Part shown: in pieces, positions 1 through 64,000 of the stretch
Layout: every line of letters starts with the position of its first letter
Numbering within the stretch: position 1 is the first letter of the stretch
NCBI RefSeq assembly: GCF_027111335.1
Contig: NZ_CP114288.1
Coordinates: forward strand, 3,348,001-3,412,000
Reading direction: 5' to 3'
Origin: Flavobacterium aquiphilum
GTDB lineage: Bacteria; Bacteroidota; Bacteroidia; Flavobacteriales; Flavobacteriaceae
DNA length: 64,000 bases
Translations under genes and position numbers: made by a program
Notes under the pieces: model-generated
Told to the model about the DNA's origin: nothing
The model's database searches: none
What the model saw: only the letters and a program-made list of their open reading frames with translations

Positions 1-317
1 AAAAATTAAATTATAACACTATAATTTTATATCAAACACAATAAAAAAGAACCATATATTCAAGAAAAATTTGCTCATATAAAATATATCTCTTAAAATT
101 GTAGTCAATTAGACTATATATAAAAACAATCCAAGAATCATTCTCATTATAGTAATTTATTACGATCAATAATACCGAGATATGGTTGTTCTTTTTTGCA
201 AACACTTTAGTACGCTTACACATTTCTATATACATCACTTTATAACTTGTCTTCAGCAAATAGTTTTCAAGAGGGCTTCATTTTTTAGATCAAAATTTTT
301 CTAATATATTATATTTT
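1..317. other. AT-rich spacer upstream of the hybrid regulator
   Basis: No convincing gene is seen. A minus-strand open frame at 32-259 has no recognisable domain, is lysine/isoleucine/tyrosine rich as expected for AT-rich noncoding DNA, and is not supported. The stretch presumably holds the promoter of the regulator starting at 318, but no clear TAnnTTTG box was found. Confidence 0.5.
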
Positions 318-3300
318 ATGAAAATCTTTAAAATAGTAATAATCATATCACTGCTGATTTCCTCTCGGGTGCAATCCCAAACAGGAATCCTATACACTTC
401 AGATTCGCAATTATCAAGCAGTTTGATAAATTCTATGTATCAAGACAGTAAAGGATATATCTGGATTGCTACCGAAGATGGTTTAAATCGTTATGATGGA
501 GCAAAGTTTGTCATCTACAAACGCAGTAAAAACAATGCCGGAACTGTTCATAATAACTACATCAAATCAATTTTTGAAGACAAAAACAAAAATTTATTTT
601 TTGGTTTTATCGATGGCCTTCAAATCTATAATCATGCAACGGATTCTTTTACTGACATTCCGTTGACTGATAATGCTAATACAAAATTTAGCCCTCATGT
701 CAGCTGTATGATACAGCGAAAAAATGGTGACATTTTAGTAGGATCTTCAGGCTATGGTATTTTTAAAATTGATTCTAAAAAAAAGTCCTTAGTTGCAAAT
801 CATATGAATATCCAGATTCCTACCACTATGATTCATGACCTTTATGAAGACAAAAATCAAAATTTATGGATCTTAACACAGGACAGAGGACTTTGGAGGA
901 TTGACAGTAAAAATAACTTAAAGCAATTTTTTCTTTTAAAAGATCATTTGACCAACATTACCAGTATTTGTGAAGATAAAAAAGGAAACCTATTTTTAGG
1001 CACACTTAATAACGGTCTTTTTATTTACAACAAATCTGAACAGAAATTTGAATCTTTTTCAAACTCAATATCACTTCCCATTAAAAAATTATTTTTGATT
1101 AAAAATGATCAAATACTGGTGGGAACTGACGGTATGGGATTGTATAACTTTGATCCTGAAAAAAAGAAACTTTCAATCGCTAACTTTAATGTTGCTAATT
1201 TTGATTTTTCAATGTCAAAGGTACATTCTATCCTTAAAGACCGGGCAGGAAATCTTTGGATGGGTCTATATCAAAAAGGAGTGCTGCAGATTCCTCCCAA
1301 AGAAAACAATTTTAACTATATAGGATACCAGTCCGTAAACAACAACATTATTGGTTCAAGCTGCGTCATGTCAGTGTTCCGAGACAGAAAAGGTATTTTA
1401 TGGATAGGAACTGATGGAGGCGGTCTTTATGGCATTACAGATAAGAATAAAAAAAAATACCATTATACTTTTGAAAAAAATGGTTTTAGTCGACTGGCAA
1501 TTATGTGCATTTTTGAAGATTCAAATGATGATTTATGGATAGGCACTTACCTGCATGGGTTGGCAAAACTCAACCGCAGCACTAACGAATTTCAGTTCAT
1601 AAATACTATTTTAAGTAAAGAGAATAAACCCGTAGAAAACATTTACAGTATAGTCGAAGATCAGAATAAACAACTATGGATAGGCACTCTAGGTTCTGGG
1701 CTATATTGCATGGATCTTACTACTCATAAAGTAGTTAACTATAATTCAAACTCAAAAGACAGTACTAATACATTAGCAAATTGGTGTGTAAACTGTGTTT
1801 TGCCTGCCAAAAACAATAAGCTTTACATTGGGACCTATGACGGACTCTACTGCATGGATCTGAAAACCAAGACTTACATAAAAAAAGGTTCACAAAACCA
1901 TACATTCCCTAAAAAAATAGTATACGACTTACATGAGGATAAACTCGGAAATTTATGGATTGGTTCTTCTGAGGGCCTTATTTTCCAGCCAATAAAAGGG
2001 AAACCTATTATTTATACTACTGATAATAATTTGCCCAGCAATATAATTTCTGCGATACAAGCGGACAGAAACGGAAATTTATGGATCAGCACGAACAGTG
2101 GTATATCACGGTTCAGTCCGCGAAGCAAAAAGTTTTTTAATTTTAATTTTAATGATGGAATTCAGGGAAATGAGTTCAGTAAAAATGCTTCTTTTCAAGA
2201 CAATAAAGGCCAGATTATTTTCGGAGGAATGAAAGGTGTAACCTATTTTGATCCTGAAATGATAAAATACAATGAGAAAAGCACTAATGTCTATATAACA
2301 GGCTTTTATATTCAGAACAAATCGGTAAAGAAGGGCATGAAATCTGACCAGTTCGAGATTGTAAACAGTGCACTTATTGATGCCAAAACAGTCGATTTGG
2401 GACATGAAGACAATTCGTTCAGCATTGAATTCTCTACTATGGATTTTAATAATCAACGGCATATAACTTACTTCTACTCTTTAGAAAATAACAAATGGAA
2501 TAAACTGCAACAAGGTGTAAACAACGTCACATTTAACAATCTTGAACCTGGAACTTATAATTTTAAGGTAAAAGCAGAAGTCTATGGCAAGTATTCAAAT
2601 ATTCGCCAATTGACAATAACTGTTCATCCTGCATGGTACTTTTCAATATGGGCGAAATTGTTTTATTGGGCACTCTTTTTTGGTGCAGCATATGTTACAA
2701 GACAGCAGATTAATCAAAGAAAATTGACTAAAATAAAATTACAGGAACATTTGCAAAACAAGAAAGTAAATGAAGCCAAGCTTCAGTTTTTGACCAACAT
2801 TTCACATGATATAAAATCGCCTATTTCATTAGTTATCAATCCACTTTTAAAATTAATGAATACAGATCATGATGCCACAAGGCAGAAATCGTATAGGGTA
2901 ATGCATCGTAATTCTGAAAAAATCCTGCAGCTGGTCAATCAGGTAATGGATGTTCGTAAAATTGATCAGGGACAAATTTCATTACATTTTGAAAAAACAG
3001 ATATTATTGCTTCCATTGAAGAACTTTGTCTTTTGTTCGAAGATCAGATACAAGCAAAAAATATTCAATTAGAATTACATTATCAAAAGCCAAATTTATA
3101 CGCTGGTGTAGATCCAAAATATTTTGACCGTATAATACAAAATGTACTTTCCAATGCCATTAAGTTTGTTCATAATGAAGGAAAGGTTGATATTTTTATA
3201 GATGAGAATGAGTCTAATTTTATCATTACAATTGCCGACAATGGAATAGGTATCGCTGAGAAGGAACTATCAAGAATATTTGATAGGTTTTATCAAATTA

Positions 3301-4370
3301 AACAAAATAAAGCTAAATATACAGAAGGTACCGGTATCGGTTTACACATAACGAGATCCATCGTTGAACTGCATAACGGAAGTATCACGGCCGAAAACAA
3401 TACTGATGCTCCAGGATGTCGATTTATTATTAGCCTGCCTATTCAAAAAGAACTTATAAAAGAAGAAACAATGTCAGAAGTCCAAGAAACTGAACATGAT
3501 TCTTCCGAGTCCAATATAGAAACTATTACATTTGAAGAGCAAAATAAATTGCACATTAATAATACAACCAGTAAACGAAAAGTATTGGTTGTTGATGACA
3601 ATGAGGAAATCAGAGAGTATATCTATAAAGAATTATCAACTCATTACAAGGTACTTACGAGTCCTGATGGAAAAGACGCTCTAGATATAGTTCTAAAAGA
3701 ACCTCTGGATTTGATTATCAGTGATGTAAAAATGCCTAAAATGGATGGAGTCACATTTTGTAGAAAAGTAAAGAAAAATATTAATCTGAATCACATTCCC
3801 GTTATTTTGTTAACTGCAAAATCGCATGAGCACGATCAATTGGAAGGTCTTAATATTGGTGCAGATGCATATATCACTAAACCATTCAATATGGAAATAT
3901 TGAAAAAAACGGCACTTAATCTTATTCGAACAAGGGACTTATTAAAAAATAATTATAGTGGTAATCAGGGACAAGACGACAAAATAAAAAAAATAACAAT
4001 GGAATCTGTCGATGAAAAACTTATTCAAAAAATAATGCATTTTATCAATAATAACCTAAATAATCCTAGTCTGAATGTAGAAATGATTGCTGCTGAAATT
4101 GGTATTAGCCGTGTCCATTTACATAGAAAATTAAAAGAACTCACAAATCAATCCTCACGGGATTTGATTCGCAACGTAAGGTTAAAGCAAGCAGGTGAAT
4201 TGTTAGCCTCAAAACAGACTAACATTTCTGAAGTGGCCTATCTTGTGGGCTTTTCTAATACATCAAAATTTTCAACGAGCTTTAAAGAGTTTTATGGCGT
4301 TTCTCCAAAGACATATATGGAAGAGCATCTCAAAAAAAATGATTGTGTTCAACAACAAGATGCCATTTAA
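318..4370 (+). CDS. Hybrid two-component system regulator (HTCS) of the xylan locus
   Basis: A one-protein two-component system of 1350 aa that senses oligosaccharide in the periplasm and activates transcription. Visible in order: signal peptide (residues 1-20, ending VQSQ); repeated propeller blades with LWIGT-type motifs to about residue 690; a Y_Y_Y-type domain to about 770; a membrane segment about 771-795; a HisKA box with ISHDIKSP (phospho-acceptor H830); a HATPase with N (LSNAIKF), G1 (DNGIGI) and G2 (GTGIGL) boxes; a receiver with acceptor D1136 (ISDVKMP) and the KPF lysine; and a C-terminal AraC-type double HTH. All catalytic boxes are intact. It is convergent with the xylanase operon that ends at 4756. 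This class typically controls the adjacent PUL, so it is the best candidate for binding the TGTAAM repeats at 19502-19550 and 32476-32502; that link is inferred. Confidence 0.95.
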   Translation: MKIFKIVIIISLLISSRVQSQTGILYTSDSQLSSSLINSMYQDSKGYIWIATEDGLNRYDGAKFVIYKRSKNNAGTVHNNYIKSIFEDKNKNLFFGFIDGLQIYNHATDSFTDIPLTDNANTKFSPHVSCMIQRKNGDILVGSSGYGIFKIDSKKKSLVANHMNIQIPTTMIHDLYEDKNQNLWILTQDRGLWRIDSKNNLKQFFLLKDHLTNITSICEDKKGNLFLGTLNNGLFIYNKSEQKFESFSNSISLPIKKLFLIKNDQILVGTDGMGLYNFDPEKKKLSIANFNVANFDFSMSKVHSILKDRAGNLWMGLYQKGVLQIPPKENNFNYIGYQSVNNNIIGSSCVMSVFRDRKGILWIGTDGGGLYGITDKNKKKYHYTFEKNGFSRLAIMCIFEDSNDDLWIGTYLHGLAKLNRSTNEFQFINTILSKENKPVENIYSIVEDQNKQLWIGTLGSGLYCMDLTTHKVVNYNSNSKDSTNTLANWCVNCVLPAKNNKLYIGTYDGLYCMDLKTKTYIKKGSQNHTFPKKIVYDLHEDKLGNLWIGSSEGLIFQPIKGKPIIYTTDNNLPSNIISAIQADRNGNLWISTNSGISRFSPRSKKFFNFNFNDGIQGNEFSKNASFQDNKGQIIFGGMKGVTYFDPEMIKYNEKSTNVYITGFYIQNKSVKKGMKSDQFEIVNSALIDAKTVDLGHEDNSFSIEFSTMDFNNQRHITYFYSLENNKWNKLQQGVNNVTFNNLEPGTYNFKVKAEVYGKYSNIRQLTITVHPAWYFSIWAKLFYWALFFGAAYVTRQQINQRKLTKIKLQEHLQNKKVNEAKLQFLTNISHDIKSPISLVINPLLKLMNTDHDATRQKSYRVMHRNSEKILQLVNQVMDVRKIDQGQISLHFEKTDIIASIEELCLLFEDQIQAKNIQLELHYQKPNLYAGVDPKYFDRIIQNVLSNAIKFVHNEGKVDIFIDENESNFIITIADNGIGIAEKELSRIFDRFYQIKQNKAKYTEGTGIGLHITRSIVELHNGSITAENNTDAPGCRFIISLPIQKELIKEETMSEVQETEHDSSESNIETITFEEQNKLHINNTTSKRKVLVVDDNEEIREYIYKELSTHYKVLTSPDGKDALDIVLKEPLDLIISDVKMPKMDGVTFCRKVKKNINLNHIPVILLTAKSHEHDQLEGLNIGADAYITKPFNMEILKKTALNLIRTRDLLKNNYSGNQGQDDKIKKITMESVDEKLIQKIMHFINNNLNNPSLNVEMIAAEIGISRVHLHRKLKELTNQSSRDLIRNVRLKQAGELLASKQTNISEVAYLVGFSNTSKFSTSFKEFYGVSPKTYMEEHLKKNDCVQQQDAI

Positions 4371-4755
4371 TCTAAATTATTGCCTGTATTCGTTTTTATG
4401 CATATTTGAATCAATAATCTTCTATTTTTATGTCCCTTAATTAATAATTACATTTGGTTAAGAATATTGAAAAACTTAATCTTCAATATTGCAAAATAGA
4501 ATTACAAATCTAAGCTAGAAAATAATGCTGAATATAGAATTCAGCATTTCAAAATATTTCTATAGCTTAAAATACTGTATCCAAACATTCTATAAAACAA
4601 AAACTGCCCGAAAAATACTTTTCGGACAGTCTTCTTTGTAAAAACTAATTTAAACTAACCAATTAATTGATTTATATATAAAAGCACAATTAATTCAATT
4701 TGATAACATTAACTCAGTATATCCAAATCAATATTTATTAGATAAATCAAATGGG
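4371..4755. other. Convergent spacer between HTCS and GH5
   Basis: No gene. It contains the terminator of the minus-strand xylan operon (4597-4630). The rest is AT-rich with nothing recognised. Confidence 0.6.
4597..4630 (-). terminator. Rho-independent terminator of the xus/GH10/GH5 operon
   Basis: The arms ACTGCCCGAAAA (4603-4614) and TTTTCGGACAGT (4619-4630) form a 12-bp stem with one G-T pair and a 4-nt loop. On the minus strand it is followed by TTTTTG. It lies about 125 bp past the GH5 stop codon. Confidence 0.8.
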
Positions 4756-5991
4756 TTATTTGACAGAATTACAGTTGACTGATTTTTTTACGTATTCATA
4801 AAACCAATTATGAACAGGGTAAGCACAAGCCTCGAGATCACTATTGTAAGCAATACCCCCATTCAAAGCCCCTTTATCGATAAGATTTTCTGGAGACAAT
4901 AAATTCCAACTTACATTTCCTGACTCATCGACCAAAACTTTAAAATTAGCACCAAACCCCCTTTGACCTGCTTTTCCGGTAACTCCACCTTTACCCCATA
5001 CTGCATATTGTTCAGGAGCCCAATCAATTTCTGTAACTGCGATGGGTGCGATATCGGCAACCGGCTTAATGTTTTCATTCCAATTTGCCCTAAAAACCAT
5101 AGGATCATTATTATCTTTGCCCCAATATCCAGGATAGACATGAACCGAATAACCAATATTTGTCCCTTCAATTGGATTGACGGCATAACCTTTGTACTGA
5201 GACTGCCAACCTGAACCTGGGATCCAAAGAATATTATTGGCTCCATTAGTCCTAATCATATTAACAATCGGTTGGAAAAATAATTTTAATTGATCAAAAT
5301 GAGCTTGAGTATTTGCACCAACTGAACCATCGGTCAACTTAATTTTTATCGGTTCATTAGCTAGTTCGAACATTACATTGTCAGCATTTTTCAACGATGG
5401 ATGTTTCGATAAATAATCCCAAACTAATTTTAGATAATCGTGATAAGCTCCACCAACCGCGATTTGATCGGGGCAAACACCTGGTGGACGTAAAATAACA
5501 TACATCCCTCTTGCTTTTGCATGTGCAATAAGTGGCAAAATAACTTTATCAATCGCTTCTTTAAATCTATCAAAATTAAATTGAGAAATATCATTTTCAG
5601 ATATTCCAGAAACTCCTAAATTATTAGTCCAATAAGGATCAATATGCAATCTTACATAATTAAGATACCAACCTTGTTTTGAATCCGATAATTTATCCAT
5701 TATAGCATTATTATATTGCAAACAACCTGCAACATCATAATTATTCCAGCGCCATTCACCGACAGCACCACCATTAAACCAAGGACTTGGTGTCATTGCT
5801 ACTCCATGCAAATTAACTGTGTTGCCACATGGATCTTTCAAAAATTTACCTTCCACTTTTAGCTGTGGAGTTTTTTGAGGCCACGATACCGCAGCCTCAA
5901 CTGGAGATGTTTCCTTTACAGGATCATCATCCTTTCCACAACTTAAAAATGCAAGCAAAATTATTCCTGTAAATAATAAATTGAATTTCAT
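4756..5991 (-). CDS. GH5 family endo-glycanase lipoprotein (probable xylanase)
   Basis: A 411-aa secreted lipoprotein with the GH5 (clan GH-A) fold. The leader MKFNLLFTGIILLAFLSC gives a lipobox Cys at residue 18, followed by a DDD-containing linker, as in surface-exposed Bacteroidota lipoproteins. The early motif GKFLKDPCGNTVNLHGVA, the acid/base in ELANEP (E213) and the nucleophile in VTEIDW (E321) are all present. It is the last gene of the long operon, 7 bp after the GH10 gene. GH5 covers several activities; endo-xylanase is inferred from the operon, and endoglucanase cannot be excluded from sequence alone. Confidence 0.85.
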   Translation of the reverse strand: MKFNLLFTGIILLAFLSCGKDDDPVKETSPVEAAVSWPQKTPQLKVEGKFLKDPCGNTVNLHGVAMTPSPWFNGGAVGEWRWNNYDVAGCLQYNNAIMDKLSDSKQGWYLNYVRLHIDPYWTNNLGVSGISENDISQFNFDRFKEAIDKVILPLIAHAKARGMYVILRPPGVCPDQIAVGGAYHDYLKLVWDYLSKHPSLKNADNVMFELANEPIKIKLTDGSVGANTQAHFDQLKLFFQPIVNMIRTNGANNILWIPGSGWQSQYKGYAVNPIEGTNIGYSVHVYPGYWGKDNNDPMVFRANWNENIKPVADIAPIAVTEIDWAPEQYAVWGKGGVTGKAGQRGFGANFKVLVDESGNVSWNLLSPENLIDKGALNGGIAYNSDLEACAYPVHNWFYEYVKKSVNCNSVK

Positions 5992-5998
5992 ATTTCTA

Positions 5999-7672
5999 TT
6001 ATTTCACTCCTTTAAGTCCTTCAGCAAAACTTGAATAAGAAGGCTTACGGTTATAAGTAAGAGTCCACAAACCTTGATTCTGACCTGGCAGCCACGAAGA
6101 ATCAGATTTACTGTCCGTTAATCCCCAAGCAGTGATTCCGTATCTCTGATTTGCAGGAATGTATTTCACATACATATCCACCACATATTTATACATTTCT
6201 GCTTGCTTTTTAAGATCAGCCTCTGTAGGCTTAAGTCCAGCAGCAACATCTAGTTCTGAAACTTTTATAAGTTTACCTGTTGCAGCAAGCAATTGGAACA
6301 TTGTATTGATTTTATCTTTGTCAGCATTAATACCAATATGCATCTGGGTACCAATTCCATCAACTTTTTGTCCTTTACTTTCAATATAACTTACATATTG
6401 GATAAGACCTTTACATTTATCCGTGCTATATTCAAGATTGTAGTCATTGATAAACAATTTATCAGTTGGATTGCCACTTTTTCTGGCAAGCCTAAACGCC
6501 TCAACAGCATAATCCTTCCCTAAATAATCTTGCCAGTAGAATTCGTCTCCAGCCATATTTAATTTGCCCACACCTGTTTTTAATTCATATGGTTTTCCAT
6601 CATCCATTGGCTCATTAACAACATCCCATGCAGTAACATATGGAGCACAGTTTTTTACCATTCCTGTGATCCACTTATCCAATGCATCACCAATAATAGT
6701 TTTCTTTTGCTCCGGTGTTTTATCTTTTGTCTGAACGCTTCCCGTTGCGCTGTACTTTTCTATTTTAAGATTATCATAATAAAAACTAGTGGCCGTTTTT
6801 CCAAGATTAAAGGCGATTGTATTACAAGTTGCCATTTCAGTTGTAACAGTAATCTCTTTAATATAAGTTGTCCATGTGGTAGAATAAGGAACAACGCCAA
6901 AGAAATCCCAATGTTTATAACCTCCAGGATTTAATTGTGCCTGTGTAGGAGAAGTTGCTGCGGCATCAGCACGAACATCCATAGTAAGTCTGTATTTTTC
7001 GCCCACTTGTACACCCGGAGAAAACTTTACGTAAAATTGTGCATCCCATTCATTAGTACGAACACTGGCATTTGTTAATTTAAGTGCTCTTCCTACTCCC
7101 TTAGCACCCTGTCCAACGGCTGTAAACGATGCTGTTATATTAGAATTATACTGATAGTTGGATGCATCAGCAGTCTCAAAATCATTTGCAGTTATCAAAC
7201 TCCAGCCTGGACCTGTTGATGATAAAATATCCGGAGCAATTAGTTTATTCAGATAAGTTGCATTTTGATTTGCATGCCAACAAAGTGTATGGCCGAAAAC
7301 GGAAACATTAGCTTCTTTGGCTGTGGTAAGCAATTTATTCACATTATCAAGAGCAAGACTCCCATCTGCCTGTACTATTGCACCGTGCTTCATTTCATAG
7401 CCCAAAGTAATCTCATCAAAATTCTTGTTAACTAATCGATACATCAAACTTTTAGTTACATAATCATTTAATGAAATTCCGGCACCTAATTTAAAATTAG
7501 GACTAGCTGTTCTATCTATGTAGCTTTTTAAATCCGAATAAGCATTTATTTCTTCCTGATTGGCGATGCTGGTGGGTTTGTCATAATCGTACTTTAAAAT
7601 ATTATCATTTGTACAGGATGCGGCCATCATCAAAATTGAAGACAATAGCGATATTTTGTATAATTTATTCAT
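5999..7672 (-). CDS. GH10 endo-beta-1,4-xylanase with inserted CBM domain
   Basis: A surface lipoprotein xylanase of 557 aa. The start is placed at 7672, not at the in-frame ATG at 7708, because MNKLYKISLLSSILMMAASC gives a standard lipoprotein leader (Cys20). The GH10 barrel begins around residue 45, is interrupted at about 155-310 by a beta-sandwich resembling CBM4/CBM22-type modules, and then resumes. The acid/base is E354 (DVVNEP) and the nucleophile E473 (VSELD). GH10 enzymes with a CBM inserted in the barrel are characteristic of Xyn10C-type enzymes encoded directly after xusE in Prevotella and Bacteroides, which is the position here. It should cut long xylan chains at the cell surface to feed the upstream SusC/D systems. 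Confidence 0.93.
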   Translation of the reverse strand: MNKLYKISLLSSILMMAASCTNDNILKYDYDKPTSIANQEEINAYSDLKSYIDRTASPNFKLGAGISLNDYVTKSLMYRLVNKNFDEITLGYEMKHGAIVQADGSLALDNVNKLLTTAKEANVSVFGHTLCWHANQNATYLNKLIAPDILSSTGPGWSLITANDFETADASNYQYNSNITASFTAVGQGAKGVGRALKLTNASVRTNEWDAQFYVKFSPGVQVGEKYRLTMDVRADAAATSPTQAQLNPGGYKHWDFFGVVPYSTTWTTYIKEITVTTEMATCNTIAFNLGKTATSFYYDNLKIEKYSATGSVQTKDKTPEQKKTIIGDALDKWITGMVKNCAPYVTAWDVVNEPMDDGKPYELKTGVGKLNMAGDEFYWQDYLGKDYAVEAFRLARKSGNPTDKLFINDYNLEYSTDKCKGLIQYVSYIESKGQKVDGIGTQMHIGINADKDKINTMFQLLAATGKLIKVSELDVAAGLKPTEADLKKQAEMYKYVVDMYVKYIPANQRYGITAWGLTDSKSDSSWLPGQNQGLWTLTYNRKPSYSSFAEGLKGVK

Positions 7673-7710
7673 CTTCTTTAAATTTTTAATTTTTAATAAA
7701 ATTTTCAATT

Positions 7711-7805
7711 ATACCATTTAGTAATGTAAAATAGTTTTTCCCTCTCCCCAACCCTCTCCAAAGGAAAGGGGGAGATAGGATTGTTTTTTTAATTCTAAAT
7801 GGTAT
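7711..7805. repeat. Small palindromic element (MITE-like) between xusE and GH10
   Basis: A 95-bp element bounded by perfect 11-bp terminal inverted repeats, ATACCATTTAG (7711-7721) and CTAAATGGTAT (7795-7805). The core is C-rich on one side (CCCTCTCCCC, with CCCTCTCC again) and G-rich on the other (AAGGGGGAGA), far from the local base composition, and can form a hairpin. The outer end touches the stop codon of the gene ending at 7805. It has no coding capacity. It could be a dispersed repeat or an intra-operon RNA hairpin; no target duplication is obvious. Confidence 0.6.
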
Positions 7806-8836
7806 TATTTTTTAACTGGACTATAAACAGCTGCTGTTACACCTCTATCACGTAATACAAGCGTGTCTTTTGTAGTTAAATTAAAATCTTGGAAATTCAC
7901 TTTATAATCAAGGTAAATGGCATCCCTGTCTTTGCTTCCCCAACTATTTTTTTCTCCTTTTTTCACAAACTTACCTGTTCCGCTTGCTGTAAACGATGCA
8001 CTGCTTCCCGATACTGTACAGTTATTTTCACTATCAAAAGTAAGTTTCAGATTAAAATTAATATTAACCCCATAGGCATCTTTGACAACAACTGGAAAAT
8101 CAATTGTATTTAATGATACCGTATTTATTTTGGAAACCTGATCACCTTCTACATAAGTACTATGTCTGATTACTGTTTTATTAAGAGCCGTATTTCCATT
8201 ATTTCCAACAATGACATCTTTTCCTCTTCTTAAATAATTGCCGTCCCAAGGATTTACATATTTTACAGCATATAAAACATAATCTTTGGGTGCTACACTC
8301 CAGTCTGTACTTAATAGTTTTAGAGGATTAGGCACTAGAGCTTTTCCAGAAAGAATAGTATCTGCATTCACTACTTTTTTCATCTCAAGAGGAATAACAT
8401 AGGTGTTTTTTACCGACAGAGGATCGGCAAAAAAAGCATCAGACAATTGCACCTCAACACCTCCTGTAATCTGACCTTTTGGAATTACAATCTGATTGCT
8501 TGAAAGCGTGTAATAATTGCTTGGCATAGCAACAATATCACTTCCGCCTGCATTAAATAAGAAACCGGCAGGTAATGAATTTGCAACAGCAATATCAATA
8601 GTTACATCTTTGTCATTATTATAAACACCGCCTAAAGTTCCCATTATTTTACACTTGTGTTGATTGTCCAATGTAGTGTCAAAAATGTCTTCTCCCAATG
8701 TTATAGTTCTGACAGGGTATTGATATGCAAAATAAACCGACTGATGATCAAAATTATCAAACTCTGCATCTTGATTCGTACATGAAACCAAAGAGACAAA
8801 TACAGCTATTAGCATTAAAAATATTTTATTTTTCAT
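7805..8836 (-). CDS. xusE: XusE-like surface glycan-binding lipoprotein (DUF1735/DUF5627 type)
   Basis: A 343-aa lipoprotein (leader ending SLVSC, Cys19) with an N-terminal immunoglobulin-like domain of the DUF1735 kind, about residues 30-165, and a C-terminal beta-rich domain. It has no catalytic motif. It sits directly after SusD and before the GH10 xylanase, the place of XusE in the xylan core cluster. Proteins at this position are surface glycan-binding proteins, so a role in holding xylan near the second SusC/D pair is likely. The family call comes from overall sequence character and gene order. Confidence 0.8.
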   Translation of the reverse strand: MKNKIFLMLIAVFVSLVSCTNQDAEFDNFDHQSVYFAYQYPVRTITLGEDIFDTTLDNQHKCKIMGTLGGVYNNDKDVTIDIAVANSLPAGFLFNAGGSDIVAMPSNYYTLSSNQIVIPKGQITGGVEVQLSDAFFADPLSVKNTYVIPLEMKKVVNADTILSGKALVPNPLKLLSTDWSVAPKDYVLYAVKYVNPWDGNYLRRGKDVIVGNNGNTALNKTVIRHSTYVEGDQVSKINTVSLNTIDFPVVVKDAYGVNINFNLKLTFDSENNCTVSGSSASFTASGTGKFVKKGEKNSWGSKDRDAIYLDYKVNFQDFNLTTKDTLVLRDRGVTAAVYSPVKK

Positions 8837-8884
8837 TTTCTTTATTATTAAATTTCATAATACATTAAGTTGAATCTTAATGTT

Positions 8885-10621
8885 CTACCATCCCTTATTT
8901 TGCAGTAAAGCATTAAACTTAAGCGTTTCTGAGTACGGAATTGGCCCAAATTTCATATAATCTTTATAAAGTCTGCTTTCAACAGTAATTCTCTGATGAA
9001 CACCTCCTTGGATCTTATCCCCATCGGCTGAGACATTTAAATTTGAATTCCATCTTCGTAAATCCCAAAATCTGAATCCTTCAAAACATAACTCCAAACG
9101 GCGCTCATTTCTAATTAGGTTACGCATTTCCGTTTTATCAGCTTTAATCGATTCTAGGTAAGGATCAGGCTGTATTATTCCGGCTCTTTTTCTTAAAGCC
9201 TTAATAACATCATAGGCAGAAAATCCTATCGTTCCTGTTGCTGTTGGTCCCCAAGCCTCATTTGCAGCTTCCGCATAAATAAGATACAATTCTGTATATC
9301 TCATACGTGGTTTATAATGTCTCTGATTATTAATTGAAGTTGGATTTAAATTCACATCCTGTCTCAATAATTTTCTCATATAGTAGCCCGTACGGGTTGA
9401 AGTACCTACTTTGTTTAATGCATCATTTGTAGTACCATCACTAGCTGTAGTAATTACAGAATTGCTCACTCCTGCAGTTGATTGGTTTACTAAAATAAAT
9501 TTTTTCAAACGAGGATCACGGTTATCATAAGGCTTTGTTGGATCATAATTACTACCAACAGCACTAATAGGGTAACCATTTGCCATTGGGAAAGCATCAA
9601 CTAAATTTTGAGTTGGATTGACACGCCCATTTCCAAAAAGAGTTGGAGGAAAATTATCCTTTTCTAAACTATTACTATCACCAATGTCGCCTCTCCAAAG
9701 AACTTCAGGAGGGTTTATTCCTGCACCTAAACCGCTTAACTCAGTAACATCACTATACCAATTCAATCCGTTAGGAGCTATCCCGGAAACTCCACCATTT
9801 AGCTTAAGCAATTCTCCCGCATATTTGGCAGCATCCTCCCAAGTTGTTGTATTTCCAGCGCTGAAAGCAGGACTCGCTGCTAATAAGGCCGCTTGTGCCC
9901 TTACCACTTGTGCAATTCTGGAAGACATTCTTTGTCTCGCATATTGACCAAAAACACGATTATAATCGCTTAAATTATCGTAACCTGGAGGCAATGTTGT
10001 AGCATCTTCAAAATCTAATGGCAGTAATTCAGTAGCTTTTTTTACATCACTGTACAATTGTTTCATACAATCTTCAAAAGAGGAACGCGCCACATTGAAA
10101 TTTGAATTTGCAGTTTCTGGCTCCAATAATACCGGAACTCCTAATAACTGATCATTAGTCGCTGTACCTGCATGAGCTTGCAATAAATAATACATATATA
10201 AAGCTCTTAGTCCATAAGCTTCTCCCATCAAACGATCTCTAAATAAAAGACTTACTTTTTCATCTTTTGCCCATTTCACTTTACCGGCTTCTGAAAGAAA
10301 AATATTCAAATACTGGATGGCTGATCTTGAATTTGACCATTGATCTAATGGATTAAAATTTGAAGTCCACTGACCTGTCGCTATCTTAAGGTAACTGCTT
10401 GTTATATTATTTGTTACAGCATCATCTGTTGCCACATCATTAAATGACCAGCTATTTCCAGGCAGTCTTGTATAAGCATTAAGAAGAATTCCCTGTGCAT
10501 ATTCTGCTTCTGCATACATATCGTCAAGCCCTCTATTGTTTTCAATTGCCGGATCAATCAAATCATCACAACCACAAAAAACAAACAGAGCGGATATAAA
10601 AATTAATATTTTTATTTTCAT
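8885..10621 (-). CDS. xusD: SusD-family starch/xylan-binding outer-membrane lipoprotein (second of tandem pair)
   Basis: A 578-aa SusD/RagB protein. The leader MKIKILIFISALFVFCGC gives an acylated Cys18, and the N-terminal TPR-like segment is followed by the typical C-terminal section RMRYTELYLIYAEAANEAWG, then NLIRNERRLELCFEGFRFWDLRRW. It caps the SusC barrel encoded 30 bp upstream and should bind xylo-oligosaccharides for uptake. It matches XusD in the xus gene order. Confidence 0.93.
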   Translation of the reverse strand: MKIKILIFISALFVFCGCDDLIDPAIENNRGLDDMYAEAEYAQGILLNAYTRLPGNSWSFNDVATDDAVTNNITSSYLKIATGQWTSNFNPLDQWSNSRSAIQYLNIFLSEAGKVKWAKDEKVSLLFRDRLMGEAYGLRALYMYYLLQAHAGTATNDQLLGVPVLLEPETANSNFNVARSSFEDCMKQLYSDVKKATELLPLDFEDATTLPPGYDNLSDYNRVFGQYARQRMSSRIAQVVRAQAALLAASPAFSAGNTTTWEDAAKYAGELLKLNGGVSGIAPNGLNWYSDVTELSGLGAGINPPEVLWRGDIGDSNSLEKDNFPPTLFGNGRVNPTQNLVDAFPMANGYPISAVGSNYDPTKPYDNRDPRLKKFILVNQSTAGVSNSVITTASDGTTNDALNKVGTSTRTGYYMRKLLRQDVNLNPTSINNQRHYKPRMRYTELYLIYAEAANEAWGPTATGTIGFSAYDVIKALRKRAGIIQPDPYLESIKADKTEMRNLIRNERRLELCFEGFRFWDLRRWNSNLNVSADGDKIQGGVHQRITVESRLYKDYMKFGPIPYSETLKFNALLQNKGW

Positions 10622-10651
10622 AATAATTAAATTAAAGTGTGTGTTTTAAAT

Positions 10652-13600
10652 TTAAAATAATGCTTTAACACCAAGATTATAATATCTGGTTTGTGGTGCA
10701 CTTCCGACTGTTAATTCCATAACATCTCTGTTCTGAGATATAGTTAACAGATTAGATCCAAGTGCATAAACACTAAGTCCATTAAAAAAAGTTTTTTGAA
10801 GCATCTTTTTTGGAAAGTCATAGGTAAGCTGTACTTTAGAAAGATTTACCCTGTCTGTACTATACATCCAAAAATCTGACGAACGGAAATTATTATCACT
10901 ACTTAATGAAGTTAACCTTGGATAAGTTGCTGTTTCTTTAGTCTCTTCTGTCCAGCTGTCACGTACGTTAATTGAATACTTGTCTTCACCGTCCATCCAG
11001 AAATAAGAGCTGTTTTTCATAGCATAACCACCTGTTTGTCCTGTGAAAATTGTAAAGAATGTAAAATTATTCCACTTAGCAGTAAAATTAACTCCAAATG
11101 TAAACGGAGCTCCGTTCCACCCAGCTTTACCCAGATAGATTTCGTCTTTATTGTCGATAATACCATCACCATTCTGATCTATATATTTAATATCTCCTGG
11201 CTTAACCTGCCCAAAAGTTTGAGAAGGTGAATTAGCAATATCTAGTGCATTCATAAAGAAACCATCACTTTTAAGACCCCAAAGTGCATCTAATGGTTTT
11301 CCTTGTCTGTTTTGATAACTGTCATCGTACAATTCGGCTCTCTTTGTTGCTTCAGTATCTACATAAGTACCTGTAAATCCAAGTGCTAAATCAACATTGC
11401 CAACTTTTTTATTAAATCTTAAATCAAAATCAAAACCTATGCGCTTATCATCATTATAATTAATATAGGGCAGGAATGAAGTATTAGGGAAACCAGTAAC
11501 GAAATAATTTGGATACAAAGTTGAAGGCTGAATAATATTACCTGTCACTTCATTAACAAAAAAGTTAGTGTTTAAAGTTATAAAGTTCTTAAAGAAAGCT
11601 CCTTCTAATCCAACATTCAGCTCATTTCTCTTTGAAAAACCTAAATCCAAATTTTCACCTCTTCTGGCATCTGTACTTCTGTTAAGAGCACCATCTCTCC
11701 AGCTGAACCACTGTCCGTCTGTCTGACTATATATGCTTTCGTATAGGAAATAATTAGACACATCTAGATCTGTATTTAAAACACCTCCTGATACACTTAA
11801 TTTTAAATTATTAACAGCAGTCACGTCTTTCATAAAATCTTCTTCAGATAATTTCCATCCCAAAGTCATTGTAGGCGAAAATCCTTCACGGTTACCTTCT
11901 GCAAATTTTGCTGAATGCACAAATGCACCATTAAATTCTGCATAGTATTTCTGGTTGAAATTATAAGATAAATTCAAACCTAAATTAGCATTGCTTGTTT
12001 TATGATAAACACCAGATAGACTTTGTTGAAATCCTGAACCAATAAGCATTGCTGATAAATTATGCTGTTCATTTATTTTTTTTACATAATTAAACTGTCC
12101 GGAAAATGCAACCGTTTGAGAAAGGGAGCTTCCACTGATGTTCTCAATACCAGTTTTTGAATCTTTTCCATACTTCGTCAACGAAGTAATCTGGTCTATA
12201 CCTGCATAGTTATTCCAAGATGCTTCATAAGTTGCATAACTGTTATTATAAGCTTGATTATACGAATTAGAATAATCAACTGCAAAATCTGTGTGAAATG
12301 TCAGTCCATCGATAACATCGCCTAACTTAACATTAATGCCAGTATTAAACTGGAACTGACGGCTTGTAAAAGTGTTGTGACCTCCGGCGTATATAGATGC
12401 GAAAGGATTAGTAGGATTAAGTTGTGTACCGCCTAATAAATATTGCCCATCAACTATATAATTACTATTTTTTACAAGAGCCATTGATGCAGCATCACTT
12501 GGTTCAATCATGTTGATCGGTACTAATGGACTATATAAATAAGGTCGCAGAGTAGCAGCGCTACCCCAGTAATCTGCATTTACTCTTCTGGAATTACTAT
12601 AAATAGCATTTGCCCCAATTGTTGCTGAAAAGCGGTCATTAATTTGAAGATCAACATTTCCTCTAACATTAAATCTATTATTGTTATTTTTTTCCGCCTC
12701 TCCAAAACTTTGTAAAGGATCTTGCTGAGACGAAAAATTAACAACAGTATAATATCGTGCCGATTTATTTCCTCCTGTTATCTCAACATTTGCATCATAA
12801 TTAAAATAAAACTCCTTAACGTATTTTGGTGAATAATAATTAACATCAGCATATCTGTATGGATTTTTACCTGATGCATAATTATAAATAGTTTCATCAG
12901 AATATGTTGGATCTAAACCATCATTAACACGGGCTTGATTATAATAATGCATATATTCGGCAGAACCTAAATATTTTGGAAGGCTCTTAGGAACAAATAC
13001 TCCATTATCAAATCTTGTCGTAATTTGCTGTTTTTGTACTTTCCCTTTTTTCGTTGTAATATAAATTACCCCTTTTGCAGCACGGCTCCCATAAAGTGCA
13101 ACCGCAGAAACTCCTTTTAGGAAAGTGATTTGTTCAACTTCAGTAGATATTACTGTACTGGCATCACGGGGAACACCATCAACTAAAACTAAATACCCAC
13201 TCATTCCCCAGATATTGCCATTATTACTTCCATTATATCCTCCGACAAAAGCCTGCACTCCATCTAGACTATAAGTTGTATAGTTTTTCTCTAATATTTC
13301 AGGTTGATTTATGAAAGAAATACCTCCTATTAAATCCCTGCTTTCTTCTTTCTTGAAAGCAACCTGAACCAAATTTGAATTCTCTTTGTTTAAATTGATG
13401 TCATCTATACCTGTTGTTGCTTTTATTACAAGCGTAGTATAACCAGCAGCCCTAAACTCTAAATCTGTATTTGTTGTTACATTTATTGAGTAGCTCCCGG
13501 TCTTGTCAGTAACTATTGAAATATTATCTTTTTTACTGACAATAGCTGCATTCTCAAGTGGTTTTCCTTCTGCTCCCATAACAATTCCGGACAAAAATAT

Positions 13601-13687
13601 TTTCTGATCAATTTGAGCGAAAATATCGACAGATGAGAAAGCAAATAGCACAAAACATAACACTATTTTAAGTTGTATATATCTCAT
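10652..13687 (-). CDS. xusC: SusC-family TonB-dependent transporter (second of tandem pair)
   Basis: A 1011-aa outer-membrane transporter: signal peptide (MRYIQLKIVLCFVLFAFSSV, cut after IFAQ), a carboxypeptidase-regulatory-like domain at about 30-105, a plug with VLVDGVPRD and YGSRAAKGVIYITTKKG, and a 22-strand barrel ending in the aromatic-rich VKALF. Unlike the other two SusC proteins of this window, no DEVIVVGYG-type TonB-box stretch is seen before the plug. It is transcribed 44 bp after the first SusD and 30 bp before its own SusD. In xus clusters the two SusC proteins are non-identical, as here. Confidence 0.93.
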   Translation of the reverse strand: MRYIQLKIVLCFVLFAFSSVDIFAQIDQKIFLSGIVMGAEGKPLENAAIVSKKDNISIVTDKTGSYSINVTTNTDLEFRAAGYTTLVIKATTGIDDINLNKENSNLVQVAFKKEESRDLIGGISFINQPEILEKNYTTYSLDGVQAFVGGYNGSNNGNIWGMSGYLVLVDGVPRDASTVISTEVEQITFLKGVSAVALYGSRAAKGVIYITTKKGKVQKQQITTRFDNGVFVPKSLPKYLGSAEYMHYYNQARVNDGLDPTYSDETIYNYASGKNPYRYADVNYYSPKYVKEFYFNYDANVEITGGNKSARYYTVVNFSSQQDPLQSFGEAEKNNNNRFNVRGNVDLQINDRFSATIGANAIYSNSRRVNADYWGSAATLRPYLYSPLVPINMIEPSDAASMALVKNSNYIVDGQYLLGGTQLNPTNPFASIYAGGHNTFTSRQFQFNTGINVKLGDVIDGLTFHTDFAVDYSNSYNQAYNNSYATYEASWNNYAGIDQITSLTKYGKDSKTGIENISGSSLSQTVAFSGQFNYVKKINEQHNLSAMLIGSGFQQSLSGVYHKTSNANLGLNLSYNFNQKYYAEFNGAFVHSAKFAEGNREGFSPTMTLGWKLSEEDFMKDVTAVNNLKLSVSGGVLNTDLDVSNYFLYESIYSQTDGQWFSWRDGALNRSTDARRGENLDLGFSKRNELNVGLEGAFFKNFITLNTNFFVNEVTGNIIQPSTLYPNYFVTGFPNTSFLPYINYNDDKRIGFDFDLRFNKKVGNVDLALGFTGTYVDTEATKRAELYDDSYQNRQGKPLDALWGLKSDGFFMNALDIANSPSQTFGQVKPGDIKYIDQNGDGIIDNKDEIYLGKAGWNGAPFTFGVNFTAKWNNFTFFTIFTGQTGGYAMKNSSYFWMDGEDKYSINVRDSWTEETKETATYPRLTSLSSDNNFRSSDFWMYSTDRVNLSKVQLTYDFPKKMLQKTFFNGLSVYALGSNLLTISQNRDVMELTVGSAPQTRYYNLGVKALF

Positions 13688-13731
13688 TATTCTATAATTT
13701 TATTTTTAAATTTTTAAAAAAATCATTTTTA

Positions 13732-15621
13732 TTACCATCCAGGATTTTGTGAAAATTCCAAATACATATTTACATCTGCATTTTTTAACGGAAGCCAATA
13801 ATGCTTTTCGCTAAAATTTCTCTCCAAAATCACTTCCTCACGGATATTAATGACTCTATTTTCACTTGGTTTTGTTGCATCAAATGTAGAAGCACGATCA
13901 AATTCTATAGATTTTTTAATAGTATATGGTTTTTGAATGAACAGTAACCAACGGCGTAAATCATTAAAACGGTGTCCTTCAAAACTCAACTCCACAGCAC
14001 GTTCACGTCTAACTTCGCTCATAAAAGAATCCAATGAACCTAAGTAGTCTGCGGCTACGTGTCCAACTCCGGCTCTGTCACGAATTACATTTATAGCATC
14101 TACGGCAGTTACTGAATATTTTGGATCTTTTCCTGTAGCTGAACCGTAACCCTGAGCGGCCGCTTCAGCATACATTATATAGATATCAGACAAACGCATC
14201 CAAGGAAGGTGAATATTTAAATTGTTGCCATAGTCAAATCCACCATCAAACTTATTGGCACTTCTTGGAATAAACTTATAAAGCAAATAACCCGTTCTGC
14301 TTCCTGTACTTATGTTTCGGTAACTGCCGTTTGTATATAAGTTTGCATAACGATTGCTTTCTTCAGCAGCCGGAATAGTACCCGAAACGCATTTTACACC
14401 ATCATATACAATATCATTGTAAAAACGAGGATCACGGCCTTTCCAAGGATATCTTGGATCATATCCTGAATCTGGATCAGCCTGAGTTATGTCTTTAATT
14501 GGTTTTCCATTTGCCATTCCGTAATTATCTACATAATTAGCAGTAGGAAGAAATTTCACATCCCCGTCACATATTTGAGGTGCTGGCTGATACTGTTTAG
14601 AAGTCCCCCAGTTGGAACCGTTTGCTCCCCAGTAAGGTCCTCTAAAAATAGCTTCAGTACCTCCTGGCATTTTCCAGTTACTTCCGGTAGTATAAAAATT
14701 ATCACTATATTTTGTAAACGGCATTAATTTATACTGAGAAGTACCACTTTCTGTAATATTCAATAATTCTGCAAAAGCTGCAGCGGCTTTTTTACAATAC
14801 TCCGCATTATAAGTAGCATTTCCTGTAGATACTTTATTCATCAACGGACTTCCTGCCCATAGATAATTTTTACCTAAATATCCCAGAGCCATTATTTTAT
14901 TGATACGAAGCTCATTCTTTCCTAATGTTCTTTTTCCTGTAGTTGTATTGTCCCAATTAACAGGAAGTAAGTCAGCTGCTGCTCTGAAATCACTAGCCGC
15001 TTTATCAGCACACTCCTGATAACTAAGTCTTGGCAATCTAAGCGGTTGATCACTAGGAAGCACCTCATCAATATAAGGAAGACCTCCAAAATACTGCATA
15101 AACTCGAAATGAAACCATCCTCTAAAAAACAACAATTGTCCTTTGATTAAATCTTTTTCTTCTTGAGTATATTCGGTCATTTTATCAATATTGGCAAGAC
15201 CAATATTGGCTTTACGAATGCCCGCCCAGCCTAATGTCCACAAATCCTTATGCATACGATCATTATCCGTACTGACAGTGTTTCTGTTCATCCAGCCTGC
15301 CTGCCATCCGTCATACTCTTTTTGCCAGCCCCAAAAATCTCCTTTATCGATCTTACATATAAAGTGAAAATCACGAGCAGTTGATTGAATTTCGTCTTCT
15401 CCCCAATTCCATGAATTTGTCCAATATCCATTGGTAAAATCCGGAATGCTTTGATACAATTCCTCTGTGAATCCCTGAAAATTTTCAAAATTTTTGAAAG
15501 CCTCTTCGGGTGCTATATCTGACTCTGGAGATTTTTCTAGATAATCATTACAGGATCCTGAAAGTAAAAGTAAGCCTACAATTAAGCTGTACTGCGCTAT
15601 TATTTTAATATAATTCTTCAT
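13732..15621 (-). CDS. xusB: SusD-family outer-membrane lipoprotein (first of tandem pair)
   Basis: A 629-aa SusD/RagB lipoprotein with leader MKNYIKIIAQYSLIVGLLLL and a Cys at residue 24. It shows the family hallmarks WMRLSDIYIMYAEAAAQGYG, VRRERAVELSFEGHRFNDLRRW and a C-terminal LEFSQNPGW. It follows the large SusC by 10 bp and is the partner lid of that transporter, corresponding to XusB. It is clearly different from the 578-aa SusD downstream, so the two pairs probably bind different xylan fragments. Confidence 0.93.
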   Translation of the reverse strand: MKNYIKIIAQYSLIVGLLLLSGSCNDYLEKSPESDIAPEEAFKNFENFQGFTEELYQSIPDFTNGYWTNSWNWGEDEIQSTARDFHFICKIDKGDFWGWQKEYDGWQAGWMNRNTVSTDNDRMHKDLWTLGWAGIRKANIGLANIDKMTEYTQEEKDLIKGQLLFFRGWFHFEFMQYFGGLPYIDEVLPSDQPLRLPRLSYQECADKAASDFRAAADLLPVNWDNTTTGKRTLGKNELRINKIMALGYLGKNYLWAGSPLMNKVSTGNATYNAEYCKKAAAAFAELLNITESGTSQYKLMPFTKYSDNFYTTGSNWKMPGGTEAIFRGPYWGANGSNWGTSKQYQPAPQICDGDVKFLPTANYVDNYGMANGKPIKDITQADPDSGYDPRYPWKGRDPRFYNDIVYDGVKCVSGTIPAAEESNRYANLYTNGSYRNISTGSRTGYLLYKFIPRSANKFDGGFDYGNNLNIHLPWMRLSDIYIMYAEAAAQGYGSATGKDPKYSVTAVDAINVIRDRAGVGHVAADYLGSLDSFMSEVRRERAVELSFEGHRFNDLRRWLLFIQKPYTIKKSIEFDRASTFDATKPSENRVINIREEVILERNFSEKHYWLPLKNADVNMYLEFSQNPGW

Positions 15622-15631
15622 AGTTGTAATT

Positions 15632-18600
15632 TTAGAATATAATGTTAGCCCCCAAATTGAACCTTTTTACAGTTGGATAAGCACCTTGTGATGCCCAACC
15701 CGTTCCAGCATAATTTGCTTCTCTATCATCGGGCATATTAGACCATAAAAACAAATTATTTCCATTTAAATAAAATCGAATGCTTTGGAGTCCCGACGAT
15801 TTTATCCAATTCGCTTTTTTGTCGAAAGTATAAGCAATCTCAGCATTTTTCAGACGGAGGTAGGATCCGTCATACATGTATCTGCTTCCGTTGTTATATT
15901 CACTGGCTGTTGCAAGCCATCTTGGAACTGGCTGATCTGCATTCGTATCATCTTTTGACCAATAAAATCCTTGATCATATACAACATGGTTTTGACCTGA
16001 TAAACTGGTAAGAACAACTTGTCTGGTAACATTATTTACACCATAAAACTGTACAAACGCACTGAAACCTTTCCAATTAACACCAACGGTATTATTATAA
16101 GTGTTTTGTGGGGTACCTGTGTAGCCAAAAGGTATGTTATCTTTAGAATCAATAACCCCGTCACCATTATAATCTAAGATGTTATAATTACCGGGAAGTT
16201 TTGCCGCATCATTTGTGCTATGAACAGTACTGGCATATAACTCATCCCAAGTATTGTAGTACCCCTGACTTACATACGAATGCGCCTGACCGATTGAATA
16301 TCCTTCACTTTTTTGATAATCAGGCAGTAATTCAGGATTATCTGCGCTTATAATTTTATTCTTGGCATGAGTGAAATTAGTTGTCCACCATAAATTCAAA
16401 CCATTCCCAAAAGTATGACTGAACTTTAATTCTAATTCGTAGCCTTTATTTTTAACTTCACCTAAATTGGCAACAGGTGCTACTGCACCGTAGTAAGACG
16501 GTATTGCTCTGCTGGAACCACTCAATAAAATATCGGTACGATCTTCTTGATAATAATCAAAAGTACCTGTAACAAATCCTTTAAAGAAAGAAAAATCAGC
16601 ACCTATGTCACTTTTCTTTGCTTTCTCCCAGTGTACATCTTCATTACCAACAGTTGCTTGTTTATACCAAGTATAAGGACTTGCCTCTGCAGCCTCCCCA
16701 GTTGTTCCTAAAACCGAATTACCACCGTATGCCCATTGGGATTGATAGAGAAATCTTCCATTAATATTATCATCACCAATCTCTCCATACGTAGCTCTAA
16801 TCTTTAATAAATCAAGGAATGATTCCGTACTCTTCATGAAATTTTCTTTGGAAACAATCCAGCTTAAACCACCAGAAGAGAAAAATGCAAAACGATTCTC
16901 CTTGCTAAACTTTTCAGATCCATTGTAGGCGCCATTATATTCTATAAAATATTTATCGGCATAATTATATGTAGTACGGAATACCCAGTCTTCTCTATAA
17001 TGAGGAATCTCGCTTCCCATAGCCTGCTGATCCCTACTAAAAAGTCCCAGTGCTGTTATATGATGATTATCGGCAATTTTTGTTTGATAATTTAACTGTA
17101 ACTGATAAAAAAGTTTACGATAAGTTGAATAATCTCTTACTGATCCTCCGGTAGTACTCCATTTTACACCTTCCTGAAAATCAAACCTGTTATTAGAATC
17201 ATAAGTTTTGCTGAAAAGAGCCACGCCAGTAGCTGGATCAATATACTTTTGTTGTACATCATTATATAAATCAGTTATACCTCTATCCCCTTCTACAAAT
17301 GAATTATCTAAGGCAACCATTCCTTTAAAGCTTAGCCCTTTTACCCATTTGTCAAAACTTTGTTCAAGTGTAAAATCTGTGTTAAGTCTTGTTGTAGTCA
17401 CATATTGAATACCGCTTATCGCAAGATTCCTTACAGAGTTTGATGCTTTCCCTTGATTTGGTGCATAATAGCCCCAGGAACCATCCTCATAATAAGGCAG
17501 GAAAACATCCGGAGCAGTTGAATATGCTGCATCCCACATAGTATATTCGCCCCCGGAAGCTCCCCAAGGACTTTTCTTGATACCACGAGAACCGGCCAAA
17601 CCTACTTTGAATACTGTACTAGGAGTAACTTGATAATCTAAATTACTTCTAACATTCAGACGGTTAAACCCATACCCTGGGTCATATCCTCTATTGTTAT
17701 TATATTTTTTAAACATATCCCCTTCACTTAAAAAATCAGCGGTTGCAAAATATTTTACCGCTTTGGTTCCTCCGCTTACGTTTAAACTCGCATTATAAGA
17801 CATCGCATAGTCATTAAATAAAGCATGCTGCCAATCTACGTTAGGATAGCGCTCAGATTCTTGTACATTTGCTGGATATCTATACTTATTAATAATAGCC
17901 TGTGGGACATAATCAGCCCAGCTAGATGGACTTAATGCCAGCTCGTTTTCGATGACACTGTTTTTAACCATTAATCCGTCATAGGAATCTAGCTTAGCTG
18001 GCAATTTAGAAAGGGTTTTCACGGTAGTATTGAAAGTAGTTCTTATCAGTGCTTTACCAGATTGACCTCGTTTAGTTGTTATAAGTATTACTCCATTTGC
18101 TCCTCTCACTCCATAAACCGCAGTAGCCGATGCATCTTTTAATACCGAAACAGATTCTACCGAACTAATCTCAACACTATTTATTGGTCTCTCTACACCG
18201 TCAACCAGAATAAGAGGTTGTGCATTATTCCATGTACTTGCACCACGTATAAAAAGCTGTGGATCTTCCTCTCCTGGCATTCCTGAACTGGCCGAAGTTA
18301 TCAAACCAGGTACATTACCTGTCAATGCCGCACCAATACTTTGAACACCTCCTGCTCTCTCAAGAACTTTACCGGAAACCTGAGTAATTGCAGCTACTAA
18401 ACTTGCTTTTTTCTGTTTCCCATACCCAACTACAATAACCTCATCTAAGGTTGTTTTTTCAGGTGTTAGTACTACGTTAATTTCGGTGTTACTGCCTACT
18501 TGTCTTTCAACAGTTTTAAAGCCAACAAAGCTGAATACCAAAACGGCGTCTGACGGCACACTAATTTTATACCTTCCATCAAAATCGGTGGTAACACTTA

Positions 18601-18835
18601 ATTTGGTATTGCCTTTTACTGTAATTGTTGTTCCTGGCACACCATGGCCGTCTTCTGACGATGTTACCCTTCCAGTAACTGTGATTTGCTGTTCGATGTT
18701 ACTGTTTACAACATATTTTGAACCAGAGAAGTCATTCTCTGCAGCAGATAGTTGCGTGATAAACAAAAACTGAAACAAAACTCCTAAAGGCAGATACTTA
18801 GCTCCGTTTAGAATTTTAGATAATTTTATTTTCAT
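15632..18835 (-). CDS. xusA: SusC-family TonB-dependent transporter (first gene of the xus operon)
   Basis: A 1067-aa outer-membrane transporter. Residues 1-31 are a long signal peptide; residues 50-125 form the carboxypeptidase-regulatory-like domain; the TonB-box-like TLDEVIVVGYG lies at 129-139; then come the plug (ILVDGVERPI, VYGVRGANGVILITTKRG) and the barrel, ending NLGANIIF. It is the first gene after the strong predicted promoter at 19463-19550, with an unusually long leader of about 620 nt. It corresponds to XusA in order and size class. Confidence 0.94.
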   Translation of the reverse strand: MKIKLSKILNGAKYLPLGVLFQFLFITQLSAAENDFSGSKYVVNSNIEQQITVTGRVTSSEDGHGVPGTTITVKGNTKLSVTTDFDGRYKISVPSDAVLVFSFVGFKTVERQVGSNTEINVVLTPEKTTLDEVIVVGYGKQKKASLVAAITQVSGKVLERAGGVQSIGAALTGNVPGLITSASSGMPGEEDPQLFIRGASTWNNAQPLILVDGVERPINSVEISSVESVSVLKDASATAVYGVRGANGVILITTKRGQSGKALIRTTFNTTVKTLSKLPAKLDSYDGLMVKNSVIENELALSPSSWADYVPQAIINKYRYPANVQESERYPNVDWQHALFNDYAMSYNASLNVSGGTKAVKYFATADFLSEGDMFKKYNNNRGYDPGYGFNRLNVRSNLDYQVTPSTVFKVGLAGSRGIKKSPWGASGGEYTMWDAAYSTAPDVFLPYYEDGSWGYYAPNQGKASNSVRNLAISGIQYVTTTRLNTDFTLEQSFDKWVKGLSFKGMVALDNSFVEGDRGITDLYNDVQQKYIDPATGVALFSKTYDSNNRFDFQEGVKWSTTGGSVRDYSTYRKLFYQLQLNYQTKIADNHHITALGLFSRDQQAMGSEIPHYREDWVFRTTYNYADKYFIEYNGAYNGSEKFSKENRFAFFSSGGLSWIVSKENFMKSTESFLDLLKIRATYGEIGDDNINGRFLYQSQWAYGGNSVLGTTGEAAEASPYTWYKQATVGNEDVHWEKAKKSDIGADFSFFKGFVTGTFDYYQEDRTDILLSGSSRAIPSYYGAVAPVANLGEVKNKGYELELKFSHTFGNGLNLWWTTNFTHAKNKIISADNPELLPDYQKSEGYSIGQAHSYVSQGYYNTWDELYASTVHSTNDAAKLPGNYNILDYNGDGVIDSKDNIPFGYTGTPQNTYNNTVGVNWKGFSAFVQFYGVNNVTRQVVLTSLSGQNHVVYDQGFYWSKDDTNADQPVPRWLATASEYNNGSRYMYDGSYLRLKNAEIAYTFDKKANWIKSSGLQSIRFYLNGNNLFLWSNMPDDREANYAGTGWASQGAYPTVKRFNLGANIIF

Positions 18836-19462
18836 GTTATTTAAATATTTTGAACTTGATCTATACTTTATACTGTTATCAATACTGCGACAAACAGATA
18901 CAGATTTGATTAAACTAATTTTATATTCTTCCCAGCCGAAAATTGATAAGCTTTCATTTTTTATTCAGGCTGATAATTATAATGTCATATTCAAACTTGT
19001 AACTGTTTAAGTAAAATCATTTGAATTTCTGGATGAAAAATTGTCTTGAAAAAGTTGAATACATCAAGACACCAGTTGTTAAGTAAAAGATCATTAAATT
19101 GTTTTTGAATCATAATGCTTTTATAATTCGCATATGATTTAAAAATTAAAGGCCGTTTAAAAGAATCAGCCCTTAAAAAGGTTTTCCGAAAAAATAAAAT
19201 TTTGGTCATAATGGTTAATAAATTCTTGGTTAATTGTTTGGTGTTTTTTTTAATTATAATTTGTTCACTGTAGCATTCGTTTAAAAGTTTAAGTATTTGA
19301 TTCTATTTCTTTATTTTAAAAAAATATTGTTCTAATAAATCAGTCTTTAGAAACAATAGGAATATCGCTCAATATATTTACCCCCGTGATTTAACAATAT
19401 AATTGTGGGATAGGAAAATAAATCCTGAAATATTATCATATCGATAAAAAAATTACAGGATT

Positions 19463-19550
19463 CAAAAGTATTTGTTAAAAACAGATGTCAACTATCTTTA
19501 CGTTACAGATGCTTTACACTACGTTACATAAAGGACAAAAATGTGTTACA
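19463..19550 (-). promoter_or_regulatory. xus operon promoter with TGTAAM direct-repeat operator (site A)
   Basis: On the minus strand there is a perfect -7 box TACTTTTG (19470-19463) with TTGACA about 18 nt upstream. Further upstream are TGTAAM repeats, written on the plus strand as GTTACA 19502-19507, TTTACA 19513-19518, GTTACA 19523-19528 and an extra GTTACA 19545-19550, spaced 11, 10 and 22 bp, so all lie on one helix face. The distance from the -7 box to the first repeat (39 bp) is identical at site B (32437-32502). AraC-type activators bind such phased direct repeats. The regulator is inferred to be the HTCS at 318-4370. Confidence 0.75.
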
Positions 19551-19793
19551 TAGCAAAAAAGAATACCATTTCCCCAGATTTTACAAGAGAAAACGGGTGC
19601 TATTAAAAATGAGAGAGGTAAGACTTGATGCAGATTTTTTATAGATATCTGATTTTTTAAGTAAAAAACATATCTAAAAAGCAGTTCAATTTATCCCAAA
19701 ATCAACATTAGGATTTTATAGTTTTTTTTTATGCAGATTTGCTTCGCCTGTTCGGTGTCGATCGAGGAATGTCATTCAGTAAATGATGTAGTT

Positions 19794-19854
19794 ATTCTCA
19801 CAAGGACGCAAAGATAAAATTGGATTTCTTTGCGTCTTCGCTACTTATGAGAAT
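19794..19854. repeat. Imperfect inverted repeat with GACGCAAAGA/TCTTTGCGTC core
   Basis: Outer arms ATTCTCA (19794-19800) and TGAGAAT (19848-19854) enclose inner arms GACGCAAAGA (19805-19814) and TCTTTGCGTC (19827-19836). It resembles the CGCAAAG-type dispersed intergenic repeats seen in Flavobacterium genomes. It lies about 185 bp past the 3' end of GH115 and lacks a T tract, so it is probably a repeat, not an intrinsic terminator. Confidence 0.5.
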
Positions 19855-20037
19855 TATATTTAGATAAAATCTAGTAAAAAGTCTTAATCCTAATGACATT
19901 GATTGCTCAAGTCGCAGATTATTGCAGTTTTTTTATGCTAATTAGTCTGATTTATGTCTAATTTGCAACCTGAGGTTAACAAAGGATGGAGTAAATAATA
20001 CCCTAATTCTGTTATACTCTTTACATTAAGTATTTCA

Positions 20038-22569
20038 TTAAAAGTTCTTCAGGAAAATCCTGTTACTTTCTGGAGCCCCCAAATAAGAAGGTTTTAATCC
20101 GCCGCAGTCTATAAGTATTTTTTCAAGTACAATTCCCGGATCTAATGCTCGGATGCGAAGTGTATGTTTTCCAGATTTTAAAATGCTGTGTTTGGTTGCA
20201 GATTTAATAATATGTTCTGCCTGCCATTTCCCTAATTCTCCTCTATACTTTCCATTAAAATTCACTATCTGCGGGATATCACCGTCAAAAGAAATTTCAT
20301 AACGGAGTCCTTTATTACTATTAAAATTAAGGGTAGGCGCCAGAAGAAGTTCTACATTAAACTCCCCTGTTGAAGTAAAGTTAATTTCATACTCCACAAA
20401 AACATTTTCCTTTGGATCGGGATAAAGATTCTGCGGAAAAGTGGTAATACCGCTTTTTGTTTTTCCAAAATTAGGAATAACTCCCCAATGGATTCTTTTT
20501 GCATCACCAACCGCTGAAAAATGTTCTGCCTCAATGGACACATAGCCGTCTTTTTCAACAAAAACCGTTGGTACATTTTTCTCGGATTCAGCAACGTATT
20601 TGGTTTCAGGCATTATATTTTTAGGCAAATCATTCCAATTTTTGTACCCAATACGCATCTGATCCATGATATGAACCCACTTCCCACCAGATATTTCATT
20701 GTTGTATTTATATTGAAGAACGGAATCTCGTTCAAATTTACTTTTTACTAAATCTGCATAATAATTTGCCTCAATATCTTTTTGCTGAGAAAGTATTTTA
20801 TTTTTAGCTTGTGCAAAATACATTTCGTACAAATTACTGCAGGCATCTACTGGATACAGTACTAATTGAAAATAAGCATCTTTATATTCCTTTGGCATTT
20901 CATTATAAACCCTATATGCATCCAATGCTAAATTTTTATAATCATTCACCACCGTTTGAAATTCATTATAATTTTCCAGACTGTACGTTTGACTATCAAG
21001 CATTTCAGGGGTTACACGACGATTAAACTTTGGATATGTGTTTAGAAATCCAGCAATCTCTTTGGAATATTTTTTTCCAAACTGTTCTGCAGCCCACTGC
21101 TCAGTAAAATCAAATAAATTTTGCGAATTAAATTTCTTAGGATTCCATGCCATATCTAAAAAAAAGCTGATTGGAAACTCCATTGGTTTTAAGTCCCCAA
21201 CATTGACAACCCAAACTTTATCCACGCCGTGTTCGTAGCTCAGGTTCATTTGCTCCCAGACTCTTTGTATCGGGCTTATGTTAATCCATTTTGAATTTCG
21301 TGGTGCTCCCACGTAATCAAAATGATAATACATTCCGTACCCTCCTTTATGTAATGGTTTGGTTAGATCAGGAAGTTTGCGCACATTGCCCCAATTATCA
21401 TCGCAAAAAAGTAAAATTACATCATCAGGTACACGCATACCTTCATCATAATAATCCTGAACTTCTTTATATAATGCCCATACCTGTGGAGTAGCATTGG
21501 GTGCTTTTCCAGTGACCTGAGAAATAATTTGACGTTGTTCTTTTACTATGTTTTCCAGTAAACTAATGTTAGTACCTTTACCCATAGCCTCATCTCCATC
21601 GCCACGCATACCAATTGTTACCAGTTTTTCCCAGCTTTTACTACGAGTTATACCACTTTTCCAAAATTCATCCAGAACAGTTTTATTTTTGGAATAATCC
21701 CAGACATTAGGAAGATTATTCTTTTTTATGTAGCGATGCCAATCCGTTTGGGCTAAAGCCATGGGTTCATGGTGTGATGTTCCCATAATTATTCCCATTT
21801 CATTGGCCAAAGGCCCACTTGCAGCGTCATCATCATAAAAAGCATTGCCCCACATCGCCGGCCACATATAATTCGCTTTTAAACGCAACAGTAATTCGAA
21901 AACTTTTTCATAAAAACGACTGTTAAAACCTCCAAAAGTCTGCTTCGCCCAACCGCTTAAAGCCGGTGCTTCATCATTAAGAAAAATTCCTCTGTATTTC
22001 ACTGCAGGCTCACCATCAGTATATGTTCCTTTTATAAAATAAATATTATCATTTTGCTTTACAGGAACATCTGCCCAATAGTACCAAGGAGAAACACCAA
22101 TTTGTTTTGATAATTCATAAATCCCATAGATTGTCCCACGTTTGTCGCTGCCTGCAATGACGACCGCTTCCTGAACGTCTTTAAAAGGATTTTGAACATT
22201 CTGAATAATAAATTTTTCATTTTTTCCAATCAAAGCTTTTCCATCAATTTTCTTTTGTTTGATCAAATTATCGATAATAGGATTTCCCACCATCCCAATT
22301 ATAACAAGAGGTGAAGAAGCAACTGGATTTTGATTAAGGACAAAAGGTTTTGCACCTGTAACTTTTTCAAAATCTGATTGTAAATTACCTACAGCCCGCA
22401 TAATACCAGCATCCAACGTGGTATTTACAAAAAAAGAAAGATTTACCGATTTTTCTTTTAAAACAATAACATCAGAACTTCTTACATTCTTTATAAAAGG
22501 TTCTGTAGCTCTTAAAGGCCAATAAATACAGATTATCAATACTGTAATCCAACTGTGAATACTTTTCAT
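20038..22569 (-). CDS. GH115 xylan alpha-1,2-glucuronidase
   Basis: An 843-aa secreted enzyme (signal peptide MKSIHSWITVLIICIYWPLR, cut near ATEP) with the length and conserved blocks of GH115: KYRGIFLNDEAPALSGW, RLKANYMWPAMWGNAFYDDD, MGIIMGTSHHEPMA, LFCDDNWGNVRKLP and HFDYVGAPRNSKWI. A C-terminal beta-sandwich follows from about residue 690 (VSIEAEHFSAVGDAKRIHW). GH115 enzymes remove glucuronic or 4-O-methylglucuronic acid from internal xylose residues. No GH67 is seen in the window, so GH115 is the only visible debranching route for uronic acid. There is no Cys lipobox, so a periplasmic location is likely. It is a separate transcript: a terminator precedes it and the xus promoter follows it. 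Confidence 0.93.
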   Translation of the reverse strand: MKSIHSWITVLIICIYWPLRATEPFIKNVRSSDVIVLKEKSVNLSFFVNTTLDAGIMRAVGNLQSDFEKVTGAKPFVLNQNPVASSPLVIIGMVGNPIIDNLIKQKKIDGKALIGKNEKFIIQNVQNPFKDVQEAVVIAGSDKRGTIYGIYELSKQIGVSPWYYWADVPVKQNDNIYFIKGTYTDGEPAVKYRGIFLNDEAPALSGWAKQTFGGFNSRFYEKVFELLLRLKANYMWPAMWGNAFYDDDAASGPLANEMGIIMGTSHHEPMALAQTDWHRYIKKNNLPNVWDYSKNKTVLDEFWKSGITRSKSWEKLVTIGMRGDGDEAMGKGTNISLLENIVKEQRQIISQVTGKAPNATPQVWALYKEVQDYYDEGMRVPDDVILLFCDDNWGNVRKLPDLTKPLHKGGYGMYYHFDYVGAPRNSKWINISPIQRVWEQMNLSYEHGVDKVWVVNVGDLKPMEFPISFFLDMAWNPKKFNSQNLFDFTEQWAAEQFGKKYSKEIAGFLNTYPKFNRRVTPEMLDSQTYSLENYNEFQTVVNDYKNLALDAYRVYNEMPKEYKDAYFQLVLYPVDACSNLYEMYFAQAKNKILSQQKDIEANYYADLVKSKFERDSVLQYKYNNEISGGKWVHIMDQMRIGYKNWNDLPKNIMPETKYVAESEKNVPTVFVEKDGYVSIEAEHFSAVGDAKRIHWGVIPNFGKTKSGITTFPQNLYPDPKENVFVEYEINFTSTGEFNVELLLAPTLNFNSNKGLRYEISFDGDIPQIVNFNGKYRGELGKWQAEHIIKSATKHSILKSGKHTLRIRALDPGIVLEKILIDCGGLKPSYLGAPESNRIFLKNF

Positions 22570-22948
22570 TAATTTTTATTTTAATTAGTGATTTATATTT
22601 TCTAATAGTAGTTTTCCGTAACTGTTAATATAATAATAACCTAATCAGCTACATTATTCATTTTACAAGTAAACTTTATAAATGTCAATTCCCCACAGGT
22701 AGTTAAATAAATTTGTACTAATCGGTGAAATTTTTGACCAATGCACAATCTGGTTTTAAGTAGATACTAGTGATTATTTATTTCAAAAATATTGAAAAGA
22801 TACTAAAAAAGCCGAGAGAATTATCCCTCGGCTTACCTAACTAAAACAAACTTAAAACTAACAAATTATTAAGGTATCCTGTAAAAACTACACTCATAAT
22901 TGTTAACCAAAATTCTTATTTAAATTAGTTTTTCATTAAATCCAAAAC
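22570..22948. other. Spacer between the third SusD and GH115
   Basis: It holds the SusD terminator (22803-22834) and presumably the GH115 promoter. A motif ACAATCTGGTT at 22744-22754 weakly resembles the CAAT-N-GGTTG elements upstream of the GH31, symporter and third SusC genes. Confidence 0.45.
22803..22834 (-). terminator. Rho-independent terminator of the third SusC/SusD operon
   Basis: The arms AAGCCGAG (22809-22816) and CTCGGCTT (22827-22834) pair perfectly. On the minus strand the hairpin runs into TTTTTTAG. It lies about 115 bp after the SusD stop and separates this operon from GH115. Confidence 0.88.
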
Positions 22949-24895
22949 TTAGTATCCAGGATTTTGATAAGCTTTCTTTTCAGCATCTGTCATTTCCATC
23001 CCATCAAGCTGACCAACTGGAATTGGTCTTAAATAATGATATGGCAAGATAGTTCTTGTTATTGTTGCAGGAGTATGATTGCCATAACTAGCTCCTCCAA
23101 TTCTATAGGTTCCTGCTAACTCATTCCATTTTTGAGTACGTACTAAATCATACCAACGGTATCCCTCACCAAAATATTCACGTGAACGCTCAGCTAGAAT
23201 ATAGTTAATGTCAATAACAGCTGGAGTTGCTGCAGTAAGTGCCGCACTATTATCTGCAACTTTTGCTACATTACCATTATTATCCCAACGCCATTTACCT
23301 GCACGTGCACGGATAACATTAATCAGGCTTCTGGCTGTCATAGATCCAGTTGCTCCTTTTACAGCAGCTTCAGCAGCTACAAAATAGAGTTCTGAGAATT
23401 TAGCAATAGGAAATGGTCTTGTACTTGCGGCATTAGGCTGTCCTAAAGTTCCAGCATTGTCTGTACGGTATGGCCCCATTTTCCAAAATCCCGGATACAC
23501 AATTCTACTAAATCCTAGAGGAGAGATTACATAATCAGATCTACCTGGTAATACTCCGGCACCAATACCACTATCGCCTGCTCCAGAAGGATATGTTATA
23601 GCAGTAGCAGGTTCTGCTCCCAAAAACGTTAATACAGCATCTTTTGAAGTTATAGGCAATGAATTTGCATTATACAATGTTGTTACATCTGTTAATCCAG
23701 TTCCTTTTAAATTCCAGTTTCCACGATACACTGTTGTAAAAGTACCATCATAACGTGAATCATTTGTTTTATCAGCAAATGTGTTTGTAAAAACATCGAT
23801 AGGAGGAGCCATACGAGTCCAAGGACGTCCTAAAGCCTGAGCCGCTTCACGCTGAACAGGAGATACTAAAGCACCAGCTGCATTTTTACTTTTAATGGCT
23901 GTATAATTCCAGGTTGGCATCCATCCTGCAAAATTATCTGCATCGCCTCCACCAGCATAAGTAAGACTCGATCCGTTATAATACTCATTAGCTTCTGTAT
24001 GGTCTGCATAAAGCAACATTTCTTTATTACGGTCATTAGATCCCAAATTGACATCGTAGAAACTTGCCTGTAAAGCAAAATTAGTCCCAGCATTATTAAT
24101 TCCTTCTAAAGCAACATTATATGCTTCTTGAAAATACCATTGTGCATTGTGACCGTTAGGGTCTGTTCTGGGAGTTTCTGGATAAGTTGGTATATTATTT
24201 GGGTTTTCCAACCACCAAGCATACGTCAAATAAGCTTTTGCTAAATATAATCGAGCCAATGTTTTAGTTGCTGTACCAGTCAATCTAGATGCATCTGGCA
24301 GTTCAGCCACTGCTGCTTTTAAATCAGGAAAAATCCCTTTGGTATAAACTTCTGCTACATTGTTACGTACTGAAAATCTTGAAGGTTTACTATTAAATTT
24401 TAATTCCCCTGCCCCTAGATCCAGAGGAACTCCTCCAAAAGTCTGTACCAACAAGAAATAATCAAATCCTCTGAAAAATTTAGATTCAGCAATCAAACTT
24501 TTTGCAACGCCCACTGCTGCTCCATTTTCAATAATTCCATTGGCAGTATTAATATCCGCAAAGGAATTATTCCATAAGACATCTGAACGACTTGAACTTG
24601 GTGTAATTGTCCCTACACCTGATAAATCATGATCTTTAAAGTTACCATCGGCGCTTTGTGCATAGGTAGACTCATCTGTACCTGTTTCTAATGAATTATA
24701 AAAATAAGCATTTCCATACAGCCAGCGTAAATGTGCATAATGCGATGTTAATCCTTGAATTACACCCTGTTCCGTTTTGAAGTAGCCAGGCTCATAAAAA
24801 TCATGCGGTTTTTCCTCCAATAGGTCAGAACAACCTACCAAACTAAACAAAGCTACTGATCCTACTATTATATTTTTAAATATATATCGTTTCAT
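22949..24895 (-). CDS. SusD-family outer-membrane lipoprotein (third pair)
   Basis: A 648-aa SusD/RagB lipoprotein with leader MKRYIFKNIIVGSVALFSLV and lipobox Cys22. The C-terminal part has FPIAKFSELYFVAAEAAVKG, YILAERSREYFGEGYRWYDL and LRPIPVGQLDGMEM, all typical. It is 11 bp after its SusC partner and ends the operon at a clear terminator. It is from a different SusD subgroup than the two in the xus operon, so it probably imports another xylan fragment class such as substituted oligosaccharides (inferred). Confidence 0.92.
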   Translation of the reverse strand: MKRYIFKNIIVGSVALFSLVGCSDLLEEKPHDFYEPGYFKTEQGVIQGLTSHYAHLRWLYGNAYFYNSLETGTDESTYAQSADGNFKDHDLSGVGTITPSSSRSDVLWNNSFADINTANGIIENGAAVGVAKSLIAESKFFRGFDYFLLVQTFGGVPLDLGAGELKFNSKPSRFSVRNNVAEVYTKGIFPDLKAAVAELPDASRLTGTATKTLARLYLAKAYLTYAWWLENPNNIPTYPETPRTDPNGHNAQWYFQEAYNVALEGINNAGTNFALQASFYDVNLGSNDRNKEMLLYADHTEANEYYNGSSLTYAGGGDADNFAGWMPTWNYTAIKSKNAAGALVSPVQREAAQALGRPWTRMAPPIDVFTNTFADKTNDSRYDGTFTTVYRGNWNLKGTGLTDVTTLYNANSLPITSKDAVLTFLGAEPATAITYPSGAGDSGIGAGVLPGRSDYVISPLGFSRIVYPGFWKMGPYRTDNAGTLGQPNAASTRPFPIAKFSELYFVAAEAAVKGATGSMTARSLINVIRARAGKWRWDNNGNVAKVADNSAALTAATPAVIDINYILAERSREYFGEGYRWYDLVRTQKWNELAGTYRIGGASYGNHTPATITRTILPYHYLRPIPVGQLDGMEMTDAEKKAYQNPGY

Positions 24896-24906
24896 ATTAT
24901 GTTTTA

Positions 24907-27900
24907 TTAAAATGTTAAATTAAGACCCATTAAAAAGTTGCGAGTTGATGGCGTATTTGTACCAATAACTAAAATTCTACGAGGGTATGAATTTACTGCT
25001 TGGTTTTGATCACCTAATGAATTTGTTTCTGGATCCATACCAGACATATCATGATAAGGAGAAAAGAAAACAAATGGATTCTGAACAGAAGTATATATTC
25101 TTAATTTATCAATTCCGACTTTTTTCATAAAATCTTCCTTAAGAGTATAACCAAGAGTTATTGATCTTATTTTCAAATAAGAAGCATCAAAATACCCCAT
25201 AGTTGACATATATTTTGGATTATCACCACTCCTAACTCCATTTGGATTTGGAAAATCTGCACCTGTATTTGTTGGTGTCCAATAGTCTACATCGACATTA
25301 CTGCTTCGTCCATTAAGCAAATTCAGATAACTAGCGCTACCATAAAGTGTACTTACTAAAGTTCCACCGCTTTTGAATGCTCCAACAGCATTAAAATCAA
25401 AACCTTTATACGTTAAGTTAGTATTGAATCCACCTTGAAAGTCAGGATCGGTATCAAGAATTTGTCTATCTGTAGCATCAATTCTACGCGTAGGAGAACC
25501 ATCAGGATTAAAACCTCCAGTATATTTTACTTTAATAGATCCTACAACAGTTCCTGCTTGATTAACACCTGTTGGTCCTGCTTCATATTTATCCATAAAA
25601 GCGTCACCCTCTTGCCAAAGCCCAATTTTTTGATAATCATAAACAGAGGCGATATTATGACCAACAAACCATAAGTTAGCTTCATCCCTATCTTTTCCAG
25701 AAGCAAGAGAAGTAATTTTATTTTTATTAGCATAAAAGTTAACACCCACTGTCCAAGTTAAGCCATTTGGGTTATCCAAAATCACTCCATTTAATGAAAT
25801 TTCATATCCTTTATTTTCTGTAGCACCAACATTTGCTGTATAACCACTAACACCTGATGTTGTTGGCAAGCCAACTCTTTGTAATAAATTTTCCGTTTGT
25901 GTATTATAATATTCTACAGTACCTGTCAAACGGTTACCAAAAAATCCAAAATCTAAACCATAATTCATAGTCTTAGAATATTCCCATCCTAAAGCAGGGT
26001 TAGGCAATTCAGTAACATAAACTCCCGTAGAATAAGTAGTTCCGAAATTATAAGGTCTTGTACTTAAAGTTCCTAAGGTAGCATACGGATCAACTGACTG
26101 GTTAGAAGTTTCACCATATCCTGCACGCAGTTTCAAAGAACTAAGCCAACTAATATCCTTCATGAAAGATTCATTAGAAATAGTCCAGCCAGCTGAAATT
26201 GCCGGATAAGTTACCCATTTGTGACCTTCTGCCAATCTTGATGAACCATCAGAACGCAACGTACCTGAAATAAAATAGCGATTATCATACGAATACATTA
26301 ACCTTGCCATATAAGAACGTAATCCCCATTTTGTATAATCCTGTTCAGACGGTGTGATAGTGATAGGTTCCTCACTTTGTCCCAGATTATAAAATTGAAA
26401 TGCATCAGAAGTAATTCCGTTTCTTGAAATTCTCGAACTATTACCTGTATAACCCTCATTAGAATATAATCCAACAAAATTAATTGTATGTTTTTGGGCA
26501 AAAGTCTTATCATAAGTAATTAAATTCTCAAGTAACCATTGCGTTGACATGAAGTTACTAATTGAAGCATTTGATAAAGTTGCAGCATTTACATCAAAAA
26601 CACCTTGGCCTTCATAATACCCATTATTAGTTGCACGGAAATTCAATCCAGAATTTAATCTGTATTTCAAACCGTCTACACCTGGAATTTTAAGCTCAGC
26701 AAAAATATTGTTATAAGAACTAAACGCTCTGTTTTGGTTAATATACTTGTCGCCTAAAGCATTAATAGATTCTCTTGTATAAACCCATTTATCATCTATT
26801 AATCCCATATTAACAGTTCTCTTTAAATTGCCATTAGCATCATAAGGATTAACCAGAGGCGACATCCCTAAAGCCGCACCAGGCCCAATATTATCACCGT
26901 TTGTAATTGCATAGTTGTTATTAGTAGTAAATCCTACGCGAAATGCAGTCCCAATTTCCTGATCTAATGATGCTCTAAGACTAAAACGCTCATATGATTG
27001 CACAGGCAAAACGGATCCTTCTTTATAATACCCTAATCCTCCAGTATAAGAACCGCCTTCGCTTCCTCCGGAAACACCAAAATCATGACTTATAATTTGT
27101 CCAGAATCATACAACAATCCTTGCCAGTCAGTATTAGTACCTCTTACCTCGTCTCTTCCATCCGAATATAATTTAGTAACATCACGAAGTGCTGCAAACT
27201 TATCGCCATTCATCATATCGTATTCCCCAAAAACATTCTTTACACCACCAAATCCATTATAAGTAAATTTAGGTTTTTGACCTTTATACCCTTTATTCGT
27301 TGTAATCAACACAACTCCATTGGCACCACGAGATCCATAAATAGCAGTAGCAGAAGCATCCTTCAAAATGTCAAGTGATTTTATATCAACAGGATTGATA
27401 TCTCCAATTGACCCTGCAAAAGGAACACCATCAAGTACAACCAAAGGATCATTACTTGCCGTAAGCGATCTGGTACCACGAATACGAATTTGCATGGATG
27501 CTCCTGGTTTTGTAGAGGTTTGAGTTAACTCCACACCTGGTAATCTTGCCTGTAATGCTTGAGTAACATTTCCTGATGCATATTCGCTCAATTCTTTTCC
27601 TGCAATTGTAGATACAGACCCGGTAACTGCTTCCTTACGTACAGCACCGTATCCAATTACTACAATTTCTTTCAAAGTATTGGATTCTTCTTCAAGCTTA
27701 ACATTAATAGTGTTTCGCCCGTTTACATCCACTTCTTTGCTTTTTAAACCCACAAAACTAAAAACAAGAACACCATTTGCAGGCACACTTATGGAGTAAT
27801 GCCCATCAAAATTGGTACTCGCTCCACCCTTTCCTCCTTTTACATTCACATTTGCCCCAGGAATAGGGCCATTGGCATCTGATACTACACCAGTGACCGT

Positions 27901-27999
27901 TGTCTGCGCATTCGAAAACAGTGAGAATGCAAACATCATCATCAAAAAACAAAAACATCTAAAATGCCTCTGTCTACTTGTAACAAAAAAGTTAGTCAT
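24907..27999 (-). CDS. SusC-family TonB-dependent transporter (third pair)
   Basis: A 1030-aa transporter. The start at 27999 gives a signal peptide with a long basic N-region (MTNFFVTSRQRHFR) cut after SNAQ at residue 31. A carboxypeptidase-regulatory-like domain covers about 33-103, a TonB-box-like TLKEIVVIGYG follows at 108-118, then plug motifs (VVLDGVPFAG, YGSRGANGVVLITTNKG) and the barrel ending FLMGLNLTF. A CAATCGGTTGT element at 28113-28123 lies 114 bp upstream and also occurs upstream of the sugar symporter. Confidence 0.93.
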   Translation of the reverse strand: MTNFFVTSRQRHFRCFCFLMMMFAFSLFSNAQTTVTGVVSDANGPIPGANVNVKGGKGGASTNFDGHYSISVPANGVLVFSFVGLKSKEVDVNGRNTINVKLEEESNTLKEIVVIGYGAVRKEAVTGSVSTIAGKELSEYASGNVTQALQARLPGVELTQTSTKPGASMQIRIRGTRSLTASNDPLVVLDGVPFAGSIGDINPVDIKSLDILKDASATAIYGSRGANGVVLITTNKGYKGQKPKFTYNGFGGVKNVFGEYDMMNGDKFAALRDVTKLYSDGRDEVRGTNTDWQGLLYDSGQIISHDFGVSGGSEGGSYTGGLGYYKEGSVLPVQSYERFSLRASLDQEIGTAFRVGFTTNNNYAITNGDNIGPGAALGMSPLVNPYDANGNLKRTVNMGLIDDKWVYTRESINALGDKYINQNRAFSSYNNIFAELKIPGVDGLKYRLNSGLNFRATNNGYYEGQGVFDVNAATLSNASISNFMSTQWLLENLITYDKTFAQKHTINFVGLYSNEGYTGNSSRISRNGITSDAFQFYNLGQSEEPITITPSEQDYTKWGLRSYMARLMYSYDNRYFISGTLRSDGSSRLAEGHKWVTYPAISAGWTISNESFMKDISWLSSLKLRAGYGETSNQSVDPYATLGTLSTRPYNFGTTYSTGVYVTELPNPALGWEYSKTMNYGLDFGFFGNRLTGTVEYYNTQTENLLQRVGLPTTSGVSGYTANVGATENKGYEISLNGVILDNPNGLTWTVGVNFYANKNKITSLASGKDRDEANLWFVGHNIASVYDYQKIGLWQEGDAFMDKYEAGPTGVNQAGTVVGSIKVKYTGGFNPDGSPTRRIDATDRQILDTDPDFQGGFNTNLTYKGFDFNAVGAFKSGGTLVSTLYGSASYLNLLNGRSSNVDVDYWTPTNTGADFPNPNGVRSGDNPKYMSTMGYFDASYLKIRSITLGYTLKEDFMKKVGIDKLRIYTSVQNPFVFFSPYHDMSGMDPETNSLGDQNQAVNSYPRRILVIGTNTPSTRNFLMGLNLTF

Positions 28000-28090
28000 A
28001 AAAATTGATTTAAATTAAAAATTCATTTTGGTTTAGTTAATAAGTGTGTTTTTAACAGAAAACCATTAAAAACACTGTTGTTTATTTTTT

Positions 28091-28123
28091 AACAACTATG
28101 AGCTTCGTAAAGCAATCGGTTGT
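28091..28123 (-). promoter_or_regulatory. CAATCGGTTGT operator candidate upstream of the third SusC
   Basis: CAATCGGTTGT at 28113-28123 is exactly repeated at 30834-30844 upstream of the symporter. A weaker half AACAACTATG begins 21-22 bp away at 28091, echoing the 21-bp phased pair upstream of GH31 (35545-35581). No perfect -7 box is seen downstream. Confidence 0.45.
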
Positions 28124-28247
28124 CTAATTTATTCCTCTATTAAGGCAAAAGCCACTTAATTCCAATCGACAAAAAAAGTCAATTAAAAAAAATAAAATAA
28201 TGTGAATATTAAGGGAACTAGAGAATTAAAATAAATTCTCAATTGAT

Positions 28248-29285
28248 TTACATAAACAATTTTCTTCTTATCCCATAAGGATCAATTGTAATAATTGCCC
28301 CATCCTCTGTATAATCAATTTTAGTAACCTTCATACTTCGCAAATGTGTTACCCCTCTTGATAAACTTGAATCATGATAAAACAAATACCATTCATTTTT
28401 TACTTCACAAATCGAATGATGCGATGTCCATCCGATAACTGGATTTAAAATTCTTCCCTGATAAATAAATGGCCCATAAGGATTATCACCTATGGCATAA
28501 CATATAAAGTGAGTATCTCCTGTTGAGTATGAAAAATAATACTTGCCTTTATACTTATGAACCCAAGAAGCTTCAAAAAAACGACGATTATTATCTCCTG
28601 CTAACAGTTGTTCTCCATTTTCATCCAAAATTTTTATTTCTTTTGGCTCTTCTGCAAATTCAAGCATATCATCCCTGAGCAAAGCTACAATAGGGCCTAA
28701 TGCTCTTTCATTTACTGATGGTTCCTCATTATTTTGGTCATACTTGTTATTTCTGTACTTCTGAAGCTGTCCGCCCCAAATTCCTCCAAAATACATATAA
28801 TGTTTCCCATCTTCATCTTCAAAAACTGCTGGATCGATACTATAACTTCCTTTTATCGCATCAGCCTCTGGTTTAAAAGGCCCAATAGGTGAATCCCCAA
28901 CTGCCACTCCAATCTGAAAAATTCCATCCGCACGTTTAGCAGGGAAATACAAATAATATTTTCCGTTTTTATAAGCTGCATCTGGAGCCCACATTTGCTT
29001 TTCTGCCCACTCCACATCATCAACATGCAATGCAACCCCGTTATCAACAACTTCTGATGAAATATCATCCATCGAGAAAACATGGTAATCTTCCATTCCA
29101 AAATGATCTCCATTATCATTGAAGGGAATCCCGGCATCTATATCATGGGAAGGATAAACATATATTTTACCATTAAATACGTGTGCCGAGGGATCGGCAG
29201 TATAGATATGGGATACTAAAGGCTTTGAAATCGCCAGTTCGTTAATTTCCTCGAAATTAATCTGTTCAATACTATCTTCAGGCAT
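28248..29285 (-). CDS. GH43 beta-xylosidase (cytoplasmic)
   Basis: A 345-aa five-bladed propeller glycosidase. The start is set at 29285 (MPEDSIEQINFEE) because the longer frame to 29393 would overlap the symporter gene. With this start the gap to that gene is 22 bp. The catalytic triad of GH43 is visible: base D31 (YTADPSA), pKa modulator D151 (SIDPAVF) and acid E238 (FFEASWVHKY). There is no signal peptide, so it works in the cytoplasm on oligosaccharides delivered by the adjacent symporter. It resembles the GH43_1 xylosidase group; arabinofuranosidase activity is a less likely alternative. Confidence 0.9.
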   Translation of the reverse strand: MPEDSIEQINFEEINELAISKPLVSHIYTADPSAHVFNGKIYVYPSHDIDAGIPFNDNGDHFGMEDYHVFSMDDISSEVVDNGVALHVDDVEWAEKQMWAPDAAYKNGKYYLYFPAKRADGIFQIGVAVGDSPIGPFKPEADAIKGSYSIDPAVFEDEDGKHYMYFGGIWGGQLQKYRNNKYDQNNEEPSVNERALGPIVALLRDDMLEFAEEPKEIKILDENGEQLLAGDNNRRFFEASWVHKYKGKYYFSYSTGDTHFICYAIGDNPYGPFIYQGRILNPVIGWTSHHSICEVKNEWYLFYHDSSLSRGVTHLRSMKVTKIDYTEDGAIITIDPYGIRRKLFM

Positions 29286-29307
29286 AGTGATAATTTTATT
29301 TAAATAA

Positions 29308-30741
29308 TTAAGTTCTTCTATTTTTAAGTTCTGATTCAATTTGTACTTCCATTTCTTTATTGATTTTATAGAAAAACAACAATCCAGTGCCAATCAAAAA
29401 AGGAATAGCCGGAAAAATACTTACTAATAATTTGATTCCATTAATAGCTACTTCTGTTTGTACCAATGAATTTGGCACGTAATGAAAATAGCCAAGAAAC
29501 AACGTTGTTAAAGATCCTCCAATACTCAACCCTGTTTTTAGTCCTACCATCATCGCTGAAAAAATAATGGCAGTTGCACGACGGTTATTCAGCCATTCGG
29601 AGTAATCAGCAACATCTGCAATCATAGCCCAAAGAATTGGGATTGTGATTCCATAGAAAAAACCGTGTATTATTTGTGAAAAAAACATAAGTCCAATAGA
29701 ATCTGGAGAAAAGAAATAAAACGCGATGATAAACAACGTAGAAATAAACAAAAATGCACCAAAGACATTACGCTTACCATATTTATCAGCGAGATTCTTA
29801 GACAATGTAATGCCGACAATCATAAAAATGATACCTCCTGCATTAAACAATCCAAATCCAGCAGCAACAGGATCATTTCCAAAATGATTTAAACCGATAT
29901 CAGATAACAAATTTAAAATAGGGCTAATAAAAGAGGCTAATTGCTCTTTATTTACATAATTTTCAAAATAATAAACATAAGAACCACCTTTCATTGCCAA
30001 AGTAACAAAAACCAAAGTAGTTAATGTCAGCATAATAAGCCACGGTCTATTTTTAATCAAATCACTCAAATCTTCTTTAACAGTTGACTTTTGCTCTGGT
30101 TTAGGAACTATTCTTTCCTTAGTGGTCAAAAATGTAATTAAAAGCATTATTGTTCCGATAATTGCCAAAACAGTCATTACTTTTTCTATTCCTAAGGCCT
30201 TATCGCCATTTCCGGCACTTTTTATAATTCCAAGCATAAAAACCTGAACAAAAAACTGCGCAAACATGACAGCCACAAAACGATAGGATGACAAACTGTT
30301 TCTCTCAGCCATATCCCCAGTAATTACACCACTTAAGGCAGAATATGGTAAATTATTTCCCGCATAAAAAATCAATAATAAGGTGTAAGTAACTACAGCA
30401 TAGATAACTTTTCCCTTATATGAAAAATCAGGAGTCGAAAACGCCATTAAAGCAACAACTCCCAAAGGAATTGCCGTAAGTAAAATCCAAGGCCTGAATT
30501 TTCCCCATTTTGTTCTGGTTCTATCTGCTAAAACCCCAATTATTGGGTTAAAAACAAAAGCAGCAACTAAACCAACAATTAACATAATAATTGATGAATC
30601 AGTAGGTGACAATCCATATATGTCGGTATAGAAGTAAGCCAAATAGGTCATCAAAGTTTGAAAAACTAAGTTTGCAGCTAAGTCTCCTAAGCTGTAACCA
30701 ATTTTTTCTTTAATGGACAATTTTTGTGAAGTAAAATTCAT
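29308..30741 (-). CDS. GPH-family (MelB/XynP-like) sugar:cation symporter
   Basis: A 477-aa carrier with about 12 predicted membrane segments and the GPH signature ADRTRTKWGKFRPWIL in the loop after the second segment, plus WAMIADVADYSEW later in the protein. The family moves melibiose, glucuronides and xylosides with Na+ or H+. Encoded directly before a cytoplasmic GH43, it should bring xylobiose or related short xylosides across the inner membrane. It has its own control region (30808-30844), separate from the upstream GH10. Confidence 0.92.
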   Translation of the reverse strand: MNFTSQKLSIKEKIGYSLGDLAANLVFQTLMTYLAYFYTDIYGLSPTDSSIIMLIVGLVAAFVFNPIIGVLADRTRTKWGKFRPWILLTAIPLGVVALMAFSTPDFSYKGKVIYAVVTYTLLLIFYAGNNLPYSALSGVITGDMAERNSLSSYRFVAVMFAQFFVQVFMLGIIKSAGNGDKALGIEKVMTVLAIIGTIMLLITFLTTKERIVPKPEQKSTVKEDLSDLIKNRPWLIMLTLTTLVFVTLAMKGGSYVYYFENYVNKEQLASFISPILNLLSDIGLNHFGNDPVAAGFGLFNAGGIIFMIVGITLSKNLADKYGKRNVFGAFLFISTLFIIAFYFFSPDSIGLMFFSQIIHGFFYGITIPILWAMIADVADYSEWLNNRRATAIIFSAMMVGLKTGLSIGGSLTTLFLGYFHYVPNSLVQTEVAINGIKLLVSIFPAIPFLIGTGLLFFYKINKEMEVQIESELKNRRT

Positions 30742-30807
30742 TAGTTATTTTGTTAGTAATTAATATTTATCTGAATACACAATCTCTAAAATTCTTTTGC
30801 CTAAAAG

Positions 30808-30844
30808 GCAATCATGAAGATAGAGAAAAAAAACAATCGGTTGT
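30808..30844 (-). promoter_or_regulatory. CAATCGGTTGT operator candidate upstream of symporter-GH43 operon
   Basis: CAATCGGTTGT at 30834-30844 is identical to 28113-28123. GCAATCATGAAG at 30808-30819 resembles ACAATCATGTTG at 35549-35560. A small hairpin TTGCCT/AGGCAA lies just downstream at about 30797-30811. The position, 70-100 bp before the start codon, fits an activator site. Confidence 0.45.
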
Positions 30845-30942
30845 GTTAACCTGCAAAAAAATAGCATGCGAATAGTTATTCCAATTTTAAGGAACAACTC
30901 AAACCATTACTATATGTTTTCATTTTTAATCTCATCTTTTTG

Positions 30943-32046
30943 CTATAAATTAGTTATACTTTGATAAGCTTTCTTTTGCTTTAAATTGGCATCAAACAAC
31001 AGTGGATAATTTGTTCTACCTTTTATCGGCCAGTCGTTTAACCATGATTGACCATCATGAACACCCCAAAAAGTAACTCTGCTGATTTTGTCTTTATGCT
31101 TCAAGAATAGTCTAAAAAGTGACTCATATCGATTTGCCAATTTGTTTTGGATTGAGTCTGGCAATCCGTTTGGATAAGGATTCATTTTTTTGTTTCCTTG
31201 AAAATTCTGATTTACATCGGCGCCTCTCAGATCTCCGGGATTTGGTAAAACAGTAATATCAAGTTCCGTAAAAGCAACTTTAAGCCCAAGGGCTGAATAA
31301 TCCAAAATACTTTGTTCTATTTCATTTAATGACGGACTGTTTAATCGCCAATGTCCTTGAATACCAACACCGTCGATTTTTCCGCCGCCTGCCTTAATTT
31401 TTTTAATCAAATTAATAGCACCTGCTCTTTTTACAGGTTCTTCGATATTATAATCATTGTAATACAATTCAGCTTTAGGGTCAGCTTTTGCAGCCAATTT
31501 AAAAGCATCGACTAGATACTTATCACCCATAGTATTGAAAAAAACAGACTTTCTTAAAGTTCCATCTTCATTCAGAGCCTCATTAACAACATCCCAGGAA
31601 CCAATTCGTCCTTTATATCTGGAAACAATCGTATTAATATGATCTTTCATAAAAGCTTTCATCTCGACACTGTCTTTAATCTTCCTCATCCACGGAGCTA
31701 ATTGACTATGCCAAATCAAAGTATGCCCGTGAACGAACATTTTATTTTTTTTACCATAAGCCACGAATTTATCTGCAAGAGAAAAATCATATTTGTCCTT
31801 TTGCGGATGAACGAACATTGATTTCATAATATTCTCAGCGGTAATGGCATTAAATTCTTTGCGAATCAGAGAATCTTCTTTTGGTGCTTTTTCTTCGATT
31901 TGGTCCGCGCTTAAAGCTGTTCCAATATAGAATTCATCTTTAAAAACATCCTTTAAAGAAACAGTATATGATTTCTCTTTTTTTAAGCTATAGCTGCTTA
32001 ACATAAAAAGACATACAAATACTAAACATTGGTTTCTCAATTTCAT
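30943..32046 (-). CDS. GH10 endo-beta-1,4-xylanase, second copy (probably periplasmic)
   Basis: A 367-aa single-domain GH10 enzyme with no inserted CBM. The acid/base is E156 (DVVNEA) and the nucleophile E261 (AFTELD); the WHSQ and HGHTLIWH blocks are intact. The N-terminus (MKLRNQCLVFVCLFMLSSYS) is a signal sequence without a lipobox Cys at its end, so unlike the larger GH10 it probably stays in the periplasm and shortens imported oligosaccharides. Its predicted promoter is site B, giving a leader of about 385 nt. Confidence 0.93.
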   Translation of the reverse strand: MKLRNQCLVFVCLFMLSSYSLKKEKSYTVSLKDVFKDEFYIGTALSADQIEEKAPKEDSLIRKEFNAITAENIMKSMFVHPQKDKYDFSLADKFVAYGKKNKMFVHGHTLIWHSQLAPWMRKIKDSVEMKAFMKDHINTIVSRYKGRIGSWDVVNEALNEDGTLRKSVFFNTMGDKYLVDAFKLAAKADPKAELYYNDYNIEEPVKRAGAINLIKKIKAGGGKIDGVGIQGHWRLNSPSLNEIEQSILDYSALGLKVAFTELDITVLPNPGDLRGADVNQNFQGNKKMNPYPNGLPDSIQNKLANRYESLFRLFLKHKDKISRVTFWGVHDGQSWLNDWPIKGRTNYPLLFDANLKQKKAYQSITNL

Positions 32047-32436
32047 AACTTTTTTTTGATTAATTTATTCAATTATATTTTTTACAATGTGATTGTTTTG
32101 GAATTACCCAAAACCACAAGTCCACTATTTTTTTTGAAGAACAACTGGAGAGTAATTCATAATTTTCTATTTATTATTTCTCCTTATAGTTTAGCCTGCA
32201 GTGCTGAAGTTGAATAATAAAGTCTATAATCTGAAAAGCTCTTTAGTTTAATCTTATTTTTTGTCTCTTTCAATTCATATACAATCCCTTTTTCACACTT
32301 AACTAATACTATTTTTAAATAAGTTTTCAAAAGAAGCAGCAATCAAAACATGCAATACAGCACACTTTTAAGAAATAATTATTGATATGAAAAAAAATAC
32401 TGTTTATTTTTAATAATCAATAAAAAAAAGACAATT

Positions 32437-32502
32437 CAAAAGTATTTATTAAAAACTGAGAGCTCTTATTTATTTGTTACAAATACTTTACACTACGTTA
32501 CA
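32437..32502 (-). promoter_or_regulatory. GH10 promoter with TGTAAM direct-repeat operator (site B)
   Basis: The same layout as site A: -7 box TACTTTTG on the minus strand (32444-32437), then GTTACA 32476-32481, TTTACA 32487-32492 and GTTACA 32497-32502 on the plus strand, with spacings of 11 and 10 bp and the same 39-bp offset from the -7 box. The stretch CTTTACACTACGTTACATA is identical at both sites. No TTG -33 box is visible here, in line with activator dependence. Confidence 0.75.
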
Positions 32503-32803
32503 TATAGAAATAAAATGTAACGAACTAGCAATAACCATCTTGCTTTTGACAAAAAACATAAGATTAAGTCTATATTTTTTTTACGAATAATATCTGATCA
32601 TCCTATTTTTACTAGATAACCTGTTTTTTGAAAAAACAACTTAGATATTTTAACGCTTTTTAAGATTTAACCCCTGCAATACAACCAAACCGCTTAAAAT
32701 AAATATTTAAAATAATTATCTTACAAATCAATAGAGAAATATGCCAATTTCTTCAAATCATTGATAAAATGGTTTGTAAATTGTTTATTAAGCGTAACTT
32801 ACT

Positions 32804-32848
32804 AAATCCCGAAACTCTTAATTTATAAGATTTCGGAATTTTTTTTGT
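32804..32848 (+). terminator. Orphan plus-strand rho-independent terminator
   Basis: Arms CCGAAA (32809-32814) and TTTCGG (32831-32836), extended inward by TCTTA/TAAGA and outward by AAT/ATT, are followed on the plus strand by a run of eight or more T. No plus-strand gene lies upstream within the spacer, so it may end an unannotated small RNA antisense to the site B leader, or be a relic. Confidence 0.6.
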
Positions 32849-33022
32849 TTATGCGCCAAATGTGAATTCCACCCCTACCACAAGATTAAACTAATCGATT
32901 TCTTTTTTGCAATTGAAAATAAGGTTCGGTTATTTTTCTAAAAAATTAAATAATTAAAAGATAAAAAGAATTCAACAGGGAATTAAAAAAGTTAAAGATG
33001 TGCTTACAACATTTGTGCATAT

Positions 33023-33061
33023 AAAAAAAGGAGCAGAAAATAAAGTTTCCTACTCCTTTTT
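33023..33061 (-). terminator. Rho-independent terminator of GH31
   Basis: AAAAAGGAGCAGAAA and its near-complement TTTCCTACTCCTTTTT form a long stem with two non-Watson-Crick positions. On the minus strand the right arm ends in TTTTTTT. It lies about 65 bp past the GH31 stop. Confidence 0.75.
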
Positions 33062-33124
33062 AATTCGCAATCAATTCTTAATCTGTCTTTTGCTTTTTAA
33101 CCAGCATCATTATCTTCGTTTCTT

Positions 33125-35476
33125 TTACAATTTTACAACTATCTCTTTCCCATTGTAAGAAATAACCTTTACAAATTTTGAAAGAGCATCAACTGATGCT
33201 TTATCATAACTAGCGACAGTAATTTTAAACTTGCGTGATTTAAGCATACCATAAAAATAACCTTCTCTATCTCCAATAGTAAGTGTTTTTGCCAGATCAT
33301 TCCATTTGAATTTGATAGTTGAATAACTTCCTTTTTCGTAATTGTAGTTATCATTTTCATCTTCATACAATAAAAATTCACCATCAGCCCCCGGATAAAT
33401 ACGAATTTCGAGATTGTCCCATTTTTTTTCTGTTGAATATTGCACTTCGGGTCCAAAAGGAATAATAGCACCAGCCTTTACATAAAGAGGAACTTTATCT
33501 ACAGGTGTATCGGTTACAACAGTTTGTCCTCCTTTAAAATATTCATTAGTCCAAAAGTTGTACCAACTACTTCCTTGTGGCAGGTAAACAGGCCATTTTC
33601 TTGCGTTATATTGCGTTACGGGAGCTACGAGAAAAGTACGACCAAATAGATACTCATTACCGATATCATGCGTTTTTGTATCGGCTGCAAAATCCATAAT
33701 TAACGGACGCATGAATGTACCGTTGTTATGACTAACATCCCAAGATGTACTATAAATATAAGGCAGCAATTTATAACGCAGATTAATCGATTTCTCTTGT
33801 GCATCAAAACACCAGGTACCACGATCACCAAAGTTCCATATCTCACGAGGAAGATCCGTTCCATGTGAACGCATCATAGGCGTGAAAGCACCAAATTGCA
33901 TCCAACGAACATACAACTCCTGAAATTCTGGATTTTTATTACCCCCGCCATTTTTCCAACGTCCTGCAAAAAAACCACCGATATCACTATTCCAATTAGG
34001 AATTCCCATCAAGGTATAGTTTAAAGCAGCAGGAATTTGTTTTTCAAGCATTTCCCATGAAGAAACTACATCACCGCTCCACGTATTAGAACCAAATCTT
34101 TGTTGACCGATAAAACCTGAACGAGTAAGTATAACAACACGTTTATTACTATTTGTTAAACGTTGATTGGTAGCAATTCCTTTATTGTGCATTAAGCTAT
34201 AAGCGTTCTTAACACTACCATAACTGCCCAAATATGTTGGAAGTGTAAAATCTGATTCTTTTTTATTAATATGATCCGGCTCTGTTGAATCAAGCCACCA
34301 ACCATCATTTTCAATATAACTAAATATTCCTTTATTGAGATATTTCCAATAGATATTCAGTGCTTCAGGGTTGTAAACATCATAAGGCCTCGCACCGCTT
34401 TTTGGAGGCCAGGTATCAAAATTAATTATCATATTCTTACTATCAAACTCTTTACGTTGTTCTGTTTTAGGACCAAATCCTGGCCATGTAACAATTAATA
34501 GCTTAGCGTTTAGTTTGTGAATTTCATCAACCCATTTTTTAGGATTTGGAAAGCGTTCCTTGTCAAAACTTTGAGAATTCCATAAACTATCTGTTTTTTG
34601 AAATTCCGGCCAATAACGCCAATCCTGAATAACCACATCAAGAGGTACTTTTAATTTACGGTATTTTTTTAAAACGTCCAGACTTTCATCTTCCGTATGA
34701 TACCGCTCTTTACTTTGGAAAAATCCATAAGCCCATAATGGAAGCATAGGTGCTTTGCCCGTTAACTCCCTAACTTGTGCAATAACACCATCTGCATTTT
34801 TACCATACATAAAATAATAATCAGAACAATAGCCTTTCCCATCAAAAGAAAGCTCTTGTGGATTGTCATTAAAATCGGAAATGGAATAATTATCCCAAAA
34901 AACGCCATATCCTTTTACCGACATAAAATAGGGAGAGTAGGTTGACATATTCTCGTTTTGCATGTGATGGAATGAATTACGGCGATTAAATTTATTATCC
35001 ATAATTTGCCCAACACCATATATTGCTTCGTCTTTATCCAATAAAAATCCTTCCCTAACTTTATAAATAGAAGTACCGGCTTCGCTTAAAGGCGAAAATT
35101 GCGTTCCGTAATCTTTATCTTTGAGCAATAATTTTCCAGATGTATCATAAAAAGTGATACCTCCAGTTACTGAGTTAACATCAATTAGTATTGAACTACT
35201 TTTTAATATGATATTGTTTCCTTTTTGCTCAAAATTCACCACTGTTTTTTCAGGAGATTTCACAACCGAAAGACTCTTTTTTTCATAAGAAACGTCTTTT
35301 GGCGTTTTGTACACTCTTACAATATTACCTGAATAGAATTCGATATGAATGTTTAAATTCTGAGCAGAAAATTTCACTCCCTGCGCTGTTTGCTCAATAC
35401 TTTGAGCACTCATTTTTGCAGCCGTCAAAATAGTTGCCAAGACTACTAGAAAATAGATTTGTTTAAAAAATTTCAT
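33125..35476 (-). CDS. GH31 alpha-glycosidase (probable alpha-xylosidase)
   Basis: A 783-aa secreted GH31 enzyme (signal peptide ending KMSAQS). The N-terminal beta-sandwich is followed by the barrel with nucleophile D396 (WWLDSTEPD) and acid/base D469 (WSGDVVSSW), then the C-terminal beta domains. The WLD-T-EP form of the nucleophile motif is common in bacterial alpha-xylosidases, whereas alpha-glucosidases often have WIDMNE. In this locus it would remove alpha-linked side groups from imported fragments. There is no lipobox, so it is periplasmic. Exact sugar specificity (xylose, glucose or galactose) is not fixed by sequence. Confidence 0.88.
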   Translation of the reverse strand: MKFFKQIYFLVVLATILTAAKMSAQSIEQTAQGVKFSAQNLNIHIEFYSGNIVRVYKTPKDVSYEKKSLSVVKSPEKTVVNFEQKGNNIILKSSSILIDVNSVTGGITFYDTSGKLLLKDKDYGTQFSPLSEAGTSIYKVREGFLLDKDEAIYGVGQIMDNKFNRRNSFHHMQNENMSTYSPYFMSVKGYGVFWDNYSISDFNDNPQELSFDGKGYCSDYYFMYGKNADGVIAQVRELTGKAPMLPLWAYGFFQSKERYHTEDESLDVLKKYRKLKVPLDVVIQDWRYWPEFQKTDSLWNSQSFDKERFPNPKKWVDEIHKLNAKLLIVTWPGFGPKTEQRKEFDSKNMIINFDTWPPKSGARPYDVYNPEALNIYWKYLNKGIFSYIENDGWWLDSTEPDHINKKESDFTLPTYLGSYGSVKNAYSLMHNKGIATNQRLTNSNKRVVILTRSGFIGQQRFGSNTWSGDVVSSWEMLEKQIPAALNYTLMGIPNWNSDIGGFFAGRWKNGGGNKNPEFQELYVRWMQFGAFTPMMRSHGTDLPREIWNFGDRGTWCFDAQEKSINLRYKLLPYIYSTSWDVSHNNGTFMRPLIMDFAADTKTHDIGNEYLFGRTFLVAPVTQYNARKWPVYLPQGSSWYNFWTNEYFKGGQTVVTDTPVDKVPLYVKAGAIIPFGPEVQYSTEKKWDNLEIRIYPGADGEFLLYEDENDNYNYEKGSYSTIKFKWNDLAKTLTIGDREGYFYGMLKSRKFKITVASYDKASVDALSKFVKVISYNGKEIVVKL

Positions 35477-35516
35477 GGTTACTGATTAAATTAATAATTT
35501 CAATTTATGTTAGTAA

Positions 35517-35581
35517 CAAAAGTATTTTTTAAGAATAAAAACAGAACAACAATCATGTTGAAATAAACAACAATTAGGTTG
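35517..35581 (-). promoter_or_regulatory. GH31 promoter with phased AACAACAAT-N-GTTG repeats
   Basis: A -7 box TACTTTTG on the minus strand (35524-35517) is followed upstream by two 16-bp direct repeats, AACAACAATCATGTTG (35545-35560) and AACAACAATTAGGTTG (35566-35581), spaced 21 bp, two helical turns. The second repeat overlaps the 3' end of the regulator gene that stops at 35574. The neighbouring AraC-type regulator is the natural candidate to bind it. Confidence 0.65.
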
Positions 35582-38165
35582 ATTTCTTAGCCTTTTCGGC
35601 ATATTCAGACGGACGGCAACCGTACATTTCCTGAAAGCATTTACTCAAATAACTAGAACTACTGAAACCCACTTTTTCAGTAATCTCTGAAATATTGAGT
35701 TCTCCTTCAAGAATCAATGCAGCAGCTCTTTGCAAGCGAATATTTCGAATAAACAAGGAAGGCGATTTATCCAATAACCCAATTAATTTACGATACAAAC
35801 CTGTACGATCCATGCAAAGATCTCGACTGAGTTGCTCTACGGAATAGTCTGAAATGTGCAAGTTTTTTTCTACTTGTTCCAAAGCTCTTGCTAAAAAAGC
35901 ACTATCAGCATTATTCCCGTTATTCCCTTCAACAGATTGTATGGAATTTAAATTTGTTTGAGTTAAATAAGTTTCCTTTTCTGATTGAAGAAAATCGCAT
36001 TGTTCTAATAAGTTTTTTATCCTAATTAATAAAACCTCTTCTCTATGATTTTGTTCCAGTTTCTTTCGGGTATAAGAAACATAAGCATAGAAACTTGAAC
36101 CAATTAGAGCTATAAAAAGAACTATAAACACTATATAAGCAATCGAAGTTTTCCACCATGGTGCGTTGATTGTGATTTGTAGTTCGGTAACTAATCCATT
36201 CCAATGTCGATTATTATTCGAGGTCATAACCTTTAGTTTGCATTTTCCATGAGGAAGATTAGTATAGGGAATTTTAAGAATGCCGTCAGAATTAAAGTTT
36301 TCGTTTCGTCCACTAATAGTAGCTTCTCTCCATTCATTATCAATACCTTCTAACTGATAACGATAATACGTTTGAGAAGGGTTTTGGTAATTGAGCGCAG
36401 AAAATTCAAAGGTTAGGAAGTTCTGATCATAAGACAATTCTATTGCCTTAGTATAGGCAGCGGATTGAGGCAAAATAAGACGATCATCATATTTTTTTCC
36501 TGATTCAACCTTTACTCCTCGTAAAAACAAATTAGTAAAAACAGCTTTAAATGGTAATTTTTCTGAAACCACATTATTTGATTTCAATACATTAAATCCA
36601 TTTATACCTCCAAAATACAGCGTTCCGTCTGCTGCTTCAAATGCTGCCCCATCTGAATATTCTCCTTCCAATGTTCCTTCTTCTGAAGTAAAATTAGTAA
36701 AATGAATTTTTTCACTTACAGAATCTACTTGCAGTTTTGTTATCCCATAACTACCTGTTATCCAAATGTTATGTTTCCTATCTTCTAAAATAGCATGTAC
36801 AAAATTATTTGACAAACCGTCTTTGGTATAAAAAAATCTTTCTTTTTGTTTTTTAGGTTCAAAAAGTTTTAATCCGTCTTGAGTTCCAGTCCATTGCCAA
36901 CCACGCACATCAGTAAGTGAGGCAGTTTGGTTAACACTAAGATTAATCGATTTGTTATTATGATTAAGTTTTTTAAAAACCTCTTTTGGCACTAACGAAG
37001 AAGGAACAAGAGTTAACTTATCATTTTTCAAAGAGACAGCATAGCGATAAATCCCTGATTGGCATTTAATGTATATATTTCCAGCATCATCCTCTGCAAA
37101 TGACTGAACTATTACATCTTTTGAAGAGTTTTTATAAAAATAGGAACGTCCAATATAATTGAATTTATATCTGGAAGCATGATAATAAAGTAGTCCTTGA
37201 TTGAGTGTCCCTAGCCATAATCCTCCTTGTTTATCATAAAAAAGAGTACTTATTTCAGTATCCAAAATACTTCCATCTACTTTTTTCAATGTAGGCAAAT
37301 AACGTTTTTCACCGCTCTTACAATTAATTATCCAAATACCATAAGTACAACTGATATATGCAATATCATCTGAATTAACTACCAATGTGTTAAGGGTGTA
37401 ATTAGTTTCGAGTATTTTTTTCCAAGTACGTTTTTGGGTATCAAAAAAGAAAAAACCTCCTTTACTTCCATTTCGCAATTGATAAAAGCCAATGTTTCCC
37501 TTAACTACCAGTGAAGTGTTTTTAAAAAGCTCTTGTTGTTTTGGCTGATAAGCAGCGATACTGTAAAGTTTGTGTTTTGTTTTTAAATCATAACAGACAA
37601 CTTCGCCTGTACTATAAAATAAATACAAATTATTCTTGACAGATTCTAAATCTTGTAAACGCCCCTGATTAGCAGATAAGTCTAAGATAGTAGTAGAATC
37701 ATCGTTATACAACTTCCCGGAAACTTGGATCCATAGCTGCTTATTAGAATCCATAAAAAAATCTTCAATAGGTTTTCTAAATCCCTTTTTGTTAAAATAG
37801 GAATTCAAACCAGACAGATATTTTTCGGAACGAAGATCGACACACATCAATTTATGAGTATCTTTTATCCAAAGAAGCGAATCTTTACTTTGATAAATTC
37901 GATAGAAACCATCATAACAAGTTAATGGATAGACATCACCAGTTGCCCGATGAATGTATTTAAATTGTCCACCATCATAGATATTAATATTCCCACTTGT
38001 TTTAAAAATCATTCTCCCATCTGGCAGCTGTAATATATACCTTACCTGATTATCACTCAATCCCTGTAAAACATTAATTGGAGAAAAAACAAAATCCTTA
38101 GACTGGGCACTAACAATAAATGTAAATAAAAGAAAAAGTATAATGATTCTAATTTTTTGCTTCAT
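35574..38165 (-). CDS. Membrane one-component AraC regulator: periplasmic propeller without kinase
   Basis: An 863-aa protein built like an HTCS but lacking both kinase and receiver. Visible: signal peptide (MKQKIRIIILFLLFTFIVSA), propeller blades (for example GGLWLGTLNQGLLYY, HNIWITGSYGITKL) to about residue 590, a Y_Y_Y-type domain to about 665, one membrane helix about 672-697 (IAYIVFIVLFIALIGSSFYA), a charged helical linker to about 745, then directly an AraC-type double HTH (about 765-855, ending GCRPSEYAEKAK). There is no H-box, no N/G boxes and no acidic receiver pocket. It is encoded next to GH31, whose promoter repeats it may bind. This is a direct transmembrane-signalling design and is intact, not a truncated HTCS. 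Confidence 0.88.
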   Translation of the reverse strand: MKQKIRIIILFLLFTFIVSAQSKDFVFSPINVLQGLSDNQVRYILQLPDGRMIFKTSGNINIYDGGQFKYIHRATGDVYPLTCYDGFYRIYQSKDSLLWIKDTHKLMCVDLRSEKYLSGLNSYFNKKGFRKPIEDFFMDSNKQLWIQVSGKLYNDDSTTILDLSANQGRLQDLESVKNNLYLFYSTGEVVCYDLKTKHKLYSIAAYQPKQQELFKNTSLVVKGNIGFYQLRNGSKGGFFFFDTQKRTWKKILETNYTLNTLVVNSDDIAYISCTYGIWIINCKSGEKRYLPTLKKVDGSILDTEISTLFYDKQGGLWLGTLNQGLLYYHASRYKFNYIGRSYFYKNSSKDVIVQSFAEDDAGNIYIKCQSGIYRYAVSLKNDKLTLVPSSLVPKEVFKKLNHNNKSINLSVNQTASLTDVRGWQWTGTQDGLKLFEPKKQKERFFYTKDGLSNNFVHAILEDRKHNIWITGSYGITKLQVDSVSEKIHFTNFTSEEGTLEGEYSDGAAFEAADGTLYFGGINGFNVLKSNNVVSEKLPFKAVFTNLFLRGVKVESGKKYDDRLILPQSAAYTKAIELSYDQNFLTFEFSALNYQNPSQTYYRYQLEGIDNEWREATISGRNENFNSDGILKIPYTNLPHGKCKLKVMTSNNNRHWNGLVTELQITINAPWWKTSIAYIVFIVLFIALIGSSFYAYVSYTRKKLEQNHREEVLLIRIKNLLEQCDFLQSEKETYLTQTNLNSIQSVEGNNGNNADSAFLARALEQVEKNLHISDYSVEQLSRDLCMDRTGLYRKLIGLLDKSPSLFIRNIRLQRAAALILEGELNISEITEKVGFSSSSYLSKCFQEMYGCRPSEYAEKAKKST

Positions 38166-39039
38166 TTTATAAAGAAACTATTTGGAACGTTATTAGCAAA
38201 AGAGGTAATTACATTTTAATTTGGCTTATTGTTTTAATTCTTTATCGGAATTTAATCTACAACTGGTACCACCCGCAATCACTTCAAATTATCTTCAGTA
38301 ATGACAATTATACTATTATTGCTGAGCGAAATAGAATCATCAAGAATGTTGCTATAAACTACTATTTACTTCCTAAAATTTCCAAAAATAACAGAATAAA
38401 ACACAAATTCATAACCGCATAAAAATAATTCTATTTTTTATTTGCAAACAAGCATCCTAAAAATCGAATATTCCAATTTAAGAATACAATTTAAACATCA
38501 GTATATTACTGGAAATGCTTATAAAAAGTAGAGTAACAATTAAGAAAAAAAAACGGCATGACTGACCATCTAATTCCAATTTCAATAGAGCAGAGCTAAT
38601 TGATAACCGGCACTTAATCAAAATCAACTGACTAGCATTATATTACATTTCAATTTACATAGACAACTTAAAGCCTAATTAGGTGATCAAAGGCACTGGA
38701 ATTTACACCTCTCCATCTTAACTTGCTAATTTTTCAACTAAATATTAATATCTACCTCTAATTTTTGCAAACCGTTTTCTCTATGCCTAAAAGGGGTTAT
38801 ACAGGAAATTACATTAGCAGTTTTTTCTGAAGATCTCAATTTTTCATTACTGGAATCACATCCAATTTTTCCCTTAAAACTTTTTTCGATGCCGTTGTGA
38901 CCGAATTAAAGTCGATTAGTATGCAAGTCAGCATTCAGGAAAAGAATAAGAAAGAAAAAGTATTGCTGTAGTTTTTATTAAATCAGAAACCGAATGGAAA
39001 GAACTGATATTGGAAAATATTGTTTTAAAAGTTCATTTT
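38166..39039. other. Spacer with a possible decayed gene at its right end
   Basis: The left 650 bp hold nothing recognised beyond the presumed promoter of the AraC regulator. The last 210 bp look like a frameshifted coding remnant (38833-39040). Confidence 0.45.
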
Positions 39040-39040
39040 T
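38833..39040 (+). pseudogene. Frameshifted plus-strand coding relic
   Basis: One frame reads a protein-like segment including KTFFDAVVTELKSISMQVSI before a stop. A shift at about 38970 continues with IAVVFIKSETEWKELILEN. Together they look like one short domain broken by a frameshift. The family is not recognised, there is no start codon or promoter, and it runs into the 3' end of the Crp-type gene. Confidence 0.3.
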
Positions 39041-39726
39041 TAGAATCCCTCAGCGATAATTTCAAGTATTTTTTGGTTTGTAATTTCAAAACTTCTGCCC
39101 TTATTTATTAAGATTCCTTGTTCCTCCAAGTAACCAATAACTCTGACTACTGTTTCTTTTGATGTTTCGCTATATTTGGCGATATCAGATTTAGTCATAA
39201 TGATTTCCGATATTCCATCATCATTTCTATACTTTTCGTTTAATATCAACAAAATTAAAGCAATTTTCTCCTTTGCTGATTTATGTGAAAGTGAAGAAAT
39301 CAAATTGATCCAAACATTAAATTCAAAACTTAAAATTTCAACTAGGTTAAATGATAAATTAGGGGATTCTTTAGCAATCTTAATGAATTCGTTTCCCGCA
39401 TAAATCTCAATTTCACTATCTTCTAAAAAAATTGCGGACACGGGATGTTTTTCATTGCTTAACAAAGGTCGAAAACCAAAAAAATCATCCTGGATATATA
39501 CATAAACTATTCTTGTTTTGCCGTCTTGGTTAAGCTGTTCTATTTTAACCTTCCCTTTTCTTATTCGGTATAAAGCCTTTGCCACTGAACCTTGCTCATA
39601 CAAAACATCATTCTTAGTAAACAATTGAACGCTCTTTATTTCCTCTAATTCCGACATACATTCAGGTTCAATTTCACCTAAAAGTTGGTTACTTTTAAAA
39701 GAATATTTTAAAATTTCAAAGCCCAT
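39040..39726 (-). CDS. Crp/Fnr-family transcriptional regulator
   Basis: A 228-aa regulator with an N-terminal cyclic-nucleotide-binding-type jelly roll (about residues 20-130, with LYRIRKGKVKIEQ and DDFFGF) and a C-terminal winged helix (about 150-220, with MTKSDIAKYSETSKETVVRVI). There is no Cys cluster for an Fe-S centre, so not an FNR-type oxygen sensor. The cNMP pocket Arg/Glu pattern is not clearly conserved, so the ligand is unknown. It stands alone; no target is evident. Confidence 0.88.
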   Translation of the reverse strand: MGFEILKYSFKSNQLLGEIEPECMSELEEIKSVQLFTKNDVLYEQGSVAKALYRIRKGKVKIEQLNQDGKTRIVYVYIQDDFFGFRPLLSNEKHPVSAIFLEDSEIEIYAGNEFIKIAKESPNLSFNLVEILSFEFNVWINLISSLSHKSAKEKIALILLILNEKYRNDDGISEIIMTKSDIAKYSETSKETVVRVIGYLEEQGILINKGRSFEITNQKILEIIAEGF

Positions 39727-40068
39727 AAATAAATTATTAATATAGATTGACGACGGTCAACTTTAATCATGCAAATATTGGTTTAGTTTGCAATATCCAA
39801 ATTAAAAACAATTACAAACCTAAAAAAAGAAAATGACCTTTAAATTAAAAAAGAATCCAACATTAATAAATTTAAGAAATACGCTATAACATTTTAAACG
39901 TTCCCATAACGCTACAGCATCTTAACAACAATGCAATTAATATTTAAAAGCATTTGATTTTCAACACCAAAATAGAATATTCTAATGCATTTCAATCTAT
40001 ATTAAAAAATGGCCCCGCCAATAATTTCAACTAACATTTTATAACACATTAATTTTTTTAAAACAATC
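39727..40068. other. Divergent spacer between Crp-type gene and small exported protein
   Basis: AT-rich, with no gene. It must hold both promoters; no clear TAnnTTTG box with correct spacing was identified. Confidence 0.4.
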
Positions 40069-40506
40069 ATGAGAAAAATATTTATTTTATCTTTTATATC
40101 CATAATAGCAGTAAGCAATTCCAATGCACAATCATTGTCAATGACAACCAGTATTATTAGTCCTACCGCAGTAATTAAGAAGTATTATCAGAAAAACGAA
40201 CTTGAACAAATGAAGAAAGGGGAATTAGTTGATTTATATATAGAAAGAATTAATGTGGTTGTTAATAAAATCCCCTTCATTGCTTTAACAAATAAACGAG
40301 GTGTTTCTATAAGTGATCTTGGAATTCCTAGCAGCTCAAATAACATAAAAGCATTAGAAACACAACAAGAAAACATCAAGACTTTTTTAGATGGAACTGA
40401 AAAATTTGAAAAAACGGCAGCTCCGTTTGCTGATAAAGCAGATCTGATTGATTCTATATTATACTTAGAATCAATTCTTAAAGAATTAAAAATGATCAGA
40501 GATTAA
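40069..40506 (+). CDS. Small exported protein of unknown function
   Basis: 145 aa with a signal peptide (MRKIFILSFISIIAVSNSNA, cut before QSLS). The mature part is mostly helical and charged (ELEQMKKGELVDLYIERINV and LIDSILYLESILKELKMIRD), with no Cys and no known motif. It has a perfect 13-bp hairpin 38 bp after its stop. It is divergent from the Crp-type gene, so could be its target; that is only positional. The family is not recognised. Confidence 0.7.
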   Translation: MRKIFILSFISIIAVSNSNAQSLSMTTSIISPTAVIKKYYQKNELEQMKKGELVDLYIERINVVVNKIPFIALTNKRGVSISDLGIPSSSNNIKALETQQENIKTFLDGTEKFEKTAAPFADKADLIDSILYLESILKELKMIRD

Positions 40507-40543
40507 AATTAGATTATTCATACATAAAACACTAAATATTAAA

Positions 40544-40581
40544 GATTGATACAAGGCTGAAGTAAAAACCTTGTATCAATC
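40544..40581 (+). terminator. Hairpin terminator of the small exported protein gene
   Basis: Perfect 13-bp arms GATTGATACAAGG (40544-40556) and CCTTGTATCAATC (40569-40581), 12-nt loop. The tail is AAATTTAATTT, not a clean T run, so termination strength is uncertain. Confidence 0.6.
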
Positions 40582-40769
40582 AAATTTAATTTAATCAATT
40601 TGGATTATTCAATATTACATAAATCCAAGAGCTGTTTGTTTATTTGCTAAGCAAATATCGTATGATCCTTCCTCTCTTTTAATCCCCCTTTTCTTATGTA
40701 GCATTAAATTAATTATTCATCTGAGAATCATTTTTTTTAAAATAATTTATTGAATTAATAATAGCAATT

Positions 40770-41519
40770 ATGAAAGTAGGATTAATTGGATTTGGAAAAA
40801 CGGGCAAATCAGTTGCTTCGGTATTGCTTGAAAATAAAGAGTTTTGTTTGGAATGGGTGTTACGACAAAGCACCATTTTAGAACATAGATCGGTTCCTGA
40901 ATTTTTTGGTATTCACTCAGATGAGCCTGGATTAATATATTCCAGTTCAAAAACAACCATAAAAGAACTTCTGGATAAACATCCAGTGGATATTATTATT
41001 GATTTTTCTTCCAATCAAGGAATTTACACCTATGGAATAATAGCCTCTGAACGAAAAATAAAAATTATTACTGCTATATCGCATTATAAGGAAGAGGAAA
41101 TAAATCTATTGAAAAATTTATCCAGTCAAACCACTGTTTTTTGGTCTCCTAACATTACTTTAGGCGTAAATTTTTTATTGTTTGCTGCAAAATTTTTAAA
41201 AAAAATAGCCCCTTTGGTAGATATTGAAATCAACGAAGAACACTTTAAAACGAAAGAAGGGACTTCTGGTACCGCAATAAAAATTGCTGAAGCATTAGAT
41301 ATTGAAAAAGAAAACATTAACACGGTAAGAGCCGGTGGTATTGTTGGAAAACACGAAGTAATATTTGGGTTTCCGTATCAAACAGTCAGGCTTATTCACG
41401 AGTCTATTTCAAGAGAAGCGTTTGGTACCGGAGTAATTTTCGTTGCTGAAAACTTAAAAAACAAGAGGACCGGATTGTATCGTTTTGAGGATTTATTAGC
41501 ACCGTATTTTAAAATTTAG
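40770..41519 (+). CDS. Divergent DapB-like dihydrodipicolinate reductase family protein
   Basis: A 249-aa protein with the DapB two-domain layout: N-terminal Rossmann motif (MKVGLIGFGKTGKSVA), IIIDFSS, and the C-terminal block EINEEHFKTKEGTSGTA. DapB normally has E-x-H-H-x-x-K-x-D-A-P-S-G-T-A. Here the catalytic His (H158) and Lys (K162) are kept, but the second His is Phe159 and the DAPSGTA element reads EGTSGTA. It stands alone with no lysine-pathway neighbours. It may be a paralogue with a different substrate, or a DapB with relaxed sequence. DapB-fold reductase is secure; the exact reaction is not. Confidence 0.82.
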   Translation: MKVGLIGFGKTGKSVASVLLENKEFCLEWVLRQSTILEHRSVPEFFGIHSDEPGLIYSSSKTTIKELLDKHPVDIIIDFSSNQGIYTYGIIASERKIKIITAISHYKEEEINLLKNLSSQTTVFWSPNITLGVNFLLFAAKFLKKIAPLVDIEINEEHFKTKEGTSGTAIKIAEALDIEKENINTVRAGGIVGKHEVIFGFPYQTVRLIHESISREAFGTGVIFVAENLKNKRTGLYRFEDLLAPYFKI

Positions 41520-41880
41520 TAGCAATACTACCTCATATAGAACAGATAATTAGAAATCAAATAATTATAAATCGATACTTTTCAAATCTACTTTTACCAG
41601 ATAAATACCGATATTTAAACTAAAATTATAATTAACCCCTGTGGTTTGTTCTTAATAATGGTTAATAATCAAATTCCAATAATAAGTATCTCCAATTTTT
41701 TGTTAAATCGATCTACTTTCTTATTACAATTTACATAGCACAGGTAACTTGTTTATGTAATGTTTGCATACCAATGTAAACCATCCACAGTTTTACCTAG
41801 TGGTTGTAAAACCTCTAGGTAATTGTAAAAGAGACTAAAATAAAATGAGCATGATCTGAAAGACATTGTTTAAATATGAT
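41520..41880. other. Convergent spacer with a symmetrical hairpin
   Basis: No gene. It contains the interrupted palindrome at 41793-41822. The rest is AT-rich with nothing recognised. Confidence 0.5.
41793..41822. terminator. 30-nt interrupted palindrome between convergent genes
   Basis: TTACCTAG (41793-41800) pairs with CTAGGTAA (41815-41822), and inside it GGTT pairs with AACC around a GTAA loop, with one T-T mismatch between the two stems. It lies 59 bp past the 3' end of the minus-strand gene ending at 41881. No strong T tract on either side, so it may be a weak bidirectional terminator or a protein-binding site. Confidence 0.4.
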
Positions 41881-42315
41881 CTAATCGGTTAAGCCTTTGA
41901 TGGGTATTGGGAACACAAAATATTCAAGAACATTTTGATGTGCTTTTGAAACATGGTTTTTAAAAGATGTCATGCTGCGGTGCATCTTTGCTGCGTATTC
42001 TTTGTCCATTTTTTGTAATATAAGCTCAAGCTTTGCCAATTGTTCCCTGATAGCAAGCTCGCGTTCTTTTCTCCCTTTGGGGAGTTCGTTGTCAAGTTTG
42101 GTGATTGATTCTTCGAAATTTTTATCTACTAATTGATAAAAATCGTGAAGCTTGGGATTGCAGGAAAAGGTTTTGACATGAGAGAATTTAATAGCAGCCT
42201 CCTTTTTTGTTTCATCCAACCCCTCGTTGTTATTTGCGGCAAGCAAAGAAATATACACCGGAAACTTTAAGAGCAATTCCAGTTCAAACTGACTAAGATT
42301 TTCTAAATGTTTCAT
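41881..42315 (-). CDS. Hypothetical protein, 144 aa
   Basis: Start set at 42315 (MKHLENLSQFELELL) because the longer frame begins with an unlikely hydrophobic stretch. The protein is soluble, largely helical, with a charged middle (LPKGRKERELAIREQLAKLE) and a C-terminal HRSMTSFKNHVSKAHQNV. No Cys cluster, membrane segment or known motif. It starts 62 bp after the GNAT-nitrilase gene stop and is probably co-transcribed with it. The family is not recognised. Confidence 0.65.
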   Translation of the reverse strand: MKHLENLSQFELELLLKFPVYISLLAANNNEGLDETKKEAAIKFSHVKTFSCNPKLHDFYQLVDKNFEESITKLDNELPKGRKERELAIREQLAKLELILQKMDKEYAAKMHRSMTSFKNHVSKAHQNVLEYFVFPIPIKGLTD

Positions 42316-42377
42316 CGTTATAATTTTGATAATTAGTTTAATCAAGTGTAAGTACAAAAATGTTTATGCATCGCTAA

Positions 42378-43895
42378 TTACTTTTTTAGTTGCAATGAAT
42401 AAATATCATTTCTTTTATCCAACAGGTTTCTAACGCTGCCGTGAAAGTGCAAATCTTCCAAGAGACGTAAATCTACATCGGAAATCAATATCATCTCTGT
42501 GTTGGCTGTGGCTTCGCTTTTTATTCCGTTAAAAGGAAAAGCGAAATCGCAAGGCGTAAATACGACTGCCTGAGAGTAGTGTAAATCCATATTTTCGACT
42601 TGTGGAAGGTTTCCGACACTACCCGTAATGGCGACAAAGCATTCATTTTCTATTGCCCGTGCGGCAGCACAATGTCTGACTCTCATATAGGCATTATGAG
42701 TATCTGTGAGAAATGGGACGAAAAGTATCTGAACTCTTTCTTCTGCCAAAATTCGGGCGAGTTCAGGAAATTCTATATCATAACAAATCAATACGCCCAC
42801 AAGGCCGGCATCTGTTTCAAAGGTTCTTATATTTCGCCCGCCTTTTAGCCCCCAAAATTTTTCTTCATCAGGAGTAACATGAATTTTTTCATATTTTTCT
42901 ACATGACCATTGCGATGACATAGGTAACCTACATTTAAAAGGGCATCATTCTCGAGCAATGGCATACTACCGGTGATTATATTAACATTATGCTTAACCG
43001 CCCATTCACTAAATTTATCCTTTATCTGGTTGGTATAATCTGCTAGTTTCCGCATTGACTCTGCTTCATTTTTACTTTCAATCAAAGCCATCAATGGGCC
43101 ACTAAATAACTCGGGAAACAAGGCAAAATCTGAGTGATATGCCGATATCGAGTCAATAAAATATTCAGCATGCCTAAACATCTCATCAATTGTTTCATAA
43201 AACCTCATTTGCCATTGAACCAAACCCAATCGGACGTTTCGGGTTATCCTTTTTTTAAAATCATTCTCACTCACATAATACACATTATCCCATTGCAAAA
43301 GAGTAGCATACTCCTTGCTCTGAAGATCATCAGGCATATAGTTGGTCAAAACTTTTTTTACATGAAAATCATTGCTTAATTGAAAGCTTAAAACAGGATC
43401 ATATATCTCCTTCATTTTTACTTTAGCAATGTACTCCTTAGGGCGCATGCTATCTGCATATTTATGATAATTCGGAATTCTTCCTCCAAAGACTATTGCC
43501 CTAAGGTTCAATTTTTCGCACAATTCTTTTCGGGCATCGTAGAGTCTCCTTCCTAAACGTTTACCTCTTTGTTCCGGATGAATAAACACCTCAACGCCAT
43601 AAAGCACATCACCTGCCGTGTTGTGAGTCGTAAAAGAATACTTGCCCGTAATTTGTGCATAAGTATGGTTATCTCCAAAATCATCATATTTCACAATAAT
43701 TGACAATGCACAGCCAACTATTTTCTGATCACTGCAAATAACAAACTGTCCTTCGGGAAACTTTTCTATGAGTGAATCAATCGCATTTGGAGACCAAAGA
43801 CTACCCGACCAATTTTTATACGAAGCTTTCATTGCTTCCATGAGTTGTCTGTAGTCGTTTATTGTCAGAGGCCGTATTTCGATAATTTCCGCCAT
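42378..43895 (-). CDS. Fused GNAT acetyltransferase and nitrilase-superfamily amidohydrolase
   Basis: A 505-aa two-domain cytoplasmic enzyme. Residues 1-165 are a GNAT domain with the acetyl-CoA loop HPEQRGKRLGRRLYD (about 106-120). Residues 220-495 are a carbon-nitrogen hydrolase with the complete catalytic set: E262 (FPELF), K337 (EKIHVTPDE) and C371 (LICYDIEFPE). This fusion is a recurring bacterial architecture, but its substrate is unknown. One possibility is acetylation coupled to amide hydrolysis of a polyamine-like or amidated metabolite. Active-site residues of both parts are intact. Confidence 0.9.
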   Translation of the reverse strand: MAEIIEIRPLTINDYRQLMEAMKASYKNWSGSLWSPNAIDSLIEKFPEGQFVICSDQKIVGCALSIIVKYDDFGDNHTYAQITGKYSFTTHNTAGDVLYGVEVFIHPEQRGKRLGRRLYDARKELCEKLNLRAIVFGGRIPNYHKYADSMRPKEYIAKVKMKEIYDPVLSFQLSNDFHVKKVLTNYMPDDLQSKEYATLLQWDNVYYVSENDFKKRITRNVRLGLVQWQMRFYETIDEMFRHAEYFIDSISAYHSDFALFPELFSGPLMALIESKNEAESMRKLADYTNQIKDKFSEWAVKHNVNIITGSMPLLENDALLNVGYLCHRNGHVEKYEKIHVTPDEEKFWGLKGGRNIRTFETDAGLVGVLICYDIEFPELARILAEERVQILFVPFLTDTHNAYMRVRHCAAARAIENECFVAITGSVGNLPQVENMDLHYSQAVVFTPCDFAFPFNGIKSEATANTEMILISDVDLRLLEDLHFHGSVRNLLDKRNDIYSLQLKK

Positions 43896-44530
43896 GTTTG
43901 TGAAGAATTAATTTCATCATATTGACCTAGGCTAGTACATTTAGTTAATTTATAACTATTGCATTTTCAGGCATGTACTTTTATAATGGTAGACTGTCAT
44001 AATCCTAATACATCCTAAACTAAAAATGAAACGGATTATATACAAATTTACTTTTTTTATACGTATTAAACAGATAATCAGCTAAATAATTAAAATTTAA
44101 CTCAATTTCATTCATCCAAACAGCTACTTTTTGGTGTAGTGTAAAAAGTTGAAATGAATTGAAACACTATGAACAAAAGAAATTATTCTTTCTGAGCTTT
44201 GAAATCTTTCGGCTTTTTAGTTTTGAAGCTTATTTTTATGTGATTTTAAAAAAACTTACCGTGCTTCATTCATATATTCTGTAAGAGAGTGTAATCCATC
44301 AACACAATAATCTCCAATTATTAGATAATCTTGAACAATTTTGAAGACAGAAGTACAAATGTCTCCTCATTTAACGCAAATATAAAAGCTTTCTGATCCT
44401 ACTTCAGAGGAGTCAGAAAATTAATTTCTTCTTATTTCGATTAGCAAATCTTTTTGTCTAATTCCTAACTTTTGAATCCGATCCAATATGGGGCAATATA
44501 AAATTACCTACAATTCATGGTCAATTATGT
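43896..44530. other. Spacer containing relics of an HTH-type gene
   Basis: The left 350 bp hold nothing recognised. The right part contains coding fragments on the minus strand (44256-44489). Confidence 0.45.
44256..44489 (-). pseudogene. Decayed helix-turn-helix protein gene fragments
   Basis: Reading the minus strand, 44489-44421 encodes ILDRIQKLGIRQKDLLIEIR followed by a stop, which looks like the helix-turn-helix of an XRE-type regulator. Then 44363-44256 encodes another protein-like tail with KIVQDYLIIGDYCVDGLHSL and ends in a stop. The two are in broken frames. It is too decayed to assign further. Confidence 0.35.
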
Positions 44531-46603
44531 TTAATTCAACAGTTCAGGATTGTTTATGATTAATTCTAGCTTTTTTATAATTAAAGTAATCTGATTCATT
44601 TGTGCTTCAATATTTCTAAAAAAGAGACTGATATCCCTGTTGACCCAACTTTCAGATATAACTCTGGCTCCCAAACTAATTCTCAAAACGGCACTTTGAC
44701 AATCATTGCCATATTTTACATTTACAGGTTGCCCAATGTGACATTTTTGGGCTGCAAGCCTAATGATTTCTACAGATGAACCCTCAAATTTATCAGAGAG
44801 GTCAGAATTAAGCAATATGTAAAGGTTCTTTACCTGATCAACAGATAATACTTTCTCATTTTTAAGAATGAAAAAAGGGAAAATGGTACAAATGTTTCTT
44901 AATCCAAATTCGTTGCTGTTATATGAATTAGTTTTTGTTTTATCTCCAAAAAGTGGTTCCAAAAAAACGGCATCTTTAATAGAATCTTCTACAAAATTAC
45001 AAAACATCTCAATTCCCATATTTCTGTACAAAATAGGTGTTTTGTAATACCTCTCCATTTCAACTATCGCAGCATTCCAGCGCATATTTGAACCATAATT
45101 AAACCCATCTGATAAATCTTTGGAACAAAACCAAGATGCTGGCCAATCAGAATGATTATAATAATTGGTTAAACCTGCCGGTATCGCAACCTTTATTGAA
45201 TTAATACGTCTGCTAATATTTTTAGGCAAGATCAAGGCACCTGAATACGGAGGGCCGGTAAAATATTTGCTCCCGGTAATTGTAATAATATATCCTTTAT
45301 TTAAATAATTTTGTATGTCTTTTGGGTCCAGTCTAAGTTGTGAGCCGTCTATAATAATTTGGATCGATAAATTCTTGAGTGCATCAATTTTTTGTATTAT
45401 TTCCTCACTAGGTGATTGATACCCTAATTTTGATTGATCCATTACATGCAATACGATATGTCTCCCTTGTTCATTCGTTTTTGAAATGGCAGCAAAAACC
45501 TCCGCATCCATTTGTAATGTGGATTTTAACTCACCGTTTTCATCTCTTAAAGGAATTTTAATCAAATCAACATCTCTAAAACCATCAATTTTATCCCCTT
45601 TTGTAACCGGATAATTTAAAGCTGTTGTGTTCTCAAAATGACATCCTTTTAAAGCTGCAGGCACACCACTGCCCGTTTCGTCAGAAGCAACTAAAATATG
45701 TGTAATTTCCTTATCAGAAATAATTTGAGTAATTGCCGCAATTTGAAGGGCCGAATCAGTTCCTGATGGTGAAAAAATTATTTGACATTCCTCTTTTATT
45801 TTAAGCGTTTTCCTTAGATTGCTTTTTAATAACTCTGAAAATGCAATGGTTGTATCTTTGAAACCTTTTTTCAAGCTATTTTGAATTAATATGCGCCTAA
45901 TTTTGTCTGTTTTGTCAAATGCAAAATTAGAAATACTTGTTGCAGTTGATGAGGCGAAAGTAAAAGCATCTGGTCTTGGAAAGGGTCGGCAGCCATATTT
46001 ATTTAGCAATTCAATTTCGTCAATATTCAATCTCAGATCCCCCCCTGACATTAATAAATATTCTGTTGGTTTCGCCAAATTTTCAAGAATGGGTTCCCAT
46101 GATTTTTCAAATACTTTTTTAGAATTTTTAATTCCATGTAAAGATTCCAATTCTGCATATTTTAATAGAGATTCCGCATTCAAATGCTCATCATCTTTAA
46201 TCATGTCAATCAAAAAATGATTGAGCTTTTTTACCTTTTCTTTATCCACTTTTGGCAATATTCCATAAAATATTTTAGTAACTTTTAAAGCAGCTAAATC
46301 GCATAAAAGCGCATTGGATTTATCTTTCCCTAAAGCTTTATACCAAAGTTGCCATTCAATTCCATACCTCAAATAAATTAAGGCCAAAACAGGTTTGTCT
46401 AAGAAGGAAGAACCAATTATTACGGATTTGTTCGGAACAATTTTAAATAAATCAGGCTCACTATTTGAAGTAATGATATTTATGTTGTTTATCTTGGGAA
46501 CAGTATTAAATCTCTTCAAAACCCGAACCAAATAATTTATATTTTCTTTTTCAAATAAACGGGTTCTTTTGTATTGATCTTCAATAAGTACATTGTTTAT
46601 CAT
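44531..46603 (-). CDS. Large PLP-dependent transferase-fold protein of unknown reaction
   Basis: 690 aa without signal peptide. Residues 1-190 form an extension of unknown fold. From about 195 there is an aspartate-aminotransferase-type (fold I) PLP domain: FSPSGTDSALQIAA for the phosphate loop, IIIDGSQLRLDP for the Asp that holds the pyridine nitrogen, and ITGSKYFTGPPYSGAL with the Schiff-base lysine K446. The layout recalls class V aminotransferases and desulfurases, yet the 690-aa length and the N-terminal extension do not match any family I can name. It is a single gene with no pathway partners nearby; the next gene downstream is the GNAT-nitrilase after a spacer of relics. Catalytic PLP chemistry is likely, the substrate unknown. 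Confidence 0.7.
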   Translation of the reverse strand: MINNVLIEDQYKRTRLFEKENINYLVRVLKRFNTVPKINNINIITSNSEPDLFKIVPNKSVIIGSSFLDKPVLALIYLRYGIEWQLWYKALGKDKSNALLCDLAALKVTKIFYGILPKVDKEKVKKLNHFLIDMIKDDEHLNAESLLKYAELESLHGIKNSKKVFEKSWEPILENLAKPTEYLLMSGGDLRLNIDEIELLNKYGCRPFPRPDAFTFASSTATSISNFAFDKTDKIRRILIQNSLKKGFKDTTIAFSELLKSNLRKTLKIKEECQIIFSPSGTDSALQIAAITQIISDKEITHILVASDETGSGVPAALKGCHFENTTALNYPVTKGDKIDGFRDVDLIKIPLRDENGELKSTLQMDAEVFAAISKTNEQGRHIVLHVMDQSKLGYQSPSEEIIQKIDALKNLSIQIIIDGSQLRLDPKDIQNYLNKGYIITITGSKYFTGPPYSGALILPKNISRRINSIKVAIPAGLTNYYNHSDWPASWFCSKDLSDGFNYGSNMRWNAAIVEMERYYKTPILYRNMGIEMFCNFVEDSIKDAVFLEPLFGDKTKTNSYNSNEFGLRNICTIFPFFILKNEKVLSVDQVKNLYILLNSDLSDKFEGSSVEIIRLAAQKCHIGQPVNVKYGNDCQSAVLRISLGARVISESWVNRDISLFFRNIEAQMNQITLIIKKLELIINNPELLN

Positions 46604-46753
46604 GGATATTGTAATTGAAATTTTTAAAATTATCTAAAGCTGTATGCTTTTAGACTAGATTTATACTAAAAAGGTTATTGACACATCGCCTTTTTATTCT
46701 TTTCTATTCAGTTCATTTGTTCTAACTAATTTTTAGCAAAATTATTTCTATTT

Positions 46754-47470
46754 TTAAAAACTTAGCATGCTATTTATTTTAAAATAGATGTTTAGGTAAT
46801 AAAATCCTGTACCTATGAATATTATTCCATTTGCGATCCGCATTACCTTTTCAATTTTGGTTACGGCTTTGAAGTATATCCCAAGTTTTTCCATACTAAA
46901 AGCGATGACAAAAGCGAAAATAATTACAGGTATTCCGCTACCAATTGAAAACAACACAGCCATTGTCAAACCGGATTTGATGGTCATCGGAATTAATATT
47001 CCAAAAAACAAAGCTCCACTATAGGGACAAAATGCCAAAGCAAATAAAGCACCTAATAAAAAAGCACCCTGTAAACCTTTTATTTTTAATTTATCTGAAA
47101 GTTTTTCGATCCAATCTCCTCCTTTTATGAAATTGAATTTGATAACATCTAGCATTATCAGGCCAAAAAAAACAAATACAAATCCTATATATTTTTCTCC
47201 ATTTGCCTGAAAAAGTTTTGCTATTTGGAATTTGTCTGTGCCCAAGTAGATGCTTACTCCAATAAGAGTGTATGAAAACATTCTTCCCAAAGTGTAAAGC
47301 ATGCCACTGCATAAAACCTTTTTTTTATTGTCAATGGTTTTGGCGATGAAAGCTGTTGCCGTAATATTGGTTGCCAGAGGACAAGGGGCAATTGCTGTTA
47401 GTAACCCCAAAGCCAATGCCGCCAATAATGGAAACTCACTGTTTTGAGCCAATGCATTTAACCATTCCAT
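46754..47470 (-). CDS. arsG: ArsG-family efflux permease (CcdA/DsbD-like membrane protein)
   Basis: A 238-aa protein with about six membrane helices. Two Cys-Pro motifs within helices (LTAIAPCPLATN near residue 30; FALAFCPYSGALFFG near residue 150) are as in CcdA/DsbD-type thiol carriers and in the ArsG group described for aromatic arsenical efflux. It is the last gene of the ArsR-led operon, 2 bp after the ArsF-like gene. Either arsenical export or electron transfer across the membrane to periplasmic thiols would fit; the arsFG pairing favours the first. Confidence 0.75.
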   Translation of the reverse strand: MEWLNALAQNSEFPLLAALALGLLTAIAPCPLATNITATAFIAKTIDNKKKVLCSGMLYTLGRMFSYTLIGVSIYLGTDKFQIAKLFQANGEKYIGFVFVFFGLIMLDVIKFNFIKGGDWIEKLSDKLKIKGLQGAFLLGALFALAFCPYSGALFFGILIPMTIKSGLTMAVLFSIGSGIPVIIFAFVIAFSMEKLGIYFKAVTKIEKVMRIANGIIFIGTGFYYLNIYFKINSMLSF

Positions 47471-47472
47471 AT

Positions 47473-47871
47473 TTAGGATTTTAGGAAAGCATCCATTTTC
47501 TTATTGAATTCCTTAACGAATTTATCTTGGTCTCCCGCATTCATAAAAGCCATTTCAGTTAAATTCTGTATTTTTTTGGTTTTGGTATTGTACAAAAACA
47601 AAGAACTGCCATAAGCCTGAAATTGAGTACACAATTTTTCATTCTTTTTGTCGTCGGCATTCACCAACGAAAACGGAATTGTCGGATACTTTTTTAAGGC
47701 AACCTTAGTTAATTCTTCAATCTTGTTGCAGGTCATACAACGGTGTTCCGAGTGAAATTGAATTACTTGGACAGTTGAGACATTTTTGGTTTGAGCGTTT
47801 CCAATAAAAGAAACAGATAACATCATTAGTGTTGTAAACACGAATGCTAAAAATTTTTTTTTACTCATCAT
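47473..47871 (-). CDS. arsF: ArsF-like exported thioredoxin-fold protein
   Basis: 132 aa with a signal peptide (cut near GNAQ, residue 27) and a thioredoxin-like domain with CxxC C45-C48 in HRCMTCNKIEEL. The context and size match the small ArsF-type proteins annotated as a subunit for reduction of nitrophenyl compounds, encoded next to ArsG. It acts in the periplasm and probably receives electrons through the ArsG-like membrane protein. The assignment rests on motif and gene pair, not on the sequence alone. Confidence 0.7.
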   Translation of the reverse strand: MMSKKKFLAFVFTTLMMLSVSFIGNAQTKNVSTVQVIQFHSEHRCMTCNKIEELTKVALKKYPTIPFSLVNADDKKNEKLCTQFQAYGSSLFLYNTKTKKIQNLTEMAFMNAGDQDKFVKEFNKKMDAFLKS

Positions 47872-47914
47872 TTTATTGTTTTATTGTTTTGGGGTATCTA
47901 TGATTTTAATTTTT

Positions 47915-48889
47915 TCATAGAATAATGTTAAAAATATAGCCGGAAACAATCATGAAGAAAGCAATAGTCCCAAAGTAAATTGCGATCAATTTCCAGTTCA
48001 TTACTTTTTTCAAAAGCATTGCTTCGGGCAGGGACAAACCAATAACTCCCATCATAAAAGCTATGGCAGTTCCCAGCGGAACACCTTTGGCTACTAATAC
48101 TTGAATAATCGGAATAACTCCAGCTGCATTGCTGTACATTGGTACTCCCATGATAACTGCCAATGGCACTGCGTACCATTGTCCCGTATTAATATAATTT
48201 TCAAAAAATCCTGTCGGAACAAAACCATGCATTAATCCTCCAATGGCAATACCAATGATAATATATGGAGAAACCCCTTTGACAATAGTGCAGGCCTCTT
48301 TTAAAATATTGGGAAATCGCTCTGACAAGCTTAGCTTTTCTTCTATCAGTTCTTCTTCTGTGTGGGAATTGTTAATAATGCTTTGTACCCATGGAGAAAG
48401 ATGTTTTTCCAACTTTAATTTGCCTAAAGTATAACCGCCAATAATACCTAAAAGTATTCCGGTTCCAACATATATAGCCGTTATTTTAAATCCAAAAGTT
48501 CCTAAAAATAGTGCAATCGCTACTTCGTTTACCAATGGTGCAGTTATAAGATAGGTAAATGTGATTCCAAGCGGAATTCCTCCTTTGACAAAACCAATAA
48601 ACAAAGGAACTGATGAACACGAACAAAATGGTGTGATAACCCCAAAAGAGGACGCAAAAAGGTATTCTAATCCATAGAGTTTATTGCGACTCAAAAAATT
48701 GCGCACTTTTTCCACAGGAAAATAGGAGTTGACAATCCCCATTACCGTTGTGATTAAAAAAAGCAATAAAGCAATTTTTAACGTATCAAATACGAAAAAA
48801 TTTAAAGCATCTCCAAGTTTGGAATGTTGTTCAATTGCAAAGACTGAATAAATCAGCCAATCGGCAAAATTTTGCAGCCAGTCAAACAT
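47915..48889 (-). CDS. arsP: ArsP/DUF318-type permease
   Basis: A 324-aa membrane protein with about eight helices and the diagnostic Cys cluster TPFCSCSSVPLFIGFVKGGI in a membrane segment. ArsP members export trivalent organoarsenicals; other members of the permease family may handle other thiol-reactive metalloids. A cytoplasmic loop (about residues 165-195) separates the halves, and the second half repeats the GIPLG/GVPLGTAIAF-type signature. It is central in the ArsR operon, 49 bp after the rhodanese. Confidence 0.85.
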   Translation of the reverse strand: MFDWLQNFADWLIYSVFAIEQHSKLGDALNFFVFDTLKIALLLFLITTVMGIVNSYFPVEKVRNFLSRNKLYGLEYLFASSFGVITPFCSCSSVPLFIGFVKGGIPLGITFTYLITAPLVNEVAIALFLGTFGFKITAIYVGTGILLGIIGGYTLGKLKLEKHLSPWVQSIINNSHTEEELIEEKLSLSERFPNILKEACTIVKGVSPYIIIGIAIGGLMHGFVPTGFFENYINTGQWYAVPLAVIMGVPMYSNAAGVIPIIQVLVAKGVPLGTAIAFMMGVIGLSLPEAMLLKKVMNWKLIAIYFGTIAFFMIVSGYIFNIIL

Positions 48890-48938
48890 TATCGTTTTAT
48901 ATTAATTATGCTGTTTAAACAGCAGATTTATAGCATCA

Positions 48939-49358
48939 TTAGTGGCAGCATTTATTTTTTCTTTCGGATTCATGAGAATGTGAATCACAGCAAGTATGTT
49001 CTGCAGCATTTTCTAAAACCGCGGCAGTATCGCCAATAGTAGGGAATCCTTTCTGAACCCAACGAACTATTCCGTGTTTCATATTAATTACGTTTTCGTA
49101 TCCGTGATAGACCAAAAATCCGGCAGCTCTCAGGCTTCTTCCGCCTGTTTTGCAAACCATAACAACCTCTCTGTCTTTTGGAATCTCGGTATAATGTTCT
49201 TCAAAAATACTTAAAGGAATATTGATGATATTTGGTACATCATAGGCTAACTGTGCCACTTCCTCTTTTTCACGAACATCTACTAATAATGCTCCATTTT
49301 TAATGAGTGCTTGCGTTTTGGTTGGACAGATTTCGAATACTTCTACTTGTTTTTCCAT
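48939..49358 (-). CDS. Rhodanese-domain sulfurtransferase with Cys/His-rich tail
   Basis: 139 aa. The single rhodanese domain has the active-site loop VCKTGGRS (C69) and the family start VDVREKEE. After residue 118 there is an unusual tail, HTCCDSHSHESERKNKCCH, with four Cys and four His in 19 residues, suited to bind a metal or metalloid. It is cytoplasmic and translated 5 bp after the thioredoxin-like gene. Persulfide transfer or metalloid reduction/trapping within the ars operon is inferred. Confidence 0.88.
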   Translation of the reverse strand: MEKQVEVFEICPTKTQALIKNGALLVDVREKEEVAQLAYDVPNIINIPLSIFEEHYTEIPKDREVVMVCKTGGRSLRAAGFLVYHGYENVINMKHGIVRWVQKGFPTIGDTAAVLENAAEHTCCDSHSHESERKNKCCH

Positions 49359-49363
49359 TGTAT

Positions 49364-49600
49364 TTATTGTTTTAAAAAATCTTTAATTTCGTCTATCTGG
49401 GCAATTCTTCCTTTTATTTTTACTAAATCATCAATCATCAAAACAGGAGTGGTCAGTACGTTATATCGCATCATTTCTTCGATATCTTCAATCTTGATTA
49501 TTTTGGCTTCAATTCCTAATTGAGCGACGGCTTTCTCTGCATTCTGAAAAGTGGTTTTGCATTTTGGGCAGCCTGGGCCAAGAATTTTAATTGTTTTCAT
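49364..49600 (-). CDS. Small thioredoxin-like protein with CPKC site
   Basis: A 78-aa single-domain thioredoxin/glutaredoxin-like protein (MTH895/redox-active disulfide protein 2 type) with active site GPGCPKCKT (C11, C14) and the cis-Pro loop TTPVLMID. No signal peptide, so cytoplasmic. It lies between arsR and the rhodanese gene and may reduce the rhodanese persulfide or the metalloid substrate. Confidence 0.88.
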   Translation of the reverse strand: MKTIKILGPGCPKCKTTFQNAEKAVAQLGIEAKIIKIEDIEEMMRYNVLTTPVLMIDDLVKIKGRIAQIDEIKDFLKQ

Positions 49601-49639
49601 TTTTTTTACTTAAATTTTAAAAACAGAAGTCTTAGGGTA

Positions 49640-50005
49640 CTATTTATTTATTAATTGTTCCGGATTCACAACTATGGCAACATTTGGTTCTAGATTCGGT
49701 GGTAGAATTCCGCTTAGTAAACGGATAGCCAAATTCCATTTGTCCCTATTGATGCAATATCTTACTGTTGGCGACGTAATATTTCCTTGGATCAATTCTG
49801 CATCTTTCAATTCATTCAAATGCTGGGAAAGGGTTGATTTCGCAATAGGTAATTCCTCAGCCATATTACCATGGTAACAACAAGTCTGATTATTGAGTAG
49901 TTGTAAAATGGCTATCCTCACCGGATGTGCCAAAGCTTTAGCAAAACGGGCAGCTTGTTCTTGTTCTTCTGTGTAATGATTTGTTTTTACAGCCGGCATT
50001 TTCAT
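49640..50005 (-). CDS. ArsR-family winged-helix repressor
   Basis: A 121-aa ArsR/SmtB-type regulator. The HTH is IAKSTLSQHLNELKDAEL (about 54-71). The vicinal pair C42-C43 (NQTCCYHGN) precedes it, a candidate arsenite/thiol sensor site, though not the classic ELCVCDL. Two start codons are possible, 50005 and 49999. The palindrome 50008-50046 touches the first and leaves room for both. It is the first gene of a six-gene operon running to 46754, and probably represses it. Confidence 0.9.
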   Translation of the reverse strand: MKMPAVKTNHYTEEQEQAARFAKALAHPVRIAILQLLNNQTCCYHGNMAEELPIAKSTLSQHLNELKDAELIQGNITSPTVRYCINRDKWNLAIRLLSGILPPNLEPNVAIVVNPEQLINK

Positions 50006-50007
50006 AA

Positions 50008-50046
50008 AATTATTATGTTCGTAAAAATACGAATAACATAATAATT
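50008..50046 (-). promoter_or_regulatory. Palindromic operator of the ArsR operon
   Basis: AATTATTATGTTCGTA (50008-50023) and TACGAATAACATAATAATT (50028-50046) form a near-perfect inverted repeat around AAAA, allowing a 3-nt asymmetry. It sits immediately before the arsR start codon, the classical place for ArsR autorepression. Confidence 0.75.
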
Positions 50047-50076
50047 AATACCGTTTTGCACCAGTATATTTTAGCA

Positions 50077-50115
50077 AAAGGGACTAATTTTTAATGAATA
50101 AAAATTAGTCCCTTT
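50077..50115 (-). terminator. Perfect 16-bp hairpin downstream of gene relics
   Basis: AAAGGGACTAATTTTT (50077-50092) and AAAAATTAGTCCCTTT (50100-50115), 7-nt loop. On the minus strand it begins 7 nt after the stop codon of the relic at 50123-50230 and ends in CCCTTTTGC, so it likely terminated that gene. It is also able to work from the other strand (CCCTTTCATGTTTTT). Confidence 0.75.
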
Positions 50116-50122
50116 CATGTTT

Positions 50123-50230
50123 TTAGAGGTGTAAAGCTTTTTTCAAATCCTCGAGAGTAAACTCGGCAGAGACAATTACGCTTCTGTTATCAAAATAGTT
50201 TTGCCTCTTATTTTTATTTGGCGGTTTTCA
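50123..50230 (-). pseudogene. 3' end of a lost gene
   Basis: A 35-codon open tail on the minus strand with a protein-like C-terminus (SVIVSAEFTLEDLKKALHL) and stop at 50123, directly followed by a strong terminator hairpin. It has no start and runs upstream into the decayed phospholipase copy. Best read as the surviving end of a gene whose front was removed by rearrangement. The family is not recognised. Confidence 0.35.
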
Positions 50231-50264
50231 TACACTCTTCAATAAATTATTCAGAGGTATATTT

Positions 50265-50860
50265 TTATAAAGTTCCTGCAAAAAAACAATTTCTCCAATA
50301 GTACGAATTTAACTACAATCAATCATTGCATCTCCATATCCGTGAAAAATTGGCCATATCCTTTTAGACTTTTATATATGGGGGAAAGTCAAGTCCAACT
50401 CAATACTGCTATGGTTATCTTCACCAAATCGTAACGAATGTTGTGCCTTTAATGTCAACAAATGTTTATTTATTCTATAATTAAAGAGAACGCTTCCTCT
50501 ACCCATATAATCTTCTATATCCGGGTTTTTGTTAATTTCAGTTGCAAACCATGTTCTGACAACCAAACTCCATTGATTATTTTCAAAACCTGTATGCAAA
50601 ATAAATCGGTACCAACTTCGGGAAAAATTTATGTCCTTCCCTCCCATTTGACGGGTGATTAAATGCAAATCCAAACATTTTTATCTTCAAAAAATCAAAC
50701 TTAACAGGATAGTTAAAAATAATTTACGGTTCAAAGTTGGTTTCCTAAAAGGCCTTGAATATTCTGAATTATAAACCTGCAATAAAACACATTTACCAAA
50801 AATTCTTTGAGCTAATTTGGCTTTGAAACTGAACAGCATGGTAGCTTCTACATTTTGAAA
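50265..50860 (-). pseudogene. Decayed copy of outer-membrane phospholipase A (pldA)
   Basis: It aligns by eye with the last two thirds of the intact gene at 52182-53087, down to the same final AGTL and stop. Frameshifts break it: the catalytic block survives as AFNHPSNGREG in one frame and continues as KDINFSRSWYRFILHTGFEN in another. The oxyanion Asn of SRSWNR is Tyr, a deletion of about 25 bp removes part of the front, and a stop follows FPHI. The N-terminus and signal peptide are missing. The longest open piece is 50372-50674. It is non-functional. Confidence 0.85.
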
Positions 50861-50901
50861 AACAAAATGGCTATCATAAACAGATGTTCTAGATAGCCAT
50901 T
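50856..50901 (-). terminator. Terminator of the inclusion-body protein gene
   Basis: Perfect 10-bp arms AATGGCTATC (50866-50875) and GATAGCCATT (50892-50901). On the minus strand it is followed by TTTTGTTTTTC. It lies 29 bp past the stop codon of the gene ending at 50930 and abuts the edge of the decayed phospholipase copy. Confidence 0.85.
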
Positions 50902-50929
50902 CTTTTATTTTATAGATTTTTTTTTAAAA

Positions 50930-51508
50930 TTACCCTTTAACTATAATTGTTGGATCCCATACAAAATAGCCAAACAATTTCATTGCAGCAGAAGTTCTGT
51001 CTAAAGTATAAAGAGCAAAACTAATATTATATTGCTCCGTTCCGCTGGTAATCACGTCAGCTTGATAAAACCAATATGTCATTGTATTAACAGGCTGAAT
51101 TGGAAGAGGAGACGCGCCTACTGATGGCTGAACTCCTGGCGCAGTAAATACTTTGGATGTAAAATCACCGAATACATTTGAACCACCAAATTTCTGCACA
51201 TTATACATTATAACTGCACTGTTGAAATTGTCATACTCGGATACAGCATTAAACCGAACGACATCACCAACGAGTGCATTAATAGTCAAGTCAGCGGTAC
51301 CGCTTCCAGTACTTCCTGTCAAATTAGAACTTACCATATATTGGTATTGATGTCCTATTCCTGTTGGCTTTGCAGGATCTTTGCTTCCTCCGTTTGGATA
51401 ATCATTCTGGATCTTATCCGTATCGATGATTATTTGAATGTTAGTAATTTGCGCAACATTGTTTAATACTGCTTCTAGAACTTCTGCGTTTTTTAATTTT
51501 GAATCCAT
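50930..51508 (-). CDS. PixA/AidA-type inclusion-body family protein
   Basis: 192 aa, soluble, no signal peptide. The pattern IQIIIDTDKIQNDYPN, then HQYQYMVSS, then RFNAVSEYDNFNSAVIMYNV, and YTLDRTSAAMKLFGYFVWDP matches the PixA/AidA family, abundant stationary-phase inclusion proteins first described in Xenorhabdus and Ralstonia. Function in free-living flavobacteria is unknown. It is flanked on both sides by phospholipase A sequences (decayed and intact), which suggests that a duplication or insertion brought it here. Confidence 0.85.
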   Translation of the reverse strand: MDSKLKNAEVLEAVLNNVAQITNIQIIIDTDKIQNDYPNGGSKDPAKPTGIGHQYQYMVSSNLTGSTGSGTADLTINALVGDVVRFNAVSEYDNFNSAVIMYNVQKFGGSNVFGDFTSKVFTAPGVQPSVGASPLPIQPVNTMTYWFYQADVITSGTEQYNISFALYTLDRTSAAMKLFGYFVWDPTIIVKG

Positions 51509-52181
51509 TTGAATTAAATTTTTAATTTTTGCCTACTCATTTTTTCAGTTTTTCGGCTTCCGCTGATGTTATATTAGAAGCCTAAAATTAAAGTAGTTCA
51601 ACAAACTTAAAAAGAGCATAAATACCTGATTACAAAACAAGTATATATACGCACATTATGCAATTCCACTACCAATTTGTATAAATGAAAAATAGATTCT
51701 GTTTGATTCTAAGTTAAACTTATATTACCTTTAACCTTCAAAACAATCACATAAAAGTTTCAATTCTTCTAATAAAAGGTTAGAATTTTGCACCAAGAGG
51801 TTCGCCTAAATAGCTATAAACCACTAAAAGTTTATTTGATGAATGTTAAATACCTTTCATCAATTCTTTTTAGTTATGTTACATTAGAATGGGGAGGAAT
51901 ATTAAGTAATCCCGTTTATTTTGTGGTTTGGTAAAAATCACATTATAGCAATGACTACCATAACGCAAAAGGGATTCTGGACCTTATATCACTGTTGAAA
52001 ACAAACAACAACTCTCCGAAAGTCCAAATTCATTCGCCTTTGAAAACAGTTCCAAAAAAACATTGGATGTTTTGGCAATTTGCAAACTAATCGATTTTTT
52101 ATTGCAACCGGAAATGACTTATGATTATTTGCCTAAGCAATTTAAATGGAAAAAAGTAAGAGAAAAAGAAGAGGTGAATTT
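51509..52181. other. Spacer with a plus-strand coding relic
   Basis: The left half is AT-rich upstream sequence of the inclusion-body gene, with a possible -7 box (CAAACTTA on the plus strand, 51602-51609). The right half contains the relic at 51935-52226. Confidence 0.4.
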
Positions 52182-52226
52182 TTATAAAGTTCCCGCAAAT
52201 ACTATTCCGATTCCCCCAATGGTATG
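51935..52226 (+). pseudogene. Frameshifted plus-strand gene fragment overlapping the pldA 3' end
   Basis: A start-like MTTITQKGFW frame switches at about 51980 into a second frame reading GPYITVENKQQLSESPNSFA and KTLDVLAICKLIDFLLQPEM, then FKWKKVREKEE, and stops at 52224-52226 inside the opposite-strand pldA end. Composition is clearly protein-like, but the family is not recognised. Probably a relic left by the same rearrangement that produced the phospholipase duplication. Confidence 0.35.
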
Positions 52227-53087
52227 AATTTGATTGTAATCAATCATTGCATCTCCATATCCGTGAAAAAATTGGCCATAGCCTGTTAAATTTCCATAAA
52301 TTGGAAAAGCCCAGTCGAATTCAACACTACCGTGGTTTTCATCACCGGTTCGTAATGAATGCTGTGCTTTTAGGGTCAATAAATGTTTGTTCAATCTGTA
52401 ATTAAAGGTAGCATCGGCTCTGCCCATATAGTTTTCGATATCGGGATTTTCATTGGTTTGAAAAGCAACCCAAGTTCTAACTATTAAACTCCAATCTTTG
52501 TCTTCAAAGCCAGCGTGCATAATGAAACGATTCCAACTGCGAGAAAATTGATTGCCTTCTCTTCCATTAGATTGGTGGTTAAAAGCAAACCCTAGCATTT
52601 TGGTTTTCAAACCCAAAAAATCAGATTTTATGGGATAGTTAAAGATAAGTTCCGGCTCATAATTGGTCTCTCTAAAAGGTCTTGAAAATTCGGCATTATA
52701 TACTTGCCAATACGATTTTTGGGTATAAGCTATCCATAAATCACCTTTTCCAAAAATATTTTGTGCTATTTTGGCCTTGAAACTTAATTGAATTGTAGCT
52801 TCGACATTGTCCAATTGAATTGATTTCTCAGTTGAAACTTCATCAGCTGGCACTACAAAGTCAACAGCACGTCTATGGCTCGAAAATCGAAAAGGCAAAA
52901 CATAAACCGGCTTATAGGTAGTAATCAAAAAAGGTTCCTTTTTTGTTTCAGGTTCTAACTCCCATATTTGATTAAGAGTCTGATACGATTCTCTTTTTTT
53001 AAAAATAGACGATTGTCCTAGTAAAGAAGTACTCGCAAATAAAGAAAGTACTAAGATTTGCAATGTTTTTTTTAAATAATTTTCCAT
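52182..53087 (-). CDS. pldA: Outer-membrane phospholipase A (OMPLA)
   Basis: A 301-aa beta-barrel lipase: signal peptide (MENYLKKTLQILVLSLFAST, cut near LLGQ), then a 12-strand barrel. The OMPLA active site is complete: H171 and S173 in FNHQSNGREG, and N186 in SRSWNR. It hydrolyses phospholipids in the outer leaflet and is normally activated by dimerisation and Ca2+. It is intact, in contrast with the decayed copy at 50265-50860. Confidence 0.92.
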   Translation of the reverse strand: MENYLKKTLQILVLSLFASTSLLGQSSIFKKRESYQTLNQIWELEPETKKEPFLITTYKPVYVLPFRFSSHRRAVDFVVPADEVSTEKSIQLDNVEATIQLSFKAKIAQNIFGKGDLWIAYTQKSYWQVYNAEFSRPFRETNYEPELIFNYPIKSDFLGLKTKMLGFAFNHQSNGREGNQFSRSWNRFIMHAGFEDKDWSLIVRTWVAFQTNENPDIENYMGRADATFNYRLNKHLLTLKAQHSLRTGDENHGSVEFDWAFPIYGNLTGYGQFFHGYGDAMIDYNQIHTIGGIGIVFAGTL

Positions 53088-53417
53088 GATTTTTTTCTAA
53101 AATACTATAAAAGTAAGCCTATCTCTTTCCTAATAATATCACATTTGACATGCTTCGCAAACTTAAAATTCATGTCTTAAATACCCCAAGCTTTAAGCAA
53201 AGACTAAAATTCATCTGTAATCGAAACCTTAACTTGGTGTGTAAATTTACAATTTTTATCCAAACAAAATTATAGCCATTTCTTCGGAAATGGGCTATTT
53301 TTATGTCCTTTTACCATCATTTAGGAATCAATACAATTTGCCTTTATCATATAAATTATTCCAAAAAAAATAATTTCCAAAATCAATTGTAACCAATAAA
53401 TTGAATAAAAAATGTAC
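53088..53417. other. Spacer between pldA and the thioesterase
   Basis: No gene. It contains the hairpin at 53272-53298 and presumably the pldA promoter. Confidence 0.5.
53272..53298. terminator. Hairpin downstream of the thioesterase
   Basis: ATAGCCATTTC (53272-53282) pairs with GAAATGGGCTAT (53287-53298) with one bulged base and a TTCG tetraloop. The better T tract (TTTTTATG) is on the plus strand; on the minus strand, where the thioesterase would need it, the tail is AATTTTG. It can act in both directions. Confidence 0.6.
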
Positions 53418-53855
53418 CTACATGTTTATCGTCATTTCGCTTATCACAAGATTTGATGTGGCTGAAGCAATAATTCTCTCAGAATTAAACATATCAGCTT
53501 TTATATTGATTACAGATTTTCCTCTTTTTATGATATTTGTTTTAACTATTACAGCATCGCCTTCTTTTGCCGCACTAAAAAATTCTACATTTAGATTAAT
53601 CGTTGGGAAGAAATATTCTGTACCTAAAATCATAAAATTAACACCGATGCAATCATCAAACATACCGCAAATGACACCGCCGTGAAGGGTTCCTGCCGGA
53701 TTGGTCATCTCTTTTCTTACCTCAAATTGAAATTCAACCGATTTTTCATCAACAGAAATCACCGTCCCATTCAGCCATTTGGCAAATGGAGACGGACTTC
53801 CCGAAAATGGTTTGCCAATAAAACTCTGAAGTAACTGAAGTCTTTTGTTTTTCAT
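53418..53855 (-). CDS. PaaI-like hotdog-fold thioesterase
   Basis: A 145-aa acyl-CoA thioesterase-like protein with the single hotdog domain and motif GTLHGGVICGMFDDCIGV (HGG loop plus Asp) near residues 57-74. No signal peptide. The substrate could be an aromatic or short acyl-CoA. It lies about 88 bp after the SDR gene and may be co-transcribed with it. Confidence 0.88.
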   Translation of the reverse strand: MKNKRLQLLQSFIGKPFSGSPSPFAKWLNGTVISVDEKSVEFQFEVRKEMTNPAGTLHGGVICGMFDDCIGVNFMILGTEYFFPTINLNVEFFSAAKEGDAVIVKTNIIKRGKSVINIKADMFNSERIIASATSNLVISEMTINM

Positions 53856-53943
53856 TTTATTTTCTATTTATATTTCCAAAAATTCTAATGCCTTTTTTAC
53901 AAAATCTTTGTGACTTTGAAATAAGGAACTAGGATGTAATTAC

Positions 53944-54714
53944 TTATTTCATTCCTGGACTTATTTGCCCCATTATTTTAATGCCCAATGCACGGCTAAG
54001 AAACTTGAAGTTGAATAACATTAAGCGGTTTTTCCAGCCTGATATTACTCTTGGTTTACTTCTTCTTTCCAAACCGGTAATTAAATCTTGTGCTACGTCA
54101 TATGCTGTGGACAATACAAATTCGGGATATGAATTGGTTTCCTTACCAGCATTTGAATGAAAATCTGATTTAGTTGCCCCAGGATTAAACCCCATTACAT
54201 AAATGCCTTTATTTTTAAATTCAAACCACAAGGATTCGGAAAAATTAGCAACAAAGCTTTTAGTTCCTGCATATACAGCTGCTCCTGGAAAAGAAGAATG
54301 TCCTAAAAGTGAAGCCACATTTACCAGACTGTCTCCCTTTTTTGCGTTTTGCAGGAAAGCGTAAGACAGTGTTACCAATGCATCCATATTAAGGTGCATA
54401 CCATTTATTTGTTCCTGAAGCGGCATATTGATAAATTGTCCATACAGTCCAGCACCTGCATTATTAATTAGGACATTATAACATTCTGATTTAATGTGTT
54501 CAGACAGCCTAACCAAATCCTTTGAGTTGTTTAGATCAGCTACCAGTACTGTGTGGTTATTTCCATGAAGTATAGCTTTGGCTTCATTTAATTTATTCTC
54601 GCTTCTTGCTACAAGTGTTACTGCATAATTTTTTGCAGCCATCAATTTGGCTACTTCTAATCCGATGCCTCCACTAGCACCTGTAATTAGTACTTTTTCA
54701 TCTTTCAATTCCAT
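53944..54714 (-). CDS. Short-chain dehydrogenase/reductase
   Basis: A 256-aa classical SDR with cofactor motif TGASGGIGLE (11-20), NNAGAG (84-89), catalytic S135 (VNVASLLG), Y148 and K152 (YAGTK). An Arg at position 37 after the second strand favours NADPH. The C-terminal part (RKPRVISGWKNRLMLFNFKF-like stretch) resembles the DltE/YqjQ-type SDRs. The substrate is unknown. It lies 68 bp after the RND pump gene, on the same strand. Confidence 0.9.
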   Translation of the reverse strand: MELKDEKVLITGASGGIGLEVAKLMAAKNYAVTLVARSENKLNEAKAILHGNNHTVLVADLNNSKDLVRLSEHIKSECYNVLINNAGAGLYGQFINMPLQEQINGMHLNMDALVTLSYAFLQNAKKGDSLVNVASLLGHSSFPGAAVYAGTKSFVANFSESLWFEFKNKGIYVMGFNPGATKSDFHSNAGKETNSYPEFVLSTAYDVAQDLITGLERRSKPRVISGWKNRLMLFNFKFLSRALGIKIMGQISPGMK

Positions 54715-54782
54715 TTTTTTAGTTTTATTATTTTACTCAATATAATTTAAGAAAGAAACTCACCATAAGTCTAGCTTTTGGT

Positions 54783-57700
54783 TTAGTTAATGCTATAGTT
54801 AGATTTTTCCAAAGATGGCGGAATCAATTTATACATTACCGGGGTTACAATTCTTGACAGGATGGTAGAGCTTATCAAACCGCCAATCAATACAATCGCC
54901 AACGGAGATATTTGAGGATTAGGATTCACCGCTAACGGAATCAATCCGCAGATTGCCGTAATGGATGTCAGCACTACCGGAAGAAAACGGGTTTCACCGG
55001 CAATGGCAATCGCCTCGTCAATGGATTTTCCTTCTTGTCGCAATTGATTGGTGAAATCGACCAAAAGGAGGGAATTTTTCACCTGGATTCCGGACAGTCC
55101 AATGAAACCAATTATAGATACCAAAGACATTGGGTTTCCTGTAGCTAATAAAAACAACACACCACCAAGAACTCCCAACGGAATGATAGACAGTACGATA
55201 ATAATTCCCTTGAACGTTTTAAATTGCAGCAATAAAACAGCAATGAATAAAAAGGCACTCAATATGATTACCGAAAGAAAATTGCCTCCCAACGCATCGC
55301 CTTCTGATTCTTTTTCTCCCGAAAGTTTGTAATAATAGCCTTTAGGCATTTTTAGTTTATCCAATTTTGGAATAATATCTACCAACAGGTCATTCGCTAA
55401 ATAACCTTCTTTTGTCATAGCGCTGACTTTTGAAAAGAGTGATTTGTTAAAGTGGTTGATGGCAGTGGGTGCGGTTTCAAAAGTGATGCTCGCAATTTGA
55501 TTCAATGCAATTGGTGTTCCCTGAACATTATTTACATATAAATTTTTCAGTGCATCAAGATTAGAAAACTTATTCCTTGGTAAAGTAATAATTACGTTTC
55601 TGGCATCGCCACGGTCATCAATGTAATCACCAACGGTTAGTCCTGCTACCGCAAGCCGGATTACTTTATCGACCTCGCTTGTCAGTACGCCCAATGTTCT
55701 TGCTTTTTCTTTATTGATTTTTACTTTAACATCGGTTTTATAAGTATTCAACTCATTGTTGATGTACACCGTACCTTTTTGATTTCGTAAAATACTTTCT
55801 ACCTGAGCCGATAATTTGCGCAAAACGGCTTGGTCTTCGCCAAATATTCGCACGACGATATTGGCCTCCAACGGTGTTCCTTGCTCAAAATCTTTTACCT
55901 CCACTTTGGCATAAGGCATCGTTTTGAACTTGTCGCGCAATTTTTTAATTAAAGCCGTCTTTTCGGTAGGTGTAGCTTCATCTTCCAACTGAACAAATAC
56001 TTGGGAAAAATCAGATTTTCTGTCCTGTGGATGCACGTTATAGTAAATCTGCGGGTTTCCATGTCCCACATTTGAGGTGTAGTAAACAATCTCTTTGTGG
56101 TTTTTTAATTCTGCTTCCACAATTTTTGTCACTCGGTTACTTTCAGAAATATTGGCCTGAAGCGGCATTTTAATATTGATAAGAAACATTGGTTTTTCAG
56201 AAGTTGGAAACAATTTGAATCCGGTAACCGAAAACAATCCAAAAGCAATTACACTTAAAAATACTGAAATGGCAATCGTAATTTTTGGAAATTTCAATGC
56301 TTTTGGCATAATGTCCCTGTAGGCTCTTGTTAGAAATTTTTGCAAATATTGAAGAAAGATGTTTCCTTCACCATGTTCATGCGTTTTTAAAAATCGGCTT
56401 CCCAAAAATGGAACCAATGTCAACGCCACAATCATAGAAGCCAAAACACTCGTGATAACCGCCATTGGTAAACTTCGGATGAATTCGCCTGCCATATCGG
56501 GAAGAAAAGCCAATGGCAAAAAAGCAATTACCAAAGTAGTGGTTGTACCAACAACAGCGATTCCTATTTGTTTAGTTCCTTTTAAAACAGCATCCATTTT
56601 AGAATGCCCTTCACGCAACCAACGCTCAATGTTTTCGACCACCACAATACTGTCATCAACCAATAATCCTAAAGCGACTACCAAGCCAACAATGCTCAAT
56701 TGGTTTAAGGAATACCCTAAAGCATTCATTGCAATTAAACCTAAAGCCAATGATAAAGGAATGGAAATCATAACGATAAGAGATGCTCTTCCACCTAATG
56801 GCACCAATGTAATGACAACCAAAAGAATGGCCAATGCAAAGTCAAAGCCTAGATGTCCCAAACGTTTTGATACCATATCGGCTTGGTCAAAGTTCTTGAT
56901 TAGTTTTATGTTAGGAGGCAAATCTTTGGAGAATTCGGCTACAATTGGTAAATATTGCTTTTGCACATCGCTAATGTTTACATTGTCCTTCATTCCGGCG
57001 GTGACCAAAACGCATCGGTGTCCATTAATTCTTGTAATGTGATTTACCACTTCAGATTTGTAGCTCACTTCGGCTACGTCTTTCATATAGATGATTTTTC
57101 CGTTAGCATTGTAAACGACGGTATTGGCAACATCATCCGCATTTTTAAATTTACCGCTTGTTTTTACGTTGAATACTTTGGTGTCCAAATCGATACTTCC
57201 GCCGGGAATATCGGCAGCTTCACTTTGTAAACTTCCCATTACTATGTTCAATGGAATTTTCAGTTGTGCCAATTTTTCCAAATTCAAATCTACGCGGATT
57301 TCCTGTTCCGGAATGCCGCTGTATTTTACGTCCTTGAGATTGGTTATTTTTTCAATCTTTGTCTTTAGTTCATCGGCCTCATCGCGTAGTTTTTTGTCGG
57401 ATGCATTTTCTGAAACCAAAGCAACCTGAAGAATTTTTACATCCGAAGACGAAATTTTCTCCGTCTTAATCATATAAATATCTTTTGGCAATTCGCTGTT
57501 TTTAAGGGCATTCATTTCGGTGGAGATTTCCTGATATTTATTGTCAACATCCACTCCGTATTTGAATTTTACCTGAAAAGCGGCTACACCATCTTCAACG
57601 GTTGTGAGGATTTTTTCAATATTTTCCAATCCGTAAATCTTATTTTCAATAGGTTTTACGACTTGTTCTTCCATATCTTTCGGACTCGTTCCGGGATAAA

Positions 57701-57848
57701 TAACGGTAATCAAATATTGTGGCGGATGCGTTCCGGGGTCTTCTGATCTTGGCATCGTGAATAAGGTTAGCACCCCAACCACAGCGACTAACAGCGCCAG
57801 AATCAGTGTGAACTGATAATTCTTAACGGAAAAATTTGTTATTTGCAT
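54783..57848 (-). CDS. RND-family multidrug/metabolite efflux pump
   Basis: A 1021-aa inner-membrane proton-driven pump. Start set at 57848 (MQITNFSVKNYQF), 7 bp after the adaptor stop; the longer frame to 57899 would overlap that gene. Twelve membrane helices and two large periplasmic loops are evident, with the TM4 proton-relay pair in VALGLLVDDSIVVVENIERW and the inner-helix motif GLSGIQVKNSLLLVDF. It works with the adaptor and TolC-type channel encoded upstream. Substrate range cannot be read from sequence. Confidence 0.94.
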   Translation of the reverse strand: MQITNFSVKNYQFTLILALLVAVVGVLTLFTMPRSEDPGTHPPQYLITVIYPGTSPKDMEEQVVKPIENKIYGLENIEKILTTVEDGVAAFQVKFKYGVDVDNKYQEISTEMNALKNSELPKDIYMIKTEKISSSDVKILQVALVSENASDKKLRDEADELKTKIEKITNLKDVKYSGIPEQEIRVDLNLEKLAQLKIPLNIVMGSLQSEAADIPGGSIDLDTKVFNVKTSGKFKNADDVANTVVYNANGKIIYMKDVAEVSYKSEVVNHITRINGHRCVLVTAGMKDNVNISDVQKQYLPIVAEFSKDLPPNIKLIKNFDQADMVSKRLGHLGFDFALAILLVVITLVPLGGRASLIVMISIPLSLALGLIAMNALGYSLNQLSIVGLVVALGLLVDDSIVVVENIERWLREGHSKMDAVLKGTKQIGIAVVGTTTTLVIAFLPLAFLPDMAGEFIRSLPMAVITSVLASMIVALTLVPFLGSRFLKTHEHGEGNIFLQYLQKFLTRAYRDIMPKALKFPKITIAISVFLSVIAFGLFSVTGFKLFPTSEKPMFLINIKMPLQANISESNRVTKIVEAELKNHKEIVYYTSNVGHGNPQIYYNVHPQDRKSDFSQVFVQLEDEATPTEKTALIKKLRDKFKTMPYAKVEVKDFEQGTPLEANIVVRIFGEDQAVLRKLSAQVESILRNQKGTVYINNELNTYKTDVKVKINKEKARTLGVLTSEVDKVIRLAVAGLTVGDYIDDRGDARNVIITLPRNKFSNLDALKNLYVNNVQGTPIALNQIASITFETAPTAINHFNKSLFSKVSAMTKEGYLANDLLVDIIPKLDKLKMPKGYYYKLSGEKESEGDALGGNFLSVIILSAFLFIAVLLLQFKTFKGIIIVLSIIPLGVLGGVLFLLATGNPMSLVSIIGFIGLSGIQVKNSLLLVDFTNQLRQEGKSIDEAIAIAGETRFLPVVLTSITAICGLIPLAVNPNPQISPLAIVLIGGLISSTILSRIVTPVMYKLIPPSLEKSNYSIN

Positions 57849-57855
57849 AGCGTTA

Positions 57856-58896
57856 TTATTTAATGATTTTGATAGTGGATTGTTCGTTGAGATAAGCACT
57901 GTTGGAAATCACGATTTCATCCGTTTTTTGAAGACCGTCTTTGATAAAAACCTTATTGTTTTCAAATTTGGCAATTGTAACAGGCTGACGTTTTACTTTG
58001 TTGTTCTCTACGACAAACACAAAGGCTTTGTTTCCGTCGGCTTCTATAAGTGAATTATACGGAATGATGATGCGGTCTTCGGCTTTCTCGGCCTTGATTT
58101 CTGCTTTTCCAAACATACCCACGGCCGGTTTGCTGTTCTTCATATTAAGTTTCAACTCCACCTGAAACGAACCTAATGCAGCATCGGCAGCTTGTGATTT
58201 TCTAAAAATAGTAGCGTCAAATTGTTCATCAGGAAATCCATCAAGAGTGACAGTTGCTTTTTGCCCCAATTTAACAGTCCCCCATTCTTGGTCGGTTAAA
58301 CCAACTTTTAACAGGTAATTGTTGTTTTTGCTTGTTTCGTTTATGGCTAAAATTGGAGATCCGGCACCGACCACTTCACCTTCATTGGCAATTTTTGCAG
58401 TAACAAAACCATCGGCCGTGGCATAAATTTTTGCATAACGGGCATTAAAAGCGACAGCATCTTTTTGTTTTCGGGCAATGTCCAAACCTGTTTTGGTGTT
58501 TTGAAGCTGTTCCAAAGTATAAACACTGTCTTTGTAAAGATTTAAGGCACGCGTATAATCACGCTCGTATTTCTTAACATTCAGATCCGATTGATTCAAG
58601 CCCGAACCGATTTCGGTTTCATCTAAAGTGGCAAGAAGTTGTCCCTTCTTGAAAAACTGACCTTCTTCTACGTAAATTTTACTGACAACACCACCAATTT
58701 TAAAGCCATAATTGGCTTGATTTTCCGTTGTCACCAAGCCGGATGCGTTTATGTTAGTTGCAAGTGCCAATGATTGAGCCGTTGCTGTTTTAATCGAAAT
58801 AACATCGGCATTTTCAAAAGGTTTTTGTTCTTTTTTTTCTTCTTTACAAGAATAAAAAAGCTGTAGTACGAATAGGATAATTATTAATTTCTTCAT
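57856..58896 (-). CDS. RND periplasmic adaptor lipoprotein
   Basis: 346 aa. The start at 58896 gives the lipoprotein leader MKKLIIILFVLQLFYSC (Cys17); the frame to 58965 adds an implausible N-terminus overlapping tolC. It has a split lipoyl domain (GGVVSKIYVEEGQFFKKGQL and the matching FVTAKIANEGEVVGAGSP), a short helical hairpin and a barrel domain. It links the pump to the outer-membrane channel. It lies 11 bp after the tolC-type gene. Confidence 0.93.
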   Translation of the reverse strand: MKKLIIILFVLQLFYSCKEEKKEQKPFENADVISIKTATAQSLALATNINASGLVTTENQANYGFKIGGVVSKIYVEEGQFFKKGQLLATLDETEIGSGLNQSDLNVKKYERDYTRALNLYKDSVYTLEQLQNTKTGLDIARKQKDAVAFNARYAKIYATADGFVTAKIANEGEVVGAGSPILAINETSKNNNYLLKVGLTDQEWGTVKLGQKATVTLDGFPDEQFDATIFRKSQAADAALGSFQVELKLNMKNSKPAVGMFGKAEIKAEKAEDRIIIPYNSLIEADGNKAFVFVVENNKVKRQPVTIAKFENNKVFIKDGLQKTDEIVISNSAYLNEQSTIKIIK

Positions 58897-58907
58897 TGTT
58901 CTAATTT

Positions 58908-60245
58908 TTAGTTTTTTAAAGTAAAAGTTGCATTGGCCCTTTCTAATTCCGCAAAAGCGATCCAAGAATTATAAAGTGCAATATTGGTGTTGAGTTGGGC
59001 ATTTACCCATTGATTTTGTGCATCGAGAAGTTCAATGTAAATAGCCTGTCCTTCTTTATACAATTTGGTGATGTCATCATTGTATTTTTTGGCGGATTCT
59101 TTTTGGTTTTTATTGGCGTAAAATTGTTCCAATGCCGATTTCAGATTGTTTTGTGATACCTGAAACTGAAGCAGTAATTGCTGCCTTACATTATCAGTTT
59201 GGGAACTAATTTTTTTAGTATCTTCTTCAACCTGTTTGAGTTTGTATTTATTCTTGTTTCCGGAAAAAATATTCCATTGCAAACCTAATCCTGCGAAATA
59301 ATAGCGTGAATCTTTGTTCACATCAAAATCAAAGTCCTGAAAACCGAAATCGGCAAATCCGCTTACTGTAGGAAACCAATACGATTGTGTTAGTTTACCA
59401 ACAGTTTCATTTAATTCCTTAACCTGAGTCAGTTTTAGCAATTCCTCCCTGTTTTGGGTATTTTCTGTAACGGCATCAATGGGCAAAACCTCATTGTCAT
59501 CTGTTTCAATGTCAGAATCTAATTTTTCGTTGAGCAAAAAATTGAAGTACGATTTGGCGTTATTACTGACTTGTTTTGCCGTTTCGAGATTTGCCTGAAT
59601 CCGTATTACCTCGTTATCACTTCGCAAAACTGCGGTACGGTTGATTTTGTCATTTTTGAATAAAGATTGGTTTACCCTTTGATTCTCTTTGACCAATGCC
59701 AACGCATCTTGATAAATTTTAATTCCTTCAATGGACTGTAGGTATTTGTAGTAGGCAATTTTTATTTCCTTGACCAACTCCCTCTTATAAATTTCCAATT
59801 CAATCTGTTGCAGTGATGCCTGCTGACTTTTAATCCTTTCATTATAAATAATTTCGAAATTCAGCAAGGGCATTGTTGTATGAATCTTCGCGTCATAGAA
59901 ATTATCGGGATTGATTAAAACCGACTGATTTTCAAGAGTTGGGAACGCTTTGGAATTCGTCATTTGATTCAGCGTGTTATACACCGGATTGAGCATATCG
60001 CCTACGGGAATATCAATCGTTCTTCCTCCTTCAGCCCTTGTATAGCTCCCGTTTAAGGAAACTGTGGGGTAAAACAAAGAGCGTGCTTCTTTAAGAGCAT
60101 ACACACTTTTGTTAATGTCAAAATAATGTTGCTTTATTACTTCATTGTTTTTTAGTCCGGTTTCTATGTATCCGTCTAGCTTACTTTGTGAATATCCTTG
60201 ATATCCGAGTAAGATTACCGTTAGAATTACTGCATTTTTTATCAT
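58908..60245 (-). CDS. TolC-family outer-membrane efflux channel
   Basis: 445 aa with signal peptide MIKNAVILTVILLGYQGYSQ; start chosen at 60245, not 60254, for this leader. It has two repeats of the outer-membrane efflux domain with long amphipathic helices (for example YLQSIEGIKIYQDALALVKE). First structural gene of the efflux operon, 52 bp after tetR, with a TetR-type palindrome in between. Confidence 0.92.
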   Translation of the reverse strand: MIKNAVILTVILLGYQGYSQSKLDGYIETGLKNNEVIKQHYFDINKSVYALKEARSLFYPTVSLNGSYTRAEGGRTIDIPVGDMLNPVYNTLNQMTNSKAFPTLENQSVLINPDNFYDAKIHTTMPLLNFEIIYNERIKSQQASLQQIELEIYKRELVKEIKIAYYKYLQSIEGIKIYQDALALVKENQRVNQSLFKNDKINRTAVLRSDNEVIRIQANLETAKQVSNNAKSYFNFLLNEKLDSDIETDDNEVLPIDAVTENTQNREELLKLTQVKELNETVGKLTQSYWFPTVSGFADFGFQDFDFDVNKDSRYYFAGLGLQWNIFSGNKNKYKLKQVEEDTKKISSQTDNVRQQLLLQFQVSQNNLKSALEQFYANKNQKESAKKYNDDITKLYKEGQAIYIELLDAQNQWVNAQLNTNIALYNSWIAFAELERANATFTLKN

Positions 60246-60265
60246 AATATACATTGTTTTTTAAT

Positions 60266-60278
60266 TGAACATTGTTCA
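60266..60278. promoter_or_regulatory. TetR operator candidate upstream of the tolC-type gene
   Basis: The palindrome TGAACATTGTTCA has the same half-sites as TGAACAACGTTCA at 60952-60964 upstream of tetR. A further half TTGAACA lies at 60284-60290. Confidence 0.75.
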
Positions 60279-60297
60279 TTTTTTTGAACAAAAAAAT

Positions 60298-60915
60298 TTA
60301 TAGCCGATCTATTATTTTCAAATACTCATTATAGCCATCAAGCAAGATCGTATCGGGATTTGTGAATTTTACGCCTTTGGTTCTTTGACGAATTTCAAGA
60401 CAGCACATACCGTGAACCAAACTCCAAACCATAAACGAAAGCGGTTCTATATTATGTCCCTTAAAATGCCCATTATTAATACATTCCTCAATAGTTTTTT
60501 TTACACGGCCAAAAGTTACCGCACCTTCATCCCAATCTTTATTTTCGGAGCTTTCCAAAAACTCCATAGGTGCTTTAAGATTAAACATTAAATCATACAT
60601 TTCTTGATTCTCCAAGGCAAATTTTATGTAGGTAAAACCCATTTTTCGCAATCGTTCCATTGGATCTTCTATGCTGAACAATTCTTCAAAATACCCTCCC
60701 AATTCCTGAAATCCTATGGAATGCAGGTCGTGCAGAATGGCATTTTTATCTTTAAAATAAACATATACCGTACCCACACTATAGTCAATTTCGTCAGCAA
60801 TATTTCGAATGGTAGTTTGCTCAATACCCTTTTCTATAAAAAGTTTTTTGGCACCTTTTAAAATCAATGCTTTCAGTGCTTCTTTTTCTCTTGCTTTTCT
60901 GTCAACTATACTCAT
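60298..60915 (-). CDS. TetR-family repressor of the efflux operon
   Basis: 205 aa with an N-terminal HTH (TTIRNIADEIDYSVGTVYVY, about residues 31-50) and a helical ligand domain that contains a Cys-rich HGMCCLEIRQRTKG segment. First gene of the operon tetR-tolC-MFP-RND. Matching palindromes on both sides of it indicate autoregulation plus control of the pump genes. Confidence 0.92.
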   Translation of the reverse strand: MSIVDRKAREKEALKALILKGAKKLFIEKGIEQTTIRNIADEIDYSVGTVYVYFKDKNAILHDLHSIGFQELGGYFEELFSIEDPMERLRKMGFTYIKFALENQEMYDLMFNLKAPMEFLESSENKDWDEGAVTFGRVKKTIEECINNGHFKGHNIEPLSFMVWSLVHGMCCLEIRQRTKGVKFTNPDTILLDGYNEYLKIIDRL

Positions 60916-60932
60916 ACCTCGAAATTATTCCA

Positions 60933-60964
60933 CAAAGATATGTTTTATTTTTGAACAACGTTCA
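60933..60964 (-). promoter_or_regulatory. tetR promoter with TGAACAACGTTCA operator
   Basis: The minus-strand -7 box TATCTTTG (60940-60933) is followed upstream by the 13-bp palindrome TGAACAACGTTCA (60952-60964) over the expected -33 region, so a bound repressor would block the polymerase. Confidence 0.75.
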
Positions 60965-61072
60965 TTTTTTATAGAAAAATAAACACAGTAACAAAATCTC
61001 TTGTTTTTACTGTGTTTTTGAAGACCAATTTTTAATTACTGTTAGGATTCTTAAGAAATCCAACTGATATAA

Positions 61073-61405
61073 TCAGACTAAATTCTCTAAACCGAATTCA
61101 GCCAATTTATCTGCAATTGGCAAAGTTTTTAACCCCAATTCAGTTAAAGTATACTCAACTTTTGGTGGAATTTCGGGATAGGCTTTTTTGCTGACTAGTT
61201 TATTTTCAACAAGCATATTCAATTCTTGTATCAGCATTTTTTCGCTAATACCGGGTATAGCCCTTTTTAGTTCGCCATATCGCATCACTTTTTTGTTGAT
61301 TTGAAACAATATCAACAAAGTCCATTTACCGCTAAGAAGTGTTAAAGAGGCTCTAACAGGACACTTTTCATCACAAGGTAAAATTATTTTAGATTTTTTT
61401 TCCAT
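61073..61405 (-). CDS. HxlR-family winged-helix regulator
   Basis: A 110-aa HxlR/YodB-type regulator: LPCDEKCPVRASL with C11 and C15, then LSGKWTLLILFQI and RYGELKRAIPGISEKMLIQE. Conserved N-terminal Cys in this family senses electrophiles or oxidants. It is divergent from an NmrA-like reductase, with a shared palindromic promoter region, and probably represses both. Confidence 0.92.
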   Translation of the reverse strand: MEKKSKIILPCDEKCPVRASLTLLSGKWTLLILFQINKKVMRYGELKRAIPGISEKMLIQELNMLVENKLVSKKAYPEIPPKVEYTLTELGLKTLPIADKLAEFGLENLV

Positions 61406-61455
61406 TGATATTCAATTATTCTAACTGTATAGTAGGTACTTTACTTTTAGGTAAG

Positions 61456-61497
61456 TACTTGTACAAAAGTAAGTAACACAATACTTTTGTGCAAGTA
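61456..61497. promoter_or_regulatory. Palindromic divergent double promoter of hxlR and the NmrA-like gene
   Basis: TACTTGTACAAAAGTA (61456-61471) and TACTTTTGTGCAAGTA (61482-61497) are 16-bp inverted arms with one mismatch around a 10-bp centre. Each arm holds TACTTTTG for one direction and a TTG -33 element for the other, each pair 20 bp apart. One dimeric repressor at this site could close both promoters. Confidence 0.75.
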
Positions 61498-61583
61498 ATT
61501 TTAAAAAACAACTAGAAACAAGCAAATAGATTAGGATGCAATGACTAATCAAAAACAATTTAATAACATAAAAACGTAAAAAA

Positions 61584-62477
61584 ATGAAAATCTTAGTATT
61601 TGGAGCTTCAGGCTCACAACAATTCAATGTAATATCTGAAGGGATCAAAAAAGGAGCAGAAGTATTTGCAGCAACAAGTTCTGCTGCAAGTTTTGAAAAA
61701 TTAAGTCAAGCAGGTGCAAAACCTATTTTGGCTAATATGAGTGATGCCAATAAAATGTTGGAAATTACCAAAAGCATAGATGCGATAGCTTTTATGATTC
61801 CTGTTTCTTTGCCCAATCCATTTGATGGCTTGGAATATGCCAAAAATGTGATTGATGCAGCTAAGATAAATAGTGTAAAGAAAATCGTTTGGAACACAAG
61901 TGGTTGGTTAGCTCCGCAAAAAATAGGAATCCCTGGCGAAGATGTAAAGTTGGACATAAAAGAGTATTTAAAAAATAGCGGATTGGAGTATGTGATAATT
62001 GAACCCACTATTTATATGGAAAATATGATGGGACCTTTTTGTGCACCTTTTGTAAAAAACGAAATGAAGCTTGCTTATCCTACTCCAGAGATTATGCCTA
62101 TTGGTTGGATAGCTTCAAGAGATGTAAGTGCTTTTGTTGTAGAAGCAGTTTACAATGACAAACTAAAAGCGGATACATTTCAAATAAGTGGTTTAGAAAA
62201 TTTAAAAGGTAATGATTTGGCTGAACAATTTTCTAAAGGTTTGGGTAAAAACGTTGTTTATTATACGCAACCTGCCAAAGAATTTGGTGATATATTAAAA
62301 CCATTTGTTGGTGAAGCAGGTGCAGCAGGAGTAACTTCGTACTATGAAAGCCTTCAAAACGCAACAGAGTTTCCTCCAAAATTCAATCCAAAGATGAATG
62401 AGATTTTAGAGAAACTGCCCGTGCAAATGACACCTTTGGTGCAATGGGCAAATGAGAATAAAGCGTATTTTTCCTAA
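61584..62477 (+). CDS. NmrA-like NAD(P)-binding oxidoreductase
   Basis: A 297-aa atypical SDR with an N-terminal Rossmann motif MKILVFGASGSQQFNVI, in which the usual third Gly region of GATGxxG is changed to SQQ, and NmrA-type segments such as VKKIVWNTSGW and YVIIEPTIYMENMMGP. There is no YxxxK pair in the usual place. Members are quinone reductases or redox sensors. Control by an HxlR regulator fits a quinone or electrophile response. Confidence 0.88.
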   Translation: MKILVFGASGSQQFNVISEGIKKGAEVFAATSSAASFEKLSQAGAKPILANMSDANKMLEITKSIDAIAFMIPVSLPNPFDGLEYAKNVIDAAKINSVKKIVWNTSGWLAPQKIGIPGEDVKLDIKEYLKNSGLEYVIIEPTIYMENMMGPFCAPFVKNEMKLAYPTPEIMPIGWIASRDVSAFVVEAVYNDKLKADTFQISGLENLKGNDLAEQFSKGLGKNVVYYTQPAKEFGDILKPFVGEAGAAGVTSYYESLQNATEFPPKFNPKMNEILEKLPVQMTPLVQWANENKAYFS

Positions 62478-62926
62478 AAAAAGGTATTAACTTTTGTAGA
62501 GGTAACAATTAAAGTTAATGCAAATTTTAACTTGATAGCAAAGGTGATTTTGATTTTTTCAATTCTATTGGATTGTAAAATCAAGACCACCTTTTTAATT
62601 GTAGGGGTGAATATTTATTCTTGATTATTTTATGCCTGAAATAAATGTAAGCAACTTGTTTCGAAATCTTGGAACAAGCTAAAGTCAGCCTTTTTACATA
62701 GCATTGTAATTTGTATAGGTCTTATTCTGCCAGCTAATTAATTTAAAGTTTTTGAGCCGTGCATAATATTTTGGGTGTTAGCGTTAACATTACAAACTTC
62801 GCGACCAAAATCATCATCCTACAAAACCTCCGTAAAAACGTATCACACCTTCCGACTTTTGTATAACTAGCCAGAATAACTTCGATAGTAGTTTTGCAAC
62901 ATTAAATAATCATAAAAAATAAAATA
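62478..62926. other. Spacer between the NmrA-like gene and the Old Yellow Enzyme gene
   Basis: It contains the terminator at 62540-62596. The remaining 330 bp hold the presumed promoter of the gene at 62927; no gene was found. Confidence 0.5.
62540..62596 (+). terminator. Rho-independent terminator of the NmrA-like gene
   Basis: AAAGGTGATTTTGATTTT (62540-62557) pairs with AAAATCAAGACCACCTTT (62577-62594); 16 of 18 positions are Watson-Crick and the other two are G-T. The T tract CTTTTTAATT follows on the plus strand. Confidence 0.82.
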
Positions 62927-64000
62927 ATGAGCAAGACAATTTTCGAACCCTACAATTTAAATGGGTTACAATTAAGAAATCGTATCGTAATGGCGCCTAT
63001 GACCCGCTCTAGAGCTGATAATGAAGGAAACGTTGCCACAGAACTCATTGCAGAATATTACAGACAGCGAGCATCAGCAGGATTAATCATTACAGAAGGA
63101 ACTTTCATCAGTCCCGAAGCCGTTGGTTATATTAATGTACCAGCCATTTATTCAAAAGATCAAATAGAAGGTTGGAAATTAACAACCCAAGCCGTACACC
63201 AAGAAGGAGGAAGTATTTTTGCCCAATTATGGCATACAGGGGCTATTTCCCATCCCGATTTGCAAAACGGGAACAAACCACTTGGACCATCGGCTGTTAA
63301 TCCCAACCAACAGGTATTTACTTTTGAGGGGTTTAAGGATACGGTAGAAGCACAAGCAATGACCATTGCCGATATAAAAAGAACCATAAATGATTTCAAA
63401 CAAGCAGCAATCAATGCTTTTGAGGCAGGATTTGACGGTGTTGAAATACACAGTGCCAATGGTTTTTTGTTACAGCAATTTTTACATAAAAACTCAAATC
63501 ACAGGACAGATGAATATGGAGGTTCTATAGAAAACAGAACTCGTATAATTTTTGAAATACTAGACGAATTAAAAACCGTAATTGATCTATCAAAAGCAGG
63601 AATACGTTTTAACCCTTCAGTTCACGGAATTATGGGCATTGAAGCTGATGATGAGACGATTGCTTTGTATAACTATATTGCAAACCGATTAAATGATTAT
63701 AATTTAGCATACATTCATCTTACAGAGCCTTTTACAGATGTATCTAATGTGAGTTTAGCTATTCAAAACGTAGCAAAACATTTCCGCGGATTTTACAAAG
63801 GTACTATCATCACAAATGTTCGCTATACAAAAGAAACTGCCAATAAAGTTATAGCATCTGGCGATGCAAATTTAGTAGCGTTTGGAGTTCCCTTTATTGC
63901 GAATCCTGATTTAGTTGAACGTTTTAAGACAGATGCTGTACTTAATGCACCTGACCCAAACACTTTTTATACTTCTGGAGAAAAAGGGTATACTGATTAT
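62927..64000 (+). CDS. Old Yellow Enzyme-family alkene reductase (runs off the window)
   Basis: 358 codons from ATG at 62927 to the window end with no stop; the last residues GEKGYTDY match the usual C-terminus, so only a few residues are missing. FMN-dependent TIM barrel: N-terminal LRNRIVMAPMTRSRADNEG, the ligand-binding pair H175 and N178 (EIHSANG), and DEYGGSIENRTRI. The residue after HSANG is Phe180, where OYE1 (Tyr196) and PETN reductase (Tyr186) have the proton-donor Tyr. Such enzymes reduce activated alkenes and nitro compounds. It lies 450 bp beyond the NmrA-like gene, behind a terminator, so it is a separate transcript. Confidence 0.92.
   Translation, partial: MSKTIFEPYNLNGLQLRNRIVMAPMTRSRADNEGNVATELIAEYYRQRASAGLIITEGTFISPEAVGYINVPAIYSKDQIEGWKLTTQAVHQEGGSIFAQLWHTGAISHPDLQNGNKPLGPSAVNPNQQVFTFEGFKDTVEAQAMTIADIKRTINDFKQAAINAFEAGFDGVEIHSANGFLLQQFLHKNSNHRTDEYGGSIENRTRIIFEILDELKTVIDLSKAGIRFNPSVHGIMGIEADDETIALYNYIANRLNDYNLAYIHLTEPFTDVSNVSLAIQNVAKHFRGFYKGTIITNVRYTKETANKVIASGDANLVAFGVPFIANPDLVERFKTDAVLNAPDPNTFYTSGEKGYTDY

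Follow-up and report, generated by a model that had tools for sequence, protein, structure and literature searches.

Hybrid two-component systems (HTCSs) are a major class of regulators for polysaccharide use in Bacteroides (PMC11253607). In Bacteroides thetaiotaomicron, HTCS operators have been described as two-site direct repeats on one DNA face, upstream of the operons of polysaccharide utilization loci (PULs), with an average site distance of 21 bp, motif classes that track the clusters of HTCS DNA-binding domains, and distant operons joined into one regulon (Ravcheev et al., 2013; PMC3878776). Motifs were given there for 16 of 36 B. thetaiotaomicron HTCSs, and the HTCS-regulon section of that paper names none for xylan. 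In Bacteroides xylanisolvens, mutation of BXY_29350, the HTCS of PUL 43, showed that two operons need it, as do genes in a distant, remnant PUL, so that one xylan HTCS governs several loci, as we propose here; we know of no operator from that account (PMC4855328). XynR of Prevotella bryantii is likewise an HTCS required for xylan gene expression (Miyazaki et al., 2003, cited in PMC8002723), and here too we know of no described operator. In the receiver-DNA-binding proteins BT4124 and BT4663, which unlike the HTCS studied here do not belong to xylan systems, a phosphorylation-controlled AraC-type domain binds a susC promoter in EMSA (PMC11253607).

We analyzed a stretch of 64,000 nucleotides from Flavobacterium aquiphilum (the window), which holds an HTCS, a second AraC-type regulator and two runs of xylan genes (Table 1). 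Reg_prop, Y_Y_Y, HisKA, HATPase_c, Response_reg and HTH_18 all scored above the Pfam cut-off in the HTCS, which unites a propeller sensor, a kinase, a receiver and an AraC-type HTH in one protein, as expected of a hybrid two-component regulator. By sequence match, its DNA-binding domain resembles MarA/SoxS-type activators (chains 1bl0 and 7w5w), which have an AraC-type domain with two HTH motifs, and the HTCS segment SRVHLHRK aligns with SKWYLQRM of SoxS. MarA and SoxS act as monomers, whereas at least two tandem units would be implied here.

Table 1. Positions in the window of the regulators, operator and promoter elements, leaders and gene runs.
Feature	Position	Strand	Basis or remark
HTCS, proposed regulator (Reg_prop, Y_Y_Y, HisKA, HATPase, REC, AraC-type HTH_18)	318..4370	+	Pfam; co-occurrence
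HTH_18 DNA-binding domain of HTCS	4086..4322	+	Pfam; SRVHLHRKLK in first helix-turn-helix
xus run: SusC1, SusD1, SusC2, SusD2, DUF5627 protein, GH10, GH5	4756..18835	-	ORFs, Pfam; predicted co-transcription
Predicted leader of xus run, ~620 nt	18836..19458	-	Box placed at -12..-5, and start codon
-7 box TACTTTTG of xus promoter (site 1)	19463..19470	-	Sequence; fits TAnnTTTG
Candidate -33 TTG, site 1	19489..19491	-	Predicted; 18 nt upstream of -7 box
Proximal TGTAAC half-site, site 1	19502..19507	-	Sequence; 31 nt from -7 box
Middle box TGTAAA (GTAAAG), site 1	19513..19518	-	Lineage-variable second sub-site
Distal TGTAAC half-site, site 1	19523..19528	-	21 bp from proximal half-site
Extra TGTAAC (fourth repeat), site 1	19545..19550	-	22 bp further up; absent in G112, G596
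Site-2 run: GH10, MFS transporter, GH43, SusC3, SusD3, GH115	20038..32046	-	ORFs, Pfam; predicted single transcript
Predicted leader of site-2 run, ~390 nt	32047..32432	-
-7 box TACTTTTG of site 2	32437..32444	-	Sequence; fits TAnnTTTG
Proximal TGTAAC half-site, site 2	32476..32481	-	Sequence; 31 nt from -7 box
Middle box TGTAAA, site 2	32487..32492	-	Sequence
Distal TGTAAC half-site, site 2	32497..32502	-	Sequence
Inverted TGTAAC upstream of site 2	32516..32521	+	Also in xus promoter of Flavobacterium sp. HJJ (L044, G596)
Second AraC-type regulator (Reg_prop, Y_Y_Y, HTH_18)	35574..38165	-	Pfam; without kinase or receiver match

Both sites, site 1 (19463-19528) and site 2 (32437-32502), read TGTAACGTAGTGTAAAGYATYTGTAAC-N31-TACTTTTG on the minus strand and share the identical 19-mer CTTTACACTACGTTACATA, so that the original prediction of a common -7 box, common repeats and common spacing to the base was correct. 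At each of them TGTAAC-N4-TGTAAA-N5-TGTAAC ends exactly 31 nt upstream of the TANNTTTG box; the distance of 39 bp first given also counts the box itself. Along transcription the N4 spacer precedes N5, and the scan pattern initially proposed, which had the two reversed, matches exactly at neither site. The N4/N5 pattern gave two exact matches in the window vs 0.07 expected at up to two mismatches, and two matches were reached in 0 of 100 shuffles. Three TGTAAM repeats are indeed present at both sites, but sequence comparison indicates that the conserved core is TGTAAC repeated in direct orientation with a period of 21 bp, not three equal boxes: the exact TGTAAC pair, exactly 21 bp apart, occurs at all three sites of the genome (see below) and in relatives, while the middle box, GTAAAG, differs among lineages. 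A fourth repeat had been noted at site 1 only. This is true of the direct copy, while site 2 has an inverted TGTAAC; the special role suggested for the extra copy is not supported, since the orthologous xus promoters of G112 and G596 lack this copy and its position is one base off the 21-bp register. The 31-nt gap and the flanks are mostly dissimilar between the two sites, with boxes and distances kept, suggesting that the likeness is not the product of a simple recent duplication.

The whole genome (5.05 Mb) contains three exact matches to the motif and none with one mismatch. With up to three mismatches there were 97 places vs 124 for the reversed control, and these looser matches are therefore background. 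The third exact copy lies 1.4 kb beyond the window, upstream of a ten-gene xylan run. All three exact sites precede xylan gene runs, with 31 nt to TANNTTTG in each (the TAnnTTTG-type box of the third is TATATTTG), and they occupy one strand within 34 kb. The proposal that the xus-GH10-GH5 run and the run of the second GH10 belong to one regulon is supported by the conservation and co-occurrence reported below, and a third gene run can be added to the proposed regulon.

In F. psychrophilum, sigma-A promoters have TAnnTTTG as their -7 consensus, and the median leader is 24 nt (PMC9723704). A box of this Bacteroidota sigma-A type is present at all three sites; 18 nt upstream of the box, several relatives have a TTG, as does site 1, and site 2 has none. 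The predicted leaders (~620 and ~390 nt) are unusually long compared with the F. psychrophilum median, which counts against our best explanation. No known RNA was detected in the whole window with Rfam at gathering scores. The xus leader contains a reading frame of 72 aa that three Flavobacterium genomes keep in frame, one of them with 69 aa, and we did not call it a gene because it has no synonymous bias (8 synonymous vs 25 non-synonymous codons between G000 and G112).

When sites were picked by motif alone, the box was found at 30-32 nt in 13 of 15 occurrences (offsets 5-60), and in 8 of 10 without G000, G498 and G593; 20 of the 22 places of the Bacteroidaceae motif scan were scorable for box offset. 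In 20 genomes picked for having the HTCS orthologue or the motif, TGTAAC-N15-TGTAAC with a box at 30-32 occurred at 27 places vs 0 for the reversed pattern, and a homologue of the window cluster was within 1.5 kb of 22 of them. In the regions of 20 further orthologues, 16 exact TGTAAC pairs were spaced at 21 bp, located in six regions and partly overlapping in arrays, vs three pairs at other spacings of 14-31; 13 of the 20 had no TGTAAC pair within ~8 kb of the HTCS. No exact pair was found around 20 HTCS paralogues (six of these control regions came from the Flavobacteriaceae genomes G595, G596 and G599, not from Bacteroidaceae) or in the 24 paralogue loci of the window's family. Stretches L288 and L304 were shorter than 20 kb. 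Four Bacteroidaceae promoters carry four units in 21-bp register.

Xylan genes of Zunongwangia, Salegentibacter, Galbibacter and Bacteroidaceae are accompanied by the same operator geometry. Conservation near orthologous PULs, on which the original prediction had staked itself, was thus observed, though not in every orthologue region. A scan of GTDB contigs with the pattern only (motif and box) returned 19 matches, 10 of which lie by xylan genes (nine in Flavobacteriaceae and one in Bacteroidaceae), and all 10 genomes carry an HTCS orthologue, the weakest at 34% identity (G593). In the stretches examined around the nine other matches, the xylan enzymes and transporters of the window have no homologue, and these matches were taken as chance or other; they come from Rivularia, Richelia, Calothrix, Shewanella, an alphaproteobacterium, Phaeodactylibacter, Delongbacteria, Tannerella and Flexithrix, and three show weak kinase/receiver matches. 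Among 396 genomes of the window's family (without G000), five have the HTCS orthologue and three the motif (up to one mismatch); all three motif genomes, including G498, which helped shape the pattern, carry the orthologue (p = 1e-6, kinship ignored). In Bacteroidaceae without G593, the orthologue was present in 16 of 21 motif genomes vs 45 of 229 others (p = 2e-7, kinship ignored), and for the reversed-motif control in 2 of 8 genomes, with a background of 62/251. As in all our orthologue searches, the best few candidates were scored in each genome; on this basis five of the 21 motif genomes are without an orthologue, exact TGTAAM matches occur in two genomes without one (G007 and G169), and G341 has an orthologue but no operator site was found in it. 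The overlap of motif and HTCS could partly reflect larger plant-fibre degraders carrying more PULs generally. Homologues of the window cluster were found at 11 of the 21 Bacteroidaceae motif loci (L153-L173), the HTCS adjoins the operator site in several Bacteroidaceae loci, and in G751 a PUL similar in gene content to PUL 43 has an operator site before SusC1. Genus-wide, TGTAAM patterns with up to one mismatch gave 59 places vs 52 for the reversed control and were not used alone as evidence.

In a tree of DNA-binding domains, the xylan-HTCS orthologues formed one clade of 57 rows (support 96/94), with the second regulator and the HTCS paralogues outside it. An SRVH helix is present in 52 of the 57 clade rows vs 3 of 47 other rows; with three carriers outside and five non-carriers inside, we dropped the idea that it is exclusive to the clade. 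The 20 held-out orthologue regions comprise 15 with SRVH, four without (L296, L298, L299, L300) and L291, untyped. Operator sites were found in 7 of the 15 and in none of the four, which form a subclade, and this link between operator and helix within the clade is only suggestive. NHIP stands in the window HTCS at the place where S/CHIP is usual. That the sites are candidate operators of the HTCS, as originally proposed, is well supported by the conserved motif and spacing, by the co-occurrence with the HTCS and by the shared clade of DNA-binding domains. Compared with B. thetaiotaomicron, the spacing is exactly 21 bp instead of 21 bp on average, and the predicted sites again form a two-site direct repeat on one DNA face upstream of PUL operons, go with one domain clade and join distant operons into one regulon; added here are the TGTAAC motif, the fixed 31 nt to the -7 box, members in Flavobacteriaceae and four-unit arrays (PMC3878776). 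By its sequence, the architecture matches the HTCS direct repeats described there, and it is a known type of switch. No TGTAAC operator of a xylan HTCS was found in the literature searched; supplementary motif tables, outside that search, may hold one.

The sites might instead serve a different regulator, with the second AraC-type protein as the main candidate, and the HTCS would then co-occur only through shared xylan PULs. That protein is encoded in the same cluster and has an HTH_18 domain, and AraC-type domains bind similarly spaced boxes. Its absence from the clade of motif-linked HTCS domains makes this unlikely, as do the 18 stretches around orthologues and sites, in which it has no homologue of at least 150 bits (best matches in later stretches of other genomes reached ~70 bits), and the several Bacteroidaceae loci in which the HTCS stands beside the site. 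It is less likely still that the repeats act generally, setting promoter strength or serving a global regulator (for example as a Crp-like site), without being specific to the HTCS. Several factors could make use of TGTAAC-like boxes placed beside a -7 box of the housekeeping type, and a Crp-family gene is located at 39040-39726, but the repeat is direct and not palindromic, just three exact copies exist genome-wide, and neither the regions of HTCS paralogues (0/20) nor the family's paralogue loci (0/24) have the pair.

The HTCS could also be a repressor at this operator that releases on sensing a xylan oligosaccharide, a reading that we consider very improbable, if somewhat less so than a general element. 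The repeats are upstream of the -7 box, and the proximal one is just upstream of the -33 position, which is the place of an activator. Although the discussion in PMC7815789 proposes the opposite sign for the HTCS of an arabinoxylan EGE PUL (bound without ligand, transcription blocked; unpublished binding data), mutation of the B. xylanisolvens xylan HTCS led to loss, not gain, of operon expression (PMC4855328). The least probable alternative is that the sites resemble each other as leftovers of duplicated promoter or intergenic DNA without present function; their clustering on one strand would fit, but spacers and flanks differ where boxes and distances are kept, and the recurrence of the geometry in other genera and in Bacteroidaceae largely refutes it.

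The two window sites and the third copy are very probably class-II-type activator operators of the xylan-sensing HTCS, as predicted from their sequence. A periplasmic xylo-oligosaccharide would activate the HTCS, and phosphorylation of the receiver would free its AraC-type DNA-binding domain. Two or more copies of this domain may thereupon occupy the same face of the DNA in head-to-tail order, one per 21-bp unit, which combines TGTAAC with a weaker second sub-site resembling GTAAAG. The unit nearest the promoter, whose end would lie over the -33 region, would bring RNA polymerase to the TAnnTTTG box, 31 nt downstream, giving activation and one transcript per gene run. Observed directly are the arrangement of the operator sequence, the fact that it is conserved in relatives and rare in the genome, and its association with the HTCS clade. 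Whether HTCS and operator form a recognition pair kept or co-transferred across Flavobacteriaceae and Bacteroidaceae is, in our view, evenly balanced. In that case a domain clade with a mostly Val-His recognition helix would read TGTAAC units of 21 bp, always 31 nt from the -7 box. HTCSs would sit head to tail on them, and promoter output would depend on how many units a promoter has: Flavobacterium has two, and some Bacteroidaceae as many as four.

The operator could serve as the basis for a rational xylan-inducible promoter. To our knowledge, few HTCS DNA sites outside B. thetaiotaomicron have been tied to a defined regulator and sugar. The shared operator could also explain the cross-regulation of distant xylan PULs in B. 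xylanisolvens (PMC4855328). One short code, whose geometry can be tested and whose regulator clade is named, would predict xylan-responsive operons in environmental and gut-associated lineages. If the recognition pair holds, xylan regulons would be readable from sequence, including PULs without a recognized xylan enzyme.

Reading and aligning the two window promoters confirmed the shared architecture claimed in the original prediction: on the minus strand, both carry TGTAACGTAGTGTAAAGYATYTGTAAC, then 31 nt, then TACTTTTG, with motif (TGTAAC-N4-TGTAAA-N5-TGTAAC in transcription order) and gap to the sigma-A -7 box (consensus TAnnTTTG) identical. These are two exact motif matches, against 0.07 expected in the window at up to two mismatches. 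The whole genome (5,054,800 bp; window C1:3348001-3412000) holds exactly three, with none at one mismatch; at up to three mismatches the reversed control was commoner genome-wide than the motif. The third site lies 1.4 kb before the window and again has a 31-nt gap, to TATATTTG. Because spacers and flanks differ among sites, it is the boxes and their distances that are kept. ORFs and Pfam matches placed a xylan cluster in the window, including a hybrid two-component regulator (HTCS), the proposed xylan sensor, and a second AraC-type regulator (REG2). The nearest named relative in our comparison was Flavobacterium sp. HJJ (G596; SusC1 93%, HTCS 87%). The HTCS receiver domain reads NHIP, versus S/CHIP in most HTCSs, a motif tied to DNA-binding inhibition in PMC11253607.

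Features of the window and of the compared loci
Feature	Coordinates	Strand	Content	Basis
HTCS	318-4370	+	xylan cluster	ORF + Pfam
SusC-SusD-SusC-SusD-DUF5627-GH10-GH5 run (xus)	18835 to 4756	minus		ORFs + Pfam
xus leader	18836-19458
Site 1	19463-19528	minus	before the xus run	read and aligned
GH10-MFS-GH43-SusC-SusD-GH115 run	32046 to 20038	minus		ORFs + Pfam
Site 2	32437-32502	minus	before the second GH10 run	read and aligned
GH31			after the GH10-to-GH115 run, before REG2 in the gene order given	ORFs + Pfam
REG2	35574-38165	minus	Reg_prop and Y_Y_Y matches, none to a kinase or receiver; next to GH31	Pfam
Third site	C1:3346601-3346627 (L009:18501-18527)	minus	downstream, ten-gene xylan run: GH43, GH3, GH43-CBM6, GH97, GH43-CBM6, GH43, GH115, GDSL, carboxylesterase, SASA
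G723 locus	L223:10249-11618		operator before GH8 gene, near SusC3/SusD3 homologues
G757 locus	L221:10205-12826		operator, gap 32, before fasciclin-domain protein and SusC-type gene
G593 locus	L222:10692-13368		as G757
G341 HTCS orthologue	L118:1381-5454		SRVH present; operator not found

When related genomes were scanned for the operator beside xylan genes, as had been proposed, it proved to be kept in Flavobacteriaceae and Bacteroidaceae, not at every orthologue of the HTCS. Searching 84,980 GTDB species (one genome each) for the motif plus the TANNTTTG box gave 19 matches, 10 of them beside xylan genes. Nine of these came from Zunongwangia, Galbibacter, Flavobacterium and Salegentibacter and the tenth from a Bacteroidaceae MAG; each had a gap of 31 and an HTCS orthologue in its genome, the weakest being G593 at 34% identity. 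The stretches examined around the other nine matches lacked homologues of the xylan enzymes and transporters of the window. Among places selected on the motif alone, 5 of 25 in the window's family (three belonging to the window's own genome) and 8 of 20 in Bacteroidaceae (one being G593) had the box at 30-32 nt; at other offsets within 5-60 nt it stood just twice over the two families together. Among Bacteroidaceae, 11 of 21 motif loci (L153-L173) had a window-cluster homologue within 1.5 kb. At L153 (G723) and L156 (G765), the motif site has an AraC-type protein (open frame of 327 aa) on one side and an MFS transporter on the other; the proximal box is TGTAAT and the -7 box is absent at 31 nt.

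The conserved element is the pair of outer boxes. TGTAAC-N15-TGTAAC with a box at 30-32 nt occurred at 27 places in 18 of 20 genomes that had been selected because they carried the orthologue or the motif (reversed pattern, 0). A window-cluster homologue lay within 1.5 kb at 22 places and at none of the other five, one of which precedes a GH8 gene. The two genomes missed were G494, whose boxes end TTTA with the gap again 31 nt, and G341. A set of promoters selected for an exact TGTAAC pair (18 from Flavobacteriaceae, 8 from Bacteroidaceae) showed strong conservation of the flanking A, the middle GTAAAG and some of the spacer sequence in Flavobacteriaceae, and weaker conservation in Bacteroidaceae. 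For a held-out test, regions of at most 20 kb were drawn around 20 additional Bacteroidaceae orthologues, in genomes lacking the motif at up to two mismatches, with 20 HTCS paralogue stretches (14 Bacteroidaceae, 6 Flavobacteriaceae) as control. Exact TGTAAC pairs numbered 16 at 21 bp (in six regions, partly overlapping in arrays), one each at 20, 22 and 25 bp, and none at other spacings of 14-31; the paralogue stretches had none across 14-31. Exact 21-bp pairs were thus present in 6/20 orthologue vs 0/20 paralogue regions (p 0.01). Allowing one mismatch in the pair, the box followed at a gap of 31 six times, 32 once, and at no other gap of 22-41. Either pair form was found in 7 of the 20 orthologue regions, and neither within ~8 kb in the other 13. 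At the G723 GH8 locus, the adjoining HTCS is 45% identical to the window's. The G757 and G593 loci possibly represent a new xylan-regulon PUL; among the further ORFs scanned there (a subset), Pfam recognised a SusD-type protein or nothing, and none of the window's enzymes had a tblastn match.

Motif and HTCS orthologue also co-occurred. Across 397 Flavobacteriaceae genomes, orthologues scored at least 1275 bits (45-50% identity), clearly separated from all else (683 bits or less), and besides the window's genome were carried by G498, G494, G341, G560 and G228. The motif at up to one mismatch was confined to the window's genome, G498, G228 and G560; two mismatches added G494 with two sites, amid chance matches (25 places vs 17 reversed). 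Leaving out the window's genome, Fisher tests uncorrected for phylogeny gave p 1e-6 (≤1 mismatch) and 3e-5 (≤2), with two of the three motif genomes independent because G498 helped shape the pattern. G341 carries the orthologue yet showed no site in any of four motif scans, and the surrounding 57 kb held no other window-cluster homologue of at least 150 bits. Within the genus (199 genomes), only G112 also had the orthologue; among the places listed, it alone had the extended xylan-type motif, at two sites. Exact TGTAAM matches occurred without the orthologue in G007 and G169. In 251 Bacteroidaceae genomes, 22 had the motif, 62 the orthologue and 17 both; excluding G593, which was ascertained, the orthologue occurred in 16/21 motif genomes vs 45/229 others (p 2e-7, uncorrected for phylogeny). 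The reversed pattern hit eight genomes, two with the orthologue, which is background.

A tree of 104 DNA-binding domains, weakly resolved because it has 112 columns, grouped the xylan-HTCS orthologues in one clade (57 rows, support 96/94) and left the rival regulator REG2 outside it. SRVH in the first helix-turn-helix marked 52/57 clade rows and 3/47 others; all 27 orthologues above 800 bits had it (domain identity to the window HTCS 43-87%), and the three matches below 800 bits lacked it. Sites were found in 0/4 stretches of a nested subclade without SRVH (G804, G689, G705, G720) vs 7/15 with it, which is only suggestive that sites go with this helix inside the clade. Sequence comparison matched the domain to 12aw, a solved HTCS protein, and to MarA and SoxS, two AraC-type activators; SKWYLQRM of SoxS aligned to SRVHLHRK.

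The proposal that a fourth repeat makes site 1 stronger found no comparative support, since the extra TGTAAC lies 22 bp upstream, one base off register, and neither G112 nor G596 has it in the orthologous promoter. An inverted TGTAAC takes its place at site 2 and, in G596, in the xus promoter. Arrays of four TGTAAC-like boxes that keep the 21-bp register exactly and end 31 nt from the -7 box were present in four Bacteroidaceae promoters of the 21 examined (one each in G850 and G709, two in G793); in Bacteroidaceae, unit number is plausibly a dial.

Candidate box positions predict leaders of ~620 and ~390 nt, long beside the median of 24 nt given in PMC9723704. Leaders before SusC1 measured ~325-667 nt in eight Flavobacteriaceae and ~250 nt in G751. 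The xus leader is well conserved (84% mean column identity, three Flavobacterium genomes), and its final 400 nt show a mild excess of folding (z -2.3). A 72-aa reading frame is kept in frame; its codon pattern gives no support for a protein. The leader may be a regulatory RNA.

Dimers of HTCS on 21-bp direct repeats have been proposed in B. theta (PMC3878776), and PMC4855328 reports that a B. xylanisolvens xylan HTCS mutant lost two operons and distant PUL remnant genes. Against activation, the model in PMC7815789 makes an arabinoxylan HTCS a repressor that its ligand releases. PMC11253607 describes HTCS binding to susC promoters as held back without phosphorylation. The -7 box is placed at -12 to -5 in PMC9723704. 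On this placement the two TGTAAC boxes would lie at about -49 to -44 (proximal) and -70 to -65 (distal), so that the proximal 21-bp unit would extend to the -33 region. A unit reaching that region occupies a class II activator position. Most probably, the HTCS would act at the window sites as a class II-type activator, through inferred steps leading from ligand to activation.
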